A stretch of DNA of 64,000 nucleotides, from the NCBI GenBank assembly GCA_002070965.1, contig MWEH01000202.1, positions 1 to 64,000 on the forward strand, in the 5' to 3' direction. Below are positions 1 through 64,000 of the stretch, in pieces. Source of the stretch: Firmicutes bacterium ADurb.Bin080 (lineage in GTDB: Bacteria > Bacillota > Clostridia > Christensenellales > DTU072). The notes below the pieces were generated by a model. The model was given only the letters and a program-made list of their open reading frames with translations, was not told the origin of the DNA and searched no databases. The number at the start of each line of letters is the position of its first letter. Position 1 is the stretch's first letter. The position numbers and the translations under genes are program-made.

Positions 1-245
1 TTTACCCTTTTTTTTGCATTTATGCCAAAAAATCTAGCACTATCTTAAATTTTGCATTTACTTTGAGAATTAACAGAATATTTACTTTTAATGTTTCCCC
101 TTCAAAATGGCTGTTTTTTGAAGTTTTCGACTATATATTTTTGCATCAGTTTATAGCAATATGTTTTATTAGAATCATAAACTTAGCTTGAAAAAATGTT
201 CTTGAAGATAAAGGACCGGATTACCTATGAAACGGTTGTTTTTTA

Positions 246-274
246 TTGACTTTATATTGTATCAGTTGTATTAT
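246..274 (+). promoter_or_regulatory. Promoter of the ATP synthase operon
   Basis: A -35 box TTGACT (246-251), a 17-bp spacer and a -10 box TATTAT (269-274) lie 57 bp upstream of atpB. Both boxes differ from the sigma-A consensus at one position each. Bases 1-245 are AT-rich and show no gene or convincing structure. Confidence 0.75.
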
Positions 275-330
275 TTAAGAAGCATTTTATTCGGTTTGGC
301 CAACGCACAATCGTTGACTGGGAGTTGAAG

Positions 331-1122
331 ATGATTTATACACCAGCGGCCGAAAACGGCTCGTCTCTTGGCGAGATAATGAAAAAGGCAGTTCTGCCTG
401 ATAATGTAAGTTTTCTAGGATTACAGGTTAACCCCAGTTTTTATTCCGCGCTCATTGTTACAGCTGCAGTTTTGTTTTTTTGTCTTATCCTTCGTATTTT
501 TTTTATTCCAAAAATGAAAAAAATTCCCGGGAAAGGACAAGTGATATTGGAAAAAGCTGTATCATTTTTTTCTAACCTCGCATCTTCAAATAGTCCTGGT
601 AGCAACCGTTTTTTGGGAGCGTATATTTTTAGCGCAGCAATTTTTGTCTTCTTTGGAACAATGATTGAATTACTTGGTTTAAGAGCAGTACTGGTTGATA
701 TCAACGCCTGTATTGCAATCGCAATTTGCTCCTTTGGAACAATCCTCGCTGGAGGAATGAAGTCCAATGGTCCAAAAGGTGTCCTTCATGCGCTAAAAGA
801 CTTTTCGCTTCCCCTTTCCATGTCCTTTCGTCTTTTCGGAAGCATGCTAAGCGGATTATTGATTACTGACTTGGTCTATGAGTTTATTGCGCTTTCTTTT
901 GTCGTCCCAATTTTCGTAGGAATAATATTTACAATCTTTCACGCAATTGTCCAAACCTACGTATTGACTCTTTTGACTTCAATGTTCTATGGAAGCGCCT
1001 CAGAAGTAATACATCAGACCAAGCCCCCTAAGAAAGCTAATAAAAAAATTAAAAGAATACAACCAGAAAATATTACAAATCAAAAAGAACAACCAAAAGA
1101 TACTCTACCTATATCATATTAA
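331..1122 (+). CDS. atpB: F-type ATP synthase F0 subunit a
   Basis: Membrane stator subunit of the F0 ion channel. The sequence shows five to six hydrophobic segments. The essential arginine sits in the motif LSMSFRLFG (about residue 167) and the conserved Gln and Tyr in HAIVQTYVLTLL near residue 208. The protein ends in an unusual Lys/Pro-rich hydrophilic tail of about 35 residues after the last helix. ATG at 331 is preferred over TTG at 325 because GGGAG at 320-324 is well spaced only for the ATG. It is the first gene of the operon; no atpI-like gene precedes it in the window. Confidence 0.93.
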   Translation: MIYTPAAENGSSLGEIMKKAVLPDNVSFLGLQVNPSFYSALIVTAAVLFFCLILRIFFIPKMKKIPGKGQVILEKAVSFFSNLASSNSPGSNRFLGAYIFSAAIFVFFGTMIELLGLRAVLVDINACIAIAICSFGTILAGGMKSNGPKGVLHALKDFSLPLSMSFRLFGSMLSGLLITDLVYEFIALSFVVPIFVGIIFTIFHAIVQTYVLTLLTSMFYGSASEVIHQTKPPKKANKKIKRIQPENITNQKEQPKDTLPISY

Positions 1123-1186
1123 CTAAAAACAATCTATTCGAAAAATAAACTCAAATTATTAAATAACTAGTCCTTTGGAGGTAATT

Positions 1187-1447
1187 ATGAACACAATTTT
1201 TACAGTCGCTGCTCTCGAACTTAAGGCTATATATGCTCTCGCAGCAGGAATATCCATTGCAGTCGTTGGAGTCGCTGCAGCCATAGGTATGGCTATGGTT
1301 ATAGGAAAGGCTTTGGATGGAATCGCTAGGCAACCGGAGGCGGATGGAAAGATTAGATCATCCCTAATTCTCGGTCTGATCTTTATCGAAACCGTAATAA
1401 TATACGTATTACTTATTTCTGTCTTGTTAGTTATCAACGTTTTATAG
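1187..1447 (+). CDS. atpE: F-type ATP synthase F0 subunit c
   Basis: Proteolipid of the rotating c-ring, 86 residues forming a two-helix hairpin. The polar loop ARQPE and the ion-binding glutamate in the second helix (FIETVIIY) are present. Compared with the sodium-binding subunit of Propionigenium modestum, the Glu, the following hydroxyl residue (Thr here, Ser there) and the Tyr five positions later are kept, but the first-helix Gln ligand is Met. This leans towards a proton-driven ring, but that is inference. GGAGG at 1177-1181 sets the start at the ATG at 1187, not at the upstream in-frame TTG at 1175. Confidence 0.93.
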   Translation: MNTIFTVAALELKAIYALAAGISIAVVGVAAAIGMAMVIGKALDGIARQPEADGKIRSSLILGLIFIETVIIYVLLISVLLVINVL

Positions 1448-1456
1448 AGGTATATA

Positions 1457-1972
1457 ATGAGCATTTTGTTATCCGGAAACCTGCCTCTGGGACTGGACGG
1501 TATTAAAATACTTCTCCACCTTTTGAATTTTCTCCTTTTGCTCGGGGGAGTCACTTTCTTAGTCTATAAACCTGTAAAAAAGTTCATAGAGAAAAGGCAA
1601 AATGAAATAATACAACAGTATAAAAACAATGAGCGAGCAAAAGCTGAAGCTGAAAAACTTCATTCTGAATATTTAGAAAAATTAGCAAAAGCTGAAAGTG
1701 AAATCATGATACAACGTTCTGAAGCCGAAAGAGCCAACCATATTATTAAAGAAAATGCTGTTTCCGAAGCCTCTCAAAAGGCAGAAGAAATAATTAGCCG
1801 AGCGGAGATTGAATCACAAGAAATCAAAAGAGAAACCATTAGCGGCATTAAAAATAAGGTTGCAGATGTTGCTGTGACAATCGCAGAAGCCTTGCTCGAA
1901 AGAGAAATAAGCTCTGAAGAAAATGAACAGATAATAGACAAATGCATTAATGAATGGACACAGAACGATTAA
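1457..1972 (+). CDS. atpF: F-type ATP synthase F0 subunit b
   Basis: Peripheral stalk subunit, 171 residues. One N-terminal membrane helix (about residues 16-37) is followed by a long charged coiled coil rich in Glu, Lys and Ala. The C-terminal stretch around VADVAVTIAEALLERE is typical of b subunits, so it is not a b-delta fusion. This matters because the next gene encodes only part of delta. An RBS AGAGGT precedes the ATG, and the gene starts 9 bp after atpE. Confidence 0.92.
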   Translation: MSILLSGNLPLGLDGIKILLHLLNFLLLLGGVTFLVYKPVKKFIEKRQNEIIQQYKNNERAKAEAEKLHSEYLEKLAKAESEIMIQRSEAERANHIIKENAVSEASQKAEEIISRAEIESQEIKRETISGIKNKVADVAVTIAEALLEREISSEENEQIIDKCINEWTQND

Positions 1973-2022
1973 CAAACCACACTAACATCATAAATTAAGA
2001 GCTTGTGCTTAGGAATAAGAAA

Positions 2023-2253
2023 ATGAGAAAACTGACAATAACGACAAGTAAAGAATTATCTCTTGAGAAAAAAGCTGACATCGAAGGTAAGCTAAGAAAA
2101 AAGTATGGGGAAATTCTTACTATATATCGAGTTGATGAAGCTATTGTTGGCGGAATCATAGTTTTTGATGGAGAAATTGCTTACGATGGCTCAATAAAAA
2201 CACAACTATCTAAACTTAAAGAAAAGTTTGTTTCCGAACTTGAAAGTCAATAA
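2023..2253 (+). CDS. atpH: F-type ATP synthase delta subunit, C-terminal domain only
   Basis: This 76-residue protein matches only the C-terminal domain of the delta (OSCP) subunit. It has the diagnostic VDEAIVGGIIV and DGEIAYDGSI blocks and the final helix. Family members are normally about 175-185 residues, and their missing N-terminal helical domain binds the alpha-subunit crown. Only 50 bp separate atpF from this start, so the missing domain is not hidden upstream in another frame. The ATG at 2023 is preferred over the in-frame GTG at 2005 because AGGA at 2011 fits it. Position between atpF and atpA supports the call. How the stalk is held to F1 without the domain is unknown. Confidence 0.85.
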   Translation: MRKLTITTSKELSLEKKADIEGKLRKKYGEILTIYRVDEAIVGGIIVFDGEIAYDGSIKTQLSKLKEKFVSELESQ

Positions 2254-2336
2254 TAATATCTCTTAGAAAATACTTTGTTCTAAGCAAATTTTTAAATATT
2301 AATTCTTAAAAAAGCTACAACTCTAAAGGTTAAAAA

Positions 2337-3854
2337 ATGAAAAATAGTCATGAACCCTCTGAAATAATTAGAACAATGCTAAAAGAAACAGGTGCCTTCA
2401 AAAAGGAATCTGATGTTCGCCCTGCAGGAAGAGTCTTATCATCCTATGATGGAGTGGTTATGATCGAAGGTCTTCTGGATGTAAAAAATGGTGAGCTGTT
2501 ACAAATTTCTGGAGATAATTATGCGATTGCTTTAAATCTGGAAACAGATGTAACTGGAGCGATTTTATTATCCTCTTCAAACGATATTGCCCCTGGAGAA
2601 ATTGTTTATTCTACAGGAGAAATAATTAAAGTGCCTTCCGGAGATAATCTGTTAGGTAGAGTAATTGACCCTCTTGGGAACCCTATTGACGGAAAAGGAA
2701 TTATCCAAGCATCCAGCTACAGAGATATTGAAAGCCCCGCCCCTGCCATATTTGACCGGGCGAAAGTCGATGAGCCATTATACACGGGAATTAAAGCAAT
2801 TGATGTAATGATTCCAATCGGGAAAGGTCAAAGAGAACTGATAATAGGTGACAGACAAACAGGAAAAACAGCGATAGCAATTGATGCCATCGTAAATCAA
2901 AAGGGTAAGGATGTAATTTGTGTATATGTCGCAATAGGACAAAAAACCTCTTCTGTTGCTCGAGTCATAAAAGATTTATCCCAGCAAGGAGCTATGGACT
3001 ACACCATAATCGTAAGTTCAACTGCTGGTCAGCCTGCTCCCCTTCAGTACCTTACTCCTTATACAGGTACTGCGGTTGCGGAAGACTTCATGTATAGAGG
3101 GAAGGATGTACTAATCGTTTATGATGATTTATCAAAGCATGCGGTAGCTTACCGAACAATATCACTTTTGCTAAAAAGACCTTCTGGAAGGGAAGCTTAT
3201 CCGGGAGACATTTTTTATATTCATTCCCGTCTCTTAGAAAGAAGCGCAAAACTTTCCCACAGAATTGGAGGAGGATCCCTAACTGCTCTGCCAATCGTTG
3301 AAACATTAGATGGAGATATATCCTCATACATACCAACAAATGTAATTTCTATTACTGATGGCCAGATATATTTGGAAAGCGACCTTTTTAATTCAGGGCT
3401 TAGGCCAGCGATTAATGTTGGACTATCTGTCTCTAGAGTAGGTGGGGTTGCCCAAAGCAAGGCCATGCGCAGAGTAAGCGGTAAGATCCGCTTAAACTTG
3501 GCCCAATATCGTGAGATGTTGGTTTTTGCCCGTTTTGATGCAGATTTGGATGAAACAACTAAGGATATATTAAAACATGGTGCGGTACTAACTGAAGCCC
3601 TAAAACAAATACAATTTCGGCCTGTATCAATGACCGACATGGTAATAGAGTTTTTAATACTTCAGAATAATCTTCTCGATAATGTTAACCCCAAAAACGT
3701 GGACAGCATATTAACGAACTTTCTCCAGTTTTTTAAGAATAAATCAAGTAGTAAGATATATGATCGCATTTCTACTTATAAGGAGCTCTCCCAAGATGAT
3801 TCTCAGTGTATACTCGACGAATTCAAAAATTATATTACGGGGCTAAGAATCTGA
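2337..3854 (+). CDS. atpA: ATP synthase F1 subunit alpha
   Basis: Non-catalytic nucleotide-binding subunit of the F1 hexamer, 505 residues, normal length. It has an N-terminal beta-barrel domain, Walker A GDRQTGKT at 171-178, the Walker B region VLIVYDDLSKHA and the conserved SVSRVGG motif. The N-terminal helix (about residues 1-22), which normally contacts delta, is present, although delta lacks the domain that would bind it. An 83-bp AT-rich gap separates it from atpH. Confidence 0.96.
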   Translation: MKNSHEPSEIIRTMLKETGAFKKESDVRPAGRVLSSYDGVVMIEGLLDVKNGELLQISGDNYAIALNLETDVTGAILLSSSNDIAPGEIVYSTGEIIKVPSGDNLLGRVIDPLGNPIDGKGIIQASSYRDIESPAPAIFDRAKVDEPLYTGIKAIDVMIPIGKGQRELIIGDRQTGKTAIAIDAIVNQKGKDVICVYVAIGQKTSSVARVIKDLSQQGAMDYTIIVSSTAGQPAPLQYLTPYTGTAVAEDFMYRGKDVLIVYDDLSKHAVAYRTISLLLKRPSGREAYPGDIFYIHSRLLERSAKLSHRIGGGSLTALPIVETLDGDISSYIPTNVISITDGQIYLESDLFNSGLRPAINVGLSVSRVGGVAQSKAMRRVSGKIRLNLAQYREMLVFARFDADLDETTKDILKHGAVLTEALKQIQFRPVSMTDMVIEFLILQNNLLDNVNPKNVDSILTNFLQFFKNKSSSKIYDRISTYKELSQDDSQCILDEFKNYITGLRI

Positions 3855-3946
3855 TCTTCCTTAAAAACACTTGAATGCAAATCTTAGAACCCTTGCCCTA
3901 TTTCTTATATAACCTTAATACCATTAGTAACTAGTTGGAAAACAAT

Positions 3947-6185
<2,239 letters not shown>

Positions 6186-6221
6186 CAAATAAGCATTTGG
6201 TTTATTGAACTCGGAGAAAAA

Positions 6222-6626
6222 ATGAACTTTTTCAAATTAAAGATGTTAACACCCGAAAATGTTTTATTTGAAGGTAATGTATCTAGCCTTAAAGTAATGT
6301 TGAATGATGGTGGGATTGAAATTCTTGCCTCTCATATTCCTTCAATTGCCTATTTATCTTCAGGAGAATGTAAAATTATTCTGGAAGATGGCTCTAAAAA
6401 AACTTTCGTTTCTCATGATGGAATATTAAACATTGAGAGATCAAGGGTTACTCTTTCAAGTGATTTCTTAGAGTGGTCAGAAAACCTTTCAGCCACAATT
6501 CAGGAAAAACAAAAACGTATCTCTTTAGAAAAAGAGAGACGGTCGGAAAGCTTTTCACAACACCAACTTGGTTCCTTAGACCTTATAAAAACATTTATTA
6601 AAAAGAATAAGGATGAAAACATTTAA
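6222..6626 (+). CDS. atpC: ATP synthase F1 subunit epsilon
   Basis: Subunit at the foot of the rotor, 134 residues. The N-terminal beta-sandwich is recognisable (KLKMLTPENVLFEGNVSSLK, then GGIEILASHIPSI), followed by a charged helical C-terminal part that in relatives acts as a regulatory arm. It is the last gene of the operon and is followed within 36 bp by a terminator. Confidence 0.9.
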   Translation: MNFFKLKMLTPENVLFEGNVSSLKVMLNDGGIEILASHIPSIAYLSSGECKIILEDGSKKTFVSHDGILNIERSRVTLSSDFLEWSENLSATIQEKQKRISLEKERRSESFSQHQLGSLDLIKTFIKKNKDENI

Positions 6627-6661
6627 TTTTTTATCGAATTAGTTTTTCTTATCACTAAAAT

Positions 6662-6686
6662 AAAACCCTGTTTCCAGGGTTTTTTA
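6662..6686 (+). terminator. Rho-independent terminator between convergent atp and leu/ilv operons
   Basis: A 9-bp stem AAAACCCTG / CAGGGTTTT closes a TTTC loop and runs into T residues on the plus strand. On the minus strand the same stem is followed by TTTTATTTTA, so it may also end the leuB transcript arriving from the other side. Confidence 0.8.
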
Positions 6687-6756
6687 TTAAGAATTTCTAT
6701 TTCTTAGCCATTTGAAAAAACTATTTTGAAGTATCTCTTTTGCGCCAGATCTTTTT

Positions 6757-7833
6757 TTATTTTGAGATAGCTTCCCTTATCAAAGAACTCATTTTACTTC
6801 CACTAATTGGTTCAGAATCATTGTCCAATATATCTCTCGTTCTATATCCCTTCTTCAGTGTCTTATCCACAGCTTGCTCAATAGCAATTGCTTCCTCTTC
6901 CAAATTGAAAGACAACCTCAACATCATTGCAACCGAAAGAATAGTGGCAATAGGATTTGCAACGTCCTTACCGGCGATATCCGGAGCTGAGCCATGAATC
7001 GGTTCATACATTCCTTTCCCGTCATAACCTAATGAAGCGGAGGGCATCAAACCAATTGAGCCTACTATTTGTGCTGCTTCATCGGATAATATATCTCCAA
7101 ATAGATTGCTTGCTACAACCACATCAAACTGCGATGGATTCTTAACAAGTTGCATAGCCATATTGTCTACTAGTACATCTGTAACTATAACTTCGGGATA
7201 CTCTTTTGCTATCTTATGGACTACTTCTCTCCATAATCTTGAACTCTCAAGAACGTTTGCCTTATCTATACTGGCTACCTTTTTTGATCTCTTCATTGCA
7301 ACTTCAAAAGCGGTTCTTGCTATTCTTTCAATTTCCATTTCACTATATGTTTCGGTGTCATATGCCTCTTCTCCATTAGAAGTACTTCTTCTACCTCTTT
7401 CACCGAAATAAATTCCACCGGTAAGTTCTCTTACCATAACCATATCAAATCCTTTGTCAATAATTTCACTTCTCAAAGGAGAGGCTGCTTTGAATTCTTT
7501 ATGAATTTTTGCTGGACGAATGTTTGCATAAAGGCCAAGCCCTTTTCTTAATCCAAGCAAGGCTCTTTCTGGTCTTAAGTGCCCAGGCAATGTATCCCAC
7601 TTGGGCCCTCCAACTGCACCAAGTAAAACACTATCAGCCTGTTGACAAATTCTAAGTGCTTCATCTGTCAGAGGCACACCATTCTTATCTATAGAAACTC
7701 CTCCGGCATCAACAAAATCATAAGAAAAAGTATGTCCGAAAACAGTTCCTACTCTATCGAGTACATCTAGTCCGCCCTTAACAATTTCTGGGCCTATTCC
7801 ATCCCCCATTATTACCGCTATTTTATATTTCAT
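6757..7833 (-). CDS. leuB: 3-isopropylmalate dehydrogenase
   Basis: NAD-dependent oxidative decarboxylation of 3-isopropylmalate in leucine synthesis. In organisms using CimA the same enzyme also acts on beta-methylmalate for isoleucine. The 358-residue protein has the family features: the N-terminal MGDGIGPE nucleotide-binding turn, the substrate-binding stretch [15 protein letters not shown], and the metal site region [17 protein letters not shown] with [20 protein letters not shown] precedes the ATG. It is the last gene of the ilv-leu operon. Confidence 0.96.
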
Positions 7834-7870
7834 TTCCTCTCCTCATGTAATTAGTAAATTTATGTAAGTG

Positions 7871-8341
7871 CTATTTTAGTGAAGGCATCAAACCGCCTTT
7901 TTCTATGATATTCTTTAAGAAATCCGGGAATGGAGGAAAGATTCCTTTGGTCCCTTTTGTCTTATTTATCAGGATTCCCCCATCAAAATCGATTTCCAGT
8001 TCATCTCCTTCTTCTATTTCTTGGTCAAATTCTACGATTGCAAGCCCTGTATTAATGGCATTTCTATAAAATATCCTTGCAAAGCTTTTTGCAACAACAC
8101 ACGATATTCCACTTTCCTTTATCGCTATTGGGGCATGTTCACGAGATGACCCGCATCCAAAATTAAAGCCGCCAACCATTATATCTCCCTTTTTTACCCT
8201 CGAAACAAAGGTCTTATCAATGTCTTCCATACAATGAGAAGCCAGTTCCTTAGGATCGGAAGTGTTCAAATATCTTGCCGGAATTATTACATCCGTATCA
8301 ACATTATCCCCATATTTAATTGCTTTTCCAGTAATCTTCAT
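7871..8341 (-). CDS. leuD: 3-isopropylmalate dehydratase small subunit
   Basis: Small subunit of isopropylmalate isomerase; together with LeuC it isomerises 2- to 3-isopropylmalate, or citramalate to methylmalate. The protein is 156 residues, the compact archaeal/clostridial type. It shows the N-terminal [15 protein letters not shown] and the conserved [14 protein letters not shown] loop. It starts 12 bp after leuC. Confidence 0.95.
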
Positions 8342-8353
8342 AGTGCACCTCTC

Positions 8354-9613
8354 TTATATTTTTGAAGGATGAGTTATATACCCAGTTAAAGCAGAAGCAG
8401 CCGCAACCTCAGGGCTGCAAAGATATACTTCACTTTCAGGATGGCCCATTCTTCCCACAAAGTTTCTATTTGTGGTCGCTAAACTTCTTTCCCCTTTTGC
8501 CAAAATTCCCATATGCCCTCCAAGACAGGGGCCGCATGTAGGTGTTGATACTGCGCATCCGGCATCAACAAAAATTTTAGTAAGGCCTTTCTCAGCCATT
8601 TGCAGAAAGATCTTTTGTGTCGCGGGGATAATTAACACTCTTATTCCCTTAGCAACCTTTTTCCCTTTAATTATTTTTGCTGCCTTTTCAAAATCAGAAT
8701 ATCTTCCGTTCGTACATGACCCTATCACTACCTGATCAATTTTTATTTCAGAAAACTCGCTGAAGGTTTTTGTGTTTGAAGGTAGGTGGGGGAAAGCAAT
8801 AGTGGACTCAACTTTTGACAAATCAATATCAATCGTTTTTTCATATTCAGCATCATCGTCTGCATTGAATATCACTGGAGCCCTTTTGCTATGATTCTTA
8901 ATATATTCTAAAGTAACTTTATCAACTGGAAAAATACCATTTTTTGCACCCGCTTCAATAGCCATATTACAAATAGTAAACCGGTCATCAATACTGAGTG
9001 AAGATACTCCTTCTCCCGAAAATTCCATAGATTTATATAAAGCGCCATCGACTCCAATCATCCCAATTATATGTAAGATCACATCTTTTCCACTGACCCA
9101 TTTGGATAGTTTCCCAGTAAGATTAAATCTAATAGCAGAAGGAACTTTAAACCAGGCCTTTCCATACGACATTCCTGCGGCCATATCAGTAGATCCAACC
9201 CCTGTCGAAAAAGCACCAAGAGCACCATAAGTACAAGTATGGCTATCAGCGCCAATAACTAAATCGCCCGAAACAACTAATCCTTTTTCAGGGAGAAGAG
9301 CGTGCTCTACACCCATCTCTCCAACATCATAATAGTGTTTGATGTTTCTTTTTCCAGCAAACTCCCTGACAAGCTTTGTCTGTTCCGCAGCTTTAATGTC
9401 CTTGTTTGGAGTAAAATGATCCATTACTAAAGCTATTTTTTCGCAATCAAAGACTCCCTTGCATCCTGCTTTTTCAAACTCTTTTATTGCAACCGGGCTT
9501 GTAACATCATTTCCTAATACAAGGTCAAGATTAGCCATAATAAGCTCTCCAACTACAACCTTGTCTTTTCCCGCATGACTTGCAAGAATTTTCTGAGTCA
9601 TTGTCATTCCCAT
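8354..9613 (-). CDS. leuC: 3-isopropylmalate dehydratase large subunit
   Basis: Aconitase-family subunit carrying the 4Fe-4S cluster, about 419 residues. Cluster cysteines are visible in VIGSCTNGR and in [13 protein letters not shown]. The substrate-binding [13 protein letters not shown] is also present. An in-frame upstream extension begins at 9697, but the ATG at 9613 gives the standard N-terminus [11 protein letters not shown] and has GGAGGA at good distance, so the shorter form is preferred. It lies 87 bp after cimA. Confidence 0.94.
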
Positions 9614-9700
9614 GTTATGTATTCCTCCATTTTTTGTATCCATGGATACAGTAATAACGTATTTTTTGTTCTGCAGATTCTTCAACGCTACAGCCAAATG

Positions 9701-11284
9701 TTAATTGAGACCCTTTTCTTTCTCAAGATGGAAAAGATAATACTCAATCGCATCCTCAAGAGCAAACCAGCTTGCTTCTATAATGTCTGTCGATACTCCC
9801 ACTGTTGTCCAAATATCTTTACCATCGGTATTTTCGATCAAAACCCTAACCTTTGATGCTGTCGCTTGGTCCCCGGACAATACCCTTACCTTATAATCTG
9901 TAAGATGTACATCTTTCAATTCTGGGTAAAAGATTGCAAGTGCTTTTCTTAGGGCTTGGTCTAGAGCATTAACTGGACCGTTTCCCATACTTGCCGAGGT
10001 TTCTGTCTTTCCATCTACCTCGACTTTGATTAAAGCAAAAGCACTCATTTCTCCATCCGGGGCGGGGTGTTCTCCCGAAGTTTTATACATATTAAGCCTA
10101 AAATGTGGTTTAAATCTGCCTAGCGCGTTTAGGACCATAAGTTCAAAGCTTGCATCAGCCGATTCAAACTGATAGCCTTGATGCTCAAGTTCTTTTAATT
10201 TGTCTAAAATCTGCTTGGTTTCCGGGGATTCCTTCTTTATTTCAGGGGCTATGTTAGAAAGTTTAGAGATGATAGTTGTCCTACCGCTCATCTCGCTCAT
10301 CAGATATCGTCTCTTATTTCCGACTAATTCTGGACAAATATGTTCAAAAGAATTTTTACATTTATCCACCCCATCAATGTGCATTCCTCCCTTATGGGCA
10401 AAGGCACTTGCCCCACTATACGGTTTGTTGGAAGGAGGAATCATATTGGAGATTTCATAAACCTTCATTACCGTTGCAGTTAATTGAGATAGATCATTAC
10501 CTAAACATTCTCTCTTCATTTTAAATTGTATGTTGGGGATAAGGATACTTAGGTCAGCATTGCCGCACCTTTCCCCCGTTCCAATAAATGTGCCCTGGAC
10601 CTGGGTTGCGCCCCCTTCCACTGCCATCATCGAAGAAGCTACAGCACAGTCAATATCATTGTGGCAGTGTATTGCTACTCGTGTATTAGGAAAGGTTGAC
10701 GTTACTACTTTTGTAATCTCATATATTTCAGAAGGAGAAGTCCCTCCATTAGTGTCACAAAGAGCAAGCACATCCGCACCCGCCTTAGCAGCCGTTGTTA
10801 ATACTGACATCGCACAATTAATGTCCGACTTATATCCATCAAAGAAATGCTCCGCGTCAAATATTACCTCTTTATTTTTTTCTTTGAAAAATTTTACTGT
10901 GTCATATATCATTGCAAGATTTTCCTCTTCTGTGGCCTTTAGAATCTCGCGAATATGTAAATTCCAGCTTTTTCCAAAAATAGCAACTGCAGGTGTATCT
11001 GCTTTTAATAGAGATACGACATTTTCATCCTCTTCAACTCGAATTTTCTTTCTTCTTGTGCTCCCAAACGCACATAATATAGAATTCTTGAGCTTCAATT
11101 CTTTTACTTTTTCAAAAAACTCTATATCTTTTGGGTTAGAGCCTGGATTACCTGCTTCTATATAATGAACTCCAAATTCATCAAGGGTCTCTACAATACT
11201 AAGCTTGTCTCTTACCGAAAATGAGATTCCTTCGCTCTGCGCGCCATCCCTTAGTGAACTATCAAATATTTCAATTTTTTTCAT
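9701..11284 (-). CDS. cimA: (R)-citramalate synthase
   Basis: Condenses pyruvate with acetyl-CoA to citramalate, the first step of the threonine-independent isoleucine route. It is an HMGL-like TIM barrel with the N-terminal IFDSSLRDGAQSEGI, the metal-binding IHCHND, and the LeuA-type allosteric dimer domain at the C-terminus (VSTDIIEASW). At about 527 residues it is the long CimA type, distinct from leuA upstream. The second ATG (11284) is chosen because AAGGA fits it; the outer ATG at 11299 has no good RBS. Its place among leu genes fits shared use of LeuCDB. Confidence 0.92.
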   Translation of the reverse strand: MKKIEIFDSSLRDGAQSEGISFSVRDKLSIVETLDEFGVHYIEAGNPGSNPKDIEFFEKVKELKLKNSILCAFGSTRRKKIRVEEDENVVSLLKADTPAVAIFGKSWNLHIREILKATEEENLAMIYDTVKFFKEKNKEVIFDAEHFFDGYKSDINCAMSVLTTAAKAGADVLALCDTNGGTSPSEIYEITKVVTSTFPNTRVAIHCHNDIDCAVASSMMAVEGGATQVQGTFIGTGERCGNADLSILIPNIQFKMKRECLGNDLSQLTATVMKVYEISNMIPPSNKPYSGASAFAHKGGMHIDGVDKCKNSFEHICPELVGNKRRYLMSEMSGRTTIISKLSNIAPEIKKESPETKQILDKLKELEHQGYQFESADASFELMVLNALGRFKPHFRLNMYKTSGEHPAPDGEMSAFALIKVEVDGKTETSASMGNGPVNALDQALRKALAIFYPELKDVHLTDYKVRVLSGDQATASKVRVLIENTDGKDIWTTVGVSTDIIEASWFALEDAIEYYLFHLEKEKGLN

Positions 11285-11331
11285 ATTTTCCTTGTACATT
11301 TCTTTCAGAAATCCCTTCGCTTTTAATTATT

Positions 11332-12834
11332 TTAAAGCGTTTTGTTAATTCCATTAATATATGCTTTAATGCTAGCTTCAATGATGTCAGTCGATAAACC
11401 TGTTCCTGTGTATATAGTGTCGTTGTATTTTATCCTTACAGTAGCTTCGCCCAAGGCATCATTTCCATCCGTAACACTTTGGATGGAATAATCATCTAGT
11501 ATTCTGTCAGGCCCTTTAATTATTTTATTTACGGCATTAAAAGCTGCATCGACCGGTCCATGTCCTAAGGCAACCCTTTCAAACAGCTGATTATTGTAAG
11601 ATAGTCTTACTACTGCAGTAGAGGTCATTTGATTACCACTGTTAACAGTAAATCTGTCGAGCTTATATTCCTGGGCTAGATAAGGACTTTCTGTATGTCC
11701 AATGAGCGCGATTAACTCCGCGTCCGAAATGCTTCTTTTCTTGTCTGCAAGATTTTTGAAATTCTCGAAAAATACATTCATTTCTTCATCGTTCAGAGTA
11801 TGTCCAAGAACTTGAAGTCTGTCCTTAATCGCGTGTTTTCCACTATGCTTTCCAAAAACCATATGATTGGATGGAATCCCAACCGACTGTGGGCTCATAA
11901 TCTCATATGTTTCCCTGTTTTGAAGAACTCCGTGTTGATGAATACCTGCTTCATGAGCAAAAGCATTATCTCCAACTATTGCCTTATTAATGGGGGCACG
12001 AAGACCTAATGTCTTATATATCAAATTACTAGTCATGTATATTTTTGTCGAGTCCACCTTAGTCTCAGCCAAAAATTTATCTTTTCTAGTCTTGATAGCC
12101 ATAACAACCTCTTCAAGTGCTGCATTTCCAGCCCTCTCTCCAAGACCATTTACTGTACACTCAACTTGATCTGCTCCAGCTTCGACTGCAGCCAAGCTGT
12201 TAGCTACAGCTAAGCCCAAATCATTATGACAATGAACGGAGAATATTGCTTTATCCGAATTTTCTACGTTTGTTTTCAAATATTTAATGAGATCATACAT
12301 TTCTGATGGGGTTGAATACCCAACTGTATCTGGTATATTAATAACAGTTGCGCCTGCATCTATAGCCGTATAAACAGCTTTAGCTAGAAACTCTCTTTCT
12401 GACCTAGTTGCATCCTCAGCAGAAAACTCCACATTTGAAAGAAGACTCTTTGTATATTTTGTCATTTCCCGAATGTTTTGGAGAACCTGATCGGGAGTCA
12501 TTTTTAATTTATACTGCATGTGGATAGGAGAAGTGGCTAAGAAAATATGTATCCTCGGGGATGCTCCATTCTTTACCGCATCGTAGGCCAAATCAATATC
12601 CTTTTTGACACAACGGGCAAGACTTGCAACAGTGCTGTCTTTCACTGCCTCTGCAACCATTTTAACCGAGTCGAAATCACCCTTGGAGCTTGCGGCAAAA
12701 CCCGCCTCCATTACATCTACACCCAGCTTTTCTAGAGCAAGCGCAACCTCTATCTTTTCCTTTATATGCATACTGCATCCAGGTGCTTGCTCTCCATCTC
12801 TAAGGGTGGTATCAAAAATCCTTATATTCCTCAT
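11332..12834 (-). CDS. leuA: 2-isopropylmalate synthase
   Basis: First committed step of leucine synthesis, joining 2-ketoisovalerate and acetyl-CoA. The 500-residue protein has the catalytic barrel (IFDTTLRDGEQAPG, metal-binding VHCHNDLGLAVAN, NGLGERAGN) and the C-terminal regulatory domain that binds leucine in characterised homologues (VRIKYNDTIYTGTGLSTDIIEASI). GGGAGATAAT precedes the start. It is 84 bp downstream of ilvD. Confidence 0.95.
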   Translation of the reverse strand: MRNIRIFDTTLRDGEQAPGCSMHIKEKIEVALALEKLGVDVMEAGFAASSKGDFDSVKMVAEAVKDSTVASLARCVKKDIDLAYDAVKNGASPRIHIFLATSPIHMQYKLKMTPDQVLQNIREMTKYTKSLLSNVEFSAEDATRSEREFLAKAVYTAIDAGATVINIPDTVGYSTPSEMYDLIKYLKTNVENSDKAIFSVHCHNDLGLAVANSLAAVEAGADQVECTVNGLGERAGNAALEEVVMAIKTRKDKFLAETKVDSTKIYMTSNLIYKTLGLRAPINKAIVGDNAFAHEAGIHQHGVLQNRETYEIMSPQSVGIPSNHMVFGKHSGKHAIKDRLQVLGHTLNDEEMNVFFENFKNLADKKRSISDAELIALIGHTESPYLAQEYKLDRFTVNSGNQMTSTAVVRLSYNNQLFERVALGHGPVDAAFNAVNKIIKGPDRILDDYSIQSVTDGNDALGEATVRIKYNDTIYTGTGLSTDIIEASIKAYINGINKTL

Positions 12835-12918
12835 ATTATCTCCCTATATCTTACGTTTATTATATTCATTGCCATGAGGCAATTAATCTGTGAAATGAAT
12901 TAAATACTATTAAAAACT

Positions 12919-14583
12919 TCAAGAAAGAAACGATGCGCCAGTGTCTGCCGAGCCCACAAGGGAAGCATATCTCTTTAGGTATCCCTTTAGCGGAGGTTCT
13001 GGTTTTAGTTGAGTAAATCTCTTTCTTCTTTCGAGTTCCTCATCAGTGACTTCAAGATTAATCCTATAGTTATCTATATCAATTGTGATCCTGTCTCCTT
13101 CGTAAACATATGCAATAGGCCCACCCTCTCTTGCTTCTGGAGAAATATGCCCTATAGCGGCGCCTCGAGTTGCTCCGGAAAATCGTCCGTCAGTAATCAA
13201 GGCTACATCTGCGTCCAAACCCATTCCCGCTATTGCAGAAGTCGGTGATAACATCTCCCTCATACCTGGGCCTCCTTTTGGCCCTTCGTACCTGATAACG
13301 ACTATATCTCCCTTAACTATTTTGCCCGAATATATAGCTTTTATTGCATCCTCTTCACTTTCAAAAACCCTGGCTTTACCTGTGAAGTGTTGCATTTCTT
13401 TTCTTACAGCGCTCCTCTTTACCACTGATCCATTGGGAGCAATGTTACCAAAGAGAATAGCTAGTCCACCGTTTTTTGAATAGGGGTCTTCAACACTTTT
13501 TATAACTGAATAGTCAAGCACCCTTACCCTTTCTATATTCTCTTCCACAGTTTTGCATGTAACGGTAAGACAACCTTTATCAATTAAATTTAGTTTGTCT
13601 AATTCTTTAAATACTGCCTGAATACCTCCTGCACGGTGAAGATCCTGCAAATGGTGCTTACCACTAGGCGCAAGCTTACAAAGATTCGGAACTCTCGAAC
13701 TAATTTCATTTATTATTTTTAAATCGAGGGCCATACCCATTTCACGACAGATTGCAGCCAGATGCAAAACAGTATTGGTTGAGCATCCGAGAGCCATATC
13801 GACTGATAGAGCATTATTAATTGACCTTTCATTCATAATATCGCTTACGCAAATATTTTTTGAGACTAGCTCCATGATTTTCATCCCGGTATCTTTTGCC
13901 AGCCTAATTCTTTCGGAATAGACTGCTGGAGTAGTCCCATTTTTGGGTAAGGATATTCCTATTGCTTCAGTAAGACAATTCATAGAATTGGCTGTAAACA
14001 TTCCTGAACAAGATCCGCATGTCGGACAAGAATTATCTTCCACTCTCTTCAGTTCATTTTCATCTATTAACCCCGCTTTACATGCTCCAAGAGCTTCGTA
14101 AACGCTATTATAGTCAAGATAGTTTCCTGACGCATCAGGGAGAGAGAGCATCGGGCCCCCACATATGAAGATGGAAGGAAGGTTTAGTCTTACAGCAGCA
14201 AGAAGCATACCAGGGACAATTTTATCGCAACTGGGAATAAATACCATTCCATCAAAAGGATGAGCTTTTGCCATACATTCTATACTGTCAGCTATTATTT
14301 CTCTGGTACAAAGAGAATATTTCATACCCTCGTGTCCCATGGCTATACCATCGCAAACACCTATAGTATTAAATTCCAAAGGTGTTCCCCCGGCGGCCAA
14401 AATTCCATCCTTCACGGCTCTCGCAATACTGTTAAGTTGAATATGTCCTGGAACTATTTCATTAAATGAGTTTGCAATACCGATAATAGGTCTTTTTATC
14501 TGCTCTTCAGTCAGACCATCAGCTTTCAGTAGTGATCTTGCTGGGGCTTTTTCAGCTCCCTTTTTCATACTGTCAGATTTCAT
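12919..14583 (-). CDS. ilvD: Dihydroxy-acid dehydratase
   Basis: Fe-S dehydratase that makes 2-ketoisovalerate and 2-keto-3-methylvalerate. The 554-residue protein contains the cluster cysteines in [12 protein letters not shown] and in [18 protein letters not shown], plus the [17 protein letters not shown] block. Length and motifs are typical. GAGAGGG is spaced correctly before the ATG. Confidence 0.96.
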
Positions 14584-14712
14584 ATACCCTCTCTAAAAAT
14601 ATTCTTAATTTCCCTTAATGGTGTCCAAATAACTATCTTTCTTTTATAACTGAATCATTAGTATCACACTAATTAATCTGTCTCAAATGTTCTGTCTGAA
14701 TATAGAAACTAA

Positions 14713-15750
<1,038 letters not shown>

Positions 15751-15855
15751 TTATGCCATTAATTTTATTAGACTCATTAATTTATCTAAAATGTATTTCC
15801 TAATTAACAATATACTTATTTAAACTCCTGGTTGTTAGAAGAATCTATCATCCCC

Positions 15856-16380
15856 TTACTCTTCGCTATTGGCTTCCTGTTCACCCAAAAGTAAATCCTT
15901 CCCTCTGCCTATTGCGGTGAGTCCAGTTCTACATAGCTCCACAACTCCAAACGGTACCATGTATTCCAAAAATGCATTACATTTATTTGTGTCCCCAGTA
16001 ACCTCCAAAGTTAAAGAGTCAGGAGTCAAATCCACAACTTTTGCTCTAAATATAGTAGTTGCCTCAAGTATTTCAATTCTTTTTCCCTGGGGGACATTAA
16101 CTTTAATGAGCATTAACTCTCTCATCACGGTATTTTTCATATCCATGTTTTTAACAATAATTACATCGTGAAGCTTTTCAAGTTGAAGCCTGATTTGTTC
16201 CTTAACATAATCATCTCCGGTAGCTGTGATCGTTATCCTGGATATTTTAGGATCGAGAGTTTCGCCGACAGATAAACTATCAATATTGAATCCTCTTCGG
16301 GCAAACAACCCAGATACCCTAGTTAGTACCCCTGCTTCATTTTTCACAAGCATCGACATTAAAAATTTCTCTTCTTTCAT
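15856..16380 (-). CDS. ilvN: Acetolactate synthase small (regulatory) subunit
   Basis: ACT-domain regulatory subunit conferring valine feedback in this family; about 174 residues. The N-terminal ACT domain starts at MSMLVKNEAGVLTRVSGLFARRGFNI, and the C-terminal dimer domain has VDLTPDSLTLEVTGD. The ATG at 16380 sits 5 bp after AAGGAG; the alternative GTG at 16386 overlaps that RBS. It is 157 bp after ilvB and could also be called ilvH. Confidence 0.92.
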   Translation of the reverse strand: MKEEKFLMSMLVKNEAGVLTRVSGLFARRGFNIDSLSVGETLDPKISRITITATGDDYVKEQIRLQLEKLHDVIIVKNMDMKNTVMRELMLIKVNVPQGKRIEILEATTIFRAKVVDLTPDSLTLEVTGDTNKCNAFLEYMVPFGVVELCRTGLTAIGRGKDLLLGEQEANSEE

Positions 16381-16537
16381 TTTCACTCCTTACCCAAAAT
16401 ATATTACTTTTTATCCTTTGATCCACATCGAAATCAAATTTTCTTTGTTCTATATTTTACTCCCTTTTTTCTATGAGTTACTATCAATTACCCTAAATTT
16501 ATATATAAACAAACTTTAAATGTTTAATTATTACTTT

Positions 16538-18199
16538 CTATTTAAGGATAATATCCTTTATTGTCCCGTTTGGAGGGATCATGGGAAGAACTCTTTCATC
16601 TGGGCTTATCACAGCTTCTAACAAATATGGTCTGTTTTCCTTTAACGCTTCCTTTACCGCATCCTCTAATTCGCCCATTTCAGTAATTCTCTTAGCCTTA
16701 ATATCAAAAGCATCTGCGAGTTTAACATAGTTTGTATTTCTGTTAAGCGAAGTATTAGAATATCTTTTCCCAAAAAATATAGTCTGCCATTGTCTAACCA
16801 TACCTAACGCATTGTTATTCATCACCACTATAAGCACGGGAATATTATTATTTGCTATGGTTGCTAACTCATTCATGTTCATGTGAAAACAACCATCTGA
16901 AGTAAACAGTACAGATCTCTTTCCTGTCCCTAAAGCAGCCCCTATAGCTGCGCCCATACCAAAACCCATAGTACCCAGCCCTCCTGAGGTAAGTAGGGTT
17001 CTTGGCTTCCTGAACTTATAATATTGGGCTACCCACATTTGGTGTTGCCCAACATCTGTTGCAATCACAGTATCACTTGGAACCAGCTTATTCACGGTCT
17101 CTATGATACTCTGGGGATTAAGTCTTGACTTATCCATTTCTAAGTGTGAATCTGGGCAATTTTTGATTTCTTCTACTGTTTTCTCCCACTCAGGTCTTTC
17201 CATATCTGGAAGTTTATCAATTAGTTTTTGGAGCACCTCTTTTACATCCCCCACCAATGCGACATAAACTGGTATATTCTTCCCTATCTCTGCAGGGTCA
17301 ATATCGATGTGCAATACTTTTTTTCCATCAACAAACTTTACTTTGTTTCCAGTAGCCCTATCAGAGAATCTTGTTCCAACTGCAATTATCAAATCAGATT
17401 CAGCCATCGCCTTGGTTGAACAGAATTTTCCATGCATCCCAGTCATTCCAAGGTATCTCTTGTTATCATATGATACTCCGCTAATACCCATCATCGAAGT
17501 ACCGATTGGAGCGTCAATCATTTCGGCAAATAGTTCGAGTTCCTTACTAGCATCAGAGGAAACAACCCCACCTCCAGCATAAATAAAAGGCTTCCTACTC
17601 TGCCTTATTATCTCTAGGGCGGTTTCGAAAGCCTTCACACCATTATTGTGTCCCTTCTTTGAGGGTTGCGTTGAACACATTTCATATTCAGCTGTAGCGA
17701 TTTGAATATCTTTTGGGATATCCACTAACACAGGGCCTGGCCTACCTGCACGGGCAATTACGAAGGCCTCTCTCAAGGTATCCGCCAGTTTGTTTACATC
17801 TTTTACCATGAAGTTATGTTTCGTTACGGGCATTGTAACTCCGCAAATATCTACTTCTTGAAAACTATCCCTTCCTATAAACGGAGTAGCTACGTTGCCA
17901 GTAATTGCAACTAATGGAGTAGAATCAAGGTATGCAGTAGCTATTCCAGTGACTAAATTTGTTGCCCCTGGTCCGGAGGTAGCAAATACTACTCCAGTTT
18001 TTCCAGTTGCTCTTGCATAGCCATCTGCCGCATGGGAAGCCCCTTGCTCATGTGACGTTGTGACATGTCTTATCTTATCCGAGTATTTGTAAATCTCATC
18101 GTAGATGTGAAGAACGGTTCCACCAGGATATCCAAAAATTGTGTCTACTCCGTTTTCAAGAAGTACTTTCATTACTATCTCTGCGCCTGTTATCCTCAT
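16538..18199 (-). CDS. ilvB: Acetolactate synthase large (catalytic) subunit
   Basis: Thiamine-diphosphate enzyme forming acetolactate from two pyruvates, or acetohydroxybutyrate. In 553 residues it shows the catalytic glutamate (SHEQGASHAADGYAR, residue 51), the FAD/central domain and the C-terminal ThDP motif, where the usual GDG reads SDG (TSDGCFHMN...NNN). It is the first structural gene of the operon, with AAGGGG before its ATG. A leader peptide and attenuator precede it. Confidence 0.95.
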   Translation of the reverse strand: MRITGAEIVMKVLLENGVDTIFGYPGGTVLHIYDEIYKYSDKIRHVTTSHEQGASHAADGYARATGKTGVVFATSGPGATNLVTGIATAYLDSTPLVAITGNVATPFIGRDSFQEVDICGVTMPVTKHNFMVKDVNKLADTLREAFVIARAGRPGPVLVDIPKDIQIATAEYEMCSTQPSKKGHNNGVKAFETALEIIRQSRKPFIYAGGGVVSSDASKELELFAEMIDAPIGTSMMGISGVSYDNKRYLGMTGMHGKFCSTKAMAESDLIIAVGTRFSDRATGNKVKFVDGKKVLHIDIDPAEIGKNIPVYVALVGDVKEVLQKLIDKLPDMERPEWEKTVEEIKNCPDSHLEMDKSRLNPQSIIETVNKLVPSDTVIATDVGQHQMWVAQYYKFRKPRTLLTSGGLGTMGFGMGAAIGAALGTGKRSVLFTSDGCFHMNMNELATIANNNIPVLIVVMNNNALGMVRQWQTIFFGKRYSNTSLNRNTNYVKLADAFDIKAKRITEMGELEDAVKEALKENRPYLLEAVISPDERVLPMIPPNGTIKDIILK

Positions 18200-18226
18200 T
18201 TTTTATCCCCTTAAGCTTTTTATATC

Positions 18227-18257
18227 AAAAAACCCTCTGCGGTTTGCCGAGGGTTTT
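18227..18257 (-). terminator. Attenuator terminator of the ilv-leu operon
   Basis: Read on the minus strand, AAAACCCTC (18257-18249) pairs with GAGGGTTTT (18237-18229) to give a 9-bp stem, an 11-nt loop and a T run, 28 bp upstream of ilvB. The loop contains GGCAAACCG (18248-18240), the exact reverse complement of CGGTTTGCC at 18303-18295, inside the last codons of the leader peptide. Pairing of those two segments would compete with the terminator. Confidence 0.85.
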
Positions 18258-18281
18258 GAGTATTTTTTATGTTATATACTA

Positions 18282-18380
18282 TTACCTTACACTTGGCAAA
18301 CCGGAAACTGCATCGTCTACTAGTACTAGGACGACGCTAAGCGTAATTATAATAACGATAGATGCTATTATTGCCAACAT
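18282..18380 (-). CDS. ilv operon leader peptide (attenuation)
   Basis: A 32-codon ORF with GGAG 9 nt before its ATG. Of its 32 residues, codons 4-21 are almost all Ile, Val or Leu (for example IVIII at 8-12 and VVLVLV at 16-21), as in ilvL and ivbL leaders. Its stop codon lies 12 nt after the CGGTTTGCC antiterminator segment. A ribosome stalled on Ile/Val/Leu codons would leave this segment free to pair with the terminator loop; a ribosome reaching the stop would cover it. The mechanism is inferred from layout; no T-box motif is seen. Confidence 0.85.
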   Translation of the reverse strand: MLAIIASIVIIITLSVVLVLVDDAVSGLPSVR

Positions 18381-18409
18381 TCCTTTGTTCTCCAAATGAG
18401 TATGCATAG

Positions 18410-18439
18410 AAATTACCACAAATTATTTATACTTGTCAA
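18410..18439 (-). promoter_or_regulatory. Promoter of the ilv-leu operon
   Basis: On the minus strand a perfect -35 TTGACA (18439-18434) is followed after 18 bp by TAATTT (18415-18410), with a TGG just upstream of the -10 (extended -10). It lies about 30 bp upstream of the leader ORF. The rest of the gap up to 18583 is AT-rich and featureless. Confidence 0.75.
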
Positions 18440-18583
18440 GCATAAATTTTATACACTAATTCCTACGAATAATGAATTAATTATAAAAAATATACATTTA
18501 CATTTAAAATCTAATGGCTTTTCTCCCTCTTTTTGAAATCCAAAGTCTTTTTTGCTTCCTATAATCTAGCCATAAAAAAAGCC

Positions 18584-19948
18584 TTATCTGTATGTCCCAT
18601 ATTCCTGAGGAGGATAATTTTGAAGCTCGGCATAGAAAGGAAGTTCCTCTTTAGGGAGGTCTACCCCCTCAAGATTACCAAAATATCTATTCGAAAAGCC
18701 TTGCATAATCGTGTCATAATCATAGCAAAATGCTTCTGTGCTGTCATTCTGAGAGGTAACTGTCGCTGATATATCGCCCAAATTTCCGCTCATCACCCAA
18801 GTTTCATCTGTACCCCAGGTTCTTATGTATCCATTTTCAAAAACAGTCATTTCAACTTTTAAAGCCGAGTAATACAAGTTATATCCACTTAAAAAATCAG
18901 TGAAAGCAGTGGGGGCCTGAGACAAATATAATTGCTCGGCATAATATGTCGCACTACTCGTTGTGCCCCTTCCGGTTTCGGTATCAACTTCGAAATGTAC
19001 AGAATAATAATCCTTATTTCGACCTGTCACATCCGAGCCTATATTCTTTGTAATAACAACAGATGAGGGAATAATTGTCTCAGGATTGATTATATGTATA
19101 GATAGATCTTTAGCGCTTAATCCATATTCATCTCCCCAATCTAGGGGATACTCTCTTGAAACTCCACTCTCTATCATATCTTCCGAGGTCATTTTTTTAA
19201 ATTTTGAGTCCTTTACAGCGAATTTGCCTGTTACTCCTGTAGGAGTAATAACACTGGAGTCCTGATCCCCCTCCCATACAATTTTATTAGTGGGTGTGAG
19301 AATTCCTCTTCTAGCAAAAGGCAATACTATTCGCAATACTGGTTCTCCAATTTTTGCAAATGTCTCATTAGTTGCTGTCACCGCCCCAGCAGGTATTTGA
19401 GTATACTCTTCGGATACTTCATACTTTTCGTAGTTACCGGAATTAATTTCTTCGATTGAAGGAGTGGCTGGGAAAGGACTCAGCAAAGTGTAATATGAAG
19501 CGGTAAGATTCATTGAACAACCAACCTCTACGGGAGTCCCCTCCTCCCCTGCCACAATTGCGCCACTAGCACTTCCGGTTCCAATCGTATATTTTGCCTT
19601 CATGGTGGCAGTCTCATTAGCTAAACACGCAATTCTGTAAATGATATATGCAGCCAATACTTTTTCTTCGTCGGTAGCCTCCTCAGCAATACCTCTTTCA
19701 ATTTCGGTGGAAAAAGTTGCAAATCTATCTGAATAATCAGCATAACTTGTCTCTTCTTCGGTATCGGGAGCATATCCAAATAACCCATAATACTGTCCTA
19801 AGTCAGAGTTTTCAGGAGGATTAAAAATCATATCCCAGAAATACCAAAGCAAACCCGCCCCTGAAAGTGCAACTATAACTGCGACTAATACTATGGCAAT
19901 AACAGCCCCTTTTTTTAGTTTTTTTCTTTCCTTTTTTACCTTCTCCAT
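18584..19948 (-). CDS. Uncharacterised membrane-anchored extracellular protein
   Basis: I do not recognise this family. After a strongly basic start (KVKKERKKLKKG) comes one transmembrane segment (AVIAIVLVAVIVALSGAGLLWYF split over about residues 17-39). About 410 residues follow, predicted outside the cell, rich in Ser, Thr, Glu and Tyr and with few cysteines. No catalytic motif is apparent. The ATG at 19948 is preferred over 19975 because AGAGGGG precedes it. It lies 52 bp after the methyltransferase gene on the same strand, so it may be co-transcribed, but the products have no evident link. Confidence 0.75.
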   Translation of the reverse strand: MEKVKKERKKLKKGAVIAIVLVAVIVALSGAGLLWYFWDMIFNPPENSDLGQYYGLFGYAPDTEEETSYADYSDRFATFSTEIERGIAEEATDEEKVLAAYIIYRIACLANETATMKAKYTIGTGSASGAIVAGEEGTPVEVGCSMNLTASYYTLLSPFPATPSIEEINSGNYEKYEVSEEYTQIPAGAVTATNETFAKIGEPVLRIVLPFARRGILTPTNKIVWEGDQDSSVITPTGVTGKFAVKDSKFKKMTSEDMIESGVSREYPLDWGDEYGLSAKDLSIHIINPETIIPSSVVITKNIGSDVTGRNKDYYSVHFEVDTETGRGTTSSATYYAEQLYLSQAPTAFTDFLSGYNLYYSALKVEMTVFENGYIRTWGTDETWVMSGNLGDISATVTSQNDSTEAFCYDYDTIMQGFSNRYFGNLEGVDLPKEELPFYAELQNYPPQEYGTYR

Positions 19949-20000
19949 ATTTCCCCTCTCACCAACCATCCCCAATTATTCCTTATATGTGTATGGGACT

Positions 20001-20588
20001 CTATTTCAAAATCTTTTTCGCTATAATATTAATCCATTGGGTTTTATTGTCGGGTCTAACATCGGAAGACACCCATTTTTCTAACATAGTAAACCCCGAA
20101 TCATACACTAACTTAGAAAGCATATCTTCTTCATAATCTAAAAAAAATCTACCATCCCGCTCCCCTTCAAAGGCCCCCTTTTTATACGAAGCATAAATTA
20201 TTCCCTTATCCTTCAGTGCCATATAGAGTTTCCCCCATACTAATTTTTGCTCTTCTTTAGGAATATGTAGAAGCGAGGCACAGGCCCATGCCGCATCAAA
20301 TTCATTAAAATATTCTAAATTTTGAAACATAACACATTTTACTTTTTTCCCTATAAGACTCTCGGCGTTTATACACATTTCAATTGAACCGTCTATTGAC
20401 TCAATGTTATATCCCTTTGAAATAAAATATAAACTATCTCTCCCAGATCCACACCCTACATCAAGAATATGCCCATCATTTGGAACATATTTCAGAAATA
20501 TATCATAAATTTGTCTCATGTCTGCTGAAATTGTATTCCCAACATACTTCTCGGGATTGTTATTATAGTACTCAATCGTTTTATCCAT
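20001..20588 (-). CDS. Class I SAM-dependent methyltransferase (TehB-like)
   Basis: 195 residues with a Rossmann-fold methyltransferase core. SAM motif I is ILDVGCGSGRDSLYF (about 41-55), followed by the acidic residue of motif II (ESIDGSIEM) and motif IV-like AWACASLLHIPKEE. There is no DNA-methyltransferase (D/N)PPY motif, so a base-modifying role on DNA is not supported. It follows the HNH nuclease gene by 20 bp, which suggests joint expression. I recall TehB-like enzymes beside HNH proteins of this type in other Firmicutes, but cannot verify that here. Confidence 0.8.
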   Translation of the reverse strand: MDKTIEYYNNNPEKYVGNTISADMRQIYDIFLKYVPNDGHILDVGCGSGRDSLYFISKGYNIESIDGSIEMCINAESLIGKKVKCVMFQNLEYFNEFDAAWACASLLHIPKEEQKLVWGKLYMALKDKGIIYASYKKGAFEGERDGRFFLDYEEDMLSKLVYDSGFTMLEKWVSSDVRPDNKTQWINIIAKKILK

Positions 20589-20608
20589 TTTTTCTTTTCA
20601 ACAGCCTC

Positions 20609-21733
20609 TCAATATTTTAACCAAAGCTCATAACCATGGTTATATGCAATTTGATATAAAGGGTTTATTGTGTTTTTTATGGCGTTTTCAAACACTTCTC
20701 TTCCTTTGTCCTGGCCTTCTACAATCGAAAATATGTCATTCTTGATTGTTAAATATGACTCAAGTTCTTTTTCAGAAACATGCTCTCTTCTTGCGGCTAT
20801 AAAAGTCTGATATTGAAACGTGCTAAATTTATCAATATATTTCATTTGAGGTATTTTATTGCCCTTCTCGCTATTGATATTCTTGAAGGTCGGGCAAAGA
20901 TTCCATAACTCATCATGAAGAACAAAACTCCAAGGAATAAAGTGGTCTATACTAATTCCCCCATGCTCAACTTGATTATCGTTATTAAAGGGAAGGTCTG
21001 TAAAAATATCTTTCATTTCCGAGTATCTCAATACTTTCTTAAAAATATTACTGGCCTCTCTTAAGTCTCTTTTTTCTGGGGGAAATATCTTGTAAGGTAT
21101 TGCCGGAATACTTGGATTTCGCTTTTGAAGATAGTCTACTAGTTTATAGTTTAGCCAACCTTTGATTAAAGCTTCATTTTTTATAAGATATTTTGCCCAT
21201 TCTTCATTTACTAGAAGTTTTCCTGACTCACGTTCGATTTCATATAGCGATAATGGTGTTTTTTTACTTAAATCTTCTATCAAACGATTAACTTGATGGT
21301 CTTTTAAACCGCTTTGCTTCGCTACTGCGATTTCTTTTTCAAAGAAAGGCCTGACTAATCGATAGGGAACCATGTTCTCGAAATTTTTAGCCTTTTCTCT
21401 GACCTCATTGTCCTTACACTCGTTTAAAAAACCTATTATTTCTTTTTGGGTGGAATCCATAGATATTTGAAAGTCTTTCCCTTTTGCAAGAAATCTAACC
21501 GTGTCTGCAAGTAGATCAGCCTTACCCAAATTAAGGTTATAATACAGCACTGGGTACCATGCATAGGAAATCATCTTATGGACTATTGATGAGAATGCAA
21601 TTTCCCTTTTTCCCTCCAGCACTTCTTCAAGCAATCCCTTGAACCAATAAAGCTTATAACTCGCAGAAAAATTGCTTAGCATCGCCTCCAAGTACCCAGA
21701 TTCTCCTCTTCCATCATCTGGTAAAAAAACCAT
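20609..21733 (-). CDS. HNH endonuclease domain protein
   Basis: 374 residues. A long N-terminal helical region with no recognised domain precedes a C-terminal HNH nuclease core of the Cas9-like HNH_4 type: IDHFIPWSF (about 262-270), then LWNLCPTFKNINSEKGNK with the conserved Asn and Lys (about 276-293). The start at 21733 has AAGGGGG at ideal spacing; an upstream in-frame start at 21805 lacks one. It is paired with the downstream methyltransferase gene. A role in nucleic-acid degradation or defence is possible but inferred only from the domain. Confidence 0.75.
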   Translation of the reverse strand: MVFLPDDGRGESGYLEAMLSNFSASYKLYWFKGLLEEVLEGKREIAFSSIVHKMISYAWYPVLYYNLNLGKADLLADTVRFLAKGKDFQISMDSTQKEIIGFLNECKDNEVREKAKNFENMVPYRLVRPFFEKEIAVAKQSGLKDHQVNRLIEDLSKKTPLSLYEIERESGKLLVNEEWAKYLIKNEALIKGWLNYKLVDYLQKRNPSIPAIPYKIFPPEKRDLREASNIFKKVLRYSEMKDIFTDLPFNNDNQVEHGGISIDHFIPWSFVLHDELWNLCPTFKNINSEKGNKIPQMKYIDKFSTFQYQTFIAARREHVSEKELESYLTIKNDIFSIVEGQDKGREVFENAIKNTINPLYQIAYNHGYELWLKY

Positions 21734-21837
21734 GCGTAACCCCCTTGATATCTTATTATAAATATTATCACAATGTACTCTTTCATTCAATTTCAGAAAT
21801 ATCATGCAAAAGACTTATGAGCAGCTAAAAAAACACC

Positions 21838-21866
21838 TTACAAAAACTTATTCCATATAGTATAAT
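21838..21866 (+). promoter_or_regulatory. Promoter of the DUF998-like gene
   Basis: A perfect -10 TATAAT (21861-21866) lies 28 bp before the start codon. The region 17 bp upstream (TTACAA, 21838-21843) is only a weak -35 match. Confidence 0.5.
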
Positions 21867-21894
21867 TAGAAAAGTCAGTTTATTGGAGGGTTTT

Positions 21895-22554
21895 ATGGAA
21901 AACAAGGGACAATCTGTACTAGCAAGAATAGTCGAAAACAAAAAGTTTTGCATCGGACTAATGATTTTCGCATTAGTTTATGATCTTTTCTACAGTATCG
22001 CGCTTAGTTATGTTGTTGGGGGGAATCCAATTACTCATACAATTAGCATGATTGGGCGTGCAACAATTCTAGGAAGGTTTCCCACGCTATACGTCTTCTT
22101 CGGAGTAGTAACTAACTTAGCTTTTTTATTGAACATAAATTATGCCTATCACAAAGATGATAATTTTGAAAGTAAGATGGGGAAAGTCGGGACTATTTGT
22201 TCATACATTGGTGTAGGCTTTTTAACTATGTCCACTCTGATCCCTTCAATTGAATTTCATGAAGTAAATAACATTGCAACCACTTTCCAGGTAATTGGCC
22301 ACTGGTCTGGGGCTCTTCTATTCGGTGTCTTTTTTGCAATCTCTCTTTGTTTTTACCTGCTTATGAATAGGAAAAAATACAAAGGTTACATGTTGACCTT
22401 TATACTTCTTGTGACCCTTCTTGCCGCAATGATTGTTACTTTGTTAATAATCCCTAACCATAAAAATGGAGTAATTGAAATACTGCCTATTGTTGCAGCT
22501 ATGTTGATAGTAATACTTATTAATGCGGAAGTTTACCATAAAGTAAAAGCTTAG
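21895..22554 (+). CDS. DUF998-like multipass membrane protein
   Basis: 219 residues with about six hydrophobic helices. The layout (short cytoplasmic N-terminus, HTISMIGR motif after helix 1, TLIPSIEFHEVNNIATTFQVIGHWSGALLFG in the middle) resembles DUF998 proteins, whose function is unknown. TTGGAGGG before the ATG at 21895 decides against the upstream TTG. It is a single-gene unit: its own promoter, divergent from the HNH gene, and a terminator directly after it. Confidence 0.65.
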   Translation: MENKGQSVLARIVENKKFCIGLMIFALVYDLFYSIALSYVVGGNPITHTISMIGRATILGRFPTLYVFFGVVTNLAFLLNINYAYHKDDNFESKMGKVGTICSYIGVGFLTMSTLIPSIEFHEVNNIATTFQVIGHWSGALLFGVFFAISLCFYLLMNRKKYKGYMLTFILLVTLLAAMIVTLLIIPNHKNGVIEILPIVAAMLIVILINAEVYHKVKA

Positions 22555-22580
22555 TAAGTAATTATTAGATAAAATAATGG

Positions 22581-22608
22581 AAGGCCATTACTCGTTGATG
22601 GCCTTTTT
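22581..22608 (+). terminator. Terminator after the DUF998-like gene
   Basis: Stem AAGGCCAT (22581-22588) / ATGGCCTT (22598-22605), 9-nt loop, then T residues. It sits between convergent genes and may also act weakly on the NUDIX transcript. Confidence 0.75.
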
Positions 22609-23004
22609 TCATAGAGTAATATTCGACAATTTCTCGAGTATGTCAGTATCCGCTGCTGCCCAATCAACCTCGGCCAAGTTTTGCGGGGTTAGCCATCTGT
22701 GCCCGATATGTTCTCTTTGCTCGAAGTCAAGTGAAGATACTTTGCACAAATACGTATGCAGCGTAATGTCAAAATCGGGGTATTGATGTTCAACGGTCAT
22801 AAAAAAATCGCTTTCAGTTACATTTAGTTCGAAACCCATCTCCTCTTTTATTTCCCTTTTTAGAGCTTCGATTTGGGTCTCCCCTTTTTCTATTTTTCCC
22901 CCTGGGAACTCATATTTATTCTGAAGATATAGATATTTCCCCAGTCCTCTTCTCATACAGAGGACTTTTCCATTCATACAAATAATAGCGGCTACTACTT
23001 CCAT
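22609..23004 (-). CDS. NUDIX hydrolase, MutT-like
   Basis: 131 residues. A complete Nudix box is present: GGKIEKGETQIEALKREIKE followed by EMGF. The short length and the following strand pattern resemble MutT-type enzymes that remove oxidised dGTP from the nucleotide pool; substrate is inferred. It is the last gene of a six-gene run and starts 2 bp after the ABC permease gene. The operon also carries a UV-damage endonuclease. Confidence 0.85.
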   Translation of the reverse strand: MEVVAAIICMNGKVLCMRRGLGKYLYLQNKYEFPGGKIEKGETQIEALKREIKEEMGFELNVTESDFFMTVEHQYPDFDITLHTYLCKVSSLDFEQREHIGHRWLTPQNLAEVDWAAADTDILEKLSNITL

Positions 23005-23006
23005 AA

Positions 23007-24173
23007 TTACCTGCTGAACATAATTTTTTCATTATTGAACATTTTTGCGAGAACAAAAACCCCACCAACTACAAATAACAAGTTAGAAATAACTGTAACG
23101 ACGAAATGCATGGGATTGAAGGTAAGGCTAAAAATCCCGACCAAGCATTGAACTGAATTATACAATGGAATTAGATATAACCAGATACTTTTTACACTTC
23201 CCGTGCTCATTAAAGTCGATAAGCCTAAAACAACAACAATAAGCATTAATGGAACACCATAAGAAGTAGCTTCTTTGACACTTTTTGATATTGCAGATAC
23301 CATTGACAATAAAACAGTAAAGATTAAAACCGTTACAATAAGGACGGCGAGAAGAGCAAAATATGCTCCGGGTGTATATATATCTAAAGTAAAATTCATA
23401 CCCTTTAGTAACTGAGGAAGAGAGACTAGTAGTCCAATAAAACTAGACCCAGCGCTAACTAAAGAGGTAACGCTCAGAGCAAGTATTTTCCCAATAGCCA
23501 GTTCACTTCTTTTTATTGGAGTAATGAGCAGGGAAGCAATAGTTCCCCTTTCTTTTTCCCCAGCAATTGACTCAGTGACAACCGCCATACATCCCGAAAA
23601 AAGGAATATCATCATCATATAAGGCAGCATACTAGTGAGAACCCTTGCAGTCATGTCTTCTTGAGTTGCCATATCGTATTGGGTTAATCCAGGATTAATA
23701 TCAAACTTATTAGATATCGTCGCCTCATATGCATTAAGAATACCGCTGTAGTAAGTAAATATATTGGATGATTCCATGGATGAAGAATTATAGTACATTT
23801 CTATTCGAGGAGCCGGATCCCCTGAAGAGGGTTCATATGTAGCGATTTTATTAATTATGTCTTCTTCATACGAAATAAATAAATGTACATCGCCTTCTTT
23901 GATAGCATTCAGAACACTCTCCTTATCCCACTCGGAAATTGAATGTATTTCTGTCTTGTACATTTCATTAGTGTGAAATGAGGCGAACTCCGCAGTATCA
24001 TTTTCAACATAAACAATATATGTATAATCCGGATCAGCCTCTGGAATGAAGTTTCCTATCAGGGAATACAAGGCAAATATAATTATACCCGGCATAATTA
24101 GCATAAATAACATTCTTTTATCGGTAAAGAATCGCCTTAACTCTTTTTTGAAAATTGCAAAAATGTTTTTCAT
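23007..24173 (-). CDS. ABC-2 type exporter permease (NatB-like)
   Basis: 388 residues. Topology is one N-terminal membrane helix (about 22-44), a large extracellular domain (about 50-185), then five to six hydrophobic helices, the usual ABC2_membrane_3 layout seen in NatB sodium exporters and related efflux permeases. The cytoplasmic GEKERGTIASLLITPIKRSE motif is typical of the family. Its start overlaps the stop of the ATPase gene by 4 bp (ATGA). Substrate is unknown. Confidence 0.88.
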   Translation of the reverse strand: MKNIFAIFKKELRRFFTDKRMLFMLIMPGIIIFALYSLIGNFIPEADPDYTYIVYVENDTAEFASFHTNEMYKTEIHSISEWDKESVLNAIKEGDVHLFISYEEDIINKIATYEPSSGDPAPRIEMYYNSSSMESSNIFTYYSGILNAYEATISNKFDINPGLTQYDMATQEDMTARVLTSMLPYMMMIFLFSGCMAVVTESIAGEKERGTIASLLITPIKRSELAIGKILALSVTSLVSAGSSFIGLLVSLPQLLKGMNFTLDIYTPGAYFALLAVLIVTVLIFTVLLSMVSAISKSVKEATSYGVPLMLIVVVLGLSTLMSTGSVKSIWLYLIPLYNSVQCLVGIFSLTFNPMHFVVTVISNLLFVVGGVFVLAKMFNNEKIMFSR

Positions 24174-24946
24174 TGCTCTTTCCCCTCCGAACCCTTATAT
24201 ATTTCAAAAAAAGCTTCTTCAAGGCTCTTTCCACCCATAATATTGCCTATTGTATCCGATACTTTCATTTTTCCATCTATAACTATTCCCACTCTATCGC
24301 AAACCTTTTCGACTAAAGAGAAAATGTGGGTAGAGATTATAATGGTTCGTCCTTCTTCTTTTAAAGAGAGCAAGAAGTCAGTTACAACTTTTGCGGTTAT
24401 TACATCTAGTCCGCTAGTTGGCTCATCGAACACTAAGATTTTTGGATCATTTACCAAAGCTATTGCGAGAGAAACCTTCTGTTTCATTCCTGTCGATAAG
24501 TCAGATATCTTTACTTCTGCAAATTTATCAATTCCAAATTTCTTAAACAACATATCCTTTCTGCTTTTTTTTACTTGTTCAGGGACATTATGCAGTTCTG
24601 AAAAGAAATCAAACAAGTAATTAGGAGTGAAAAAGCCTTCCATTTTCATTTCACTTGTCATAAATCCAATTCTTTTTCTTACTTCATCCGGGTTTTCCTT
24701 AACACTGATACCATCAACAAATACATCCCCTTCATCAGCCTTAATGAGAGTGGAAATTACACGCAAAGTAGTTGTCTTTCCGGCACCATTTGGGCCTAAT
24801 AATCCATATATCTCTCCCTCATAAGCAGAAAAAGAAAGCCCATCAACAGCGACCTTTTTCTTCACATTGGTACCTTCAAGTTTTCTCTGTTTTAGAGAAA
24901 GATTGAAAGTTTTTCTGAGATCAGTGATTTTCAAAATCTCTTTCAT
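24170..24946 (-). CDS. ABC transporter ATP-binding protein (NatA-like)
   Basis: 258 residues with Walker A GLLGPNGAGKTTT, signature LSTGMKQKVSLA, Walker B ILVFDEPTSGLD and the switch histidine in IIISTHIF. It pairs with the overlapping permease gene. Similar two-gene exporters handle Na+ or peptides. It begins 9 bp after uvsE, with GGGGG before the ATG. Confidence 0.93.
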   Translation of the reverse strand: MKEILKITDLRKTFNLSLKQRKLEGTNVKKKVAVDGLSFSAYEGEIYGLLGPNGAGKTTTLRVISTLIKADEGDVFVDGISVKENPDEVRKRIGFMTSEMKMEGFFTPNYLFDFFSELHNVPEQVKKSRKDMLFKKFGIDKFAEVKISDLSTGMKQKVSLAIALVNDPKILVFDEPTSGLDVITAKVVTDFLLSLKEEGRTIIISTHIFSLVEKVCDRVGIVIDGKMKVSDTIGNIMGGKSLEEAFFEIYKGSEGKEQ

Positions 24947-24955
24947 TTATACCCC

Positions 24956-26212
24956 CTAACGAACCTCATTGAAATAATATGAGTCAATAAGATAGTCCTC
25001 ATTATATTTTCTTGAAAGCCTCCAAAGCTCCTTCTTTACCATTTTATCACTAACTATTCCTCTTTGATAACCATTTATTAATGAGAGAAAACTGCTTTTT
25101 TCTTTTTCATCTGCCTTTGTTTTAAAATAACCCCAAACATGTTGAGAAGAATTAACAAACTGCCCAATATTATCAGGAAGACTAAAAGCTTCTTCAATAA
25201 GGGTATAAATCTTTGAAACATTTTGCATTTTTTTATCTCTCATTAATGTCTTTATGTCAGAATATATCTTTTCTGATTTTTGCATAACTAAATACTTGTA
25301 TCGCCCCCAATCAGCATCTACATTCTTTACTATCGGGTCCAAAATGTTGTTACACTTAACAGCAGAAATATTTTTGTCCTTGACTTCAAGCATAATATCA
25401 ATATCTTTATTGGAAAGAGAATTATAAAAAGTCAAAAACTCTTTTGAGTCTATTGTTTCTGAATGCGCTCCCTGCTTTTTTTCTGGGTTTTGCTGGGAAT
25501 AGTGAATTTTTTGTTTCCCATCCGACTTCTTCCACGTTTTTCCTGCCTCAGTAATCCAATAACTGTCCGATTCTTCGATTATCTTGTTGCATTCGTTGTG
25601 CAAATTGTCATATACAACAGGAATTCCAATATCATTTCCTATTTCAAGCACATCCAAAATATTAAAAAGCTTATCATCATTTTCTATAACTAATCTGTCT
25701 TTTATGTTCTGGGATAATTCTTTGTAATTGGATTTAAACCTATCGATTGCTACCTTTTTATTCCCGTAAACTCCCCCCACATGTAATATAATCTTGTTTT
25801 CACCATTAACATTGAGTAGGGATAAAACCTTGTCATGATATTCTAGATCCCTCACTGCTCTCTTAACAATATCCTCACTTGGGGAATTTAAAACTGTGTA
25901 TTGTCCGGGATGCATAGATAATCTAATCCCGGTCTTTTTTATTATTTCCCGGATTTTAAGCAAGTCTTCTTCGAAATATTCCTCCCAGTTTCTAACTGGA
26001 ATATCCTCATGAGAACCAAATGGAATCAGATCCGAACTAATTCTAAAAAGATTAATATTATTATTCTGATTGTAGTTAAGGATATTATAAAGTGATGTAA
26101 GATTATTCTTAACAACTGAAAGAAATTTTTCTTCGCTACAATGTTTAATAATGCAACTCTTAAAGTCAGTATTTTGAACTGCAATAGTAAGACAGGCAAA
26201 ACCAATACTCAT
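24956..26212 (-). CDS. uvsE: UV-damage endonuclease (UvsE/UVDE)
   Basis: TIM-barrel endonuclease that nicks DNA 5' of UV photoproducts. Family features: the N-terminal MSIGFACLTIAV, FRISSDLIPFGSH, the metal-binding RLSMHPGQYTVLNSP and IILHVGGVYGNK, and LVIENDDKLF. The true start is the ATG at 26212, right after the chbG stop; the open frame further upstream is overlap. At about 418 residues it carries roughly 100 residues beyond the usual 300-325, a C-terminal extension of unknown role. Confidence 0.9.
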   Translation of the reverse strand: MSIGFACLTIAVQNTDFKSCIIKHCSEEKFLSVVKNNLTSLYNILNYNQNNNINLFRISSDLIPFGSHEDIPVRNWEEYFEEDLLKIREIIKKTGIRLSMHPGQYTVLNSPSEDIVKRAVRDLEYHDKVLSLLNVNGENKIILHVGGVYGNKKVAIDRFKSNYKELSQNIKDRLVIENDDKLFNILDVLEIGNDIGIPVVYDNLHNECNKIIEESDSYWITEAGKTWKKSDGKQKIHYSQQNPEKKQGAHSETIDSKEFLTFYNSLSNKDIDIMLEVKDKNISAVKCNNILDPIVKNVDADWGRYKYLVMQKSEKIYSDIKTLMRDKKMQNVSKIYTLIEEAFSLPDNIGQFVNSSQHVWGYFKTKADEKEKSSFLSLINGYQRGIVSDKMVKKELWRLSRKYNEDYLIDSYYFNEVR

Positions 26213-26213
26213 T

Positions 26214-27068
26214 TCAAATATCCTTATAACTAATAATCTTGATTCCTTCTTCCGCAACCCGTTTCTGCAGTTTACCACTCATCAAAAATTTTAGCTCATA
26301 CTCTCTTTTCTGCCATTCTGGGGTAATCTTATTATATTTTTCAGAAGCATAAGATGGATGAAAAAACATTTCTGTTACTCCTAAACCGATATTTGATACT
26401 TGATTAAGGTAGTAATCTTCCAAATCTTCATATGAACTAATGTCTTTCATGGAGAAAGGATTGCTTATTATGTCATCAATTAGTTGTGCCCCGCAAATTT
26501 TTCCTACTCCTAGTATCATTTTATGGGCAAACCTGATATAACCTGGTACTTTCCCGGAAAAATAACTATTTAAAAAATTATTTCTCTTGGGAAATCTGAA
26601 CGGTAAATCATACTTTTTTGACAGCCTAAAAGCATTTATGAAAAATGGTCTTAGGTTTATTCCATACATTGTCCCCGAATGATTGTCAAAATGATCGGGG
26701 GTAATTCCTAACGAATTAACTAAATCAAATTGGGCTTCGCACTCTAAAGTCACATCCTTACTTTTCGCTTTTTTTGCAATTTCTTTTGTATCGGATAAAA
26801 GATAGCCTCTACCATCGTTTAAAGAGCTCCTTCCTTGATATGCAACTTTCCAAGGATATTTTGAAAAATCAGAGTTGAGAGTAAGATGAACACCAAAATT
26901 TAAATTGTCTTCTTTTATTATTGTCGCGGCTTCAAGCACTTCTTCGGCGGTAACAAGTAAACTAGTAGAAGAAATCAACCTTGCCGCAAAAAGTTCTCTT
27001 ATAGCTCTGTTTGTTTCCTTACAAAAACCGAAATCATCCGCGTTAATTATCAAGCTCCTTTCGGCCAT
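26214..27068 (-). CDS. ChbG/HpnK-family (YdjC-like) carbohydrate deacetylase
   Basis: 284 residues. Metal-binding motifs of the family are clear: NADDFGFCKETNRAI at the N-terminus (DD pair), GVHLTLN, and the PDHFDNHSG loop. Relatives remove acetyl groups from chito-oligosaccharides or hopanoid sugars. GGAGG precedes the ATG. It lies 82 bp after a GPH-type sugar transporter gene, which fits processing of an imported sugar, but the substrate cannot be read from the sequence. Confidence 0.88.
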   Translation of the reverse strand: MAERSLIINADDFGFCKETNRAIRELFAARLISSTSLLVTAEEVLEAATIIKEDNLNFGVHLTLNSDFSKYPWKVAYQGRSSLNDGRGYLLSDTKEIAKKAKSKDVTLECEAQFDLVNSLGITPDHFDNHSGTMYGINLRPFFINAFRLSKKYDLPFRFPKRNNFLNSYFSGKVPGYIRFAHKMILGVGKICGAQLIDDIISNPFSMKDISSYEDLEDYYLNQVSNIGLGVTEMFFHPSYASEKYNKITPEWQKREYELKFLMSGKLQKRVAEEGIKIISYKDI

Positions 27069-27150
27069 TTATTCCTCCAAAAATATCCCTAATATCCCCC
27101 AAAAATTAAGTAAACCCCATAGTTCTTTCTTAATATCCGCGAAAATTTTT

Positions 27151-28512
27151 CTATTCCGTCTTAGAGAATGCATCTTCATTTAATAATTCGTCCGTTTTTT
27201 CAATTGTCGTAGTATTTTCTTGAGAACTTTCAATCGGTGGCCGTTTTATTTTTTCCTCATCAAATTTGACAAAGAACGTGAAAACAACCCCTATAGCGGA
27301 AAGAGCAAGCGGGAAAAGACATAGTAGAAATCTTGCTGCATCATCAGGTCTCGTTCCGGGAACATCTCCACTTTCAAAACCGTAAATCCTTGAAGAAAGG
27401 AGCAAACCCAGAGAAACAAACAACCCTGATAGCCTATTCATAAATCCCATTGTACTTGAAAAAATACCTTCTCGTTTTATGCCATGCTTAGCGAAATCTT
27501 CATCAAGTACCTTGGCTCCTAATAAATCCATTGTGCTAATAACTCCTGAAAACCCGAGGCCAACGCATACTGCTGCAATTATTGCTGTAATAAGGGAATT
27601 AGCAAAGAACAGAGGGATAAATGCCACAGTAAGAACGATAAGTGCGATTCTCCAAACCTTAATTGATCCGAATTTTTTTACAAACATACTCCAGACCGTT
27701 ACTCCAAGTATTGCTACAGCTATTACAGCACCTAACAAAATAGTTTCTTGAGTAGACCCCATTCCAAGAGCATATTTGACATAGAACGCTATGGAACTCA
27801 TGACTAGACCCATTGCTGCACTATAAAAGGCATTCGCAAAACCCACAATCCAGAAATTTCTAGATTTAACTATAGATAAGATTGCAGGAATAAATTTTGC
27901 TTTAGGTAAATCTATCTGTTTAGGTTCATGAACATTGAAAGCCATTAATAAAATTACAGCCATGCTGACAACTCCGTAAATAATAGCCGTCCAAACGTAA
28001 CCTATCTTATCGGCTATCATGGGTGTTAAAGCAATACCGATAACCATGGCGAAAAGTTGAGCTGTTTGTCTAATAGCATTCGTTTTTGCTCTGATTTTAT
28101 CATCTGGAAAAAGCTCTGGGAACAAAGCTCCATAATTAGCATTGATTAAACTATCTAGTGTTCCAGTAATAAAATAAAAGATCAAAGCCCATACAAATAA
28201 TCCTCCTCCGATTAGCCCTTCAGGAGGGGAGTAAAACAAAATAAAGAAGAGAGCGAATAAAGGTGTCCCTATAAGTAACCATAACTTTCGTCTCCCAAAC
28301 CTTGTTCTTGTGTTATCCGAAAGTATTCCATATATCGGATTGTCGATAATATCTAGAAATGTGTAGATGAACGTAATGAGTGCCAAGTTTTCTAGTGTTA
28401 ATCCTCTTAATAAGACATAAAAAGCAGAAGCTCTACCTCTAAACATGTTAATTGCAAGTGAGGTCCCGAACATACCTATACCATATAAAAATGGCCTGTT
28501 TTTCTTTTCCAT
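27151..28512 (-). CDS. GPH-family (MelB-like) sugar:cation symporter
   Basis: About 453 residues and 12 predicted membrane helices. The loop between helices 2 and 3 reads DNPIYGILSDNTRTRFGRRKLWLLIG, the hallmark of glycoside-pentoside-hexuronide transporters. The ATG at 28512 follows GGGAGG. It is the first gene of a run with chbG, uvsE, the ABC exporter and the NUDIX gene. The C-terminus is a charged, Glu/Thr-rich tail. Confidence 0.88.
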   Translation of the reverse strand: MEKKNRPFLYGIGMFGTSLAINMFRGRASAFYVLLRGLTLENLALITFIYTFLDIIDNPIYGILSDNTRTRFGRRKLWLLIGTPLFALFFILFYSPPEGLIGGGLFVWALIFYFITGTLDSLINANYGALFPELFPDDKIRAKTNAIRQTAQLFAMVIGIALTPMIADKIGYVWTAIIYGVVSMAVILLMAFNVHEPKQIDLPKAKFIPAILSIVKSRNFWIVGFANAFYSAAMGLVMSSIAFYVKYALGMGSTQETILLGAVIAVAILGVTVWSMFVKKFGSIKVWRIALIVLTVAFIPLFFANSLITAIIAAVCVGLGFSGVISTMDLLGAKVLDEDFAKHGIKREGIFSSTMGFMNRLSGLFVSLGLLLSSRIYGFESGDVPGTRPDDAARFLLCLFPLALSAIGVVFTFFVKFDEEKIKRPPIESSQENTTTIEKTDELLNEDAFSKTE

Positions 28513-28628
28513 TCTTCCTCCCGTACCCATTATTGACTGGATATAATACTTATTGCCAATTATCTAAACTAATTATATCACAACATAATTCTCATAAAAA
28601 GATTGACTTGTATTTCATATATTGCGAC

Positions 28629-28659
28629 AAAAAAGCATCGCCCGAATGGAACGATGCTT
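28629..28659 (-). terminator. Terminator after the XRE membrane regulator gene
   Basis: Minus-strand stem AAGCATCG / CGATGCTT (28659-28652 with 28640-28633), 11-nt loop, then TTTT. It lies 24 bp after the stop of the upstream gene. Confidence 0.8.
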
Positions 28660-28682
28660 AATAATCATAAAACCGGATATAT

Positions 28683-29579
28683 CTACTTTTCGGAACTCCC
28701 AGACAGGGCTTTCGTAATCGTACCAACTATTGCACAAACTATACCACCAACGGGAAAAACCACCCATGCAGGATGCCACAAATTTTTTAAAAACCCTAGT
28801 AATAAAAATACTAGAACTGCGGATAGCATAATTAATCCGCACAGCGCATCCTCAATAATTTTGTATTTTCCTTTGGTTTCCTTTTCTTCTGTTGGTAAGT
28901 CATATTTCCTTTCTATCGTATCCCACTGAATTCCACTAAACACTATTGTTGGAATACCAATAGCCAATATCCCGAAAAAAATCGGAAGATAAACAACGAC
29001 TCTATATCCCAATGATGAAAGTATCATGATAGGAATCGGCGCAAGTATTAAAAGTGCTATTCCAAGAGACAAAAATGCTGATATTCTTTTTGCCCTAATT
29101 TCATCTTGAGCTTCCATCTCAACACTTCCAATTGTTCTGCATCTGGATGTGAAAACCAACAAAAATACTGCAATCGCTATACATCCTAACAAGATACCTA
29201 TGGACCCGTGTTTTAGTATATCCTCCACTTCAAACAGGATAAAAAGCATAACCCCAACAAGTATAAGACCTATCGAAATGGAAATTAAAGCGGTTTGAAG
29301 CTTGGTGTAAGGTTTAAGCTGCAGTTTCGGCTCCTCAAAAATTGGCTCTTTGTTATCTTGAATGATTTGATCATTATTTCTCTTTCCCTTCAATAGTTCA
29401 TCTACAGATACTCCAAACAATGAAGCAAGTGGGACTAATTGGGAAGTCTCCGGAAATGATTCACCCGTTTCCCATTTTGATACTGCCTTATTCGTTATTC
29501 CCAGCCTATCGGCAAGCTCCGATTGTGTCCAACCTTTCTCTTTTCTTAGCTGATAAAGAAATTCCCCAAATTCATACAT
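28683..29579 (-). CDS. XRE-family regulator with membrane domain
   Basis: 298 residues. The N-terminal Cro/CI helix-turn-helix is canonical (WTQSELADRLGITNKAVSKWETG, residues about 17-39). After a linker there are about six hydrophobic helices (about 92-290). Such membrane-tethered XRE regulators are common in Firmicutes and usually control nearby transport or stress genes; the target here is unknown. The gene is alone, with its own terminator. An exact palindrome at 29703-29719, about 125 bp upstream, is a possible operator. Confidence 0.88.
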   Translation of the reverse strand: MYEFGEFLYQLRKEKGWTQSELADRLGITNKAVSKWETGESFPETSQLVPLASLFGVSVDELLKGKRNNDQIIQDNKEPIFEEPKLQLKPYTKLQTALISISIGLILVGVMLFILFEVEDILKHGSIGILLGCIAIAVFLLVFTSRCRTIGSVEMEAQDEIRAKRISAFLSLGIALLILAPIPIMILSSLGYRVVVYLPIFFGILAIGIPTIVFSGIQWDTIERKYDLPTEEKETKGKYKIIEDALCGLIMLSAVLVFLLLGFLKNLWHPAWVVFPVGGIVCAIVGTITKALSGSSEK

Positions 29580-29702
29580 TGTCTTTCTCCTTTTTCAATT
29601 TTTTGTTTCATTTATGCACATTTCAATTATATACTGCGCAACTCTTGGAACAAACCACTATGAATAGAACATACTAGAAATACATTAGAACTTTGTCGAA
29701 TA

Positions 29703-29719
29703 TTGGTAGAATCTACCAA
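29703..29719. promoter_or_regulatory. Exact palindrome, possible operator
   Basis: TTGGTAGA-A-TCTACCAA is a perfect 8-bp inverted repeat around one base. It lies between the end of sdaA and the start of the XRE regulator gene, so it could be an operator for that regulator. There is no T run, so it is not a terminator. Confidence 0.4.
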
Positions 29720-29730
29720 ACGTAGATATA

Positions 29731-29766
29731 AATATGCTCACTTACATTATAATAAGCGAGCATATT
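29731..29766. terminator. Long hairpin downstream of sdaA
   Basis: AATATGCTC (29731-29739) pairs with GAGCATATT (29758-29766), and CTTA with TAAG inside it after one mismatch. About 80 bp past the sdaA stop. The T run is poor on both strands, so terminator is only the most likely of several readings. Confidence 0.4.
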
Positions 29767-29845
29767 TTAGTAAACTTTTATAATCTTTTTTAAAAAATCA
29801 AAAACCTTTTCAAATTTTAGAGGCCATTATTTATTCAGCTTGTAT

Positions 29846-31039
29846 CTATTCCCTGTATAGCTTAGCTAACCCGGCTTCACTTGTTTCCTTATACATTTTA
29901 TTCAAATCCTTTCCTGTTTCGTACATTGTTTGAATTATGGTATCTAAGGATATTTTCCTGGTATAGGTTAGGAAATTTGCTAAATTCAAACAGTTTATAG
30001 CGCGCATTGCGGCAACAGCGTTTCTTTCAATACAAGGTATTTGTACTAATCCACGAACCGGGTCACAAGTTAACCCTAAGTGATGTTCAATAGCTATTTC
30101 AGCGGCATATTCTATTTGGTCAATATCCATCTCAAATAACTCAGCTAATGCAGCTGCAGCCATTGAGCATGCGCTACCAATCTCTGCTTGGCAGCCACAC
30201 TCAGCTCCACTAATAGAAGCGTTTGACTTAATTAAATTTCCAATAAGTCCTGCTGTTGCAAGAGCCCGGATAACTTGCTCATCCTTAAAGGAGTGTTTCT
30301 GCTGCATATAGAACAACACCGCGGGGAGCACTCCACAAGATCCACACGTTGGAGCCGTAACAATCTCTCCTCCTGCCGCATTCTGTTCTGCCACAGCAAA
30401 AGCATAAGAACACACCATTCTGCTTTCCCTTGTCTCGGGCGCTTCATCGATATGTTTTTGTCCAAATAGCATTTTTGCTTTGCGTTGTACTCCAAGTCCT
30501 CCCGGGAGAATACCTGTGGCTTTCAATCCTACTTTTATACATGAGCGCATATGGTCCCAAACATCTTCCAAATAATCAACGATTTCTGGCTCAGTTTGAA
30601 AAACATAGTCACATATTCTAATTTCTCTTTCGCAGCAATACTCTTTAATTTCTTTAAACGATTTTAACGTATAAATCGCATTAGGCTCAACATAGATATT
30701 GTTTTCAAATTCTATTGATCCTCCGCCAATGCTGTATACTCTCTCAAGAATATTTGTATCTTCTTCGGTATGAATTACAAAATCCATTGTATTTGGATGT
30801 TTCATATCTTTTGATGTCATATCAAAAGTAATAACTGTGTCTTCGCCTAAAACTTGCTTCAATACTCTGTCAGTCCCATGCCCCTTTCCAGTTAAAGCTA
30901 GTGAACCATACAAAATAACATCAATTTTTCTTGCGTTATTATATTTTTCCAAAATAATTCTTGCAGCCCTTTCCGGTCCCATAGTATGAGAACTTGAAGG
31001 CCCGATTCCTATTTTAAATAATTCCCTAAGTGATTGCAT
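29846..31039 (-). CDS. sdaA: L-serine dehydratase, single-chain Fe-S type
   Basis: Deaminates L-serine to pyruvate and ammonia. About 397 residues combining the beta domain (IGPSSSHTMGPERAA near the N-terminus) and the alpha domain with the 4Fe-4S cysteines (VTAPTCGSCGVLPA, then SGAECGCQAEIGSACSMAA). The ATG at 31039 has GGAG 7 bp upstream; the open frame extends to 31084 without an RBS. It is a single gene. It cannot replace a PLP threonine deaminase, which belongs to another family. Confidence 0.93.
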   Translation of the reverse strand: MQSLRELFKIGIGPSSSHTMGPERAARIILEKYNNARKIDVILYGSLALTGKGHGTDRVLKQVLGEDTVITFDMTSKDMKHPNTMDFVIHTEEDTNILERVYSIGGGSIEFENNIYVEPNAIYTLKSFKEIKEYCCEREIRICDYVFQTEPEIVDYLEDVWDHMRSCIKVGLKATGILPGGLGVQRKAKMLFGQKHIDEAPETRESRMVCSYAFAVAEQNAAGGEIVTAPTCGSCGVLPAVLFYMQQKHSFKDEQVIRALATAGLIGNLIKSNASISGAECGCQAEIGSACSMAAAALAELFEMDIDQIEYAAEIAIEHHLGLTCDPVRGLVQIPCIERNAVAAMRAINCLNLANFLTYTRKISLDTIIQTMYETGKDLNKMYKETSEAGLAKLYRE

Positions 31040-31210
31040 AATGACTCTCCAAAGACTATTTTTCATCCTAAGGTATTCTATCACTAAGATAAAAATAAGT
31101 CATTACAAAAGACCTCTAAAATGCTCATCTTTTAACAATTCAGGAACTATCTTAAAAAACCGTATAAAAAATGCAAAAAGCCATAATATGTATAAAAAAT
31201 TAATGAATTA

Positions 31211-31612
31211 CTATTTATTAGAATTCATAACCCTGAATACCGATCCCTCTTTTATAAATCCTAATTTTTGGTAGTATTCATCCACATCAGACATCACATA
31301 GACTATAGAATCAGGGAAATCATCCAGTACCGCTTCCATTAGCTTCTTTCCAATTGCCCTTCCCCTATATTTTTTATCTACTAGTAGGTCACACAAGTAT
31401 ATGTATATTCCGTAATCATCTATCCCTCTGACATATCCACAAAGAGACTCTTCCTCATAAGCAACATATGTGATAGATGTGTCCAACACTATAAGATATT
31501 TGGGAAGTGTTTTTGCATTTAAGTAGCAAGACCAATCATCGCCTTCCCTTTTCATCAATTCAATTAGTAAATCCTGGTCTCTATTTCTATTATATTTTCT
31601 AATTTCAACCAT
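31211..31612 (-). CDS. GNAT-family N-acetyltransferase
   Basis: 133 residues. The acetyl-CoA-binding motif A is present (YLCDLLVDKKYRGRAIGKKLMEAVL), followed by the motif B region YVMSDVDEYYQKLGFIKEGSVF. Substrate is unknown. It lies 15 bp after a small gene on the same strand and is probably co-transcribed with it. Confidence 0.88.
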   Translation of the reverse strand: MVEIRKYNRNRDQDLLIELMKREGDDWSCYLNAKTLPKYLIVLDTSITYVAYEEESLCGYVRGIDDYGIYIYLCDLLVDKKYRGRAIGKKLMEAVLDDFPDSIVYVMSDVDEYYQKLGFIKEGSVFRVMNSNK

Positions 31613-31627
31613 AAATCCACCCCTGTA

Positions 31628-31840
31628 TTATATCTCTTTTCTTCTCTCAAAAATAATCGCTTTTTCTTTTAGGGAAATCTTTTTACATTCAAAGCCCAGT
31701 TCTAAAAGTTCTTTTTTATAGTTCAAAAATGAATGATCTATTTCAAAACCTAGAATGTCCTTTATTTCTTCGAACGAAAGAGTCATTTTATCCTTTGACC
31801 TACTAACAATATAACCCCATAATTTGTTATATTTGCTCAT
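31628..31840 (-). CDS. Small uncharacterised protein (possibly DUF7662-like)
   Basis: 70 residues, basic. The pattern KYNKLWGYIVSR, then LSFEEIKDILGFEIDHSFLNYKKEL resembles small proteins of unknown function that I associate with the DUF7662 type; I cannot confirm this. Its spacing to the GNAT gene suggests a two-gene unit. A GGGAGATAC ribosome binding site precedes the ATG. Confidence 0.6.
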   Translation of the reverse strand: MSKYNKLWGYIVSRSKDKMTLSFEEIKDILGFEIDHSFLNYKKELLELGFECKKISLKEKAIIFERRKEI

Positions 31841-31960
31841 CTTGTATCTCCCGAAAATTATATTTTTTCCCCTTCTTCATCCCTTATTACTTACAACTAG
31901 AAAACAACTAATCGATTTTTGGGGACTTCTACATTCAAAAGAAAACAGTTTTTCCTTTGT

Positions 31961-33310
31961 TTATCCCATTTTTCCCACTCTTTTCCATAATTCATCTGCC
32001 TTTCGAACCCATGTATCGTAGCCAGAGGGTGAATCGGGAAAGCTGCTATACAATTTTTTAAGCTTTCCTCCTAAAGACAAGCCTTCAACTAATTTTTTCA
32101 AAGTTCGAAAACTTAGTTTTCCTGTTAATAACCCACCCAATATACCAAAGACTATATTTATTGATTCATAGGCTGTTATCTTGATTTCAGGGCCCTCGGC
32201 AGCACTGCTTAAAAATTTCTCCGAGAAAATAATATCTTTTTTGAAAAAGTACTCAAATTCATCTTTTTTCGCGCTGACTGCTTTGGTAAGGATTGCACGA
32301 GTGCTCGCAAAATCAGCACCTTGTTTTTGATTGTATTCTACATTAATATCCCAAAGTCCTTGCTTGCTAGTATCATTATTCCTCAGAGCTTTTCCGAGAA
32401 CGCTAGAAGCTATCATCATTTGCACCATACTGCTAGTTACTCCTTCTCCATTATTTGGTTTTGTGAGGCAAGCAGCATCCCCGCTAACGATGAAATTGTC
32501 CCCTACAAAAGAGTATGGTGGCCTCGTATATGGGGTGGTTCCCCTTTCAAAATGGGTAATTTCATGTTCGGGCAATTTGATAGTTTTCTCAAACTCTTTA
32601 TATATGCCTTCTGCATACTCGTAACTATGGCAAGCTCCTATTCCAATAATAGCTCCCTTCGGGTCCATTTGAGGTGCAATCCATGTTTTGTAGTATGGAT
32701 ATCCGGTAGATCCTTTTAAGTAATCTTCTTCGTTTTTCAATTTTACATATCTTAGGATTACATAAAACTTATCCTCGTCAGAAATATCAAAAGTTTCAAC
32801 TCCATAGTCTAATGGCAATTTTTTCCTTGCCGCAGATGTCGTCCCCGAACAATCAACCACAACCCTCGCAGAAATGGTTTTTGTTTCTTCACCAGCCATA
32901 TACTTTACCCCCGAAACCTTGCCCTCTTCGTATACAAAATCTTCAAATATTGCGGAGTACTCAAATTCTGCGCCTTTTTCTTCTGCCCAGCGATTCATAA
33001 GTGCTATATATTCTGGCATATGCATCCCGACAATTATATCTTTAGTTAGTTTCGGATAATTATCATAAGGTGATTTAGTATACGCATTCTCAAATTCAAA
33101 TGCATGTATAGGGTTTCCCTCTTCAACTACAGGTATGCCGAAATTCTCGAAATCTCTTTTACAAACATGAAAAATATCCAATCGTTTTCCAAGTTTATCT
33201 TGACTTAATTTCTCTATAACCTTTACTGAAAAACCTTGCTCCGCCATTTTCCTGGCAAAAAACGAGCCTGAAGTCGCAGCCCCTATTATTACTACATCAA
33301 ATTTTTTCAT
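31961..33310 (-). CDS. FAD-dependent oxidoreductase, geranylgeranyl-reductase-like
   Basis: 449 residues. N-terminal dinucleotide-binding VVIIGAATSGSFFARKMAEQG, then VVVDCSGTTSAARKKL and the FAD-contacting FIVSGDAACLTKPNNGEGVTSS with the GD box. This matches the geranylgeranyl reductase/digeranylgeranylglycerophospholipid reductase group of flavoproteins that reduce isoprenoid chains. The C-terminal 130 residues are less conserved in my recollection. No isoprenoid genes lie nearby, so the substrate is open. RBS GAGAGGAAGG. Confidence 0.8.
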   Translation of the reverse strand: MKKFDVVIIGAATSGSFFARKMAEQGFSVKVIEKLSQDKLGKRLDIFHVCKRDFENFGIPVVEEGNPIHAFEFENAYTKSPYDNYPKLTKDIIVGMHMPEYIALMNRWAEEKGAEFEYSAIFEDFVYEEGKVSGVKYMAGEETKTISARVVVDCSGTTSAARKKLPLDYGVETFDISDEDKFYVILRYVKLKNEEDYLKGSTGYPYYKTWIAPQMDPKGAIIGIGACHSYEYAEGIYKEFEKTIKLPEHEITHFERGTTPYTRPPYSFVGDNFIVSGDAACLTKPNNGEGVTSSMVQMMIASSVLGKALRNNDTSKQGLWDINVEYNQKQGADFASTRAILTKAVSAKKDEFEYFFKKDIIFSEKFLSSAAEGPEIKITAYESINIVFGILGGLLTGKLSFRTLKKLVEGLSLGGKLKKLYSSFPDSPSGYDTWVRKADELWKRVGKMG

Positions 33311-33334
33311 GAAACCTTCCTCTCTTTTTCAATT

Positions 33335-34279
33335 TCATCCAAAAATTTCTTTATTGGATGCAAAGAAAATTGTGCTTTCCATATATGAGGTTTTCCCATG
33401 GTTTCTATAAATTCCACCATGGTCTGACATTATTATTATTAACCAATCTTCTTCTGCATAAGTTGCTCTACTTTCTATTGTACTAATCAAACTATATGCA
33501 TCATCTTCTGCGTTTCTAACTGCATCCATATATTTTTCAATAGATGTTTTATATCCAAATCCATGGCCGGCAGAATCCGTATATTCCAATATTCCAAAAA
33601 TTGCATCGGTATCGCCCGATTCAATCCTTTCTTTCATGTCCAGAAAAGTATCTTCATCTTTTTTCCCCAAGACATAATCTATCGGATAACTATTGGTTTC
33701 GGCGGAAGTTACTTCTTTTACATAGGTTCGTTCTATATGTGGCTCCCAAGTAACTGAATAGCTGGTAGGTATACCTCTTTCTCCAAACTGATAGATAATA
33801 CTTCTGCTTGTCTCTTTTAGCTCATTTTTGTTTGCCTCAACACCACTTACGCTTCCCCAAACACCCGTGAAAGCAGCAGCCCATCCTGGGGCAGTAGATG
33901 TATCTTGATCTCCAGGTTTTGCTCCACCGCAATAGCCCAAGTACACACCTCCAGTCTCTCTTAATTTAAAAATAGCCGATGTCTGATAATCCTTTTGAAG
34001 TGGAATTGCGTTCGCAATTGCACCATCGTACCCAACAAAAAGTAGCTTTGGTTGTTTCCCCGATGTATTATCTATCATATGGTCATACATCACATCGAAT
34101 ATGTCTGTTTGGGCTATTCTGTTTTCAAAGCTATTTTTAAATACCCCACTTGTATCAAGTTCATTGATAAATTCTTCTGGATTTACATAGAGTACCCCAA
34201 AATATGTACCCAATCCAACACCCACAAGAACTACTACAGCAACTGCAGATAAAAGAATTAATTTTATTTTTTTACTCAT
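33335..34279 (-). CDS. Alkaline-phosphatase-superfamily hydrolase, membrane anchored
   Basis: 314 residues. An N-terminal membrane anchor (about 5-30) is followed by a phosphatase-superfamily core. The metal and nucleophile sites look intact: FVGYDGAIANAIP, the nucleophile region STAPGWAAAFTG, EYTDSAGHGFGYK, MSDHGG and RNHGKTSYMES. The protein is small for the superfamily. It probably acts outside the cell on phosphate esters or phosphodiesters; the substrate is unknown. It starts 240 bp after the PI-PLC gene stop; that gap is AT-rich and without a visible gene. Confidence 0.78.
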   Translation of the reverse strand: MSKKIKLILLSAVAVVVLVGVGLGTYFGVLYVNPEEFINELDTSGVFKNSFENRIAQTDIFDVMYDHMIDNTSGKQPKLLFVGYDGAIANAIPLQKDYQTSAIFKLRETGGVYLGYCGGAKPGDQDTSTAPGWAAAFTGVWGSVSGVEANKNELKETSRSIIYQFGERGIPTSYSVTWEPHIERTYVKEVTSAETNSYPIDYVLGKKDEDTFLDMKERIESGDTDAIFGILEYTDSAGHGFGYKTSIEKYMDAVRNAEDDAYSLISTIESRATYAEEDWLIIIMSDHGGIYRNHGKTSYMESTIFFASNKEIFG

Positions 34280-34519
34280 ATTTCACCCCTATTATTATCT
34301 TTATATTTTATCATATGTTTTCCTTCATTTATATACCTGTGATCTGGCCCCCAAATTAATAATCCCTTTACCCTTTTTATATAATTTCTGCATAAATCCT
34401 CTAGTTAAAACAAAAAATGTCTATTATTCAATAATGCAGCTCGTCAAGCTATGCCTTTAAAATTGTAAATTTGAAAAAAAGCAGATTTAAAAAAAGTTGG
34501 CTTTACAACCGCCTAAACA

Positions 34520-35662
34520 CTAATTCAGGAGAATTATTGTATATCCATTTTCTGAAATAGTACGAGTATATTCTTTATAAATATGCTCATATGAAGGGGG
34601 ATAATCGGTACAAACAAGCTGTGCTCCGGTATCAAGTCTTGCCTCTGTGGTTTCAAACTCATATTTTGGATATATGTCCAGTCGAGTTCTGACTATATAG
34701 TTTTCTTCTATTAAAGGATCTAGTTTTTCTGGATGGTTGTAATCGTGATCTTGAGCAAAGCAAGTCAGATCTAAATACTTATTTTCTTTTAAACTACTTG
34801 CCCAAACCAAAGGTATCATAACCCTGTTTTCTGCAGGAATATCAATATACTCCTCGAAATTCTCATATTCATGAAGCAAAAATACGAACTTTCCTATACA
34901 ATCTTCCAGTTTGATATATCCATTGGCTTCCCTCATCTCTTGAAAATCCCCAAAGCCATTTAACATTTGAGAATAAGTAATTACTTTATCTGGAAAATAC
35001 TCAAGTATTAAATCATCTAGTGTTTCTAATTCCACCTTTCCCAATCCTTTTGCTTTGTCTAAAGGAACGTTATCTTTAGGCTCTATAGTAATAAAAATCG
35101 GCATATGGTTAGGATTATACTCCGACCACATCTTTATTTCCTCAAGTCCTTTCTCAAAATCAACGACCGAAGAATTAGTTTCTAGCCAAGAATTGTGATA
35201 GCACTCAAACCTATATTCATCTTCATTCTCCGCATAATACAGATCAAACTCAAATCCTCTAATGCCAATATTTAGTTGTTGAGTTATATTGTCGTATCCA
35301 TAATTAGATTTTTTTCCTATCGCATAGGGGATAATATAGTTATAAAAGAACTTGGCGGGATTATGTAAACCCTGTTTGTAACTGTTGTGAGTACATAAAT
35401 ATCTCAGTTGATTTATCTGAATCTGCTCCGTGATAGCTTCCTGAATATTAAACCCACATATCGATTGTTCATCAATCTTTATTGCGGTTTCGTTATCATA
35501 ACTTTCTGCCAATTCTACTATGTGTCCTTCCTGCCATTCAGCAAAAATCTGTCTTTGTTTCTCGGATTCTCCTATCGATATTCCAAAGAATATTGAAGCA
35601 AGCAAAATATATGCAACCAAAATAAACAATAACGATATGCTTACCTTCTTAAAAATCTTCAT
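34520..35662 (-). CDS. Ca2+-dependent phosphoinositide-specific phospholipase C-like
   Basis: 380 residues. An N-terminal hydrophobic segment (about 8-28) acts as signal or anchor. The catalytic barrel has the two histidines in CTHNSYK and CYHNSW, the GIRGFEFDLYY motif with acidic calcium-ligand residues, and FITIEPKD. This is the Ca2+-dependent PI-PLC group (as I recall, PF16670) found in some bacteria. Expected location is the cell surface. Cleavage of phosphoinositide head groups is inferred from the family. Confidence 0.78.
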   Translation of the reverse strand: MKIFKKVSISLLFILVAYILLASIFFGISIGESEKQRQIFAEWQEGHIVELAESYDNETAIKIDEQSICGFNIQEAITEQIQINQLRYLCTHNSYKQGLHNPAKFFYNYIIPYAIGKKSNYGYDNITQQLNIGIRGFEFDLYYAENEDEYRFECYHNSWLETNSSVVDFEKGLEEIKMWSEYNPNHMPIFITIEPKDNVPLDKAKGLGKVELETLDDLILEYFPDKVITYSQMLNGFGDFQEMREANGYIKLEDCIGKFVFLLHEYENFEEYIDIPAENRVMIPLVWASSLKENKYLDLTCFAQDHDYNHPEKLDPLIEENYIVRTRLDIYPKYEFETTEARLDTGAQLVCTDYPPSYEHIYKEYTRTISENGYTIILLN

Positions 35663-35704
35663 ATTAATGCTTGATCTCCCCCCGACTACCTTCTCGAGTA
35701 GTTT

Positions 35705-36010
35705 TTATTCTTCGATAGTCTCGAGTAAAAAACTCACTGGTCTAAATCCATCGTTGCAGGAAATCATGGCTGATTTTTCATTTTTCATCCAACCATCGTA
35801 TATATCCTTTCCCCCATGAGCTAAAGTCATTACAAAAGGAGAAAGGCTATCCCATGCGCTTACACAAAACCCCTCCGGGCGTTCCCATCCATTTGCGATA
35901 AATATTTGTCCTTCTTTCATTTCACAAGCATGGACCATAGGTTTTTCATATTTCTCTATTAGGTCAGTATAGTTTGCTTTTCTTACAACCGTTATCCTAA
36001 TTTTTTTCAT
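35705..36010 (-). CDS. TIGR04076-family small protein
   Basis: 101 residues. The pattern KIRITVVRKANYTDLIEKYE, CEMKEGQIF, then PEGFCVSAWDSLSPFVMTLAHGG and the final SCNDGFRPVSFLLE matches the TIGR04076 family, whose function is unknown. The three cysteines are conserved in that family as I recall it. It is 42 bp upstream of the PI-PLC gene on the same strand. Confidence 0.75.
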   Translation of the reverse strand: MKKIRITVVRKANYTDLIEKYEKPMVHACEMKEGQIFIANGWERPEGFCVSAWDSLSPFVMTLAHGGKDIYDGWMKNEKSAMISCNDGFRPVSFLLETIEE

Positions 36011-36106
36011 TGTCTTCTCCTAATAAAGCTTTCCTCTAATGTAAAATATAGCTATTCAATTTTATATTGTTATCTATAATAAAAACTCTTTTGTATCATA
36101 ATAATA

Positions 36107-37447
36107 TCATATTTTTCTAGTATATCTGCAATCAGGATAATTGCAACAGCCCATAAACCTTCCGTATTGTCCGTTTCGCTCTTTAAGAATCCCGCCACAT
36201 TCTGGGCACACATCGGGACCAACACTTTTTTTTATGGACTCAAACTGAATGTTTTCTACTGTTTTCTCTTCTGGATTATTATAACACTCTTTGCATTTTC
36301 CAAGATTAATGCTATTTTTCCCACCCCACGATAAGAAATCCTTTTCTTTCTTAATTTTCCCGCAATCCTTACACTTTAACCATCTATTCCCTTGGGAATC
36401 GATGACTGGAGTATCCTGCTGCAAGAAACTAGCTTCCTCTATCGGTAGATATTCCTCTTTTTTCACCGTGGCTTTTTTCTCCAAAGAGGCACTTACTTGT
36501 TTCTTTTTTTGCTCTTCTCTTTTCCGCTGCTCTTCCTGCTGTTTTCTCCATTGTTCTTCTATTTCTCTCTGCCTCTCCTCCTGTTGCTTTCTCCATTGTT
36601 CTTCTCTTTCTCTCTGCTGCGCTTCCTGCTGTTTTTTCCTTTCTTTTTCCTCCTCCAACGATCTAACAAAACTACTTCTTTTTTTTGTTACTAAAGAAAT
36701 AAGCGTTTCTCCCGAAAAGCATATTTGCCCTTCATTGTCTATATCAAAATCATTTAGTAACCCAGACACAACAGTGATTTCTTTCCATATTCCGTAATTA
36801 TCTTTTTCATAAAACAACACTTCAAGCTCTGCTTCTTGATAATAAGTTTTTACAGACAATAATAGACAGTATCCTTGCCTTTCTTGAACCTTCATTAAAC
36901 TTTCTGGATACTGACCGTTATTACAACGATTCATCATATCAACGAAATATAAAACACTAAGGCCTACACTATTGTTATCTAAAATGCGTAATTTTTCTTC
37001 GGATAAATTTTGTCTATCCGGGGTATAGGACAAAGCAATCTTTCTAGTTCTTGAAAAAAAGGAAAATTCATATTTCCTGTTTGAATCATCAACTTCACAT
37101 ATTGGAACGCGAGCCTCTATGTCAACCGCGTGCAATTTTTCATCTAACCAACATTTCAAAACTATTCTAGAGAAAATAGACGTCTGGCTCTCGATACTGA
37201 CCTTACATTCGGCTTTGTTTTCCCCCTCAGGCATACGAAAATGCTGTTCCCTTAAGCCTTTATCCCCTGCAACTAATACAAGGTTTGCACCGCAGCCGCA
37301 AGGACAGAACAACTGTTTTGCTCGGCTTTTCGCTCTAAGCTCTTTTAGTTTTATACGATCATTGATTTGCATCCCATTAATGGACGTATATATTGTTTCG
37401 ATTCCAATAATCTTATCGCCCAAAAGAGCCACTGGTCTTTTTACCAT
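36107..37447 (-). CDS. CoiA-like protein with coiled coil and two zinc-ribbon-like modules
   Basis: 446 residues. The N-terminal part resembles the CoiA competence family (LFCPCGCGANLVLVAGDKG, then EQHFRMP). A charged coiled coil at about 270-325 is built from 15-residue units QRE(R/I)EEQWRKQQEE. Next comes a CxxC..CxxC region (WLKCKDCGKI ... GKCKECYNN), and the C-terminus is a topoisomerase-type zinc finger (DVCPECGGILKERNGQYGRFMGC, then CNYPDCRYT). This suggests a nucleic-acid-binding protein. Function is unknown; classical CoiA lacks the Zn ribbon. Confidence 0.7.
   Translation of the reverse strand: MVKRPVALLGDKIIGIETIYTSINGMQINDRIKLKELRAKSRAKQLFCPCGCGANLVLVAGDKGLREQHFRMPEGENKAECKVSIESQTSIFSRIVLKCWLDEKLHAVDIEARVPICEVDDSNRKYEFSFFSRTRKIALSYTPDRQNLSEEKLRILDNNSVGLSVLYFVDMMNRCNNGQYPESLMKVQERQGYCLLLSVKTYYQEAELEVLFYEKDNYGIWKEITVVSGLLNDFDIDNEGQICFSGETLISLVTKKRSSFVRSLEEEKERKKQQEAQQREREEQWRKQQEERQREIEEQWRKQQEEQRKREEQKKKQVSASLEKKATVKKEEYLPIEEASFLQQDTPVIDSQGNRWLKCKDCGKIKKEKDFLSWGGKNSINLGKCKECYNNPEEKTVENIQFESIKKSVGPDVCPECGGILKERNGQYGRFMGCCNYPDCRYTRKI
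36543..36632 (-). repeat. 45-bp tandem coding repeat in the CoiA-like gene
   Basis: Two near-identical 45-bp units, each starting TTTCTCCATTGTTCTTCT on the plus strand (36543 and 36588), with degenerate copies on both sides. They encode the 15-residue coiled-coil units. Confidence 0.7.
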
Positions 37448-37635
37448 ATTGAATTCTCCCCCTCATTTACCGATACATCCTAATCTTATCAAGCTGGATA
37501 ATGATATTATTTCACTTTTATTTTTTGCAAAAAAAGGACTATATTTATATTATAAGACGCTTTTTCTTCCAGTCAATATAAGCATGGTCCACTATTAGGA
37601 CATCTATATATTTCTACGCATTAACTCTCCACGTT

Positions 37636-37670
37636 AAAAAAATACAGCCCCCATATATTATGTTGGCTGT
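37636..37670 (-). terminator. Terminator after the aldo/keto reductase gene
   Basis: Minus-strand ACAGCC (37670-37665) pairs with GGCTGT (37649-37644), followed by ATTTTTTT. The loop is 15 nt and the stem only 6 bp. Confidence 0.5.
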
Positions 37671-37728
37671 TAAATATCTTATTATTTTTTCTTTTTATTC
37701 TTCTTTTTCTAACTATCGGATTTGTTTT

Positions 37729-38841
37729 TTATTCAAAGTGCTTTGATACATCTTTCAGATATTTAATAATTGTTATATGCTGCGGGCAGGAACTCTCACA
37801 TTTACCGCACTCAATGCATTCTGTAGCACTGCAATACTTTTTGGCAAGCTTTTTATATGAAGCTCTATATGTGGTCTGCTTATTTGGAGTCTGCATTGCC
37901 TTGTTATAAATAGTAAAGAATTGGGGAATAGGTATTTTCTTTGGACAACCTTCAATACAGTAACCACACGTTGTGCATGGGACTGTTATTGCCCCATTGA
38001 TAATACTCACAACCTTTTCAATGATAGCTCTTTCCTTCTCGTTGAGTGGCTCAAAGTTTCTCATAAAGGAGATGTTGTCCTGTATTTGCTCGAAATTTGA
38101 CATACCAGACAATACTACCATTACGTTATCAAGAGATGCTGCAAAACGAATTGCCCAACTTGCTATAGATGCATTTGGGTTATAGTCCTTTAATAATTTT
38201 TCCGCCTCGGCAGGAAGATTCGCCAAGGTTCCACCCTTTACCGGTTCCATAACAATGACAGGTTTGCCGTGTTTTACGGCTACCTCATAACACCTGCGTG
38301 ACTGTACACGCGGACTATCCCAATCCAGATAATTAATTTGCAATTGTACAAATTCTACTTCAGGATGTTCTGATAGAATCGTATCTAAAACTTCGGCGTT
38401 ATCATGAAATGAAAAACCTACGTGCTTAATTTTTCCCTCTGCTTTTTTCTGCTGAACAAATGAAAAGCTATCCAATTCCTTAGCAAGCTTGTGGCTTTTA
38501 GCCGTAAGTGAGTGGATTAAATAGTAGTCAAAATACTCTACCCCACATTTTGCCAACTGCTTATTGAAAATAGTCTCCTGTTGTTCTTTATTTCGGATAA
38601 ATGGTGCCATCACGGGTAGCTTGTCTGCTAGTATAAAATCCTCCCGCTTGTACCGATCTACTAAAGCGGTACGTACCGTGGATTCACTTTTAGATAGGTG
38701 ATACATATATGCAGTATCGAAATAGACAAAGCCGTTATCAATAAAATAATCGGTCATTTTCTTGACCATACCTAAACTGATTAGGGTTGGCAGCTTGAAG
38801 TGTACCGGAAGACGCATAAGGCCAAAACCTAATTTTTTCAT
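37729..38841 (-). CDS. Aldo/keto reductase with C-terminal ferredoxin-type 4Fe-4S domain
   Basis: 370 residues. The aldo/keto reductase barrel has the N-terminal GFGLMRLPVHF, the catalytic tyrosine region FDTAYMYH and KREDFILADKLP. The C-terminal part carries two 4Fe-4S cysteine sets: PCTTCGYCIEGCPKKI and CIECGKCESSCPQH. Such fused enzymes are common in anaerobic Firmicutes. GGAGAAC precedes the ATG. It was probably the immediate neighbour of the rlmD 3' end before the island inserted. Confidence 0.92.
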   Translation of the reverse strand: MKKLGFGLMRLPVHFKLPTLISLGMVKKMTDYFIDNGFVYFDTAYMYHLSKSESTVRTALVDRYKREDFILADKLPVMAPFIRNKEQQETIFNKQLAKCGVEYFDYYLIHSLTAKSHKLAKELDSFSFVQQKKAEGKIKHVGFSFHDNAEVLDTILSEHPEVEFVQLQINYLDWDSPRVQSRRCYEVAVKHGKPVIVMEPVKGGTLANLPAEAEKLLKDYNPNASIASWAIRFAASLDNVMVVLSGMSNFEQIQDNISFMRNFEPLNEKERAIIEKVVSIINGAITVPCTTCGYCIEGCPKKIPIPQFFTIYNKAMQTPNKQTTYRASYKKLAKKYCSATECIECGKCESSCPQHITIIKYLKDVSKHFE

Positions 38842-38963
38842 TTTGTTCTCCTTTTTTATTTTTAATTATTGAAAAAATATATATTTCTTTAATAAGCATT
38901 TCATTCAATCTATGTTAAAGACAAATATGCTTTCGTTGGGTAATTTACAACCCCGTGTTTTTC

Positions 38964-38998
38964 TATTTACGCGTCATACAAACTAGAGTTTCAAGGTG
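38964..38998. repeat. attL: displaced original 3' end of rlmD
   Basis: 35 bp matching 53708-53742 at 32 positions, including 14 identical bases AGAGTTTCAAGGTG. On the minus strand it encodes HLETLVCMTRK and a TAG stop (38965-38963), the ending expected for RlmD before insertion. It marks the left border of the island. Confidence 0.85.
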
Positions 38999-39054
38999 TG
39001 TCATAACTACGAAATCTATCCAAAATATAAGACATTTTGTAGTTTCACACCTTG
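38992..39054. repeat. Imperfect inverted repeat at the left island border
   Basis: CAAGGTGTG...AACTAC.AAA (38992-39014) faces TTTGTAGTTTCACACCTTG (39036-39054) across about 20 bp. The left arm overlaps the attL core. The right arm also matches, inverted, a sequence near the right border (53565-53583). These may be recombinase binding sites. Apart from att sequences, the 38842-39205 gap holds no gene. Confidence 0.55.
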
Positions 39055-39149
39055 CGATACAACAAAATCTCCCACATAATGAAATATTAATAGCCTCGTC
39101 TTAAGCTTACCTTCTTATTCTATCATATTTCCAATATTTGCAAAACCAT

Positions 39150-39178
39150 TTGACTAACCCTCTTTATTAAGATAACAT
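39150..39178 (+). promoter_or_regulatory. Promoter of the recombinase gene
   Basis: TTGACT (39150-39155), 17-bp spacer, TAACAT (39173-39178), 27 bp upstream of the recombinase start; TTTGGAGAG then supplies the RBS. Confidence 0.5.
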
Positions 39179-39205
39179 TCCCAAAACATTTGGAGAGCAT
39201 TAATT

Positions 39206-40459
39206 ATGGGAAAGAAAAAAGTTATTACCATTGAACCTACACTAGTTAGAGATAAAGGATCTGAAAACACTAACCTTCGTGTCGCAGCTTGCTGTCGAGT
39301 TTCTACCGACAGCCAAGAGCAAGAAAATAGTTACGAAAACCAACTGACACATTATACCAATCTTATCAATAGTCACCCATCTTGGATAAATGCCGGTATC
39401 TTTGCCGACAAAGGCATAAGTGGAAAATTCAAAAACAAACGCCCTAGTTTTCTCAAAATGATAGCAGCTTGTGAGGCAAAGCAAATTGACCAAATCATTA
39501 CAAAATCAATTTCTCGTTTCGGTCGGAATACGCAGGAGACCGTAGAAATTGTTCGCAAACTTCGTGACCTAAACATTGGCGTATTTTTTGAAAAGGAAAA
39601 CCTGTTTTCTTTGGATTCACGCACTGATTTTATTTTGATGATACTGAGTTCAATAGCTGAGGAAGAATCACGTGACCTATCTACCAATGTAAAGTGGACC
39701 TTTGCAAAACAAGCCTCACAAGGAATCATTATGTCCCCTCATGCATATTTTGGTTATACGGCAAAGGGGAAAGACTTAGTTATCAATTCTAAAAACGCAA
39801 AAATCGTGCGCCTGATTTATGATACTTTCGAGCAGAGAAAAGTGTATCCGCTGTGGCAAAATACTTGGAACAGCAAGGCATACTTTCGCCACATGGTAAT
39901 ATTAAATGGCATTATTCTACCGTCCGAATTATTCTTACTAACGAGGCATATATTGGAGATATTATTCTTCAAAAAACTTTTACTAATGACTTCCTTTCGA
40001 AACGAAAAAAGAGTAACGGCGAACGAAAAAAGTGGTATGTAAAAAAACCACCACCCCGCTATCATTACTCGAGAACAATTTGCCAGAGTACAGCAACTCC
40101 ATTTTGACAATAAGGAAACCAATAAGCGAACAAAAACCTTTACTAAATTTCCATTTTCCTGTTTACTCGTTTGCGCTAATTGCGGACGGCATTATATGCA
40201 TGCCGCGTATGTGATTGGTGAAAAGAAAATACCTTATTGGATTTGTCTATCGGTCAAACACTATAAGGAGGTTGGCTGTACCTCGCCCGTTATAAAGGAA
40301 TACATACTAAATCGTGCATACCTATCTATTTCTCCCGACAATTCATTATCCACCTTTCGTGACAAAGTTGAAAAGGTTGTGATAGATAAAATGCTCGCAA
40401 CATATTTTTTTTATTCTGGTGAAGTGGTCAAACTTGATTTGACTAAATTCAAAGAATAG
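39206..40459 (+). pseudogene. Serine recombinase (island integrase), frameshifted
   Basis: Site-specific serine recombinase of about 417 residues when the frames are joined. The first frame (to about 39830) holds the resolvase catalytic domain with the serine in CCRVSTDSQEQ and the ISRFGRNTQETVE motif. The second frame (about 39832-40044) holds the recombinase DNA-binding domain (SVSAVAKYLEQQGILSPHG ... NEAYIGDII). The third, back in the first frame (about 40046-40459), holds the zinc ribbon (LVCANCGRHYMHA ... GC). One base is lost near 39830 and one gained in an A7 run at 40041-40047, so the net frame is restored. Either inactivation or sequence error; it is adjacent to attL, as expected for the integrase. 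Confidence 0.85.
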
Positions 40460-40594
40460 GGTCTGTGTCGTATTTTTGTTACACTATATACTCTGTATTG
40501 TGGTACTCGTTTTATAATTATCGCTTTTTGTAATGCGAGGCACCTTAACATTTCTAAAAATATTACTTTAATTGTTTGTAATTAAAATAAATTG

Positions 40595-42865
40595 TCAGCA
40601 AAAATTATAATCATTAAGCATCAAACTGTTCGGTTTAATCCTAAAACCTTTTGCAATCTTAACACTGCCACCGACACTAGAATCAAAGTAGCCATTAAAA
40701 TACATCTCGGCTTTCATAAGATTATATTGGCTATCAATGATATAGGTTTCGTAAATATCTACCATACCTGTAGTGCACGATGTAGACCCTTTGCGAACAA
40801 GGTATCCATAAAATCCATTTCGTCCTCCTTTAGCAATAATTGCTTCACCATTAAGCCCTTCCATTTCTGGTATAATTTCTATTGCCTTATTAGCAATTAA
40901 CATCCTACCTTTTAGCGACCCCATTGGACTATCTTTTGAAAAACCACAACCGGTATATATCACTTTTTCTTTCGGCATAGTATCAAGTTTCTTTAGTATG
41001 TAGCGAATAAAATCACAATAAGGCATATTTATATTGACCATTTCTGTTTTCAATCCGATAATAAAATGATATGCTGCCTTAATGTATTCCCCTTGATATG
41101 AGTAAATAGTACCCATTAGAATATTCATATCTCCCCATTGTTTTAGCCAAGAAACATATTTTTCGTTCTTTATGTTCGGAGTTGGCATTTGAGCCTTTGC
41201 CCAATCAAAAAAACCAATTGTCATGTCATAAGCTTTATTCAAATCTTTGTCTATACCATAACCTCCGAAAATGTTTCCGAAAATTAGCATGCAACTTTCT
41301 TGCCAAGACAATTGACTTTGATTCGTGCCATTGAGGTTAGACAAGTCAAGCGGTTTAACTTTCCCCATTAAAATTGAAGCATCAAAATAAGGATGTACCT
41401 CTTGATGCTTAGCAAAAATATTTTCGTTCATTGGCATGCCCATAAGTCCAATCATTGTGTCCGTGTCATATGATTCAACTTCTTCCTCGTACTCGGATTC
41501 ATCATCTTCGTCAACAGCGAAACTTAAGAAAACGTTCTTTATCAATGTTTTTATTTCACCTATGCTAAGTTTTTTATTTTTTGCCAAATTTTTTACTTCA
41601 TCTTGTACGGCAGCACATAAATCTGTTGGTTTGCGAGTAATACAACAAAAACATTTCCCTATTAGTAAATCGATGTCTTTACTGTCATAAATAAGCTTAT
41701 TTTTGTTCGTTGCCGTTATTTCATCAATCAAGTTAATAATTGATTCACAACACTCTTTATGCCACTCATCATCAAAAAAATCATCCCCAAAATCTATAGG
41801 CAGATTATCAAAAAACTCTTGAAATTTGCTATAATCAATTGAAAATGATACATTGTCAAAAATCTCATCTTCAAAACTATCAAAATCTCCAATTTCAATA
41901 AATCCCATAGTAAAAATAAAATCTATAAATTGATTGCGTTTTTCACGCTCCCACTTCAATTTCGTTAGTATGGTATTTACATCATTTGTTCCTTGTCTAA
42001 AAAGTGTTGCGATAATTTCAGCGTCTTCTTCACTAACAGAAAATTCTTCAACTCTTTTATCATAATTGTCATCTTTAAACAAACTTTTCATTAAATCATC
42101 AATATCTTCTTTTGTTTTTGAACTTTTCTTTTTCTTTAACGTTGCAGATGCAACCGCTGATATCTTTTTCGCTTTTGGATTATATTTCGCCAATGCTTTT
42201 TCCATAGAATCCGTAATATCGAAAAAATTTGTTGATGTTTCGCCGTGAGTAATACTTGAATTGTCTGGGTTGACCTCACATAATTCACCTTTACCATATC
42301 CAAACTGATTTGTTCCACTTGATGTTCTCATTGCAACTAAATATCTTCTTGTCTTTCCGTCACTACTTAATGCCAAGATGATATATAAGCAATCACTTTG
42401 TTTTTCAGCGATGCATTCTAAAAATGTGAGCAACCAACCTGCAGTTGCTTCATGTTCAAAAGAAACGTTAATAAGTGCATTCTCACAATCATCATCACTT
42501 TCATCTACTGCCTTTTGGTGCAACTCGTTATATATTTCTTCTATAGTTTCGCTATCTTCATTTTCTATTGCTTTTGTAATCTCGCCATCAATGTCATCGA
42601 AAAATCTTTGTGGTAAAGTTTCAAGTTGAACTTCTATATTTATATTGTTTTGTTCGCCAAAGCTTCTGTTTGATATTGTGTTGCTGACTCTATTCTGCTC
42701 AGAAAAACTGTCGTTAGCAACAGTCGCCCTTAACATCTCAACAATTTTATTAGCCTCATCATCTATGTTATTCGATTGTGAAAATGTTTTTTGTAGTTCA
42801 CCAGATTTAACATTTGAATTAAAATGTATTCCACCAGTCAAAAAACCAACTGCACCGCCATACAT
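40595..42865 (-). CDS. Large acidic protein of unknown function (island cassette)
   Basis: 756 residues; family not recognised. It is strongly acidic, with an Asp/Glu cluster around DEDDESEYEEEVESYDTD (about residues 475-492) and a possible winged-helix-like stretch SEEDAEIIATLFRQGTNDV (about 279-297). A C-terminal part around DKDLNKAYDMTIGFFDWAKAQ vaguely recalls Sel1-like helical repeats. No nuclease or NTPase motif is visible. The start overlaps the upstream XRE-like gene by 28 bp in another frame; the first residues MYGGAVGFLTGG have no good RBS, so a frameshift joining the two is possible. Last gene of the island transcript. Confidence 0.7.
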   Translation of the reverse strand: MYGGAVGFLTGGIHFNSNVKSGELQKTFSQSNNIDDEANKIVEMLRATVANDSFSEQNRVSNTISNRSFGEQNNINIEVQLETLPQRFFDDIDGEITKAIENEDSETIEEIYNELHQKAVDESDDDCENALINVSFEHEATAGWLLTFLECIAEKQSDCLYIILALSSDGKTRRYLVAMRTSSGTNQFGYGKGELCEVNPDNSSITHGETSTNFFDITDSMEKALAKYNPKAKKISAVASATLKKKKSSKTKEDIDDLMKSLFKDDNYDKRVEEFSVSEEDAEIIATLFRQGTNDVNTILTKLKWEREKRNQFIDFIFTMGFIEIGDFDSFEDEIFDNVSFSIDYSKFQEFFDNLPIDFGDDFFDDEWHKECCESIINLIDEITATNKNKLIYDSKDIDLLIGKCFCCITRKPTDLCAAVQDEVKNLAKNKKLSIGEIKTLIKNVFLSFAVDEDDESEYEEEVESYDTDTMIGLMGMPMNENIFAKHQEVHPYFDASILMGKVKPLDLSNLNGTNQSQLSWQESCMLIFGNIFGGYGIDKDLNKAYDMTIGFFDWAKAQMPTPNIKNEKYVSWLKQWGDMNILMGTIYSYQGEYIKAAYHFIIGLKTEMVNINMPYCDFIRYILKKLDTMPKEKVIYTGCGFSKDSPMGSLKGRMLIANKAIEIIPEMEGLNGEAIIAKGGRNGFYGYLVRKGSTSCTTGMVDIYETYIIDSQYNLMKAEMYFNGYFDSSVGGSVKIAKGFRIKPNSLMLNDYNFC

Positions 42866-43305
42866 TGCTTTAGTTCAATCCCATTTTTCTCGGCAAAATT
42901 AAATAGTTCTTTTCTGATTCTTATTCCGATTTCGCCTTCCTCTGTGCTCCTTGCCGGGTCTAAATCAAGTTGCATGAGTAATGTCAGCAGATACCGGGTA
43001 TACCAATTTGCTGCTATGTGCTTTTTCATGGGCGATAGCACTTTTGTTTGCTGCATGTTTGCCATTTCTAAAAACACATTGTCGTCAATTTCATCCCCGT
43101 TTGAATAAACTGCCAGCATTCTGTAAAGACGCATTCCCATAGGAGGGTATACCTTATCCTCTTCAAGGTCGGAAATATACAACTCCGTCTCATTTAGTTT
43201 TGCGGCAACTTCGGCAACCGTAAGTCGTAATATTTCACGAATCCCTCTCATCAATTCGCCGAAAGTATTTGCTTTAATTCCGCTGATAAAAAACTTCTTT
43301 TTCAT
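42838..43305 (-). CDS. XRE-like helix-turn-helix protein (island cassette)
   Basis: 155 residues. An N-terminal helix-turn-helix of XRE type is suggested by FGELMRGIREILRLTVAEVAAKLNETELYISDLEEDK (split over about residues 15-51), followed by a helical domain. It shares a TAATG stop/start with the upstream sigma-like gene, so translation is probably coupled. Its last codons overlap the 756-residue gene; the natural product could be a longer fused protein. Confidence 0.7.
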   Translation of the reverse strand: MKKKFFISGIKANTFGELMRGIREILRLTVAEVAAKLNETELYISDLEEDKVYPPMGMRLYRMLAVYSNGDEIDDNVFLEMANMQQTKVLSPMKKHIAANWYTRYLLTLLMQLDLDPARSTEEGEIGIRIRKELFNFAEKNGIELKQCMAVQLVF

Positions 43306-44102
43306 TACCTAAGTCCTCCGTTATAGAACATAATCTTATCCTTCCACGGATTAATTTCGCTCCAAAAGTCATCATACAGCTCTTTCGAGGGAGAAAGTTT
43401 TATATTAAAAATCATCATGTTTTTTCTTGCTGCCTCCAATGACTCACTGATACTCGCCGCACTTGTACCGCCCTCCGCATTGGATATATCTACAACGCGC
43501 ATATTTTCATAATGATATTGATAATAACGTTTTGCCTGCTTTTTGGGAAGCGTGTTCTCTAAAGTTATCTTAACCTCAGCAAGATGTTTTTCATGAAATT
43601 TCAGCGTAATCTTCTCACATTCAAGCCGAGCTTCTTTTATGATCAGTGGTATTGGCATTGTCCTGCTATCCGGCAGGGTTGCACATTGCCCGTCTGTCTC
43701 GTCATAGTCCTCGTTGCCGCCGGCATCTTCAATGTTCCAATCATTAGGAAATTTGTGTCTGTATTCCGAACGCGTATGTTTACGGTTATTCTTCTTTTCA
43801 TATTCGTCAAAATCTTTTATTATAGCGGCTGCCTTGGGCGAAAGTTTTAGCTTTGTTATTAATTCCTCTTCTACAGACCCATATGTATATTCCTCTAATT
43901 TGTGTTTTTGCGGGTCAAAGCAGTCTGAGAATATCAGCCGCGCCGTTTCAATATCTCCGCCGACAGCTGCAAATTTATCTATAAATTCCTTCGTGCGCTT
44001 TTTCGCATCGTCCCTTTCAAATTTCTTAAAACGTTTAGCATCCTCAATTTCATTTTTTATTACTGCATACTCATCGGCAAAAGAAAGCACAAGGTTTCTC
44101 AC
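43305..44102 (-). CDS. Protein with sigma-region-4-like HTH (island cassette), probably 5'-truncated call
   Basis: The 265-residue frame starts at a GTG with no usable RBS. The C-terminal part (ITLENTLPKKQAKRYYQYHY ... DISNAEGGTSAASISESLEAARKN) resembles the sigma-70 region 4 or transposon-type sigma-like helix-turn-helix. The middle is a charged helical region. The frame is open upstream to 44204 and encodes a coiled coil (ENQQAVNELQLSRHSVKVFKQL), continuing the sense of the small ORF at 44177-44314. A one-base deletion near 44191-44205 would explain the split; the joined protein would be about 336 residues. Confidence 0.65.
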   Translation of the reverse strand: MRNLVLSFADEYAVIKNEIEDAKRFKKFERDDAKKRTKEFIDKFAAVGGDIETARLIFSDCFDPQKHKLEEYTYGSVEEELITKLKLSPKAAAIIKDFDEYEKKNNRKHTRSEYRHKFPNDWNIEDAGGNEDYDETDGQCATLPDSRTMPIPLIIKEARLECEKITLKFHEKHLAEVKITLENTLPKKQAKRYYQYHYENMRVVDISNAEGGTSAASISESLEAARKNMMIFNIKLSPSKELYDDFWSEINPWKDKIMFYNGGLR

Positions 44103-44176
44103 CTCTTCAAATTCTGGAGCGTCAAAAAACAGCTGTTTGAATACTTTAACGCTATGCCGAGAAAGCTGCAGTTCGT

Positions 44177-44314
44177 TTACAGCTTGTTGATTTTCTTCTT
44201 TAATCTACGGAACTCGGCAATAATCGCCGCCTCGTCCTTAATATCAACGGGCGGTCGTTTTAGCGGTGAAGGTTCACTTCTTTCGGTTAAGTTGTCTTTT
44301 ATGCTGTTGTCCAT
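44177..44314 (-). CDS. Small ORF, probably the 5' part of the sigma-like gene
   Basis: 45 codons from ATG (44314) to TAA (44177). The sequence ends EFRRLKKKINKL; in the -1 frame the same DNA reads on as EENQQAVNELQ, which continues the helix better. Too short to judge alone. It may be the true N-terminus of the gene at 43305-44102. Confidence 0.5.
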   Translation of the reverse strand: MDNSIKDNLTERSEPSPLKRPPVDIKDEAAIIAEFRRLKKKINKL

Positions 44315-44374
44315 ATCTATGCAATTACCTTTTCATTGCTTTGTCATCGCTAGAATTTCTGAACTGTTGATTTC

Positions 44375-45412
44375 TTATCGCTTACAATATCTGGCGAACG
44401 AGTATTCAAAAATAATATCTGCTTTTACGCTTTTCCAAAATTGCCACTCCGTTGCAGTGCTTTTTGTAATCTTTCCTAATTTCCATTGTGCGACAGTTTC
44501 ATTGTTTTCTGTAATGTGCTGCGGTATCCTTTCGCCTTTTTGATATAGTGCTATCAGTTTAGTGTATTCGCTATCGTATTCAACAAACATAGCATATGCT
44601 TTTTGAGCATCGCTTGTCACTATCGCAAATGCTGTAATGTTCTTTGCTTCAAAGAACGGAATATGCACCCACTCGTCTTTTTTCTTTATCAACTTGTCCC
44701 AAGCGGAGTCAATGTCAATCAGAAAAATATACCTAATTTCAATTTCCTTTTCTAACACTGGCGCATTTTTCAATATGTCAAGCAATTTAGAACTACCTGC
44801 AATTATCCCACTTTGGTAATCTATATCGTCGCCGTAAAGCTCGAAGTCATTTGCATCCAATTCCTCGTTCAGTATGTTTTCCGCCTGCTCTATCGATTCC
44901 AAAATCCCTGTTATGGGTTTTATATCGCTTAATCCGTATGCTTTTCCGAGTGCGTAAAAGTCGATTGTCAGCAATTCGTCAATAACGATTTCCGCTAAAG
45001 CTCTTTGCAGTATTTTTTCAAGCTTGACTATATCATAAAATGGTGTAGCTATATTCTTTTTTCTTTTCATCTCGGGAGCGTCTTCCCAATCGTCGCTTGG
45101 AAAAAGCTTATATGCTGTTATCATGCCGTCTATATCCACCTCGCAAAGCTCTTTCAGCCTTTTTGAAACTTTGCAATACACAATCTCTATTGCATCGGGA
45201 ATTATGTCGTATAATTCACTTTCCTTAATTTGCAATTCCAAAATGTCCTGTTGCATCTCCGCCTTATTACTTGCAATATGTCCGAGTGAAAACCGCGTTA
45301 ATAAAAACTCCTCGACAAGCGAAAAATCCTTTGACACTCGCATGACCTTATAAAAACTATCAGCTGTTTCAATAACGCAAACTTTTCTTGGTTGTGTTCT
45401 TTTTTTGGGCAT
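44375..45412 (-). CDS. Uncharacterised 345-residue protein (island cassette)
   Basis: No family recognised. The protein has a basic start (MPKKRTQPRKV), is otherwise acidic, and is predicted soluble. The C-terminal half (RYIFLIDIDSAWDKLIKKK, then FFEAKNITAFAIVTSDAQKAY) looks like an alternating beta/alpha fold. An RBS AGGAGGGTG precedes the ATG. It lies 58 bp after the HEXXH gene and on the same strand as the whole hsd operon. Confidence 0.65.
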   Translation of the reverse strand: MPKKRTQPRKVCVIETADSFYKVMRVSKDFSLVEEFLLTRFSLGHIASNKAEMQQDILELQIKESELYDIIPDAIEIVYCKVSKRLKELCEVDIDGMITAYKLFPSDDWEDAPEMKRKKNIATPFYDIVKLEKILQRALAEIVIDELLTIDFYALGKAYGLSDIKPITGILESIEQAENILNEELDANDFELYGDDIDYQSGIIAGSSKLLDILKNAPVLEKEIEIRYIFLIDIDSAWDKLIKKKDEWVHIPFFEAKNITAFAIVTSDAQKAYAMFVEYDSEYTKLIALYQKGERIPQHITENNETVAQWKLGKITKSTATEWQFWKSVKADIIFEYSFARYCKR

Positions 45413-45470
45413 ATTTCACCCTCCTTTAATTACATGTTATCTCCTGTCCCAGATCTATAATCGGCAATAT

Positions 45471-46193
45471 TCAAGAGCCAAAAAAGATACTCTTGTCATG
45501 GTAATATAGTGCGTTAACAATACTATCGAACACAACCGGTCCAACAGTAAGCTTTTGTTTAACTTTTTCGAAGATGTTCTTGTCCTCATCGCTTATGTTC
45601 TTCTCATAAAGCATTGTATCGGTTTTTGCCCAGCCGCTTATATGCATAGCCAGCCTTTCCGTCAACACCTCGTCCAGCCATTCATCCACTTTCCATTTTT
45701 TGCTGGATAACTTCTCCACAGGGTTAGCCGTATTTTCCTCAGCGCACAATCCGACTGTCCAGCTAATGGGTTTATCCTTATCGCCGGTATATTCATACTC
45801 TGTAAAAGCATAATGAATCAACTCGTGCGCAATAATATGCCTTAGGCGGTTTTTATCATCTATAAGATTTAGCAAATATGGCACTTTATCTCCAAAAACA
45901 ATCGGTTCAACATATTTATTAATAACAATTTCATTGTCTTCCGGACAAAAAACGCCGCCGCAATGGTCTGTATTATCTTTATCAATATTAACTGCAATTT
46001 TCAATTCATTGCTACTATGATTGTTGGGATAATCGTAAAAAGACTCCCGAAGTGCCTTTCTTAAGCGCCTATCTGCCCATTTATATGCACGCTCCACCAC
46101 CCGCATCGCTCGGCAAATTTCCGCCCACGATTCTTTTGTCTCAGGCAGATTAGTATAAAAGTTTATTGAGTATTCTTTCTCGCTTTTCTTCAT
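45471..46193 (-). CDS. HEXXH zinc-metalloprotease-like protein (island cassette)
   Basis: 240 residues. The zinc-binding signature HELIH is at 123-127 (IIAHELIHYAFTEYEY), with a candidate third ligand in EWLDEVLTERLA about 50 residues later, a gluzincin-like arrangement. The rest is unlike proteases I know, though ImmA/IrrE-type regulators of mobile elements use a similar core. It starts 41 bp after hsdR. A role in activating neighbouring XRE or sigma-like proteins by cleavage is speculation from context. Confidence 0.7.
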   Translation of the reverse strand: MKKSEKEYSINFYTNLPETKESWAEICRAMRVVERAYKWADRRLRKALRESFYDYPNNHSSNELKIAVNIDKDNTDHCGGVFCPEDNEIVINKYVEPIVFGDKVPYLLNLIDDKNRLRHIIAHELIHYAFTEYEYTGDKDKPISWTVGLCAEENTANPVEKLSSKKWKVDEWLDEVLTERLAMHISGWAKTDTMLYEKNISDEDKNIFEKVKQKLTVGPVVFDSIVNALYYHDKSIFFGS

Positions 46194-46234
46194 GTAAAAT
46201 CTTATTTCAGTTAATAATTTCCATTCTATATGAG

Positions 46235-49200
46235 CTACTTATCCTCTGTCCAAAAGTCGGCGAGACTTTTTGCTTGCTCTAAGACGGTTTGGATTGCTTT
46301 TTCTTTCTTGTCGGGCGGGTAGCCGTATTTTGTTAAGATTCGGCGGACATAGACCATAATTTGCGCCCGCGCCGATTCTTTTATCGTCCAGTCTATCGTT
46401 GCGCTGCTTCTTATCTTTCCTGCAAGATCACGGGCAATTGTGCGGAGTATGTCGTCACCCAAAATCTTGACTGCGCTGTCGTTAGTTTCGAGCGCGTCAT
46501 AAAAAGCAAGCTCATCGTTTGATAGCCCCATTTTATCGCCGCGTTCTTTTGCCTCACGGATTTTTTTGGCAACTTCCAAAAGTTCTGCGATGATTTCCGC
46601 TGTCGTCAACAAGTTGTTTTGATACTTCTTGACGGCGTTGTCGAGCATCTCCATCAGAGTTTTTGCCTGCGACAAATTATGCTTATTTGCGAGACGGATT
46701 TCATCGGCAAGTATCTTTTTTAATAGTTCTATTGCGACATTCTTATACTTCATACCTGCAATCTCTGCCAAAAACTCTTCGCTCAAGACAGAAATTTCGG
46801 GCTTAGCAAGTCCAGCAGCATCGAATATATCTATAACCTCGTCACTTTTTATTGACGAGTCAATTATATTGCGTATAACCGATTCATAATCGCTGCCACC
46901 GCCCGCGCCGCGCTCAAACTTTGTAAGCCGCGCCTTAACTGCTTGGAAAAACGCTATTTCCTCCGCGCTGGAAAGAGCGGTAGGATCGGGTACGGCAAGC
47001 GCGTAAGCCTGCCCTAGAAGCCCTACTTCACGCAGATATCGTTCTTTGATTTTGTCACTTTTAAGAATAAAATCTTCGGTCTGCAAAATAATAGAAAGCT
47101 TATTTCGTATATCGGCGGTAAAAAATTCTTTATACTTAAATCCGTTGAGGATATCTCTGACAACACCGAGTTTTTCTATCATCACATGTACGGCTTTATC
47201 CTGCATATCAGCGGGAACTCCTTTGCCTCCGCTCTCTGCGTAAAATTGTAAAGCCTTTTTTAGATTGGTAGCGATGCCTATGTAGTCGACAATCAAGCCG
47301 CCGGGTTTATCCTTAAAAACACGGTTTACTCGCGCTATCGCCTGCATAAGGTTATGCTCTTTCATTGGTTTGTCCACATACATGGTATTAAGACAAGGCG
47401 CGTCAAACCCTGTAAGCCACATATCCCTTACAATGACAATTTTTAATGGGTCGCTCTCATCCTTTATTCTCTCGGCTAAAGCTTTGCGCTCTCCCTTCGT
47501 TGTATGATGCTTTGCAATCTCCGCCCCGTCTGCGCTCGTGGAAGTCATTACGACTTTTATCGTTCCTTTGTCAAGGTCGTCAGAATGCCAATTGGGACGA
47601 AGATTTGTAATTTCTTTATATAACAGCGCGGCAATACGGCGGCTCATACAAACAATCATAGCCTTTCCGTTGAACACCTCTTGCCGTTTCTCATAATGCG
47701 TGACAATATCTTTGGCAAGCGCCTTTATGCGATCAATGTTACCGACAATCGCCTCCAGCTTCGCCCACTTGATTTTTGCCTTTTGCGCCTCGCTCTGCTC
47801 GCCGTCGTCCTCAATAATACCTTTGTCGAACTCATCTATAAGCAGCTTACCTTCCTCTGTAAGGTTGACTTTTGCAAGCCGTGATTCATAATAAATCTTG
47901 ACCGTTATTTTGTCGCTTTCAGCGCTTGCTATGTCGTATATGTCCACATAATCGCCAAAAATTGCCGAAGTGTTGGCATCCTTCTTTTCTATGGGTGTAC
48001 CAGTAAAACCGATAAAGGTTGCATGCGGCAACGCATCACGGACATATTGGGCAAAGCCGTAGACCGTCCGCTTACCGATTACCTCTTTGTTCTCATCCTT
48101 GACATCCTGTAGTCTTGCCTTAAAACCGTATTGTGTACGGTGCGCCTCATCTGCTATGACAATAATATTTTCACGCTCGGATAACCGTTCAAAGGTTGCC
48201 GTTGCTCCTTCTTTATCGGGCGAGAACTTTTGTATGGTCGAGAACACCACACCCCCGCTGGCTACCTTGAGAAGCCTTTTAAGGGAATAAGGGCTGTCTC
48301 CCTCCGTGCTGTCTGCCTGAACAGGTATTTGTCGAAGTAATCCGCTATTCCCTGCAAAGGTATCGAACAGCTGATCGTCAAGGTCGTTGCGGTCTGTTAT
48401 CACAAGTATTGTAGGATTATTTAGCCCCTGTATAATCTTGCCGGCATAGAACACCATTGAAAGCGATTTGCCGCTCCCTTGGGTATGCCAAACCACGCCG
48501 CCTTTTTTGTTGCCGCCACTTGCCGCCGCCACCGTAGAGGCTACCGCTTTGTTTACGGCATAATACTGGTGATAAGCCGCAATCTTCTTTGCGGTTTCCA
48601 CTCTGATGATTTTGGTTACCTTATCTTCGACTTTGGTCTTTTCAAAAGTGATGAAATTGCGTATATAATCAAGCAAGGTATTAGGGCTCAGCAGACCGTG
48701 AATAATCGTTGTCAGCTCGTCTTCGAACTTGCCCGCTTCCGTCAAGCCGTCCTTTGTTTTCCAGGTAGAATACCGAGAAAAGCCTGCGGTAAGCGAACCG
48801 GCTTTTGCTTCCAGTCCGTCGGATATGATATTTATTTCGTTGTAGGTAAACAGCGAAGGGATAGTTGCCTTGTAGGTTCCTATCTGGTCGTACGCCTTCC
48901 TTACCGTTGCGTTCTCATCGGCAGGATTCTTTAACTCGAACAGCACCAAAGGCATGCCGTTAACAAAAATCAAGATGTCTGGTCTTTTGTTTTTGTGGTT
49001 TTCTATAATAGTAAATTGATTGACTGAGAGAAAGTCATTGTCTTTCACTTTCGCAGGGTCGAACTCTATAAGCCTTGCATAATCGTTTTTTATCTCGCCG
49101 CTCTTTCTGTATTCTACGGGGACGCCGTCTATCAGCAGATTATGAAACATCTCGTTGTCAAAAACGGTATTGCCCGTGCCAATATTGCGTACAACTTTTA

Positions 49201-49417
49201 CCGCCTCGGCTACCGCGTCTTCGGGCAGGTGAGGATTGAGCCTTCTTACCGCCGCCGCAAGCCTTTTGAGAAGCAGCACCTCTGAAAAGTCGCCCCTTTC
49301 GGGTGTCGCCCCGTCGGGCGCAAGGTCGGGACCCGCCGCATATTGATAGCCCAATATGCCCAGCTCCTCAATCGTCATTTTTTCTATTTCGGATTCATAA
49401 ATGCTTGGTTTCCTCAT
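46235..49417 (-). CDS. hsdR: Type I restriction enzyme subunit R
   Basis: Motor and nuclease subunit of a type I system, 1060 residues. The N-terminal PD-(D/E)xK nuclease is complete: D147, ELK at 161-163 and the QxxxY motif at 178-182. The translocase has Walker A HTQGSGKS at 311-318, the DEAH box in VIADEAHRTQYG and the FTGTPIEKKD motif. The C-terminal helical part is present, so it looks intact. GGATGGGG precedes the ATG, 14 bp after hsdS. Confidence 0.95.
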   Translation of the reverse strand: MRKPSIYESEIEKMTIEELGILGYQYAAGPDLAPDGATPERGDFSEVLLLKRLAAAVRRLNPHLPEDAVAEAVKVVRNIGTGNTVFDNEMFHNLLIDGVPVEYRKSGEIKNDYARLIEFDPAKVKDNDFLSVNQFTIIENHKNKRPDILIFVNGMPLVLFELKNPADENATVRKAYDQIGTYKATIPSLFTYNEINIISDGLEAKAGSLTAGFSRYSTWKTKDGLTEAGKFEDELTTIIHGLLSPNTLLDYIRNFITFEKTKVEDKVTKIIRVETAKKIAAYHQYYAVNKAVASTVAAASGGNKKGGVVWHTQGSGKSLSMVFYAGKIIQGLNNPTILVITDRNDLDDQLFDTFAGNSGLLRQIPVQADSTEGDSPYSLKRLLKVASGGVVFSTIQKFSPDKEGATATFERLSERENIIVIADEAHRTQYGFKARLQDVKDENKEVIGKRTVYGFAQYVRDALPHATFIGFTGTPIEKKDANTSAIFGDYVDIYDIASAESDKITVKIYYESRLAKVNLTEEGKLLIDEFDKGIIEDDGEQSEAQKAKIKWAKLEAIVGNIDRIKALAKDIVTHYEKRQEVFNGKAMIVCMSRRIAALLYKEITNLRPNWHSDDLDKGTIKVVMTSTSADGAEIAKHHTTKGERKALAERIKDESDPLKIVIVRDMWLTGFDAPCLNTMYVDKPMKEHNLMQAIARVNRVFKDKPGGLIVDYIGIATNLKKALQFYAESGGKGVPADMQDKAVHVMIEKLGVVRDILNGFKYKEFFTADIRNKLSIILQTEDFILKSDKIKERYLREVGLLGQAYALAVPDPTALSSAEEIAFFQAVKARLTKFERGAGGGSDYESVIRNIIDSSIKSDEVIDIFDAAGLAKPEISVLSEEFLAEIAGMKYKNVAIELLKKILADEIRLANKHNLSQAKTLMEMLDNAVKKYQNNLLTTAEIIAELLEVAKKIREAKERGDKMGLSNDELAFYDALETNDSAVKILGDDILRTIARDLAGKIRSSATIDWTIKESARAQIMVYVRRILTKYGYPPDKKEKAIQTVLEQAKSLADFWTEDK

Positions 49418-49431
49418 AGTTTCCCCATCCT

Positions 49432-50571
49432 TTATACCGTCACACGCACTTCGCCGCTAATCAATTTCGGCAATAACGTATCGCGCAGTTTTTTGAGTGT
49501 GTTTAATTGTTTTGCATTGCCATGTATCTTTTCAAACAACGGCGCAACAATATCGTTGAATTTTTTAAGCAAATTATTGGGTGGAATAGCAAGTGTTATT
49601 TCACCAAACAATGTTGTGTTTATGTTTAATGTCATTGTTCCACCACTACCCAATGCTTGCAACTCTTCATAATAACTTTTTAAAAAAAGAAATAGAAAAT
49701 ACCTAGTTGCATTTTCAAATGGAATAATAGTATTGATTTGCTGATTTGTCTGACTTGGGTATACATTCATCGTCACTAAGCCGACCGTTGCAATACAACT
49801 TACATTAATAGAAAATGGGGGCACTGTCTTATTCGCTTGACTTCTTGCCCCGAATTCACTTAATGTTTCATTCGCATCAAATACATAAACCTTATTATGC
49901 ATATCAGGAATTTTTATGAATGGTATATTTCCTCCAAAGTACTGGGTAACTTTGGTTGATGGTGTTTTTCCGCAAACAATTTTACCTAGTTTATTAAGCT
50001 GCTTTTCCTCCCAATCGTCGTTTGCTTCCTCAATAAACCATTGGCGAAAATAGGTTGACGCTAAGGCTTCAAGGGTTTTGTTCTGCCTGGAGAGCAAATC
50101 TATTTTGTCGTCAAGCGATGACAAAACCTCTGCGATTGCTTTTTGTTCAGGTAGGGGTGGATACATAATTTTCAAATTAGCTATGTCTTTATAATTAACA
50201 CAACCAAAAACAGTTCCATTTTGATTATTTATTAGTTCTTTCGAATAATGCCTTATTAAGTAATATAAAAACTCTTGTTCGTTTTGATTATGATTTAGTG
50301 AGCAAACTCCTCTACCTAAGCACATCTTAATAGGGGTTATATTAACATCTCCGACGGGTGCACGAACACTCATTATTACATCGTAAGGCTCTGCAATCTT
50401 CGTTACAACATTTGTATATGTATCAAAAGTTGGATATTTTGCACCAAAAGTTCGATTTCCTTGCAAAAAAGGAAGTCCTTGTTTTTCATAATTGTAATGT
50501 TCTGATTTTGGGGATTGCCCCATATTGATTTTACAAATATCTCCAAGCGTTGTATCTCTCCACTCACTCAT
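49432..50571 (-). CDS. hsdS: Type I restriction enzyme specificity subunit S
   Basis: 379 residues with the two-half layout: target-recognition domain 1 (about 1-140), conserved helix (PLPEQKAIAEVLSSLDDKIDLL), target-recognition domain 2 (about 190-335, beginning WEEKQLNKLGKIVCGKTPS) and a second helix (IPPNNLLKKFNDIVAPLFEKI). The recognition sequence cannot be inferred. It overlaps rhuM by 8 bp. Base composition of this gene is visibly richer in A+T than hsdR and hsdM, as often seen for exchanged specificity genes. Confidence 0.92.
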   Translation of the reverse strand: MSEWRDTTLGDICKINMGQSPKSEHYNYEKQGLPFLQGNRTFGAKYPTFDTYTNVVTKIAEPYDVIMSVRAPVGDVNITPIKMCLGRGVCSLNHNQNEQEFLYYLIRHYSKELINNQNGTVFGCVNYKDIANLKIMYPPLPEQKAIAEVLSSLDDKIDLLSRQNKTLEALASTYFRQWFIEEANDDWEEKQLNKLGKIVCGKTPSTKVTQYFGGNIPFIKIPDMHNKVYVFDANETLSEFGARSQANKTVPPFSINVSCIATVGLVTMNVYPSQTNQQINTIIPFENATRYFLFLFLKSYYEELQALGSGGTMTLNINTTLFGEITLAIPPNNLLKKFNDIVAPLFEKIHGNAKQLNTLKKLRDTLLPKLISGEVRVTV

Positions 50572-51583
50572 TGCCGCCGCCTCCGCTTGTAAGTTTCTTC
50601 TGCATTTGTTTGAGCGTTTCCAGATAAGCTTTTTCTACTTCGGTAAGCTCATCAGCGGTTTGCGCTTTGTAGAGGGTATATTCGCTGTGCGCTTTTTGTG
50701 TTGCGGCTTCGTGCGTTACGGTACCGCTGCCCTCCAATATCCCCATGCCAAAATCGCGCGAAAACTTATCTAGGGTATGCAGCCAGTCGCGCATATACAT
50801 CGGCTCTTCTCTTTCGGCTTTCAGTTCCGCCATATCAAAAAAGGCGTTTACCATACGGCGCAGGGCAAAAAGCTCTTTTTCTGTCATATAATTCTTGGCG
50901 ATTGTTACTTCACTCTTTGTGGGGCGGTTGCCCTTAAACGCCGTCAATCCCATAAAGGGCAGCGTCGCATTGGCTCGGTCAAAAACGATTTCGCTTGCCG
51001 TTTTTCCGCTTGCTGCATAATGGAATTTATTCTGAATGATTTTGAAAAACTCGTAGGTCTCGGGCATAGAAGCGTTATAATCGAGGCTTGTTGCGTAAAG
51101 GTCTAGTATTTGACGGTACATGACTTTTTCGCTTGCGCGTATGTCGCGTATCCGCTCTAACAGCTCTTTCCAATAAACGCCGCCGCCCATGTTTTTTAAG
51201 AAGTCGTCGTTCATCGCAAAGCCTTTTTGCAAATATTCGTGCAAAACGCCCGTTGCCCACTGCCTGAACTGTGTACCTCTGGGTGATTTTACTCGGTAGC
51301 CCACGGCAATAATGACATCCAAATTATAATGCTGTATATTCCTAGAAATCTCTCTGTTGCCCTCTTTTTGAACTGTCAAGTATTCCTTGACAGTTGCTGC
51401 AGGGTCTAGCTCTTGCTCATCAAATATTTTTTTGATATGCAAGCTTATGTTTTGTTTGGTTGTTTGAAACAAATCTACCATTTGCGCCTGTGTAAGCCAA
51501 AGTGTTTTTTCGCCCATGCGCACATCTATTTTTACCTTACCGTCTTTGGACTGATAGATAATTATCTGCGATTCTTTTTTCAT
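50564..51583 (-). CDS. RhuM-family protein
   Basis: 339 residues. The N-terminal region ([26 protein letters not shown] split across about residues 29-54, then [33 protein letters not shown]) is the RhuM signature. The C-terminal part includes [17 protein letters not shown]. RhuM-like genes often sit inside type I R-M operons; their role is unclear, though a regulatory or toxin role has been suggested. Its start overlaps the hsdM stop by 4 bp. Confidence 0.88.
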
Positions 51584-53184
51584 TCCGACAGCCTCACTTT
51601 GGCAAGGTTTTGCCTTATGCGATCATCAAGGGCTACGCTCTCTGCCATCTGAGTTTCAAGCTCTGCGGTCAAGGTTTTTACCCTTTCTGCAAAATCGAAA
51701 TCGTCTTCGTCATCGGGCAGTCCTATGTACCGTCCGGGAGTAAGCACATAGTCAAGAGCGGCTACTCCGCCCTCGCCCGATATGCTTGCCGACTTGCAAA
51801 AGCCCGCTATATCTGCGTAATTGCCGTTCTGCGTTTTCCAATTGCGGTAGGTATCGGCAATTTGTGTGATATCATCATCGGTAAGCTCTCTGGTGCGGCG
51901 GTTGATAAGGGTACCCATATTGCGCGCGTCAATAAAGAGTATTTTGTCCCGTAATGGATTATTAGGATTGCTTTCTTTGGCTTTGTTCAGGAACCACAGA
52001 CAAGCGGGAATTTGGGTATTTAAGAACAGCTTTGTCGGGAGATTGACTATGCAGTCCACAAGCCCTGCCTCGATAATAGCCTTGCGGATTTTGTCCTCGC
52101 CGCTTTGCTTGCTGGACAAGGAGCCTTTGGCAAGCACAAAGCCTGCCACGCCTTTCTGGTTCAGGTGATACAAAAAGTGCTGCACCCAGGCATAATTAGC
52201 GTTGCTAGGGGGTGGCGGACTGCCGCCGTACTGCCAGCGTCCGTCATTCCGCAAGGTTTCTCCGCTCCAGTCACCGTCATTAAAGGGAGGATTGGCTATC
52301 ACAAAGTCAGCGCGCAAGTCCTCGTGTTCATCTTTGAGAAAAGAACCTTCATTATTCCATTTTACATTTGAGCTGTCTATCTGTCTTATGGCAAGGTTCA
52401 TTTTGGCAAGGCGCCAGGTTGTTTGGTTGCTCTCCTGTCCGAACACCGAAACAACGCGGTTCATAAGCCGTGAAATCTCGCTTTTGTCACCATCGTATTT
52501 GTCTGCGTGCGCCGCGATAAACTGCTCGCTCTGCACGAACATCCCACCGCTGCCGCAACAGGGGTCATATACCTGTCCACGGTAAGGCTCCAGCATTTCT
52601 ACAAGTAATTTTACAACGCACTTTGGCGTGTAGAATTGCCCTCCCTTTCTGCCCTCTGCAAGCGCAAATTGGCCCAAGAAGTATTCATACACTTTGCCCA
52701 AAACATCGTTTGACCTTGACACGCTGTCACCAAGCGCTACTGTAGCGATAAGGTCAATGAGTCCGCCAAGCGTTGTGGGGTCCAGGCTTTCTCTTGCGTA
52801 GTTTTTCGGCAAAACGCCTTTTAAGGATGGATTGGCTTTTTCTATATCCTCCATTGCCGAATCTACACGCTTACCTATAGGCTTATCAGTTTTTTTTGCT
52901 GAGTCCTGTAAATAGCTCCAACGCGCCTCAGGCGGCACGAAGAAAACATTCGCCGCGCGATATTCATTGATATCTTCAGGATCTGCATATTCATATTCGC
53001 CTTCACCTGAAAGCAACTTCTTGTGATGCTCTTCAAAATTATCAGATATGTATTTAAGAAAAATAAGCCCCAAAACAATATGCTTATATTCCGCCGCGTC
53101 AATATTCTTTCTGAGTTTATCCGCCGCCGCCCAAAGCACTTGTTCTATAGGTTGCTCTTTGATTTTCTTATTTGCTTTAGCCAT
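51580..53184 (-). CDS. hsdM: Type I restriction enzyme methyltransferase subunit M
   Basis: N6-adenine methyltransferase subunit, 534 residues. The N-terminal HsdM helical domain (about 12-150) precedes the catalytic domain with SAM motif DPCCGSGG at 207-214 and the catalytic NPPF at 298-301. First large gene of the R-M operon. The upstream XRE gene, on the same strand, ends 80 bp before it. Confidence 0.95.
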
Positions 53185-53264
53185 TATGTTTTTCTCCCGT
53201 TATTCTGTCAATCCTTCTGCCGCCACATAAGCAGGTCAATAACTGTATATATTTCTACCTAGGT

Positions 53265-53459
53265 TTATTTATCGTCAAACTTTATACCTTTCTTTTGGCA
53301 AAACTCATCAAACTTGCGCCTCTCCAAAAACTGCGGTTCGTTGCGTCCTTTTTCCCATCTGTTTATCGTTGAAAAGGCAACACCTAGCTCTGCTGCAAGC
53401 TGAGCTTGTGTCAACTTTAATTGCCCTCTGACTTCTTGTACTTTTTCGCTGAATGTCAT
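53265..53459 (-). CDS. Small XRE-family regulator of the R-M operon
   Basis: 64 residues, little more than a Cro/CI helix-turn-helix (LKLTQAQLAAELGVAFSTINRWEKG) with a basic tail. The ATG at 53459 has AGAGGTGG; an upstream TTG-type start at 53477 lacks spacing. It is the first gene of the island operon, directly upstream of hsdM. In R-M systems such proteins delay or balance expression of restriction. Confidence 0.85.
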   Translation of the reverse strand: MTFSEKVQEVRGQLKLTQAQLAAELGVAFSTINRWEKGRNEPQFLERRKFDEFCQKKGIKFDDK

Positions 53460-53564
53460 TTTACCACCTCTAAGCAAACTATCTTATATTATAGCATAAT
53501 TTCCTTAAATTTCAACCCCTATCCTTAAGTTTGATATGTTCTAACCACACGACTAACGGTGTTA

Positions 53565-53583
53565 GGGTTGAAACTACAATATG
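53565..53583. repeat. Right copy of the island-end inverted repeat
   Basis: The reverse complement of this 19-bp segment matches 39033-39051 at 16 positions, including TTGTAGTTTCA. It lies about 160 bp inside the right border. The surrounding gap 53478-53706 has no gene. Confidence 0.5.
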
Positions 53584-53706
53584 TTTTTAGAGTTTTAGGT
53601 CTTATTTCAAAACTCACATTTGTAATAGTTTTATATGATATTATTTAATTGAATCAATAAAAACCAATAAAATAGGCATAAAAGCATCATAAAAGCTGTA
53701 TTTTGC

Positions 53707-55053
53707 TTATTTACGCTTGATACAAACCAGAGTTTCAAGGTGCTTTGTTTGAGCAAACATATCATAAGGTTGGAACGAAAGGTTTTCTTCACCTAGGTTA
53801 TGAATATCTCTCGCAAGTGTTGAAGGATTGCAGGAAATATAGACTATTTTTAGATTCAGATGAGTTGATCTAAGAGAATTTATTGTATTAATGAGCTTAT
53901 CTGAAAGTCCTTTACGAGGTGGGTCAAGGAGAAGGCAGATTGAGCAAGCAGGATCAAGCCTGGGTATAACTGAAGGGAGAACTTCTGCACAATCTCCGCA
54001 AATATTTGTTGCTTGAGATGATATATCGTTGGCTGAATAGAGATTATTTGCATCTTCTATAGCTTCGGGGACTTCATCTATATTGATTATATGGGCTCCC
54101 ATTTTTGCCATTATGGCGCCCATAAGTCCTACTCCACTGTATGCATCAATTACTGTAATTGAGGGGCTAGGAGAGATTAAAGATATTACTTTTGAATAGA
54201 GTTTCTCTCTGATATTGTCGTTAACTTGAAAGAATGAAAGCGGATTAAGGGATACCTTTATTCCCATTACTTCTAGCGTTTGTTTGGGGCCTGCGACATG
54301 AATTACCTCATTTCCCATTATTACATTGTTGTTTTCAAAATTTATGCTTATATAGAGAGAAACATCGGGAAACAAGGAAGAAAGTGATTTATAATATGAG
54401 TCCAGGTTAGGAAGTTTTTTTGCAGCGCTTACCAGAGTAACACAGAGCTTATCAAATATGTAGCGGGCAACAAGGTGACGAAGAATGCCTTTGCCGTTTT
54501 GGAATATAGGTATTTTGTTTTCGGACACATATGACAGAGTAAGCGAGATTAGTGGCTTAAGCCAGGGACCATGGAGCAAACAATCATCAATTGGGGTGAT
54601 GTCATGTGAATTTGCTTTATAAAATCCTAATATTGGTTCACCGTTGAGAGTACCAAACGGAAGCTGAACTTTATTCCTATAATGTAATGGTAAATCTGAT
54701 GGAATAATTGGTTCAACTAGGAAGTCAGATTTTAACATTTTACATAACGTGGTTTTTAGGGCTGAACGTTTATACTCAAGTTGGGTTTCGTAATTGACAT
54801 GCATTAAGTCGCAGCCTCCACACTGGTAATAGTATTTACAAGGAGGGTCTACTCGTTTTGGTGATTTAATAATAATCTTTGAAAGTTTCGAAAAAACAAG
54901 AGTTTTAGAAATATGCTCTACCCTAACTATTACTCTTTCACCGACAAGTGCTAATGGAACAAAAAAAGTATAGCCTTCATGGTGGCCAATCCCCTCTCCG
55001 TTCACCCCTATATCTATAATATCTAACTCTATAATATCGTTTTTCAAAATCAT
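53707..55053 (-). CDS. rlmD: 23S rRNA (uracil-5-)-methyltransferase RlmD/RumA
   Basis: 448 residues. N-terminal TRAM domain (about 5-60), Fe-S cysteines C72, C78 and C81 (PPCKYYYQCGGCDLMHV), a SAM-binding VIDAYSGVGLMGAIMAKMG, and the catalytic cysteine in VYISCNPSTLARDI. It may be an RlmCD-type enzyme, as in other Firmicutes. Its last codons come from the inserted island, which has kept the frame open. It has a DPPRKG motif typical of the family. Confidence 0.92.
   Translation of the reverse strand: MILKNDIIELDIIDIGVNGEGIGHHEGYTFFVPLALVGERVIVRVEHISKTLVFSKLSKIIIKSPKRVDPPCKYYYQCGGCDLMHVNYETQLEYKRSALKTTLCKMLKSDFLVEPIIPSDLPLHYRNKVQLPFGTLNGEPILGFYKANSHDITPIDDCLLHGPWLKPLISLTLSYVSENKIPIFQNGKGILRHLVARYIFDKLCVTLVSAAKKLPNLDSYYKSLSSLFPDVSLYISINFENNNVIMGNEVIHVAGPKQTLEVMGIKVSLNPLSFFQVNDNIREKLYSKVISLISPSPSITVIDAYSGVGLMGAIMAKMGAHIINIDEVPEAIEDANNLYSANDISSQATNICGDCAEVLPSVIPRLDPACSICLLLDPPRKGLSDKLINTINSLRSTHLNLKIVYISCNPSTLARDIHNLGEENLSFQPYDMFAQTKHLETLVCIKRK
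53708..53742. repeat. attR: element-supplied 3' end of rlmD
   Basis: Partner of attL (32/35). It carries the last codons now used by rlmD, ending HLETLVCIKRK with TAA at 53709-53707. Two of the three differences from attL change residues, so both copies have coding sense. Confidence 0.85.
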
Positions 55054-55115
55054 GAAAAAATTATATCACAATTTGGATAAAAAATATTATTACATATTAT
55101 ATAAGGGGATTAGAG

Positions 55116-55152
55116 CACAAAAAAGACCATAACAATCTCATTATGGTCTTTT
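55116..55152 (-). terminator. Terminator after the TPM-domain gene
   Basis: Perfect 12-bp stem AAAAGACCATAA / TTATGGTCTTTT (55121-55132 with 55141-55152), 8-nt loop, six T residues on the minus strand. Confidence 0.9.
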
Positions 55153-55174
55153 GGGTATTTATTCTAGCCAGGAA

Positions 55175-55981
55175 TTAGCGTTTAACTCCGTAACCTCCGC
55201 TGGATCCTCCCCCGCCTTTGTGGCGTACGGCCATGAAGCCACCCCCACCGAGTACTCCAGTAATTAAGAATATTATGAGGGCTACTATTATCTTGGTCCA
55301 GAATGGAGAATGAGAGGAAAAGACATAGGCGATCAAAGACATAGGCGATTGAGCCTCAGAATCTTCTGCAGTAATTAGAAAATCTCTGTATACATCCATA
55401 TCATAGTTAAAAGACTCATATCCATAGGCTTGCGTGTAAATTATCGAAATTAACTCATAATATAATTCGCCGAGGCCCATGTCAATGGAACCTTCCCATT
55501 CCGGATTATAAAGACACTCATCTATAAGATTTCCTGCCTCAGCTGCAGTAATATAGGCTTCCATTCGATAACCTATTTCAATCTGGGTACTTACGAGAGT
55601 GAGCTCTTCTTCATTTCCTGTGAAAAGTAAAAGGAGGAGGAGCCCCATATCGTTCTCTCCGATTTGCCACTGTCTAAATAACTCTGTCTTGTCGATTGAG
55701 GCAATTTCCCCTTGATTTTCAACAAGCATGGTTGTTACCACAAATTGAGCTCCGCCGAGATCTGTATCCTTTGTATCCTCATAAAGGCGAACTCCCTCGT
55801 TGTAGAAACTTTGTCTGCTTCCAGGTAAAAGTGCTGAGGCAAAATCATTAACATAAAAATCCGCGCTTGGGCGCGGATATTGATATTCATCTTCCTTTTG
55901 GCAAGACGATAATATAGTGCCGGCAAAAATTATTACCAGAAATAGTACTATAACGACAGTTTTACGCATGTCAGTCGACAT
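55175..55981 (-). CDS. TPM-domain lipoprotein (YgcG-like)
   Basis: 268 residues. The signal peptide ends in a lipobox (TILSSCQ), so the protein is probably lipid-anchored outside the membrane. The TPM domain covers about 40-190 (FYVNDFASALLPGSRQS ... WQIGENDMGLLLLLLF). A membrane helix (about 228-250) and a Gly/Ser-rich tail follow. An alternative start at 55969 gives a more compact signal peptide. The start overlaps lemA by 11 bp; LemA/TPM pairs are common, their role undefined. Confidence 0.85.
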   Translation of the reverse strand: MSTDMRKTVVIVLFLVIIFAGTILSSCQKEDEYQYPRPSADFYVNDFASALLPGSRQSFYNEGVRLYEDTKDTDLGGAQFVVTTMLVENQGEIASIDKTELFRQWQIGENDMGLLLLLLFTGNEEELTLVSTQIEIGYRMEAYITAAEAGNLIDECLYNPEWEGSIDMGLGELYYELISIIYTQAYGYESFNYDMDVYRDFLITAEDSEAQSPMSLIAYVFSSHSPFWTKIIVALIIFLITGVLGGGGFMAVRHKGGGGSSGGYGVKR

Positions 55982-56558
55982 TAATCATAGGAATCTCTTC
56001 AGAGCCATCTGCCGTTTTCCAATACTCAAGTTCTCTTTCGAAACCAAACATACCTATGAACAAAACTCTCGGGAACTTCTTAGCGGTTGTATTGTAGGAA
56101 AGTACGGCTTCATTAAAATCTCTTCTTGCTACAAACAATGCGTTCTCCATCCCCGACACCTCATACATATATGTGTTATATGCGCTAGTTGCAGTGATTT
56201 GTGGATTGGATTCTACAGTAACGATAAGAGCATCCAATGCAGCTGCTTCAAGAGCATCTGCTTCTATTAAATCTTCGTTAGTTATAGCTGCAGCATATGC
56301 CGCTCTAGCGGCAGTAATCTGTGTATAGATAGTTTCAGCGTGTTCCTGAAGTCCTTCAACAGCACCAATCAATTGCCCCATTTTGTCATGTCTTTCTTGC
56401 AATCTGTTCTTGATTTCGGCTTCTGCTGCATCGATGTCTTCACGAAGTGTAATGGTCCCATTGTATGCTACACCTGCGCTTATTCCGAAGAATAAGCCTA
56501 CAATTACAATAACTGCAATAATACTAATAAGTGTTATCAATAAAGCTTTGTTTTTCAT
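55971..56558 (-). CDS. LemA-family protein
   Basis: 195 residues. One N-terminal membrane helix (about 6-28) is followed by a four-helix bundle: RLQERHDKMGQLIGAVEGL, then AAAITNEDLIEADALEAAALDAL and YMYEVSGMENALFVARRDFNEAV, and the end region AKKFPRVLFIGMFGFERELEYWK. This matches LemA. AGGGGG precedes the ATG. Probably co-translated with the TPM gene. Confidence 0.9.
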   Translation of the reverse strand: MKNKALLITLISIIAVIVIVGLFFGISAGVAYNGTITLREDIDAAEAEIKNRLQERHDKMGQLIGAVEGLQEHAETIYTQITAARAAYAAAITNEDLIEADALEAAALDALIVTVESNPQITATSAYNTYMYEVSGMENALFVARRDFNEAVLSYNTTAKKFPRVLFIGMFGFERELEYWKTADGSEEIPMINVD

Positions 56559-56721
56559 GTGTTTCCCCCTAATCTTTTAATGAAATAAATCTATCATTAT
56601 GAGGTTCAATAGTCAATAGAAATTTTATTATTATCTTGTGACACTTTTTGTAGATAATACTACAAATTATTGAGAAAATGGCCATTTAAAGAGGAATATC
56701 TTTTCTGAAAAAAATATAGCT

Positions 56722-57624
56722 CTATTTTTTCTTTGGTATGAATTTTAAAGAAGCACTGTTAATACAATATCGAAGTCCTCCTCTATCTCTTGGACCATCA
56801 GTAAATACATGGCCTAGATGGGAGTCTCCATTTGAACTTCTAACTTCAATTCTTTGCATTCCATGGGATTTGTCTATAATTTCTTTTACAAGTTTTTTGT
56901 CAATTGGTTTGGAAAACGCTGGCCACCCACATCCTGAGTCAAATTTATCTTCCGAGGAAAACAGAGGCTCACCTGTAGCTATATCTACATATATTCCTTC
57001 ATCAAAGTTATCAAAATATTCATTCCTGAATGGGGGTTCAGTTGCATTATTTTGCGTAACTTCATATTGTAACGGGGTCAAAACTTTCTTTAACTCCTCC
57101 TTATTTTTCTTGGAATATTGTGCTTGAGTATTTCTAGCTATATCAAAGGTCGATTTTCCGATGTGACAGTATCCGTTAGGATTCTTATCAAGATATTTTT
57201 GGTGGTATTCTTCCGCAGGATAATAATTATTTAGATTTAAGACTTCGACAGCTATTGGATCTTTATATATTTTTGAAAGGTCTTTTATCGATTCTAAGAT
57301 TATTTGTTTGTCTGATTCATCGGTGAAATATATCCCGCTTCTGTATTGGGAACCAATATCGTTTCCTTGTCTATTAACCGCCGTTGTGTCAATTGAGGCA
57401 AAGAATAGATTCAGTAACTTAGTTAATGAGATCTCATCTGGGTTATATGTTACCTTGACTGTTTCTGCATGCCCCGTTCTTCTTCTGCAAACATCTTCAT
57501 ATGTTGGATTAATCGTCTTTCCATTAGCATAACCCACCTCAGTAGATAATACACCTTTAATAAGGGATAGGTATTTTTCAGTTCCCCAAAAACATCCTCC
57601 AGCTAGATAAATTGTCTTATTCAT
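56722..57624 (-). CDS. msrAB: Fused peptide methionine sulfoxide reductase MsrA-MsrB
   Basis: 300 residues repairing both epimers of oxidised methionine. MsrA domain (about 1-160) with the catalytic Cys11 in GGCFWG and the GYANG motif; MsrB domain (about 175-295) with [18 protein letters not shown] and the catalytic Cys in [11 protein letters not shown]. The MsrB half lacks the paired CxxC zinc cysteines, as in many fused forms. AGGAGAAAG precedes the ATG. Single gene. Confidence 0.95.
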
Positions 57625-57697
57625 TCTTTCTCCTATACTGTTTGTATTGTTAATTTGCGAAAATTTTTTTGTTTAGTTAATATTTGGGATTAAAAAG

Positions 57698-59752
57698 TTA
57701 TTCCGGAGATATTTCAAAGCGAAAATAAGCGTTGTCACTGTACCATAGAGGGAAATTAGTTCCCCAAATATTGTTATGAAGAATAAAAGATATCCCATCT
57801 TTTTTTACATCCTCATAATTGTTATCGAATCTCATAATTTTTCCTTTTCCAAGCGATACAAGAGGGGAATGTACGCTCTTTATTTTGTAAGAGCCCTTGC
57901 TATTCGAAAACTTTACATCCATCACTGCGGAACAATTTCTGTTACCATTGTATACTATATCGTAAGGATTAATATATGACCCCAGTTTTTTGAAGTGAAT
58001 GCTCCTGTTGTCTGTTAATGGATATAGTCTAAAAATAGTTTCTTCTTGTATTCGGTTCGGATCTTTTCCTGTCCAGATCATCTCAATCAGAAATTTTTCT
58101 TGTTGTACAGAAAACTTGACTTGAATGTCTCTAGGGGCCCCGAGCTTACTACTTATTTCTTTTTCAGTAGATAGAGATATGATAACTGAATCCTTCGATT
58201 CTTTAAGCGATTTAATCACGTAGTGAAATCTTCCACTCGGGAATTTATCTTTGGTTAAACTAAACGCAGGTCTTCCAAAATCACCATAAGCCCAATTTAC
58301 TCCCCTGACTTCCGGCCTATTGTAAGTCTCGAAAAACTCGTTTACATCCTCAATGTTGTGCGATACGTATTCTATTAATGATCCCTTCTCCGGGGAAGAC
58401 AGAATAATTTTGCCTTGTTTAGATAAGGTTATGCCGCCATTATCATTTAGGGTAAGCAAATAATCGGAAAGTGAAAAGGTCCCGGTAACTATATTATTGC
58501 AGGGCTTGTCTAGAGAAGAGTCAAAAGATGCATTTGGAATAAGAGATGATAAAACTTTTTCAGCCTCTTCTTTATGAGTGTTGGTTAGTTTAGATAAGGA
58601 AAGAGAAATATATTCTCTTTGCTCCTTCCAAGTCCCTTCGATTCTTGAATAGGCTAAGGGCTTTTCTTTTTCTTTTATATCCGAAATGATTCGAGCAGCA
58701 ATTTTTTCTTCTGCGTTTAGGGCTTCAACGCTGTTTTCAACAATGTCTTTTTCTTTTGCTTTCAAAAAATCTTCTTTCAGGTAGTTTGTATAATCGGAAA
58801 GCATTATCTTTACATCTCCACCGTTTGTGTGCTCTGCCAAGCATAATATGGCATCTGAAAAATCCTCATATTCCTGGGAGTCTCTTTTAAGCGAGCCTTC
58901 TTCTAACCATTTGCTTTTTAATCCCATAAGCTCTCTAAGAGATGCGGCTTTATATGGATCGGTGGTGCTTCCGTGAATCCAACTATCTCCAATCTCAGAG
59001 GTAATAACGGGCAGAGTATCGCGGATTTCCCACAATTCGTTTGCTATTTCATCTAAACCTGAGGCAATTATTTCTGCTTCTGGATAGAGTTCTTTATAGT
59101 GATCATAATTCTTCTTCGCTTGTTCCAGGTTTACCGGTCCGCAATTATCAGATGTGTGACAAAATGCAACCATCGATTCTATCCCTTCACAGGAAAAATT
59201 ACCACCATAACTCTTATTGTAGACAACGACTATTTCACTATCCTTAAACCTCCAAAGAAAGATATCAGGAACATCAGGAACTGCAGAAGACTCGTTTACT
59301 CCTATGTGTAACATCTTTATTCCGTATTCTCTTAATATCGGAACCATAGCTATTGTATGTCCTGGAACATCTGTCATTTTCGCAGATACAGTATTTCTTC
59401 CAAACTGTTTATCAAGTTTTTTTATAATATCCAGCCCGTATCTGAATGTATCTTCATCCATTAACTCAGTGTGAGTGGTAAATGGAAGGGCGTGTGCTAC
59501 TATGTCCCCCCTTTTCATAGCCTCGAATAAAGACTTAACTTGCAAAGGGGTTCCTTTTTTGAGCGCAGTATTAAGTATCCAAGAACCTGTTGTCCAGACA
59601 AATTTCTTATTTTCAGTATTTAGTTCTTTTGCAATACGAATCGCTTCAGGAATAAAAGAATCGATATATTGTTTTAATATATTTGCGGCAAGGTCAGTAT
59701 ATCCCAAATCCAAATGTGTCTTAGTGACTAAATAAACTTTCTTAATAATCAT
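57698..59752 (-). CDS. DUF5054-type GH38-like glycosidase
   Basis: About 684 residues. The N-terminal half resembles the glycoside hydrolase 38 alpha-mannosidase fold: KTHLDLGYTDLA (metal-binding His/Asp pair), ALPFTTHTELMD, MTDVPGHTIAMVPILREYG, and SEIGDSWIHGSTTDP. The C-terminal half is beta-rich. I associate this architecture with DUF5054 proteins, not characterised to my knowledge. The start at 59752 has AAGGGG; ATGs further upstream are poorly placed. It follows a GPH sugar transporter gene by 80 bp. Probable cytoplasmic sugar processing. Confidence 0.78.
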   Translation of the reverse strand: MIIKKVYLVTKTHLDLGYTDLAANILKQYIDSFIPEAIRIAKELNTENKKFVWTTGSWILNTALKKGTPLQVKSLFEAMKRGDIVAHALPFTTHTELMDEDTFRYGLDIIKKLDKQFGRNTVSAKMTDVPGHTIAMVPILREYGIKMLHIGVNESSAVPDVPDIFLWRFKDSEIVVVYNKSYGGNFSCEGIESMVAFCHTSDNCGPVNLEQAKKNYDHYKELYPEAEIIASGLDEIANELWEIRDTLPVITSEIGDSWIHGSTTDPYKAASLRELMGLKSKWLEEGSLKRDSQEYEDFSDAILCLAEHTNGGDVKIMLSDYTNYLKEDFLKAKEKDIVENSVEALNAEEKIAARIISDIKEKEKPLAYSRIEGTWKEQREYISLSLSKLTNTHKEEAEKVLSSLIPNASFDSSLDKPCNNIVTGTFSLSDYLLTLNDNGGITLSKQGKIILSSPEKGSLIEYVSHNIEDVNEFFETYNRPEVRGVNWAYGDFGRPAFSLTKDKFPSGRFHYVIKSLKESKDSVIISLSTEKEISSKLGAPRDIQVKFSVQQEKFLIEMIWTGKDPNRIQEETIFRLYPLTDNRSIHFKKLGSYINPYDIVYNGNRNCSAVMDVKFSNSKGSYKIKSVHSPLVSLGKGKIMRFDNNYEDVKKDGISFILHNNIWGTNFPLWYSDNAYFRFEISPE

Positions 59753-59832
59753 TTTCATGCCCCTTATCTTTATCAAAAATGTACTAATATTTGAACTGTA
59801 TTTTTTTCTACTGGACACTAGGAAAAAGGATT

Positions 59833-61362
59833 TTATAGTTTAGTTTCCAGCGACGGAATACTTTCCGGTTCGACACTCTCTCTCCCTTTTTCAATTTTTA
59901 ATGATTTAGATTCGAGTTCGGTAATAACCTCTGAATATTTTTTCTTTGTTAAAGGGTAAAAACATAGAATAATTATCATTATTAACCCGCTTGCAGCAGA
60001 AATAAGGCTGGTCGCATTAAACCACGACGTAGCAGTTTGCTGTTGAATTTCGGAGAGAACAATAACATTCTCGTAATTCTTTGGTTCAAACCCTATCATT
60101 CTTTGCCAGAACCAAGTTACTAGCATTAACACTTGAGCAATAAGCCCTGGAAGGGAAAACAACAAGCTTTGCATATGTCCTTCCAGTCTCTTCCCCGTTT
60201 TTTGTTGTTGAAAATCCGCTATTTCTCCTAACATTATGGGAATCAACAAATATGTAGGATTAATTGAAGAAATGAAGAAAAGTATTGTTATAGTTACAGC
60301 TGATGCCGTCCCAACAGGAATATTCTGATATCCAAATAATCCTAAGAAGCCAAATGATACTACACTCGTTACTGTAAACAATATTATTATTGCATTTTTA
60401 TTTAGTTTTCTCGTCACTAAAGGTAGAAGAAACATTGCGACAGTCGACGCAAAGCCGATTATTGTCATTATTAGTCCGGAAATTTGCATCGCTTGCGTGG
60501 AGGTCTCAGCGAACCTAAACTGAATAATTAGAATTGTGAACTGCCTACAAAATTCTCTTAGAGAGCCAAAAGCGAGTGCTAAAAACAGAATGATTAAAGG
60601 CTTATTTTTAAGAAGCATTTTAGTGGCAATGCTGAATTTAATCTTTTCTTTTTTATCTTTATCCTTTAGTTCGAATACTCTTTCTCTAACCCTAAGAATA
60701 AACAAAACTAGTACTGTACCCACTCCAACAGCAATTATTCCAATTATCCTTATTCCCATATATTCCATTCCTAAAGAGGCGAAATGCGCTCTTATCGGAC
60801 CCGCAATAATCTGCAAAACACTTGGAGCAAAACCAAAAATCAATCCTATCGGGGTCATCATGTCGGCGCGCTCTTGTGATACTGGAGTAATTACAGAAGG
60901 CATTGTTTGGTACATGTTATTTGCAAAATTCATTAATACAAAGAATGGGACGCAAGAGCAATATGCATAAATAATACGCATATTCTCCTCCCCTATTTGA
61001 GGGATCCAAGTAACAAGTACTGCGAACAAAGATAAGAAAGGAAGAGAGAACAAAATATATGGCTTATATCTTCCAAATCTTGTGTCCGTCTTCTCCATCA
61101 GAGTCCCGATAAAGGGTTGAATAATCAAATTTATTAATATGCCTGAAATCATTATCAGGTATGCATGGATTACATCAATATGATAAAAATATGGGATAAA
61201 TGAAATAGTTGCGACATAGTATACCGAACTAGATATGAAACTTATTCCAAGCGCATATAGACCAAAAGTACCCATTTCTTTTATGTTTAGACATCTCCCT
61301 TCAAGGGGAGTCTTCCACATTGATTTGACTTTGCGTAAAGTACCTTTAATGTCTATTTTCAT
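59833..61362 (-). CDS. GPH-family sugar:cation symporter
   Basis: 509 residues, about 12 membrane helices. The motif IQPFIGTLMEKTDTRFGRYKPY after helix 2 identifies the GPH/MelB type. GAGAGGG precedes the ATG. It is the first gene of a two-gene unit with the GH38-like protein, suggesting import of the glycan cleaved by that enzyme. It is not a close match to the GPH protein at 27151-28512. Confidence 0.88.
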   Translation of the reverse strand: MKIDIKGTLRKVKSMWKTPLEGRCLNIKEMGTFGLYALGISFISSSVYYVATISFIPYFYHIDVIHAYLIMISGILINLIIQPFIGTLMEKTDTRFGRYKPYILFSLPFLSLFAVLVTWIPQIGEENMRIIYAYCSCVPFFVLMNFANNMYQTMPSVITPVSQERADMMTPIGLIFGFAPSVLQIIAGPIRAHFASLGMEYMGIRIIGIIAVGVGTVLVLFILRVRERVFELKDKDKKEKIKFSIATKMLLKNKPLIILFLALAFGSLREFCRQFTILIIQFRFAETSTQAMQISGLIMTIIGFASTVAMFLLPLVTRKLNKNAIIILFTVTSVVSFGFLGLFGYQNIPVGTASAVTITILFFISSINPTYLLIPIMLGEIADFQQQKTGKRLEGHMQSLLFSLPGLIAQVLMLVTWFWQRMIGFEPKNYENVIVLSEIQQQTATSWFNATSLISAASGLIMIIILCFYPLTKKKYSEVITELESKSLKIEKGRESVEPESIPSLETKL

Positions 61363-61411
61363 AATCCCTCTCTTTTAACTTATTCTTAGCGTCTTTTTTG
61401 CTCTTGCATAT

Positions 61412-61440
61412 ATACTATCAATTGAAAGTTTTAATAGCAA
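61412..61440 (-). promoter_or_regulatory. Promoter of the GPH/GH38-like operon
   Basis: Minus-strand TTGCTA (61440-61435), 17-bp spacer, TAGTAT (61417-61412), 50 bp upstream of the transporter start. Confidence 0.5.
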
Positions 61441-61586
61441 TATTATTTTTCCCATATTAACATAACCAAAATGAAAATTCCTTTTTTATGATTATTTTTT
61501 GTTCCTTTCCAGTTGGTTTTCGGGTATTAATAAATGATTACAAGCAATATGTAATTTTTATACGCTTTATTTCAAGCTCCTTATAG

Positions 61587-61595
61587 TGTTATACT
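61587..61595 (+). promoter_or_regulatory. Extended -10 promoter of the rlmI-like gene
   Basis: TGTTATACT combines TGN with a TATACT -10 box, 24 bp before the start codon. No convincing -35 box is seen. Confidence 0.5.
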
Positions 61596-61618
61596 TTCGT
61601 TAGTTAAATAGGAGTAAT

Positions 61619-62791
61619 ATGCCATACAGTATTTATTTGAAGAAAAACGAAGAAAAAAGAATTTTCGCTGGTCATCCATGGGTTTATGCTAATGAGGTGT
61701 CCAGAATTGACGGGAAAGATAAGAATGGCTCTCTTGCAACAGTCTTCGATTATAGCGGAAGATATTTAGGCAAAGGTTTCATTAATCATCTTTCTAAAAT
61801 ATTAGTCCGTATTTTTATCAGAGATGATAAAGAAGTCTCGGAGGATCTCTTTAAAGAAAGGATACTTTACGCCGATTCATATCGTAAAAGTCTTGGACTT
61901 GGGGGCTCATACAGGATGGTTTTCGGAGAATCTGACAATCTTCCAGGACTCGTTATAGATAAATACGAGGATGTCTACTCCCTTCAATTCCTTACCCTAG
62001 GAATGGACAATTATAAAGATGTAATAGTTAAGATTTTGATAGAACTTTTCTCGCCTGCATGCATCTATGAAAGGAGTGACCTTTCTGTAAGAGAAAAAGA
62101 AGGCCTTTCGCAACAAAAAGGCTTACTTTATGGGGAATTAAAGTCCCCGGTCGAAATTCTTGAAAACGGTATTAAGATGTTGGTTGATGTCGAGAATGGA
62201 CAAAAAACTGGTTATTTTTTAGATCAAAAACTAAACAGACTAGCGATAAGGAAATATTCGGAAGGAAAAAATGTCCTTGATTGTTTTTGCAATACCGGAG
62301 GATTTTCTCTAAATGCGGCAAAAGCTGGAGCAAAATCTGTTATTGCTCTTGACATTTCCCCCCTCGCGCTAGCAGATGTAAACAAGAATGCAGAGATCAA
62401 TGGATTTTCTGAAATAATAAAAACAGAGTGCGCAAATGTTTTCGATAAACTAAGAGATTATAAGAAAGATGGACGTCAATTTGATTTAATTATCCTTGAT
62501 CCACCTGCATTTTGTAAAAATGCAAGCGAAATACTAGATGCTATGCGAGGATACAAGGATATTAATTCAATCGCAATGAAGCTTGTAAAGAAAGGTGGTT
62601 TTCTTGTATCATCCTCCTGCTCCCAACATATTACTTTTCCCCTTTTCGAGGAAATGCTTAAGAGTTCTGCTTTTGAGGCTAAGTGTCAGGCAAGAATAGT
62701 CGAAATAAAAACCCAATCACCTGATCATCCTTCCCTTCTAAGTGCGAACGAAACAGCTTATTTGAAATTTTACGTGTTGAACATCCTTTAA
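61619..62791 (+). CDS. RlmI-like class I SAM-dependent rRNA methyltransferase
   Basis: 390 residues. An N-terminal PUA domain (about 1-75; IFAGHPWVYANEVSRIDG) precedes the middle domain (VFGESDNLPGLVIDKY) and the methyltransferase domain (VLDCFCNTGGFSLNAAKAGAKS as SAM motif, then IILDPPAFCKN and VSSSCSQHI). This is the RlmI arrangement, which makes m5C in 23S rRNA in E. coli; the exact target here is inferred. AGGAG precedes the ATG. Confidence 0.88.
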   Translation: MPYSIYLKKNEEKRIFAGHPWVYANEVSRIDGKDKNGSLATVFDYSGRYLGKGFINHLSKILVRIFIRDDKEVSEDLFKERILYADSYRKSLGLGGSYRMVFGESDNLPGLVIDKYEDVYSLQFLTLGMDNYKDVIVKILIELFSPACIYERSDLSVREKEGLSQQKGLLYGELKSPVEILENGIKMLVDVENGQKTGYFLDQKLNRLAIRKYSEGKNVLDCFCNTGGFSLNAAKAGAKSVIALDISPLALADVNKNAEINGFSEIIKTECANVFDKLRDYKKDGRQFDLIILDPPAFCKNASEILDAMRGYKDINSIAMKLVKKGGFLVSSSCSQHITFPLFEEMLKSSAFEAKCQARIVEIKTQSPDHPSLLSANETAYLKFYVLNIL

Positions 62792-62851
62792 TGATTCTCT
62801 ATAATTATTTCAACATATGCTAGCAATAAACTCATATAAAATAGGTGATAA

Positions 62852-64000
62852 ATGAATAGATTTTCCAAATTTATTATAGCGCTGTCCCTTATACTAGTCC
62901 TTTCAGTTGGAGGGACAGTTGTTCTATATGAAACGCGAATTCTTGAGGATAACGCAATATCATATGAAAAAGCGGAAACACGAATTGATTCATATAGTAC
63001 CATTTTTCTTCCGCGGGGAAAAAAGCTTACAATCCTTCAATTAACCGACCCTCAAGTTAAATATCCAATCAATAACTATGATAAGTTTGGTGGTGAAAAC
63101 AGTAATGACAAAACCATCTTGATGACCAGAAGAATGGTAGACACAATTAAACCAGATTTAGTTGTTTTCACCGGAGATCTGGTGATGTCTCAGATAGTAA
63201 ATAATTGGCCTTATTTACAAGATTACGCAGACCTAATGGAGGAACTATCGGTATACTGGACTATGTCTTTTGGGAACCATGATTCAGAAGGCCCCTACGT
63301 TTTTCAACATACTACAGAGGACAGTATTTTCGGGCAAGAATCCAAAGAAATACTCATTGATAAACTTAAACAATACCCCCACTGTCTCATATCAAAAGGA
63401 GATGCGAAAGAGGAAGGTGGCATCGGGAATCACTTTATTAACATAAGAGATAAAAGTACTGGCGACATAATTTATACCCTTTGTGTTATGGACTGCGTTT
63501 TCCGTCCTTACTCTGTAGACGAAGAATATCACAGAGAGAAAACCCCTGCTCAAGTCGCTTGGTATGAAAGACATGTTAATCAGATATCAGACATGCAGTA
63601 TGGTGTTGCAAGAAATGATGATCAGGTTGTATCCTCTTTGATATTTGCACACGTACCAGTCCCAGAAATTTTTGATGCCTATGAAAGCGCATTCAACAAT
63701 GGGAATCCCACATCTGACTATCATTATGGGCACATACTTGAAGGGAACCCTTCCGGTCAGTATTTAACTTGTACTCTATTTGAAAAAGCTTTAGAACTCC
63801 AAAGCACAAAAGCTATGTTCTTTGGCCATTATCATGATAATGACTGCAATGTCAGTTTGAATGGGATCAATCTTGTTTTCGGACAACATTCTGGCCTTTC
63901 TCATTACTACAGAATAAATATGAGTGATAATGAAATTGGTGGGACTAATTATGATATGACAGATATTTTTGAATATGGTGATGAAAGAGGAGGAACTCTT
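62852..64000 (+). CDS. Secreted metallophosphoesterase (partial at window end)
   Basis: The frame is open for 383 codons and continues past the window. An N-terminal hydrophobic segment (about 6-25) is a signal or anchor. Calcineurin-type metal motifs follow: LQLTDPQ (Asp, with Gln in place of the usual His), FTGDLV, FGNHDSEG, and FFGHYHDND. It probably acts outside the cell on phosphate esters or phosphodiesters. AGGTG precedes the ATG, 60 bp after the rlmI-like gene. Confidence 0.85.
   Translation, partial: MNRFSKFIIALSLILVLSVGGTVVLYETRILEDNAISYEKAETRIDSYSTIFLPRGKKLTILQLTDPQVKYPINNYDKFGGENSNDKTILMTRRMVDTIKPDLVVFTGDLVMSQIVNNWPYLQDYADLMEELSVYWTMSFGNHDSEGPYVFQHTTEDSIFGQESKEILIDKLKQYPHCLISKGDAKEEGGIGNHFINIRDKSTGDIIYTLCVMDCVFRPYSVDEEYHREKTPAQVAWYERHVNQISDMQYGVARNDDQVVSSLIFAHVPVPEIFDAYESAFNNGNPTSDYHYGHILEGNPSGQYLTCTLFEKALELQSTKAMFFGHYHDNDCNVSLNGINLVFGQHSGLSHYYRINMSDNEIGGTNYDMTDIFEYGDERGGTL

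Follow-up and report, generated by a model that had tools for sequence, protein, structure and literature searches.

Streptococcal ICEs with a serine integrase target rumA, the gene of a 23S rRNA uracil-5 methylase, and leave direct repeats behind (PMC4701971). SCC cassettes likewise combine a serine recombinase with the 3' end of an rRNA methylase gene, rlmH, as integration site, and they carry type I restriction-modification (R-M) cargo. Two further systems pair a protease with an HTH protein. ICEBs1 and its relatives hold the HEXXH protein ImmA and the HTH protein ImmR in one mobile element (PMC6540685), and CapP/CapH regulate immune operons (Lau et al., 2022, as cited in PMC13373217).

We compared these systems with a locus in a 64,000-nucleotide stretch of a contig from Firmicutes bacterium ADurb.Bin080 (hereafter the window), in which a first-pass annotation had proposed an undescribed defence system of five genes, here termed A to E, behind a type I R-M operon. 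Our preferred reading, to which we give a probability of roughly 60%, is that these genes supply cargo and control functions at the left-hand side of a 14.8-kb site-specific island that occupies the 3' end of rlmD/rumA; they would not be a defence system of five genes standing by itself. What had been suspected to be new defence genes would in that case become part of a mobile island whose limits and target site are defined. The case also illustrates that position beside an R-M operon does not by itself make neighbouring genes a defence system.

A proposed island at the 3' end of rlmD

The ends of the proposed island, its recombinase and the R-M operon are as follows:

38964–38998: distal att-like direct repeat, 32 of 35 positions identical to the rlmD 3' end, reading HLETLVCMTRK-stop
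39206–40459, plus strand: large serine recombinase, Ccr-like (Resolvase PF00239, 97.5 bits), with two frame changes
46235–53184, minus strand: type I R-M operon
46235–49417, minus strand: hsdR
49432–50571, minus strand: hsdS
50564–51583, minus strand: RhuM (Virulence_RhuM, PADLOC candidate PDC-S05)
51580–53184, minus strand: hsdM
53708–53742: rlmD-side att-like repeat, the last rlmD codons, reading HLETLVCIKRK-stop
53707–55053, minus strand: rlmD/rumA, the target gene, 23S rRNA uracil-5 methylase family (PF05958, TRAM)

The locus lies between two copies of a 35-nt direct repeat with three mismatches, one of which forms the 3' end of rlmD; over the 18.5 kb that were examined, chance alone would give about 2 × 10^-7 such pairs. 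The recombinase gene is located near one end, starting 207 bp inside the left repeat. On the basis of the direct repeats, the serine recombinase and the precedent of rumA-targeting ICEs, we delimit a putative island of 14.8 kb (38964–53742) carrying hsdM, RhuM, hsdS, hsdR and genes A–E. The interval 40595–46193, initially treated as a unit, does hold the five genes, but the natural unit is this larger one.

Like the streptococcal rumA ICEs, which use a single serine integrase (PMC4701971), the island occupies the 3' end of a rumA/rlmD-family gene and has a recombinase at one end and short direct repeats; an altered C-terminus of the target protein is plausible, as in those elements. In contrast to them, its repeat precedes the recombinase gene instead of lying inside it, the recombinase is broken, and conjugation genes are absent from the open frames listed for the 14.8 kb: of those with 80 aa or more that lie between the repeats, the main ones of which were assigned, none resembles a relaxase or type IV secretion gene. 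The frame breaks in the recombinase gene, and possibly that in gene C, suggest that the island is no longer mobile. The resemblance to SCC cassettes extends to the serine recombinase, for which CcrB was the best NCBIfam match, to the rRNA-methylase 3' end and to the type I R-M cargo. However, CcrB scored 85 bits against a cut-off of 900 (three Ccr models gave 85, 62, and 55 bits against cut-offs of 900, 700, and 900), and the target is rlmD/rumA rather than rlmH. Relatives of the recombinase occur in phages. Searches with Rfam gave no match in 36000–56000.

The repeats and the recombinase gene are present in the sequence, and the event to which they point is one in which the large serine recombinase would have integrated the island at rlmD, after which both sides carried a copy of that gene's 3' end. 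The defence cargo would then be the R-M operon with RhuM.

Beyond the left repeat, the window contains about 14 kb of genes (24850–38963) between the island and a set of ABC genes, including an aldo/keto reductase, a phospholipase-C-like protein, a reductase, sdaA, and others. A sister species from the same genus has a genome 1 Mb smaller and lacks these genes at that place; the aldo/keto reductase gene is absent from it. Also just outside the island, at 36107–37447, is the gene of a 446-aa protein whose N-terminus is weakly CoiA-like; a long charged coil follows, and the protein ends in a topoisomerase-type zinc ribbon.

Frames, composition and relatives of the five genes

Genes A–E, listed here in their order from hsdR, have the following coordinates:

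45471–46193, minus strand: gene A, 240 aa, HELIH at residues 123–127, putative zinc metalloprotease
44375–45412, minus strand: gene B, 345-aa orphan
43305–44102 as listed (265 aa), or 43305–44315 including an upstream frame, minus strand: gene C, sigma-region-4-like C-terminus
42838–43305, minus strand: gene D, 155 aa, weakly XRE/HTH_3-like regulator, start overlapping the stop of C
40595–42865, minus strand: gene E, acidic orphan of 756 aa with an uncertain start and a composition that differs from A–D

Re-examination confirmed five closely spaced or overlapping open frames on the strand of hsdR, as first described, and the HEXXH motif reported for one of them is the HELIH of gene A. Gaps measure 41 nt between hsdR and A, 58 nt between A and B, and approximately 59 nt between B and an ATG near 44315, while C and D overlap at TAATG. 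In 300 replicates of 5.6 kb of Markov-matched sequence, the longest open frame had a median of 123 aa and a maximum of 256 aa. The frames of B and E far exceed these chance lengths and those of A and D fall within the range. We nevertheless regard A as a real gene because it is conserved in the sister species, and D because a GGAGG ribosome site precedes it and its start runs into the end of C. Good ribosome sites were found for B, where the site is strong (AAAGGAGGGTG), and for D, but not for A or E.

Third-position GC content (GC3) was 0.39–0.42 for A–D, 0.26 for E, 0.50 for hsdR, hsdM and RhuM, and about 0.31 for the flanking genes (most 0.27–0.37). This pattern is consistent with A–D, which could share one origin, having a history distinct from those of E and the R-M operon, and we count the shared GC3 of A–D in favour of the island reading. 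Gene E looks separately acquired, given its GC3 and a first ATG that lies inside D and lacks a ribosome site, features that also make its start uncertain.

Profile and sequence searches of Pfam, NCBIfam, PHROGs, PADLOC and PDB with A–E returned nothing above cut-off. In line with the first-pass annotation, none of the five proteins reached the cut-off of a defence family. Matches of E to "biuret hydrolase" and CTD11 were rejected as noise. AlphaFold models built without relatives had a mean pLDDT of 34 for A and 32 for B, too poor for a fold search.

Relatives were correspondingly scarce. Gene B had none in 58 related genomes or 391 genomes of the class, except for one match that we attribute to chance, as it sits in a dehydrogenase gene (genome G241, locus L002), and none in a scan of 85k genomes by exact-word patterns, which are blind to distant relatives. 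No relative of E was found in 245 genomes of the class and 40 of the family, and scans of viral contigs, phages and plasmids revealed no relatives. Within the genomes searched, no second occurrence of B, D or E came to light, and the loci of 20 related hsdR genes (the closest 71% identical) had other cargo downstream and none of the five genes. Because A occurs in the sister species without an R-M operon and without B–E, co-occurrence fails; this is the outcome that the first-pass annotation had named as refuting its proposal, and within the limits of sampling a single five-gene system is not supported. The few relatives of A, B, D and E reflect sparse sampling of the lineage as much as novelty. 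Taken together, A–E look like poorly conserved passenger and control genes, as opposed to a conserved new defence system.

A narrower possibility is that B, E or both constitute an unrecognised one- or two-gene defence effector beside the R-M operon. Their position in an R-M island and lack of a known family are compatible with this, as is the long, acidic and intact frame of E. However, position alone is weak evidence, and searches that covered about 290 to 450 genomes, phages or plasmids gave no relative of B or E; we consider an effector of this kind quite unlikely. If the island reading is correct, B and E would be orphan cargo.

Among the related R-M loci, the placement of a RhuM-family gene between hsdM and hsdS is repeated in one (L045, genome G333) with an hsdR 51% identical to that of the window. 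The closest hsdR relative, at 71% (L044, 9414–16990, genome G278), is followed by two genes, one for a 938-aa protein and one for a DEAD-type helicase of 1587 aa, which may be a further defence module occupying the same position.

Gene A in the window and in the sister species

Gene A encodes a conserved WLDEVLTE motif at residues 172–179, some 50 residues past HELIH, and all residues of both motifs are kept in the A protein of the sister species. This arrangement suggests that A is a zinc protease with glutamate as third ligand. Scores were 14.2 and 15.6 bits with SprT-like models (cut-off 25.6) and 18.3 with DUF5700 (cut-off 25). Peptidase_M78, the ImmA/IrrE family, was not listed for A at E-values up to 5, nor for the sister protein at E-values up to 1.

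The sister protein is 62–63% identical to A (locus L067, contig JAAZLE010000014.1, i.e., that of G002:C44) and was the sole relative among the matches listed in a genome scan, for which A was aligned with four made-up variants to broaden the motif patterns. Within the family, A was present in 2 of 40 genomes, those of the window and the sister species; it was absent from the 37 genomes outside the genus and from one of the three within it. No A gene was detected among 391 genomes sampled across the class, apart from the window's own.

In the sister species, A starts 13 nt past rlmD, with no R-M operon between them, which favours the island reading. There, the order is rlmD–A–ABC transporter, recovered as ancestral by synteny; no R-M, recombinase or B–E relative was found within 20 kb, and no repeats were detectable. 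In the window, by comparison, rlmD and A are separated by the R-M operon, and A and the ABC genes by about 20 kb. The same observations also speak against the island reading, since A is located between the repeats here yet adjoins rlmD with no detectable repeats in the sister species, so that A may belong to the resident genes of this genus.

An alternative built on this point gives A a private role as an ordinary resident gene with linkage to rlmD; the R-M operon would have been inserted between rlmD and A, and B–E would be unrelated later arrivals, with no functional link among the five genes. Beyond the ancestral adjacency, such a history would account for the identity of A between the two species (63%), which is near that of rlmD (57–58%) and of the set of rlmD, GH38 and msrA as a whole (57–60%). 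It sits less well with the location of A inside the 35-nt repeats, its absence from the 37 family genomes outside the genus and from one of the three within it, and its GC3, which matches that of B–D. Moreover, third-position divergence between window and sister was 0.47 for A, lower than the 0.56–0.63 of its neighbours, as would fit exchange of the gene once the two species had separated. These values are compatible with either exchange of A between species or a resident gene under different constraint. We judge this alternative unlikely and retain the island as the preferred reading. The leader before A was compared with the rlmD end of the sister species in search of a third att-like remnant, which would have marked the R-M operon as a separate cassette. 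The similarity was not significant (p = 0.15, or 0.83 without the ribosome-site part); no remnant is claimed, and the result counts against the island reading.

Putative regulators and the question of a protease-gated circuit

Gene C contains a frame break: a 44-codon frame from near 44315 joins the C frame only via a -1 shift near 44195, and the present start of C is probably an internal GTG near 44090–44102. Although C itself has no Pfam match, its residues 195–260 matched eight small proteins in the 391 genomes of the Clostridia class, and those of these relatives that were scanned match Sigma70_r4 or r4_2, with one score exceeding the cut-off. The earlier label "sigma-region-4-like" holds for the C-terminal ~65 residues of C and not for the rest. 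The label "XRE-like" for D has a basis in a weak HTH_3 match, although its 15.1 bits fall below the Pfam cut-off of 23. D matched the XRE proteins near the relatives of C very weakly, and had no relatives in the other two genomes of the genus. A PADLOC match of C to "Specificity_I" (17.3 bits) was rejected as noise.

Five of the eight loci with C relatives have, within 1.5 kb, a serine recombinase 41–43% identical to that of the island, and four of these five also have an XRE gene; a tyrosine integrase adjoins the match in two others. Like the island, modules in other Clostridia (loci L005, L006, L008, L009, and L012) place an XRE protein, a small sigma-region-4 protein and a large serine recombinase within a few kb. 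Based on these sets in mobile elements, C and D are most likely mobile-element regulators of island genes or of excision. A first-pass hint at mobile-element control agrees with the island ends, the serine recombinase and these neighbourhoods. There are differences from the compared elements: C has a long extra N-terminal part, and gene order and strands differ. That C and D are opposite in strand to the recombinase, with E between, counts against the island reading. In this setting, the most likely use of A would be to inactivate a regulator such as D.

In a more specific proposal, A and D would be a protease and a repressor that work as a pair, as in CapP/CapH or ImmA/ImmR, to turn on an operon (B, C and perhaps E) after DNA damage or infection, the whole being a regulated defence module beside the R-M operon. 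Such pairs govern ICEs (PMC6540685) and adjacent immune operons (PMC13373217). Here, too, a HELIH protein and an HTH-like protein occur in one mobile element and beside a defence operon; A, B, C and D are close together; and the PADLOC models gave marginal scores, capP 12.7 bits for A (E = 0.016) and capH 16.8 bits for D (E = 0.0026). However, these scores are at noise level and the sister A has no capP match. Furthermore, A is not adjacent to D, as B and C lie between them, and the sister protease occurs without any D relative. A further difference from CapP/CapH is the upstream position of the R-M operon, over which no control is obvious. Since the SprT-like, DUF5700 and capP models score under their cut-offs or within noise, and the listed matches do not include Peptidase_M78, action of A in the manner of ImmA/ImmR or CapP/CapH is an analogy only. 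We regard the pair as improbable.

Bolder still, A–D might form an undescribed protease-gated regulatory operon on rlmD-homing islands, in which A, from a HEXXH family that has no name so far, would either cut D or be activated by it, and would free the sigma-like C to switch on the R-M operon, B or E during phage attack. We think this very unlikely; if true, the A–D circuit would join control of the element and restriction on one island.

As a minor observation, the frame break in C (44181–44315) falls at an A-rich run, AAAGAAGAAAATC, where a programmed -1 frameshift is possible.
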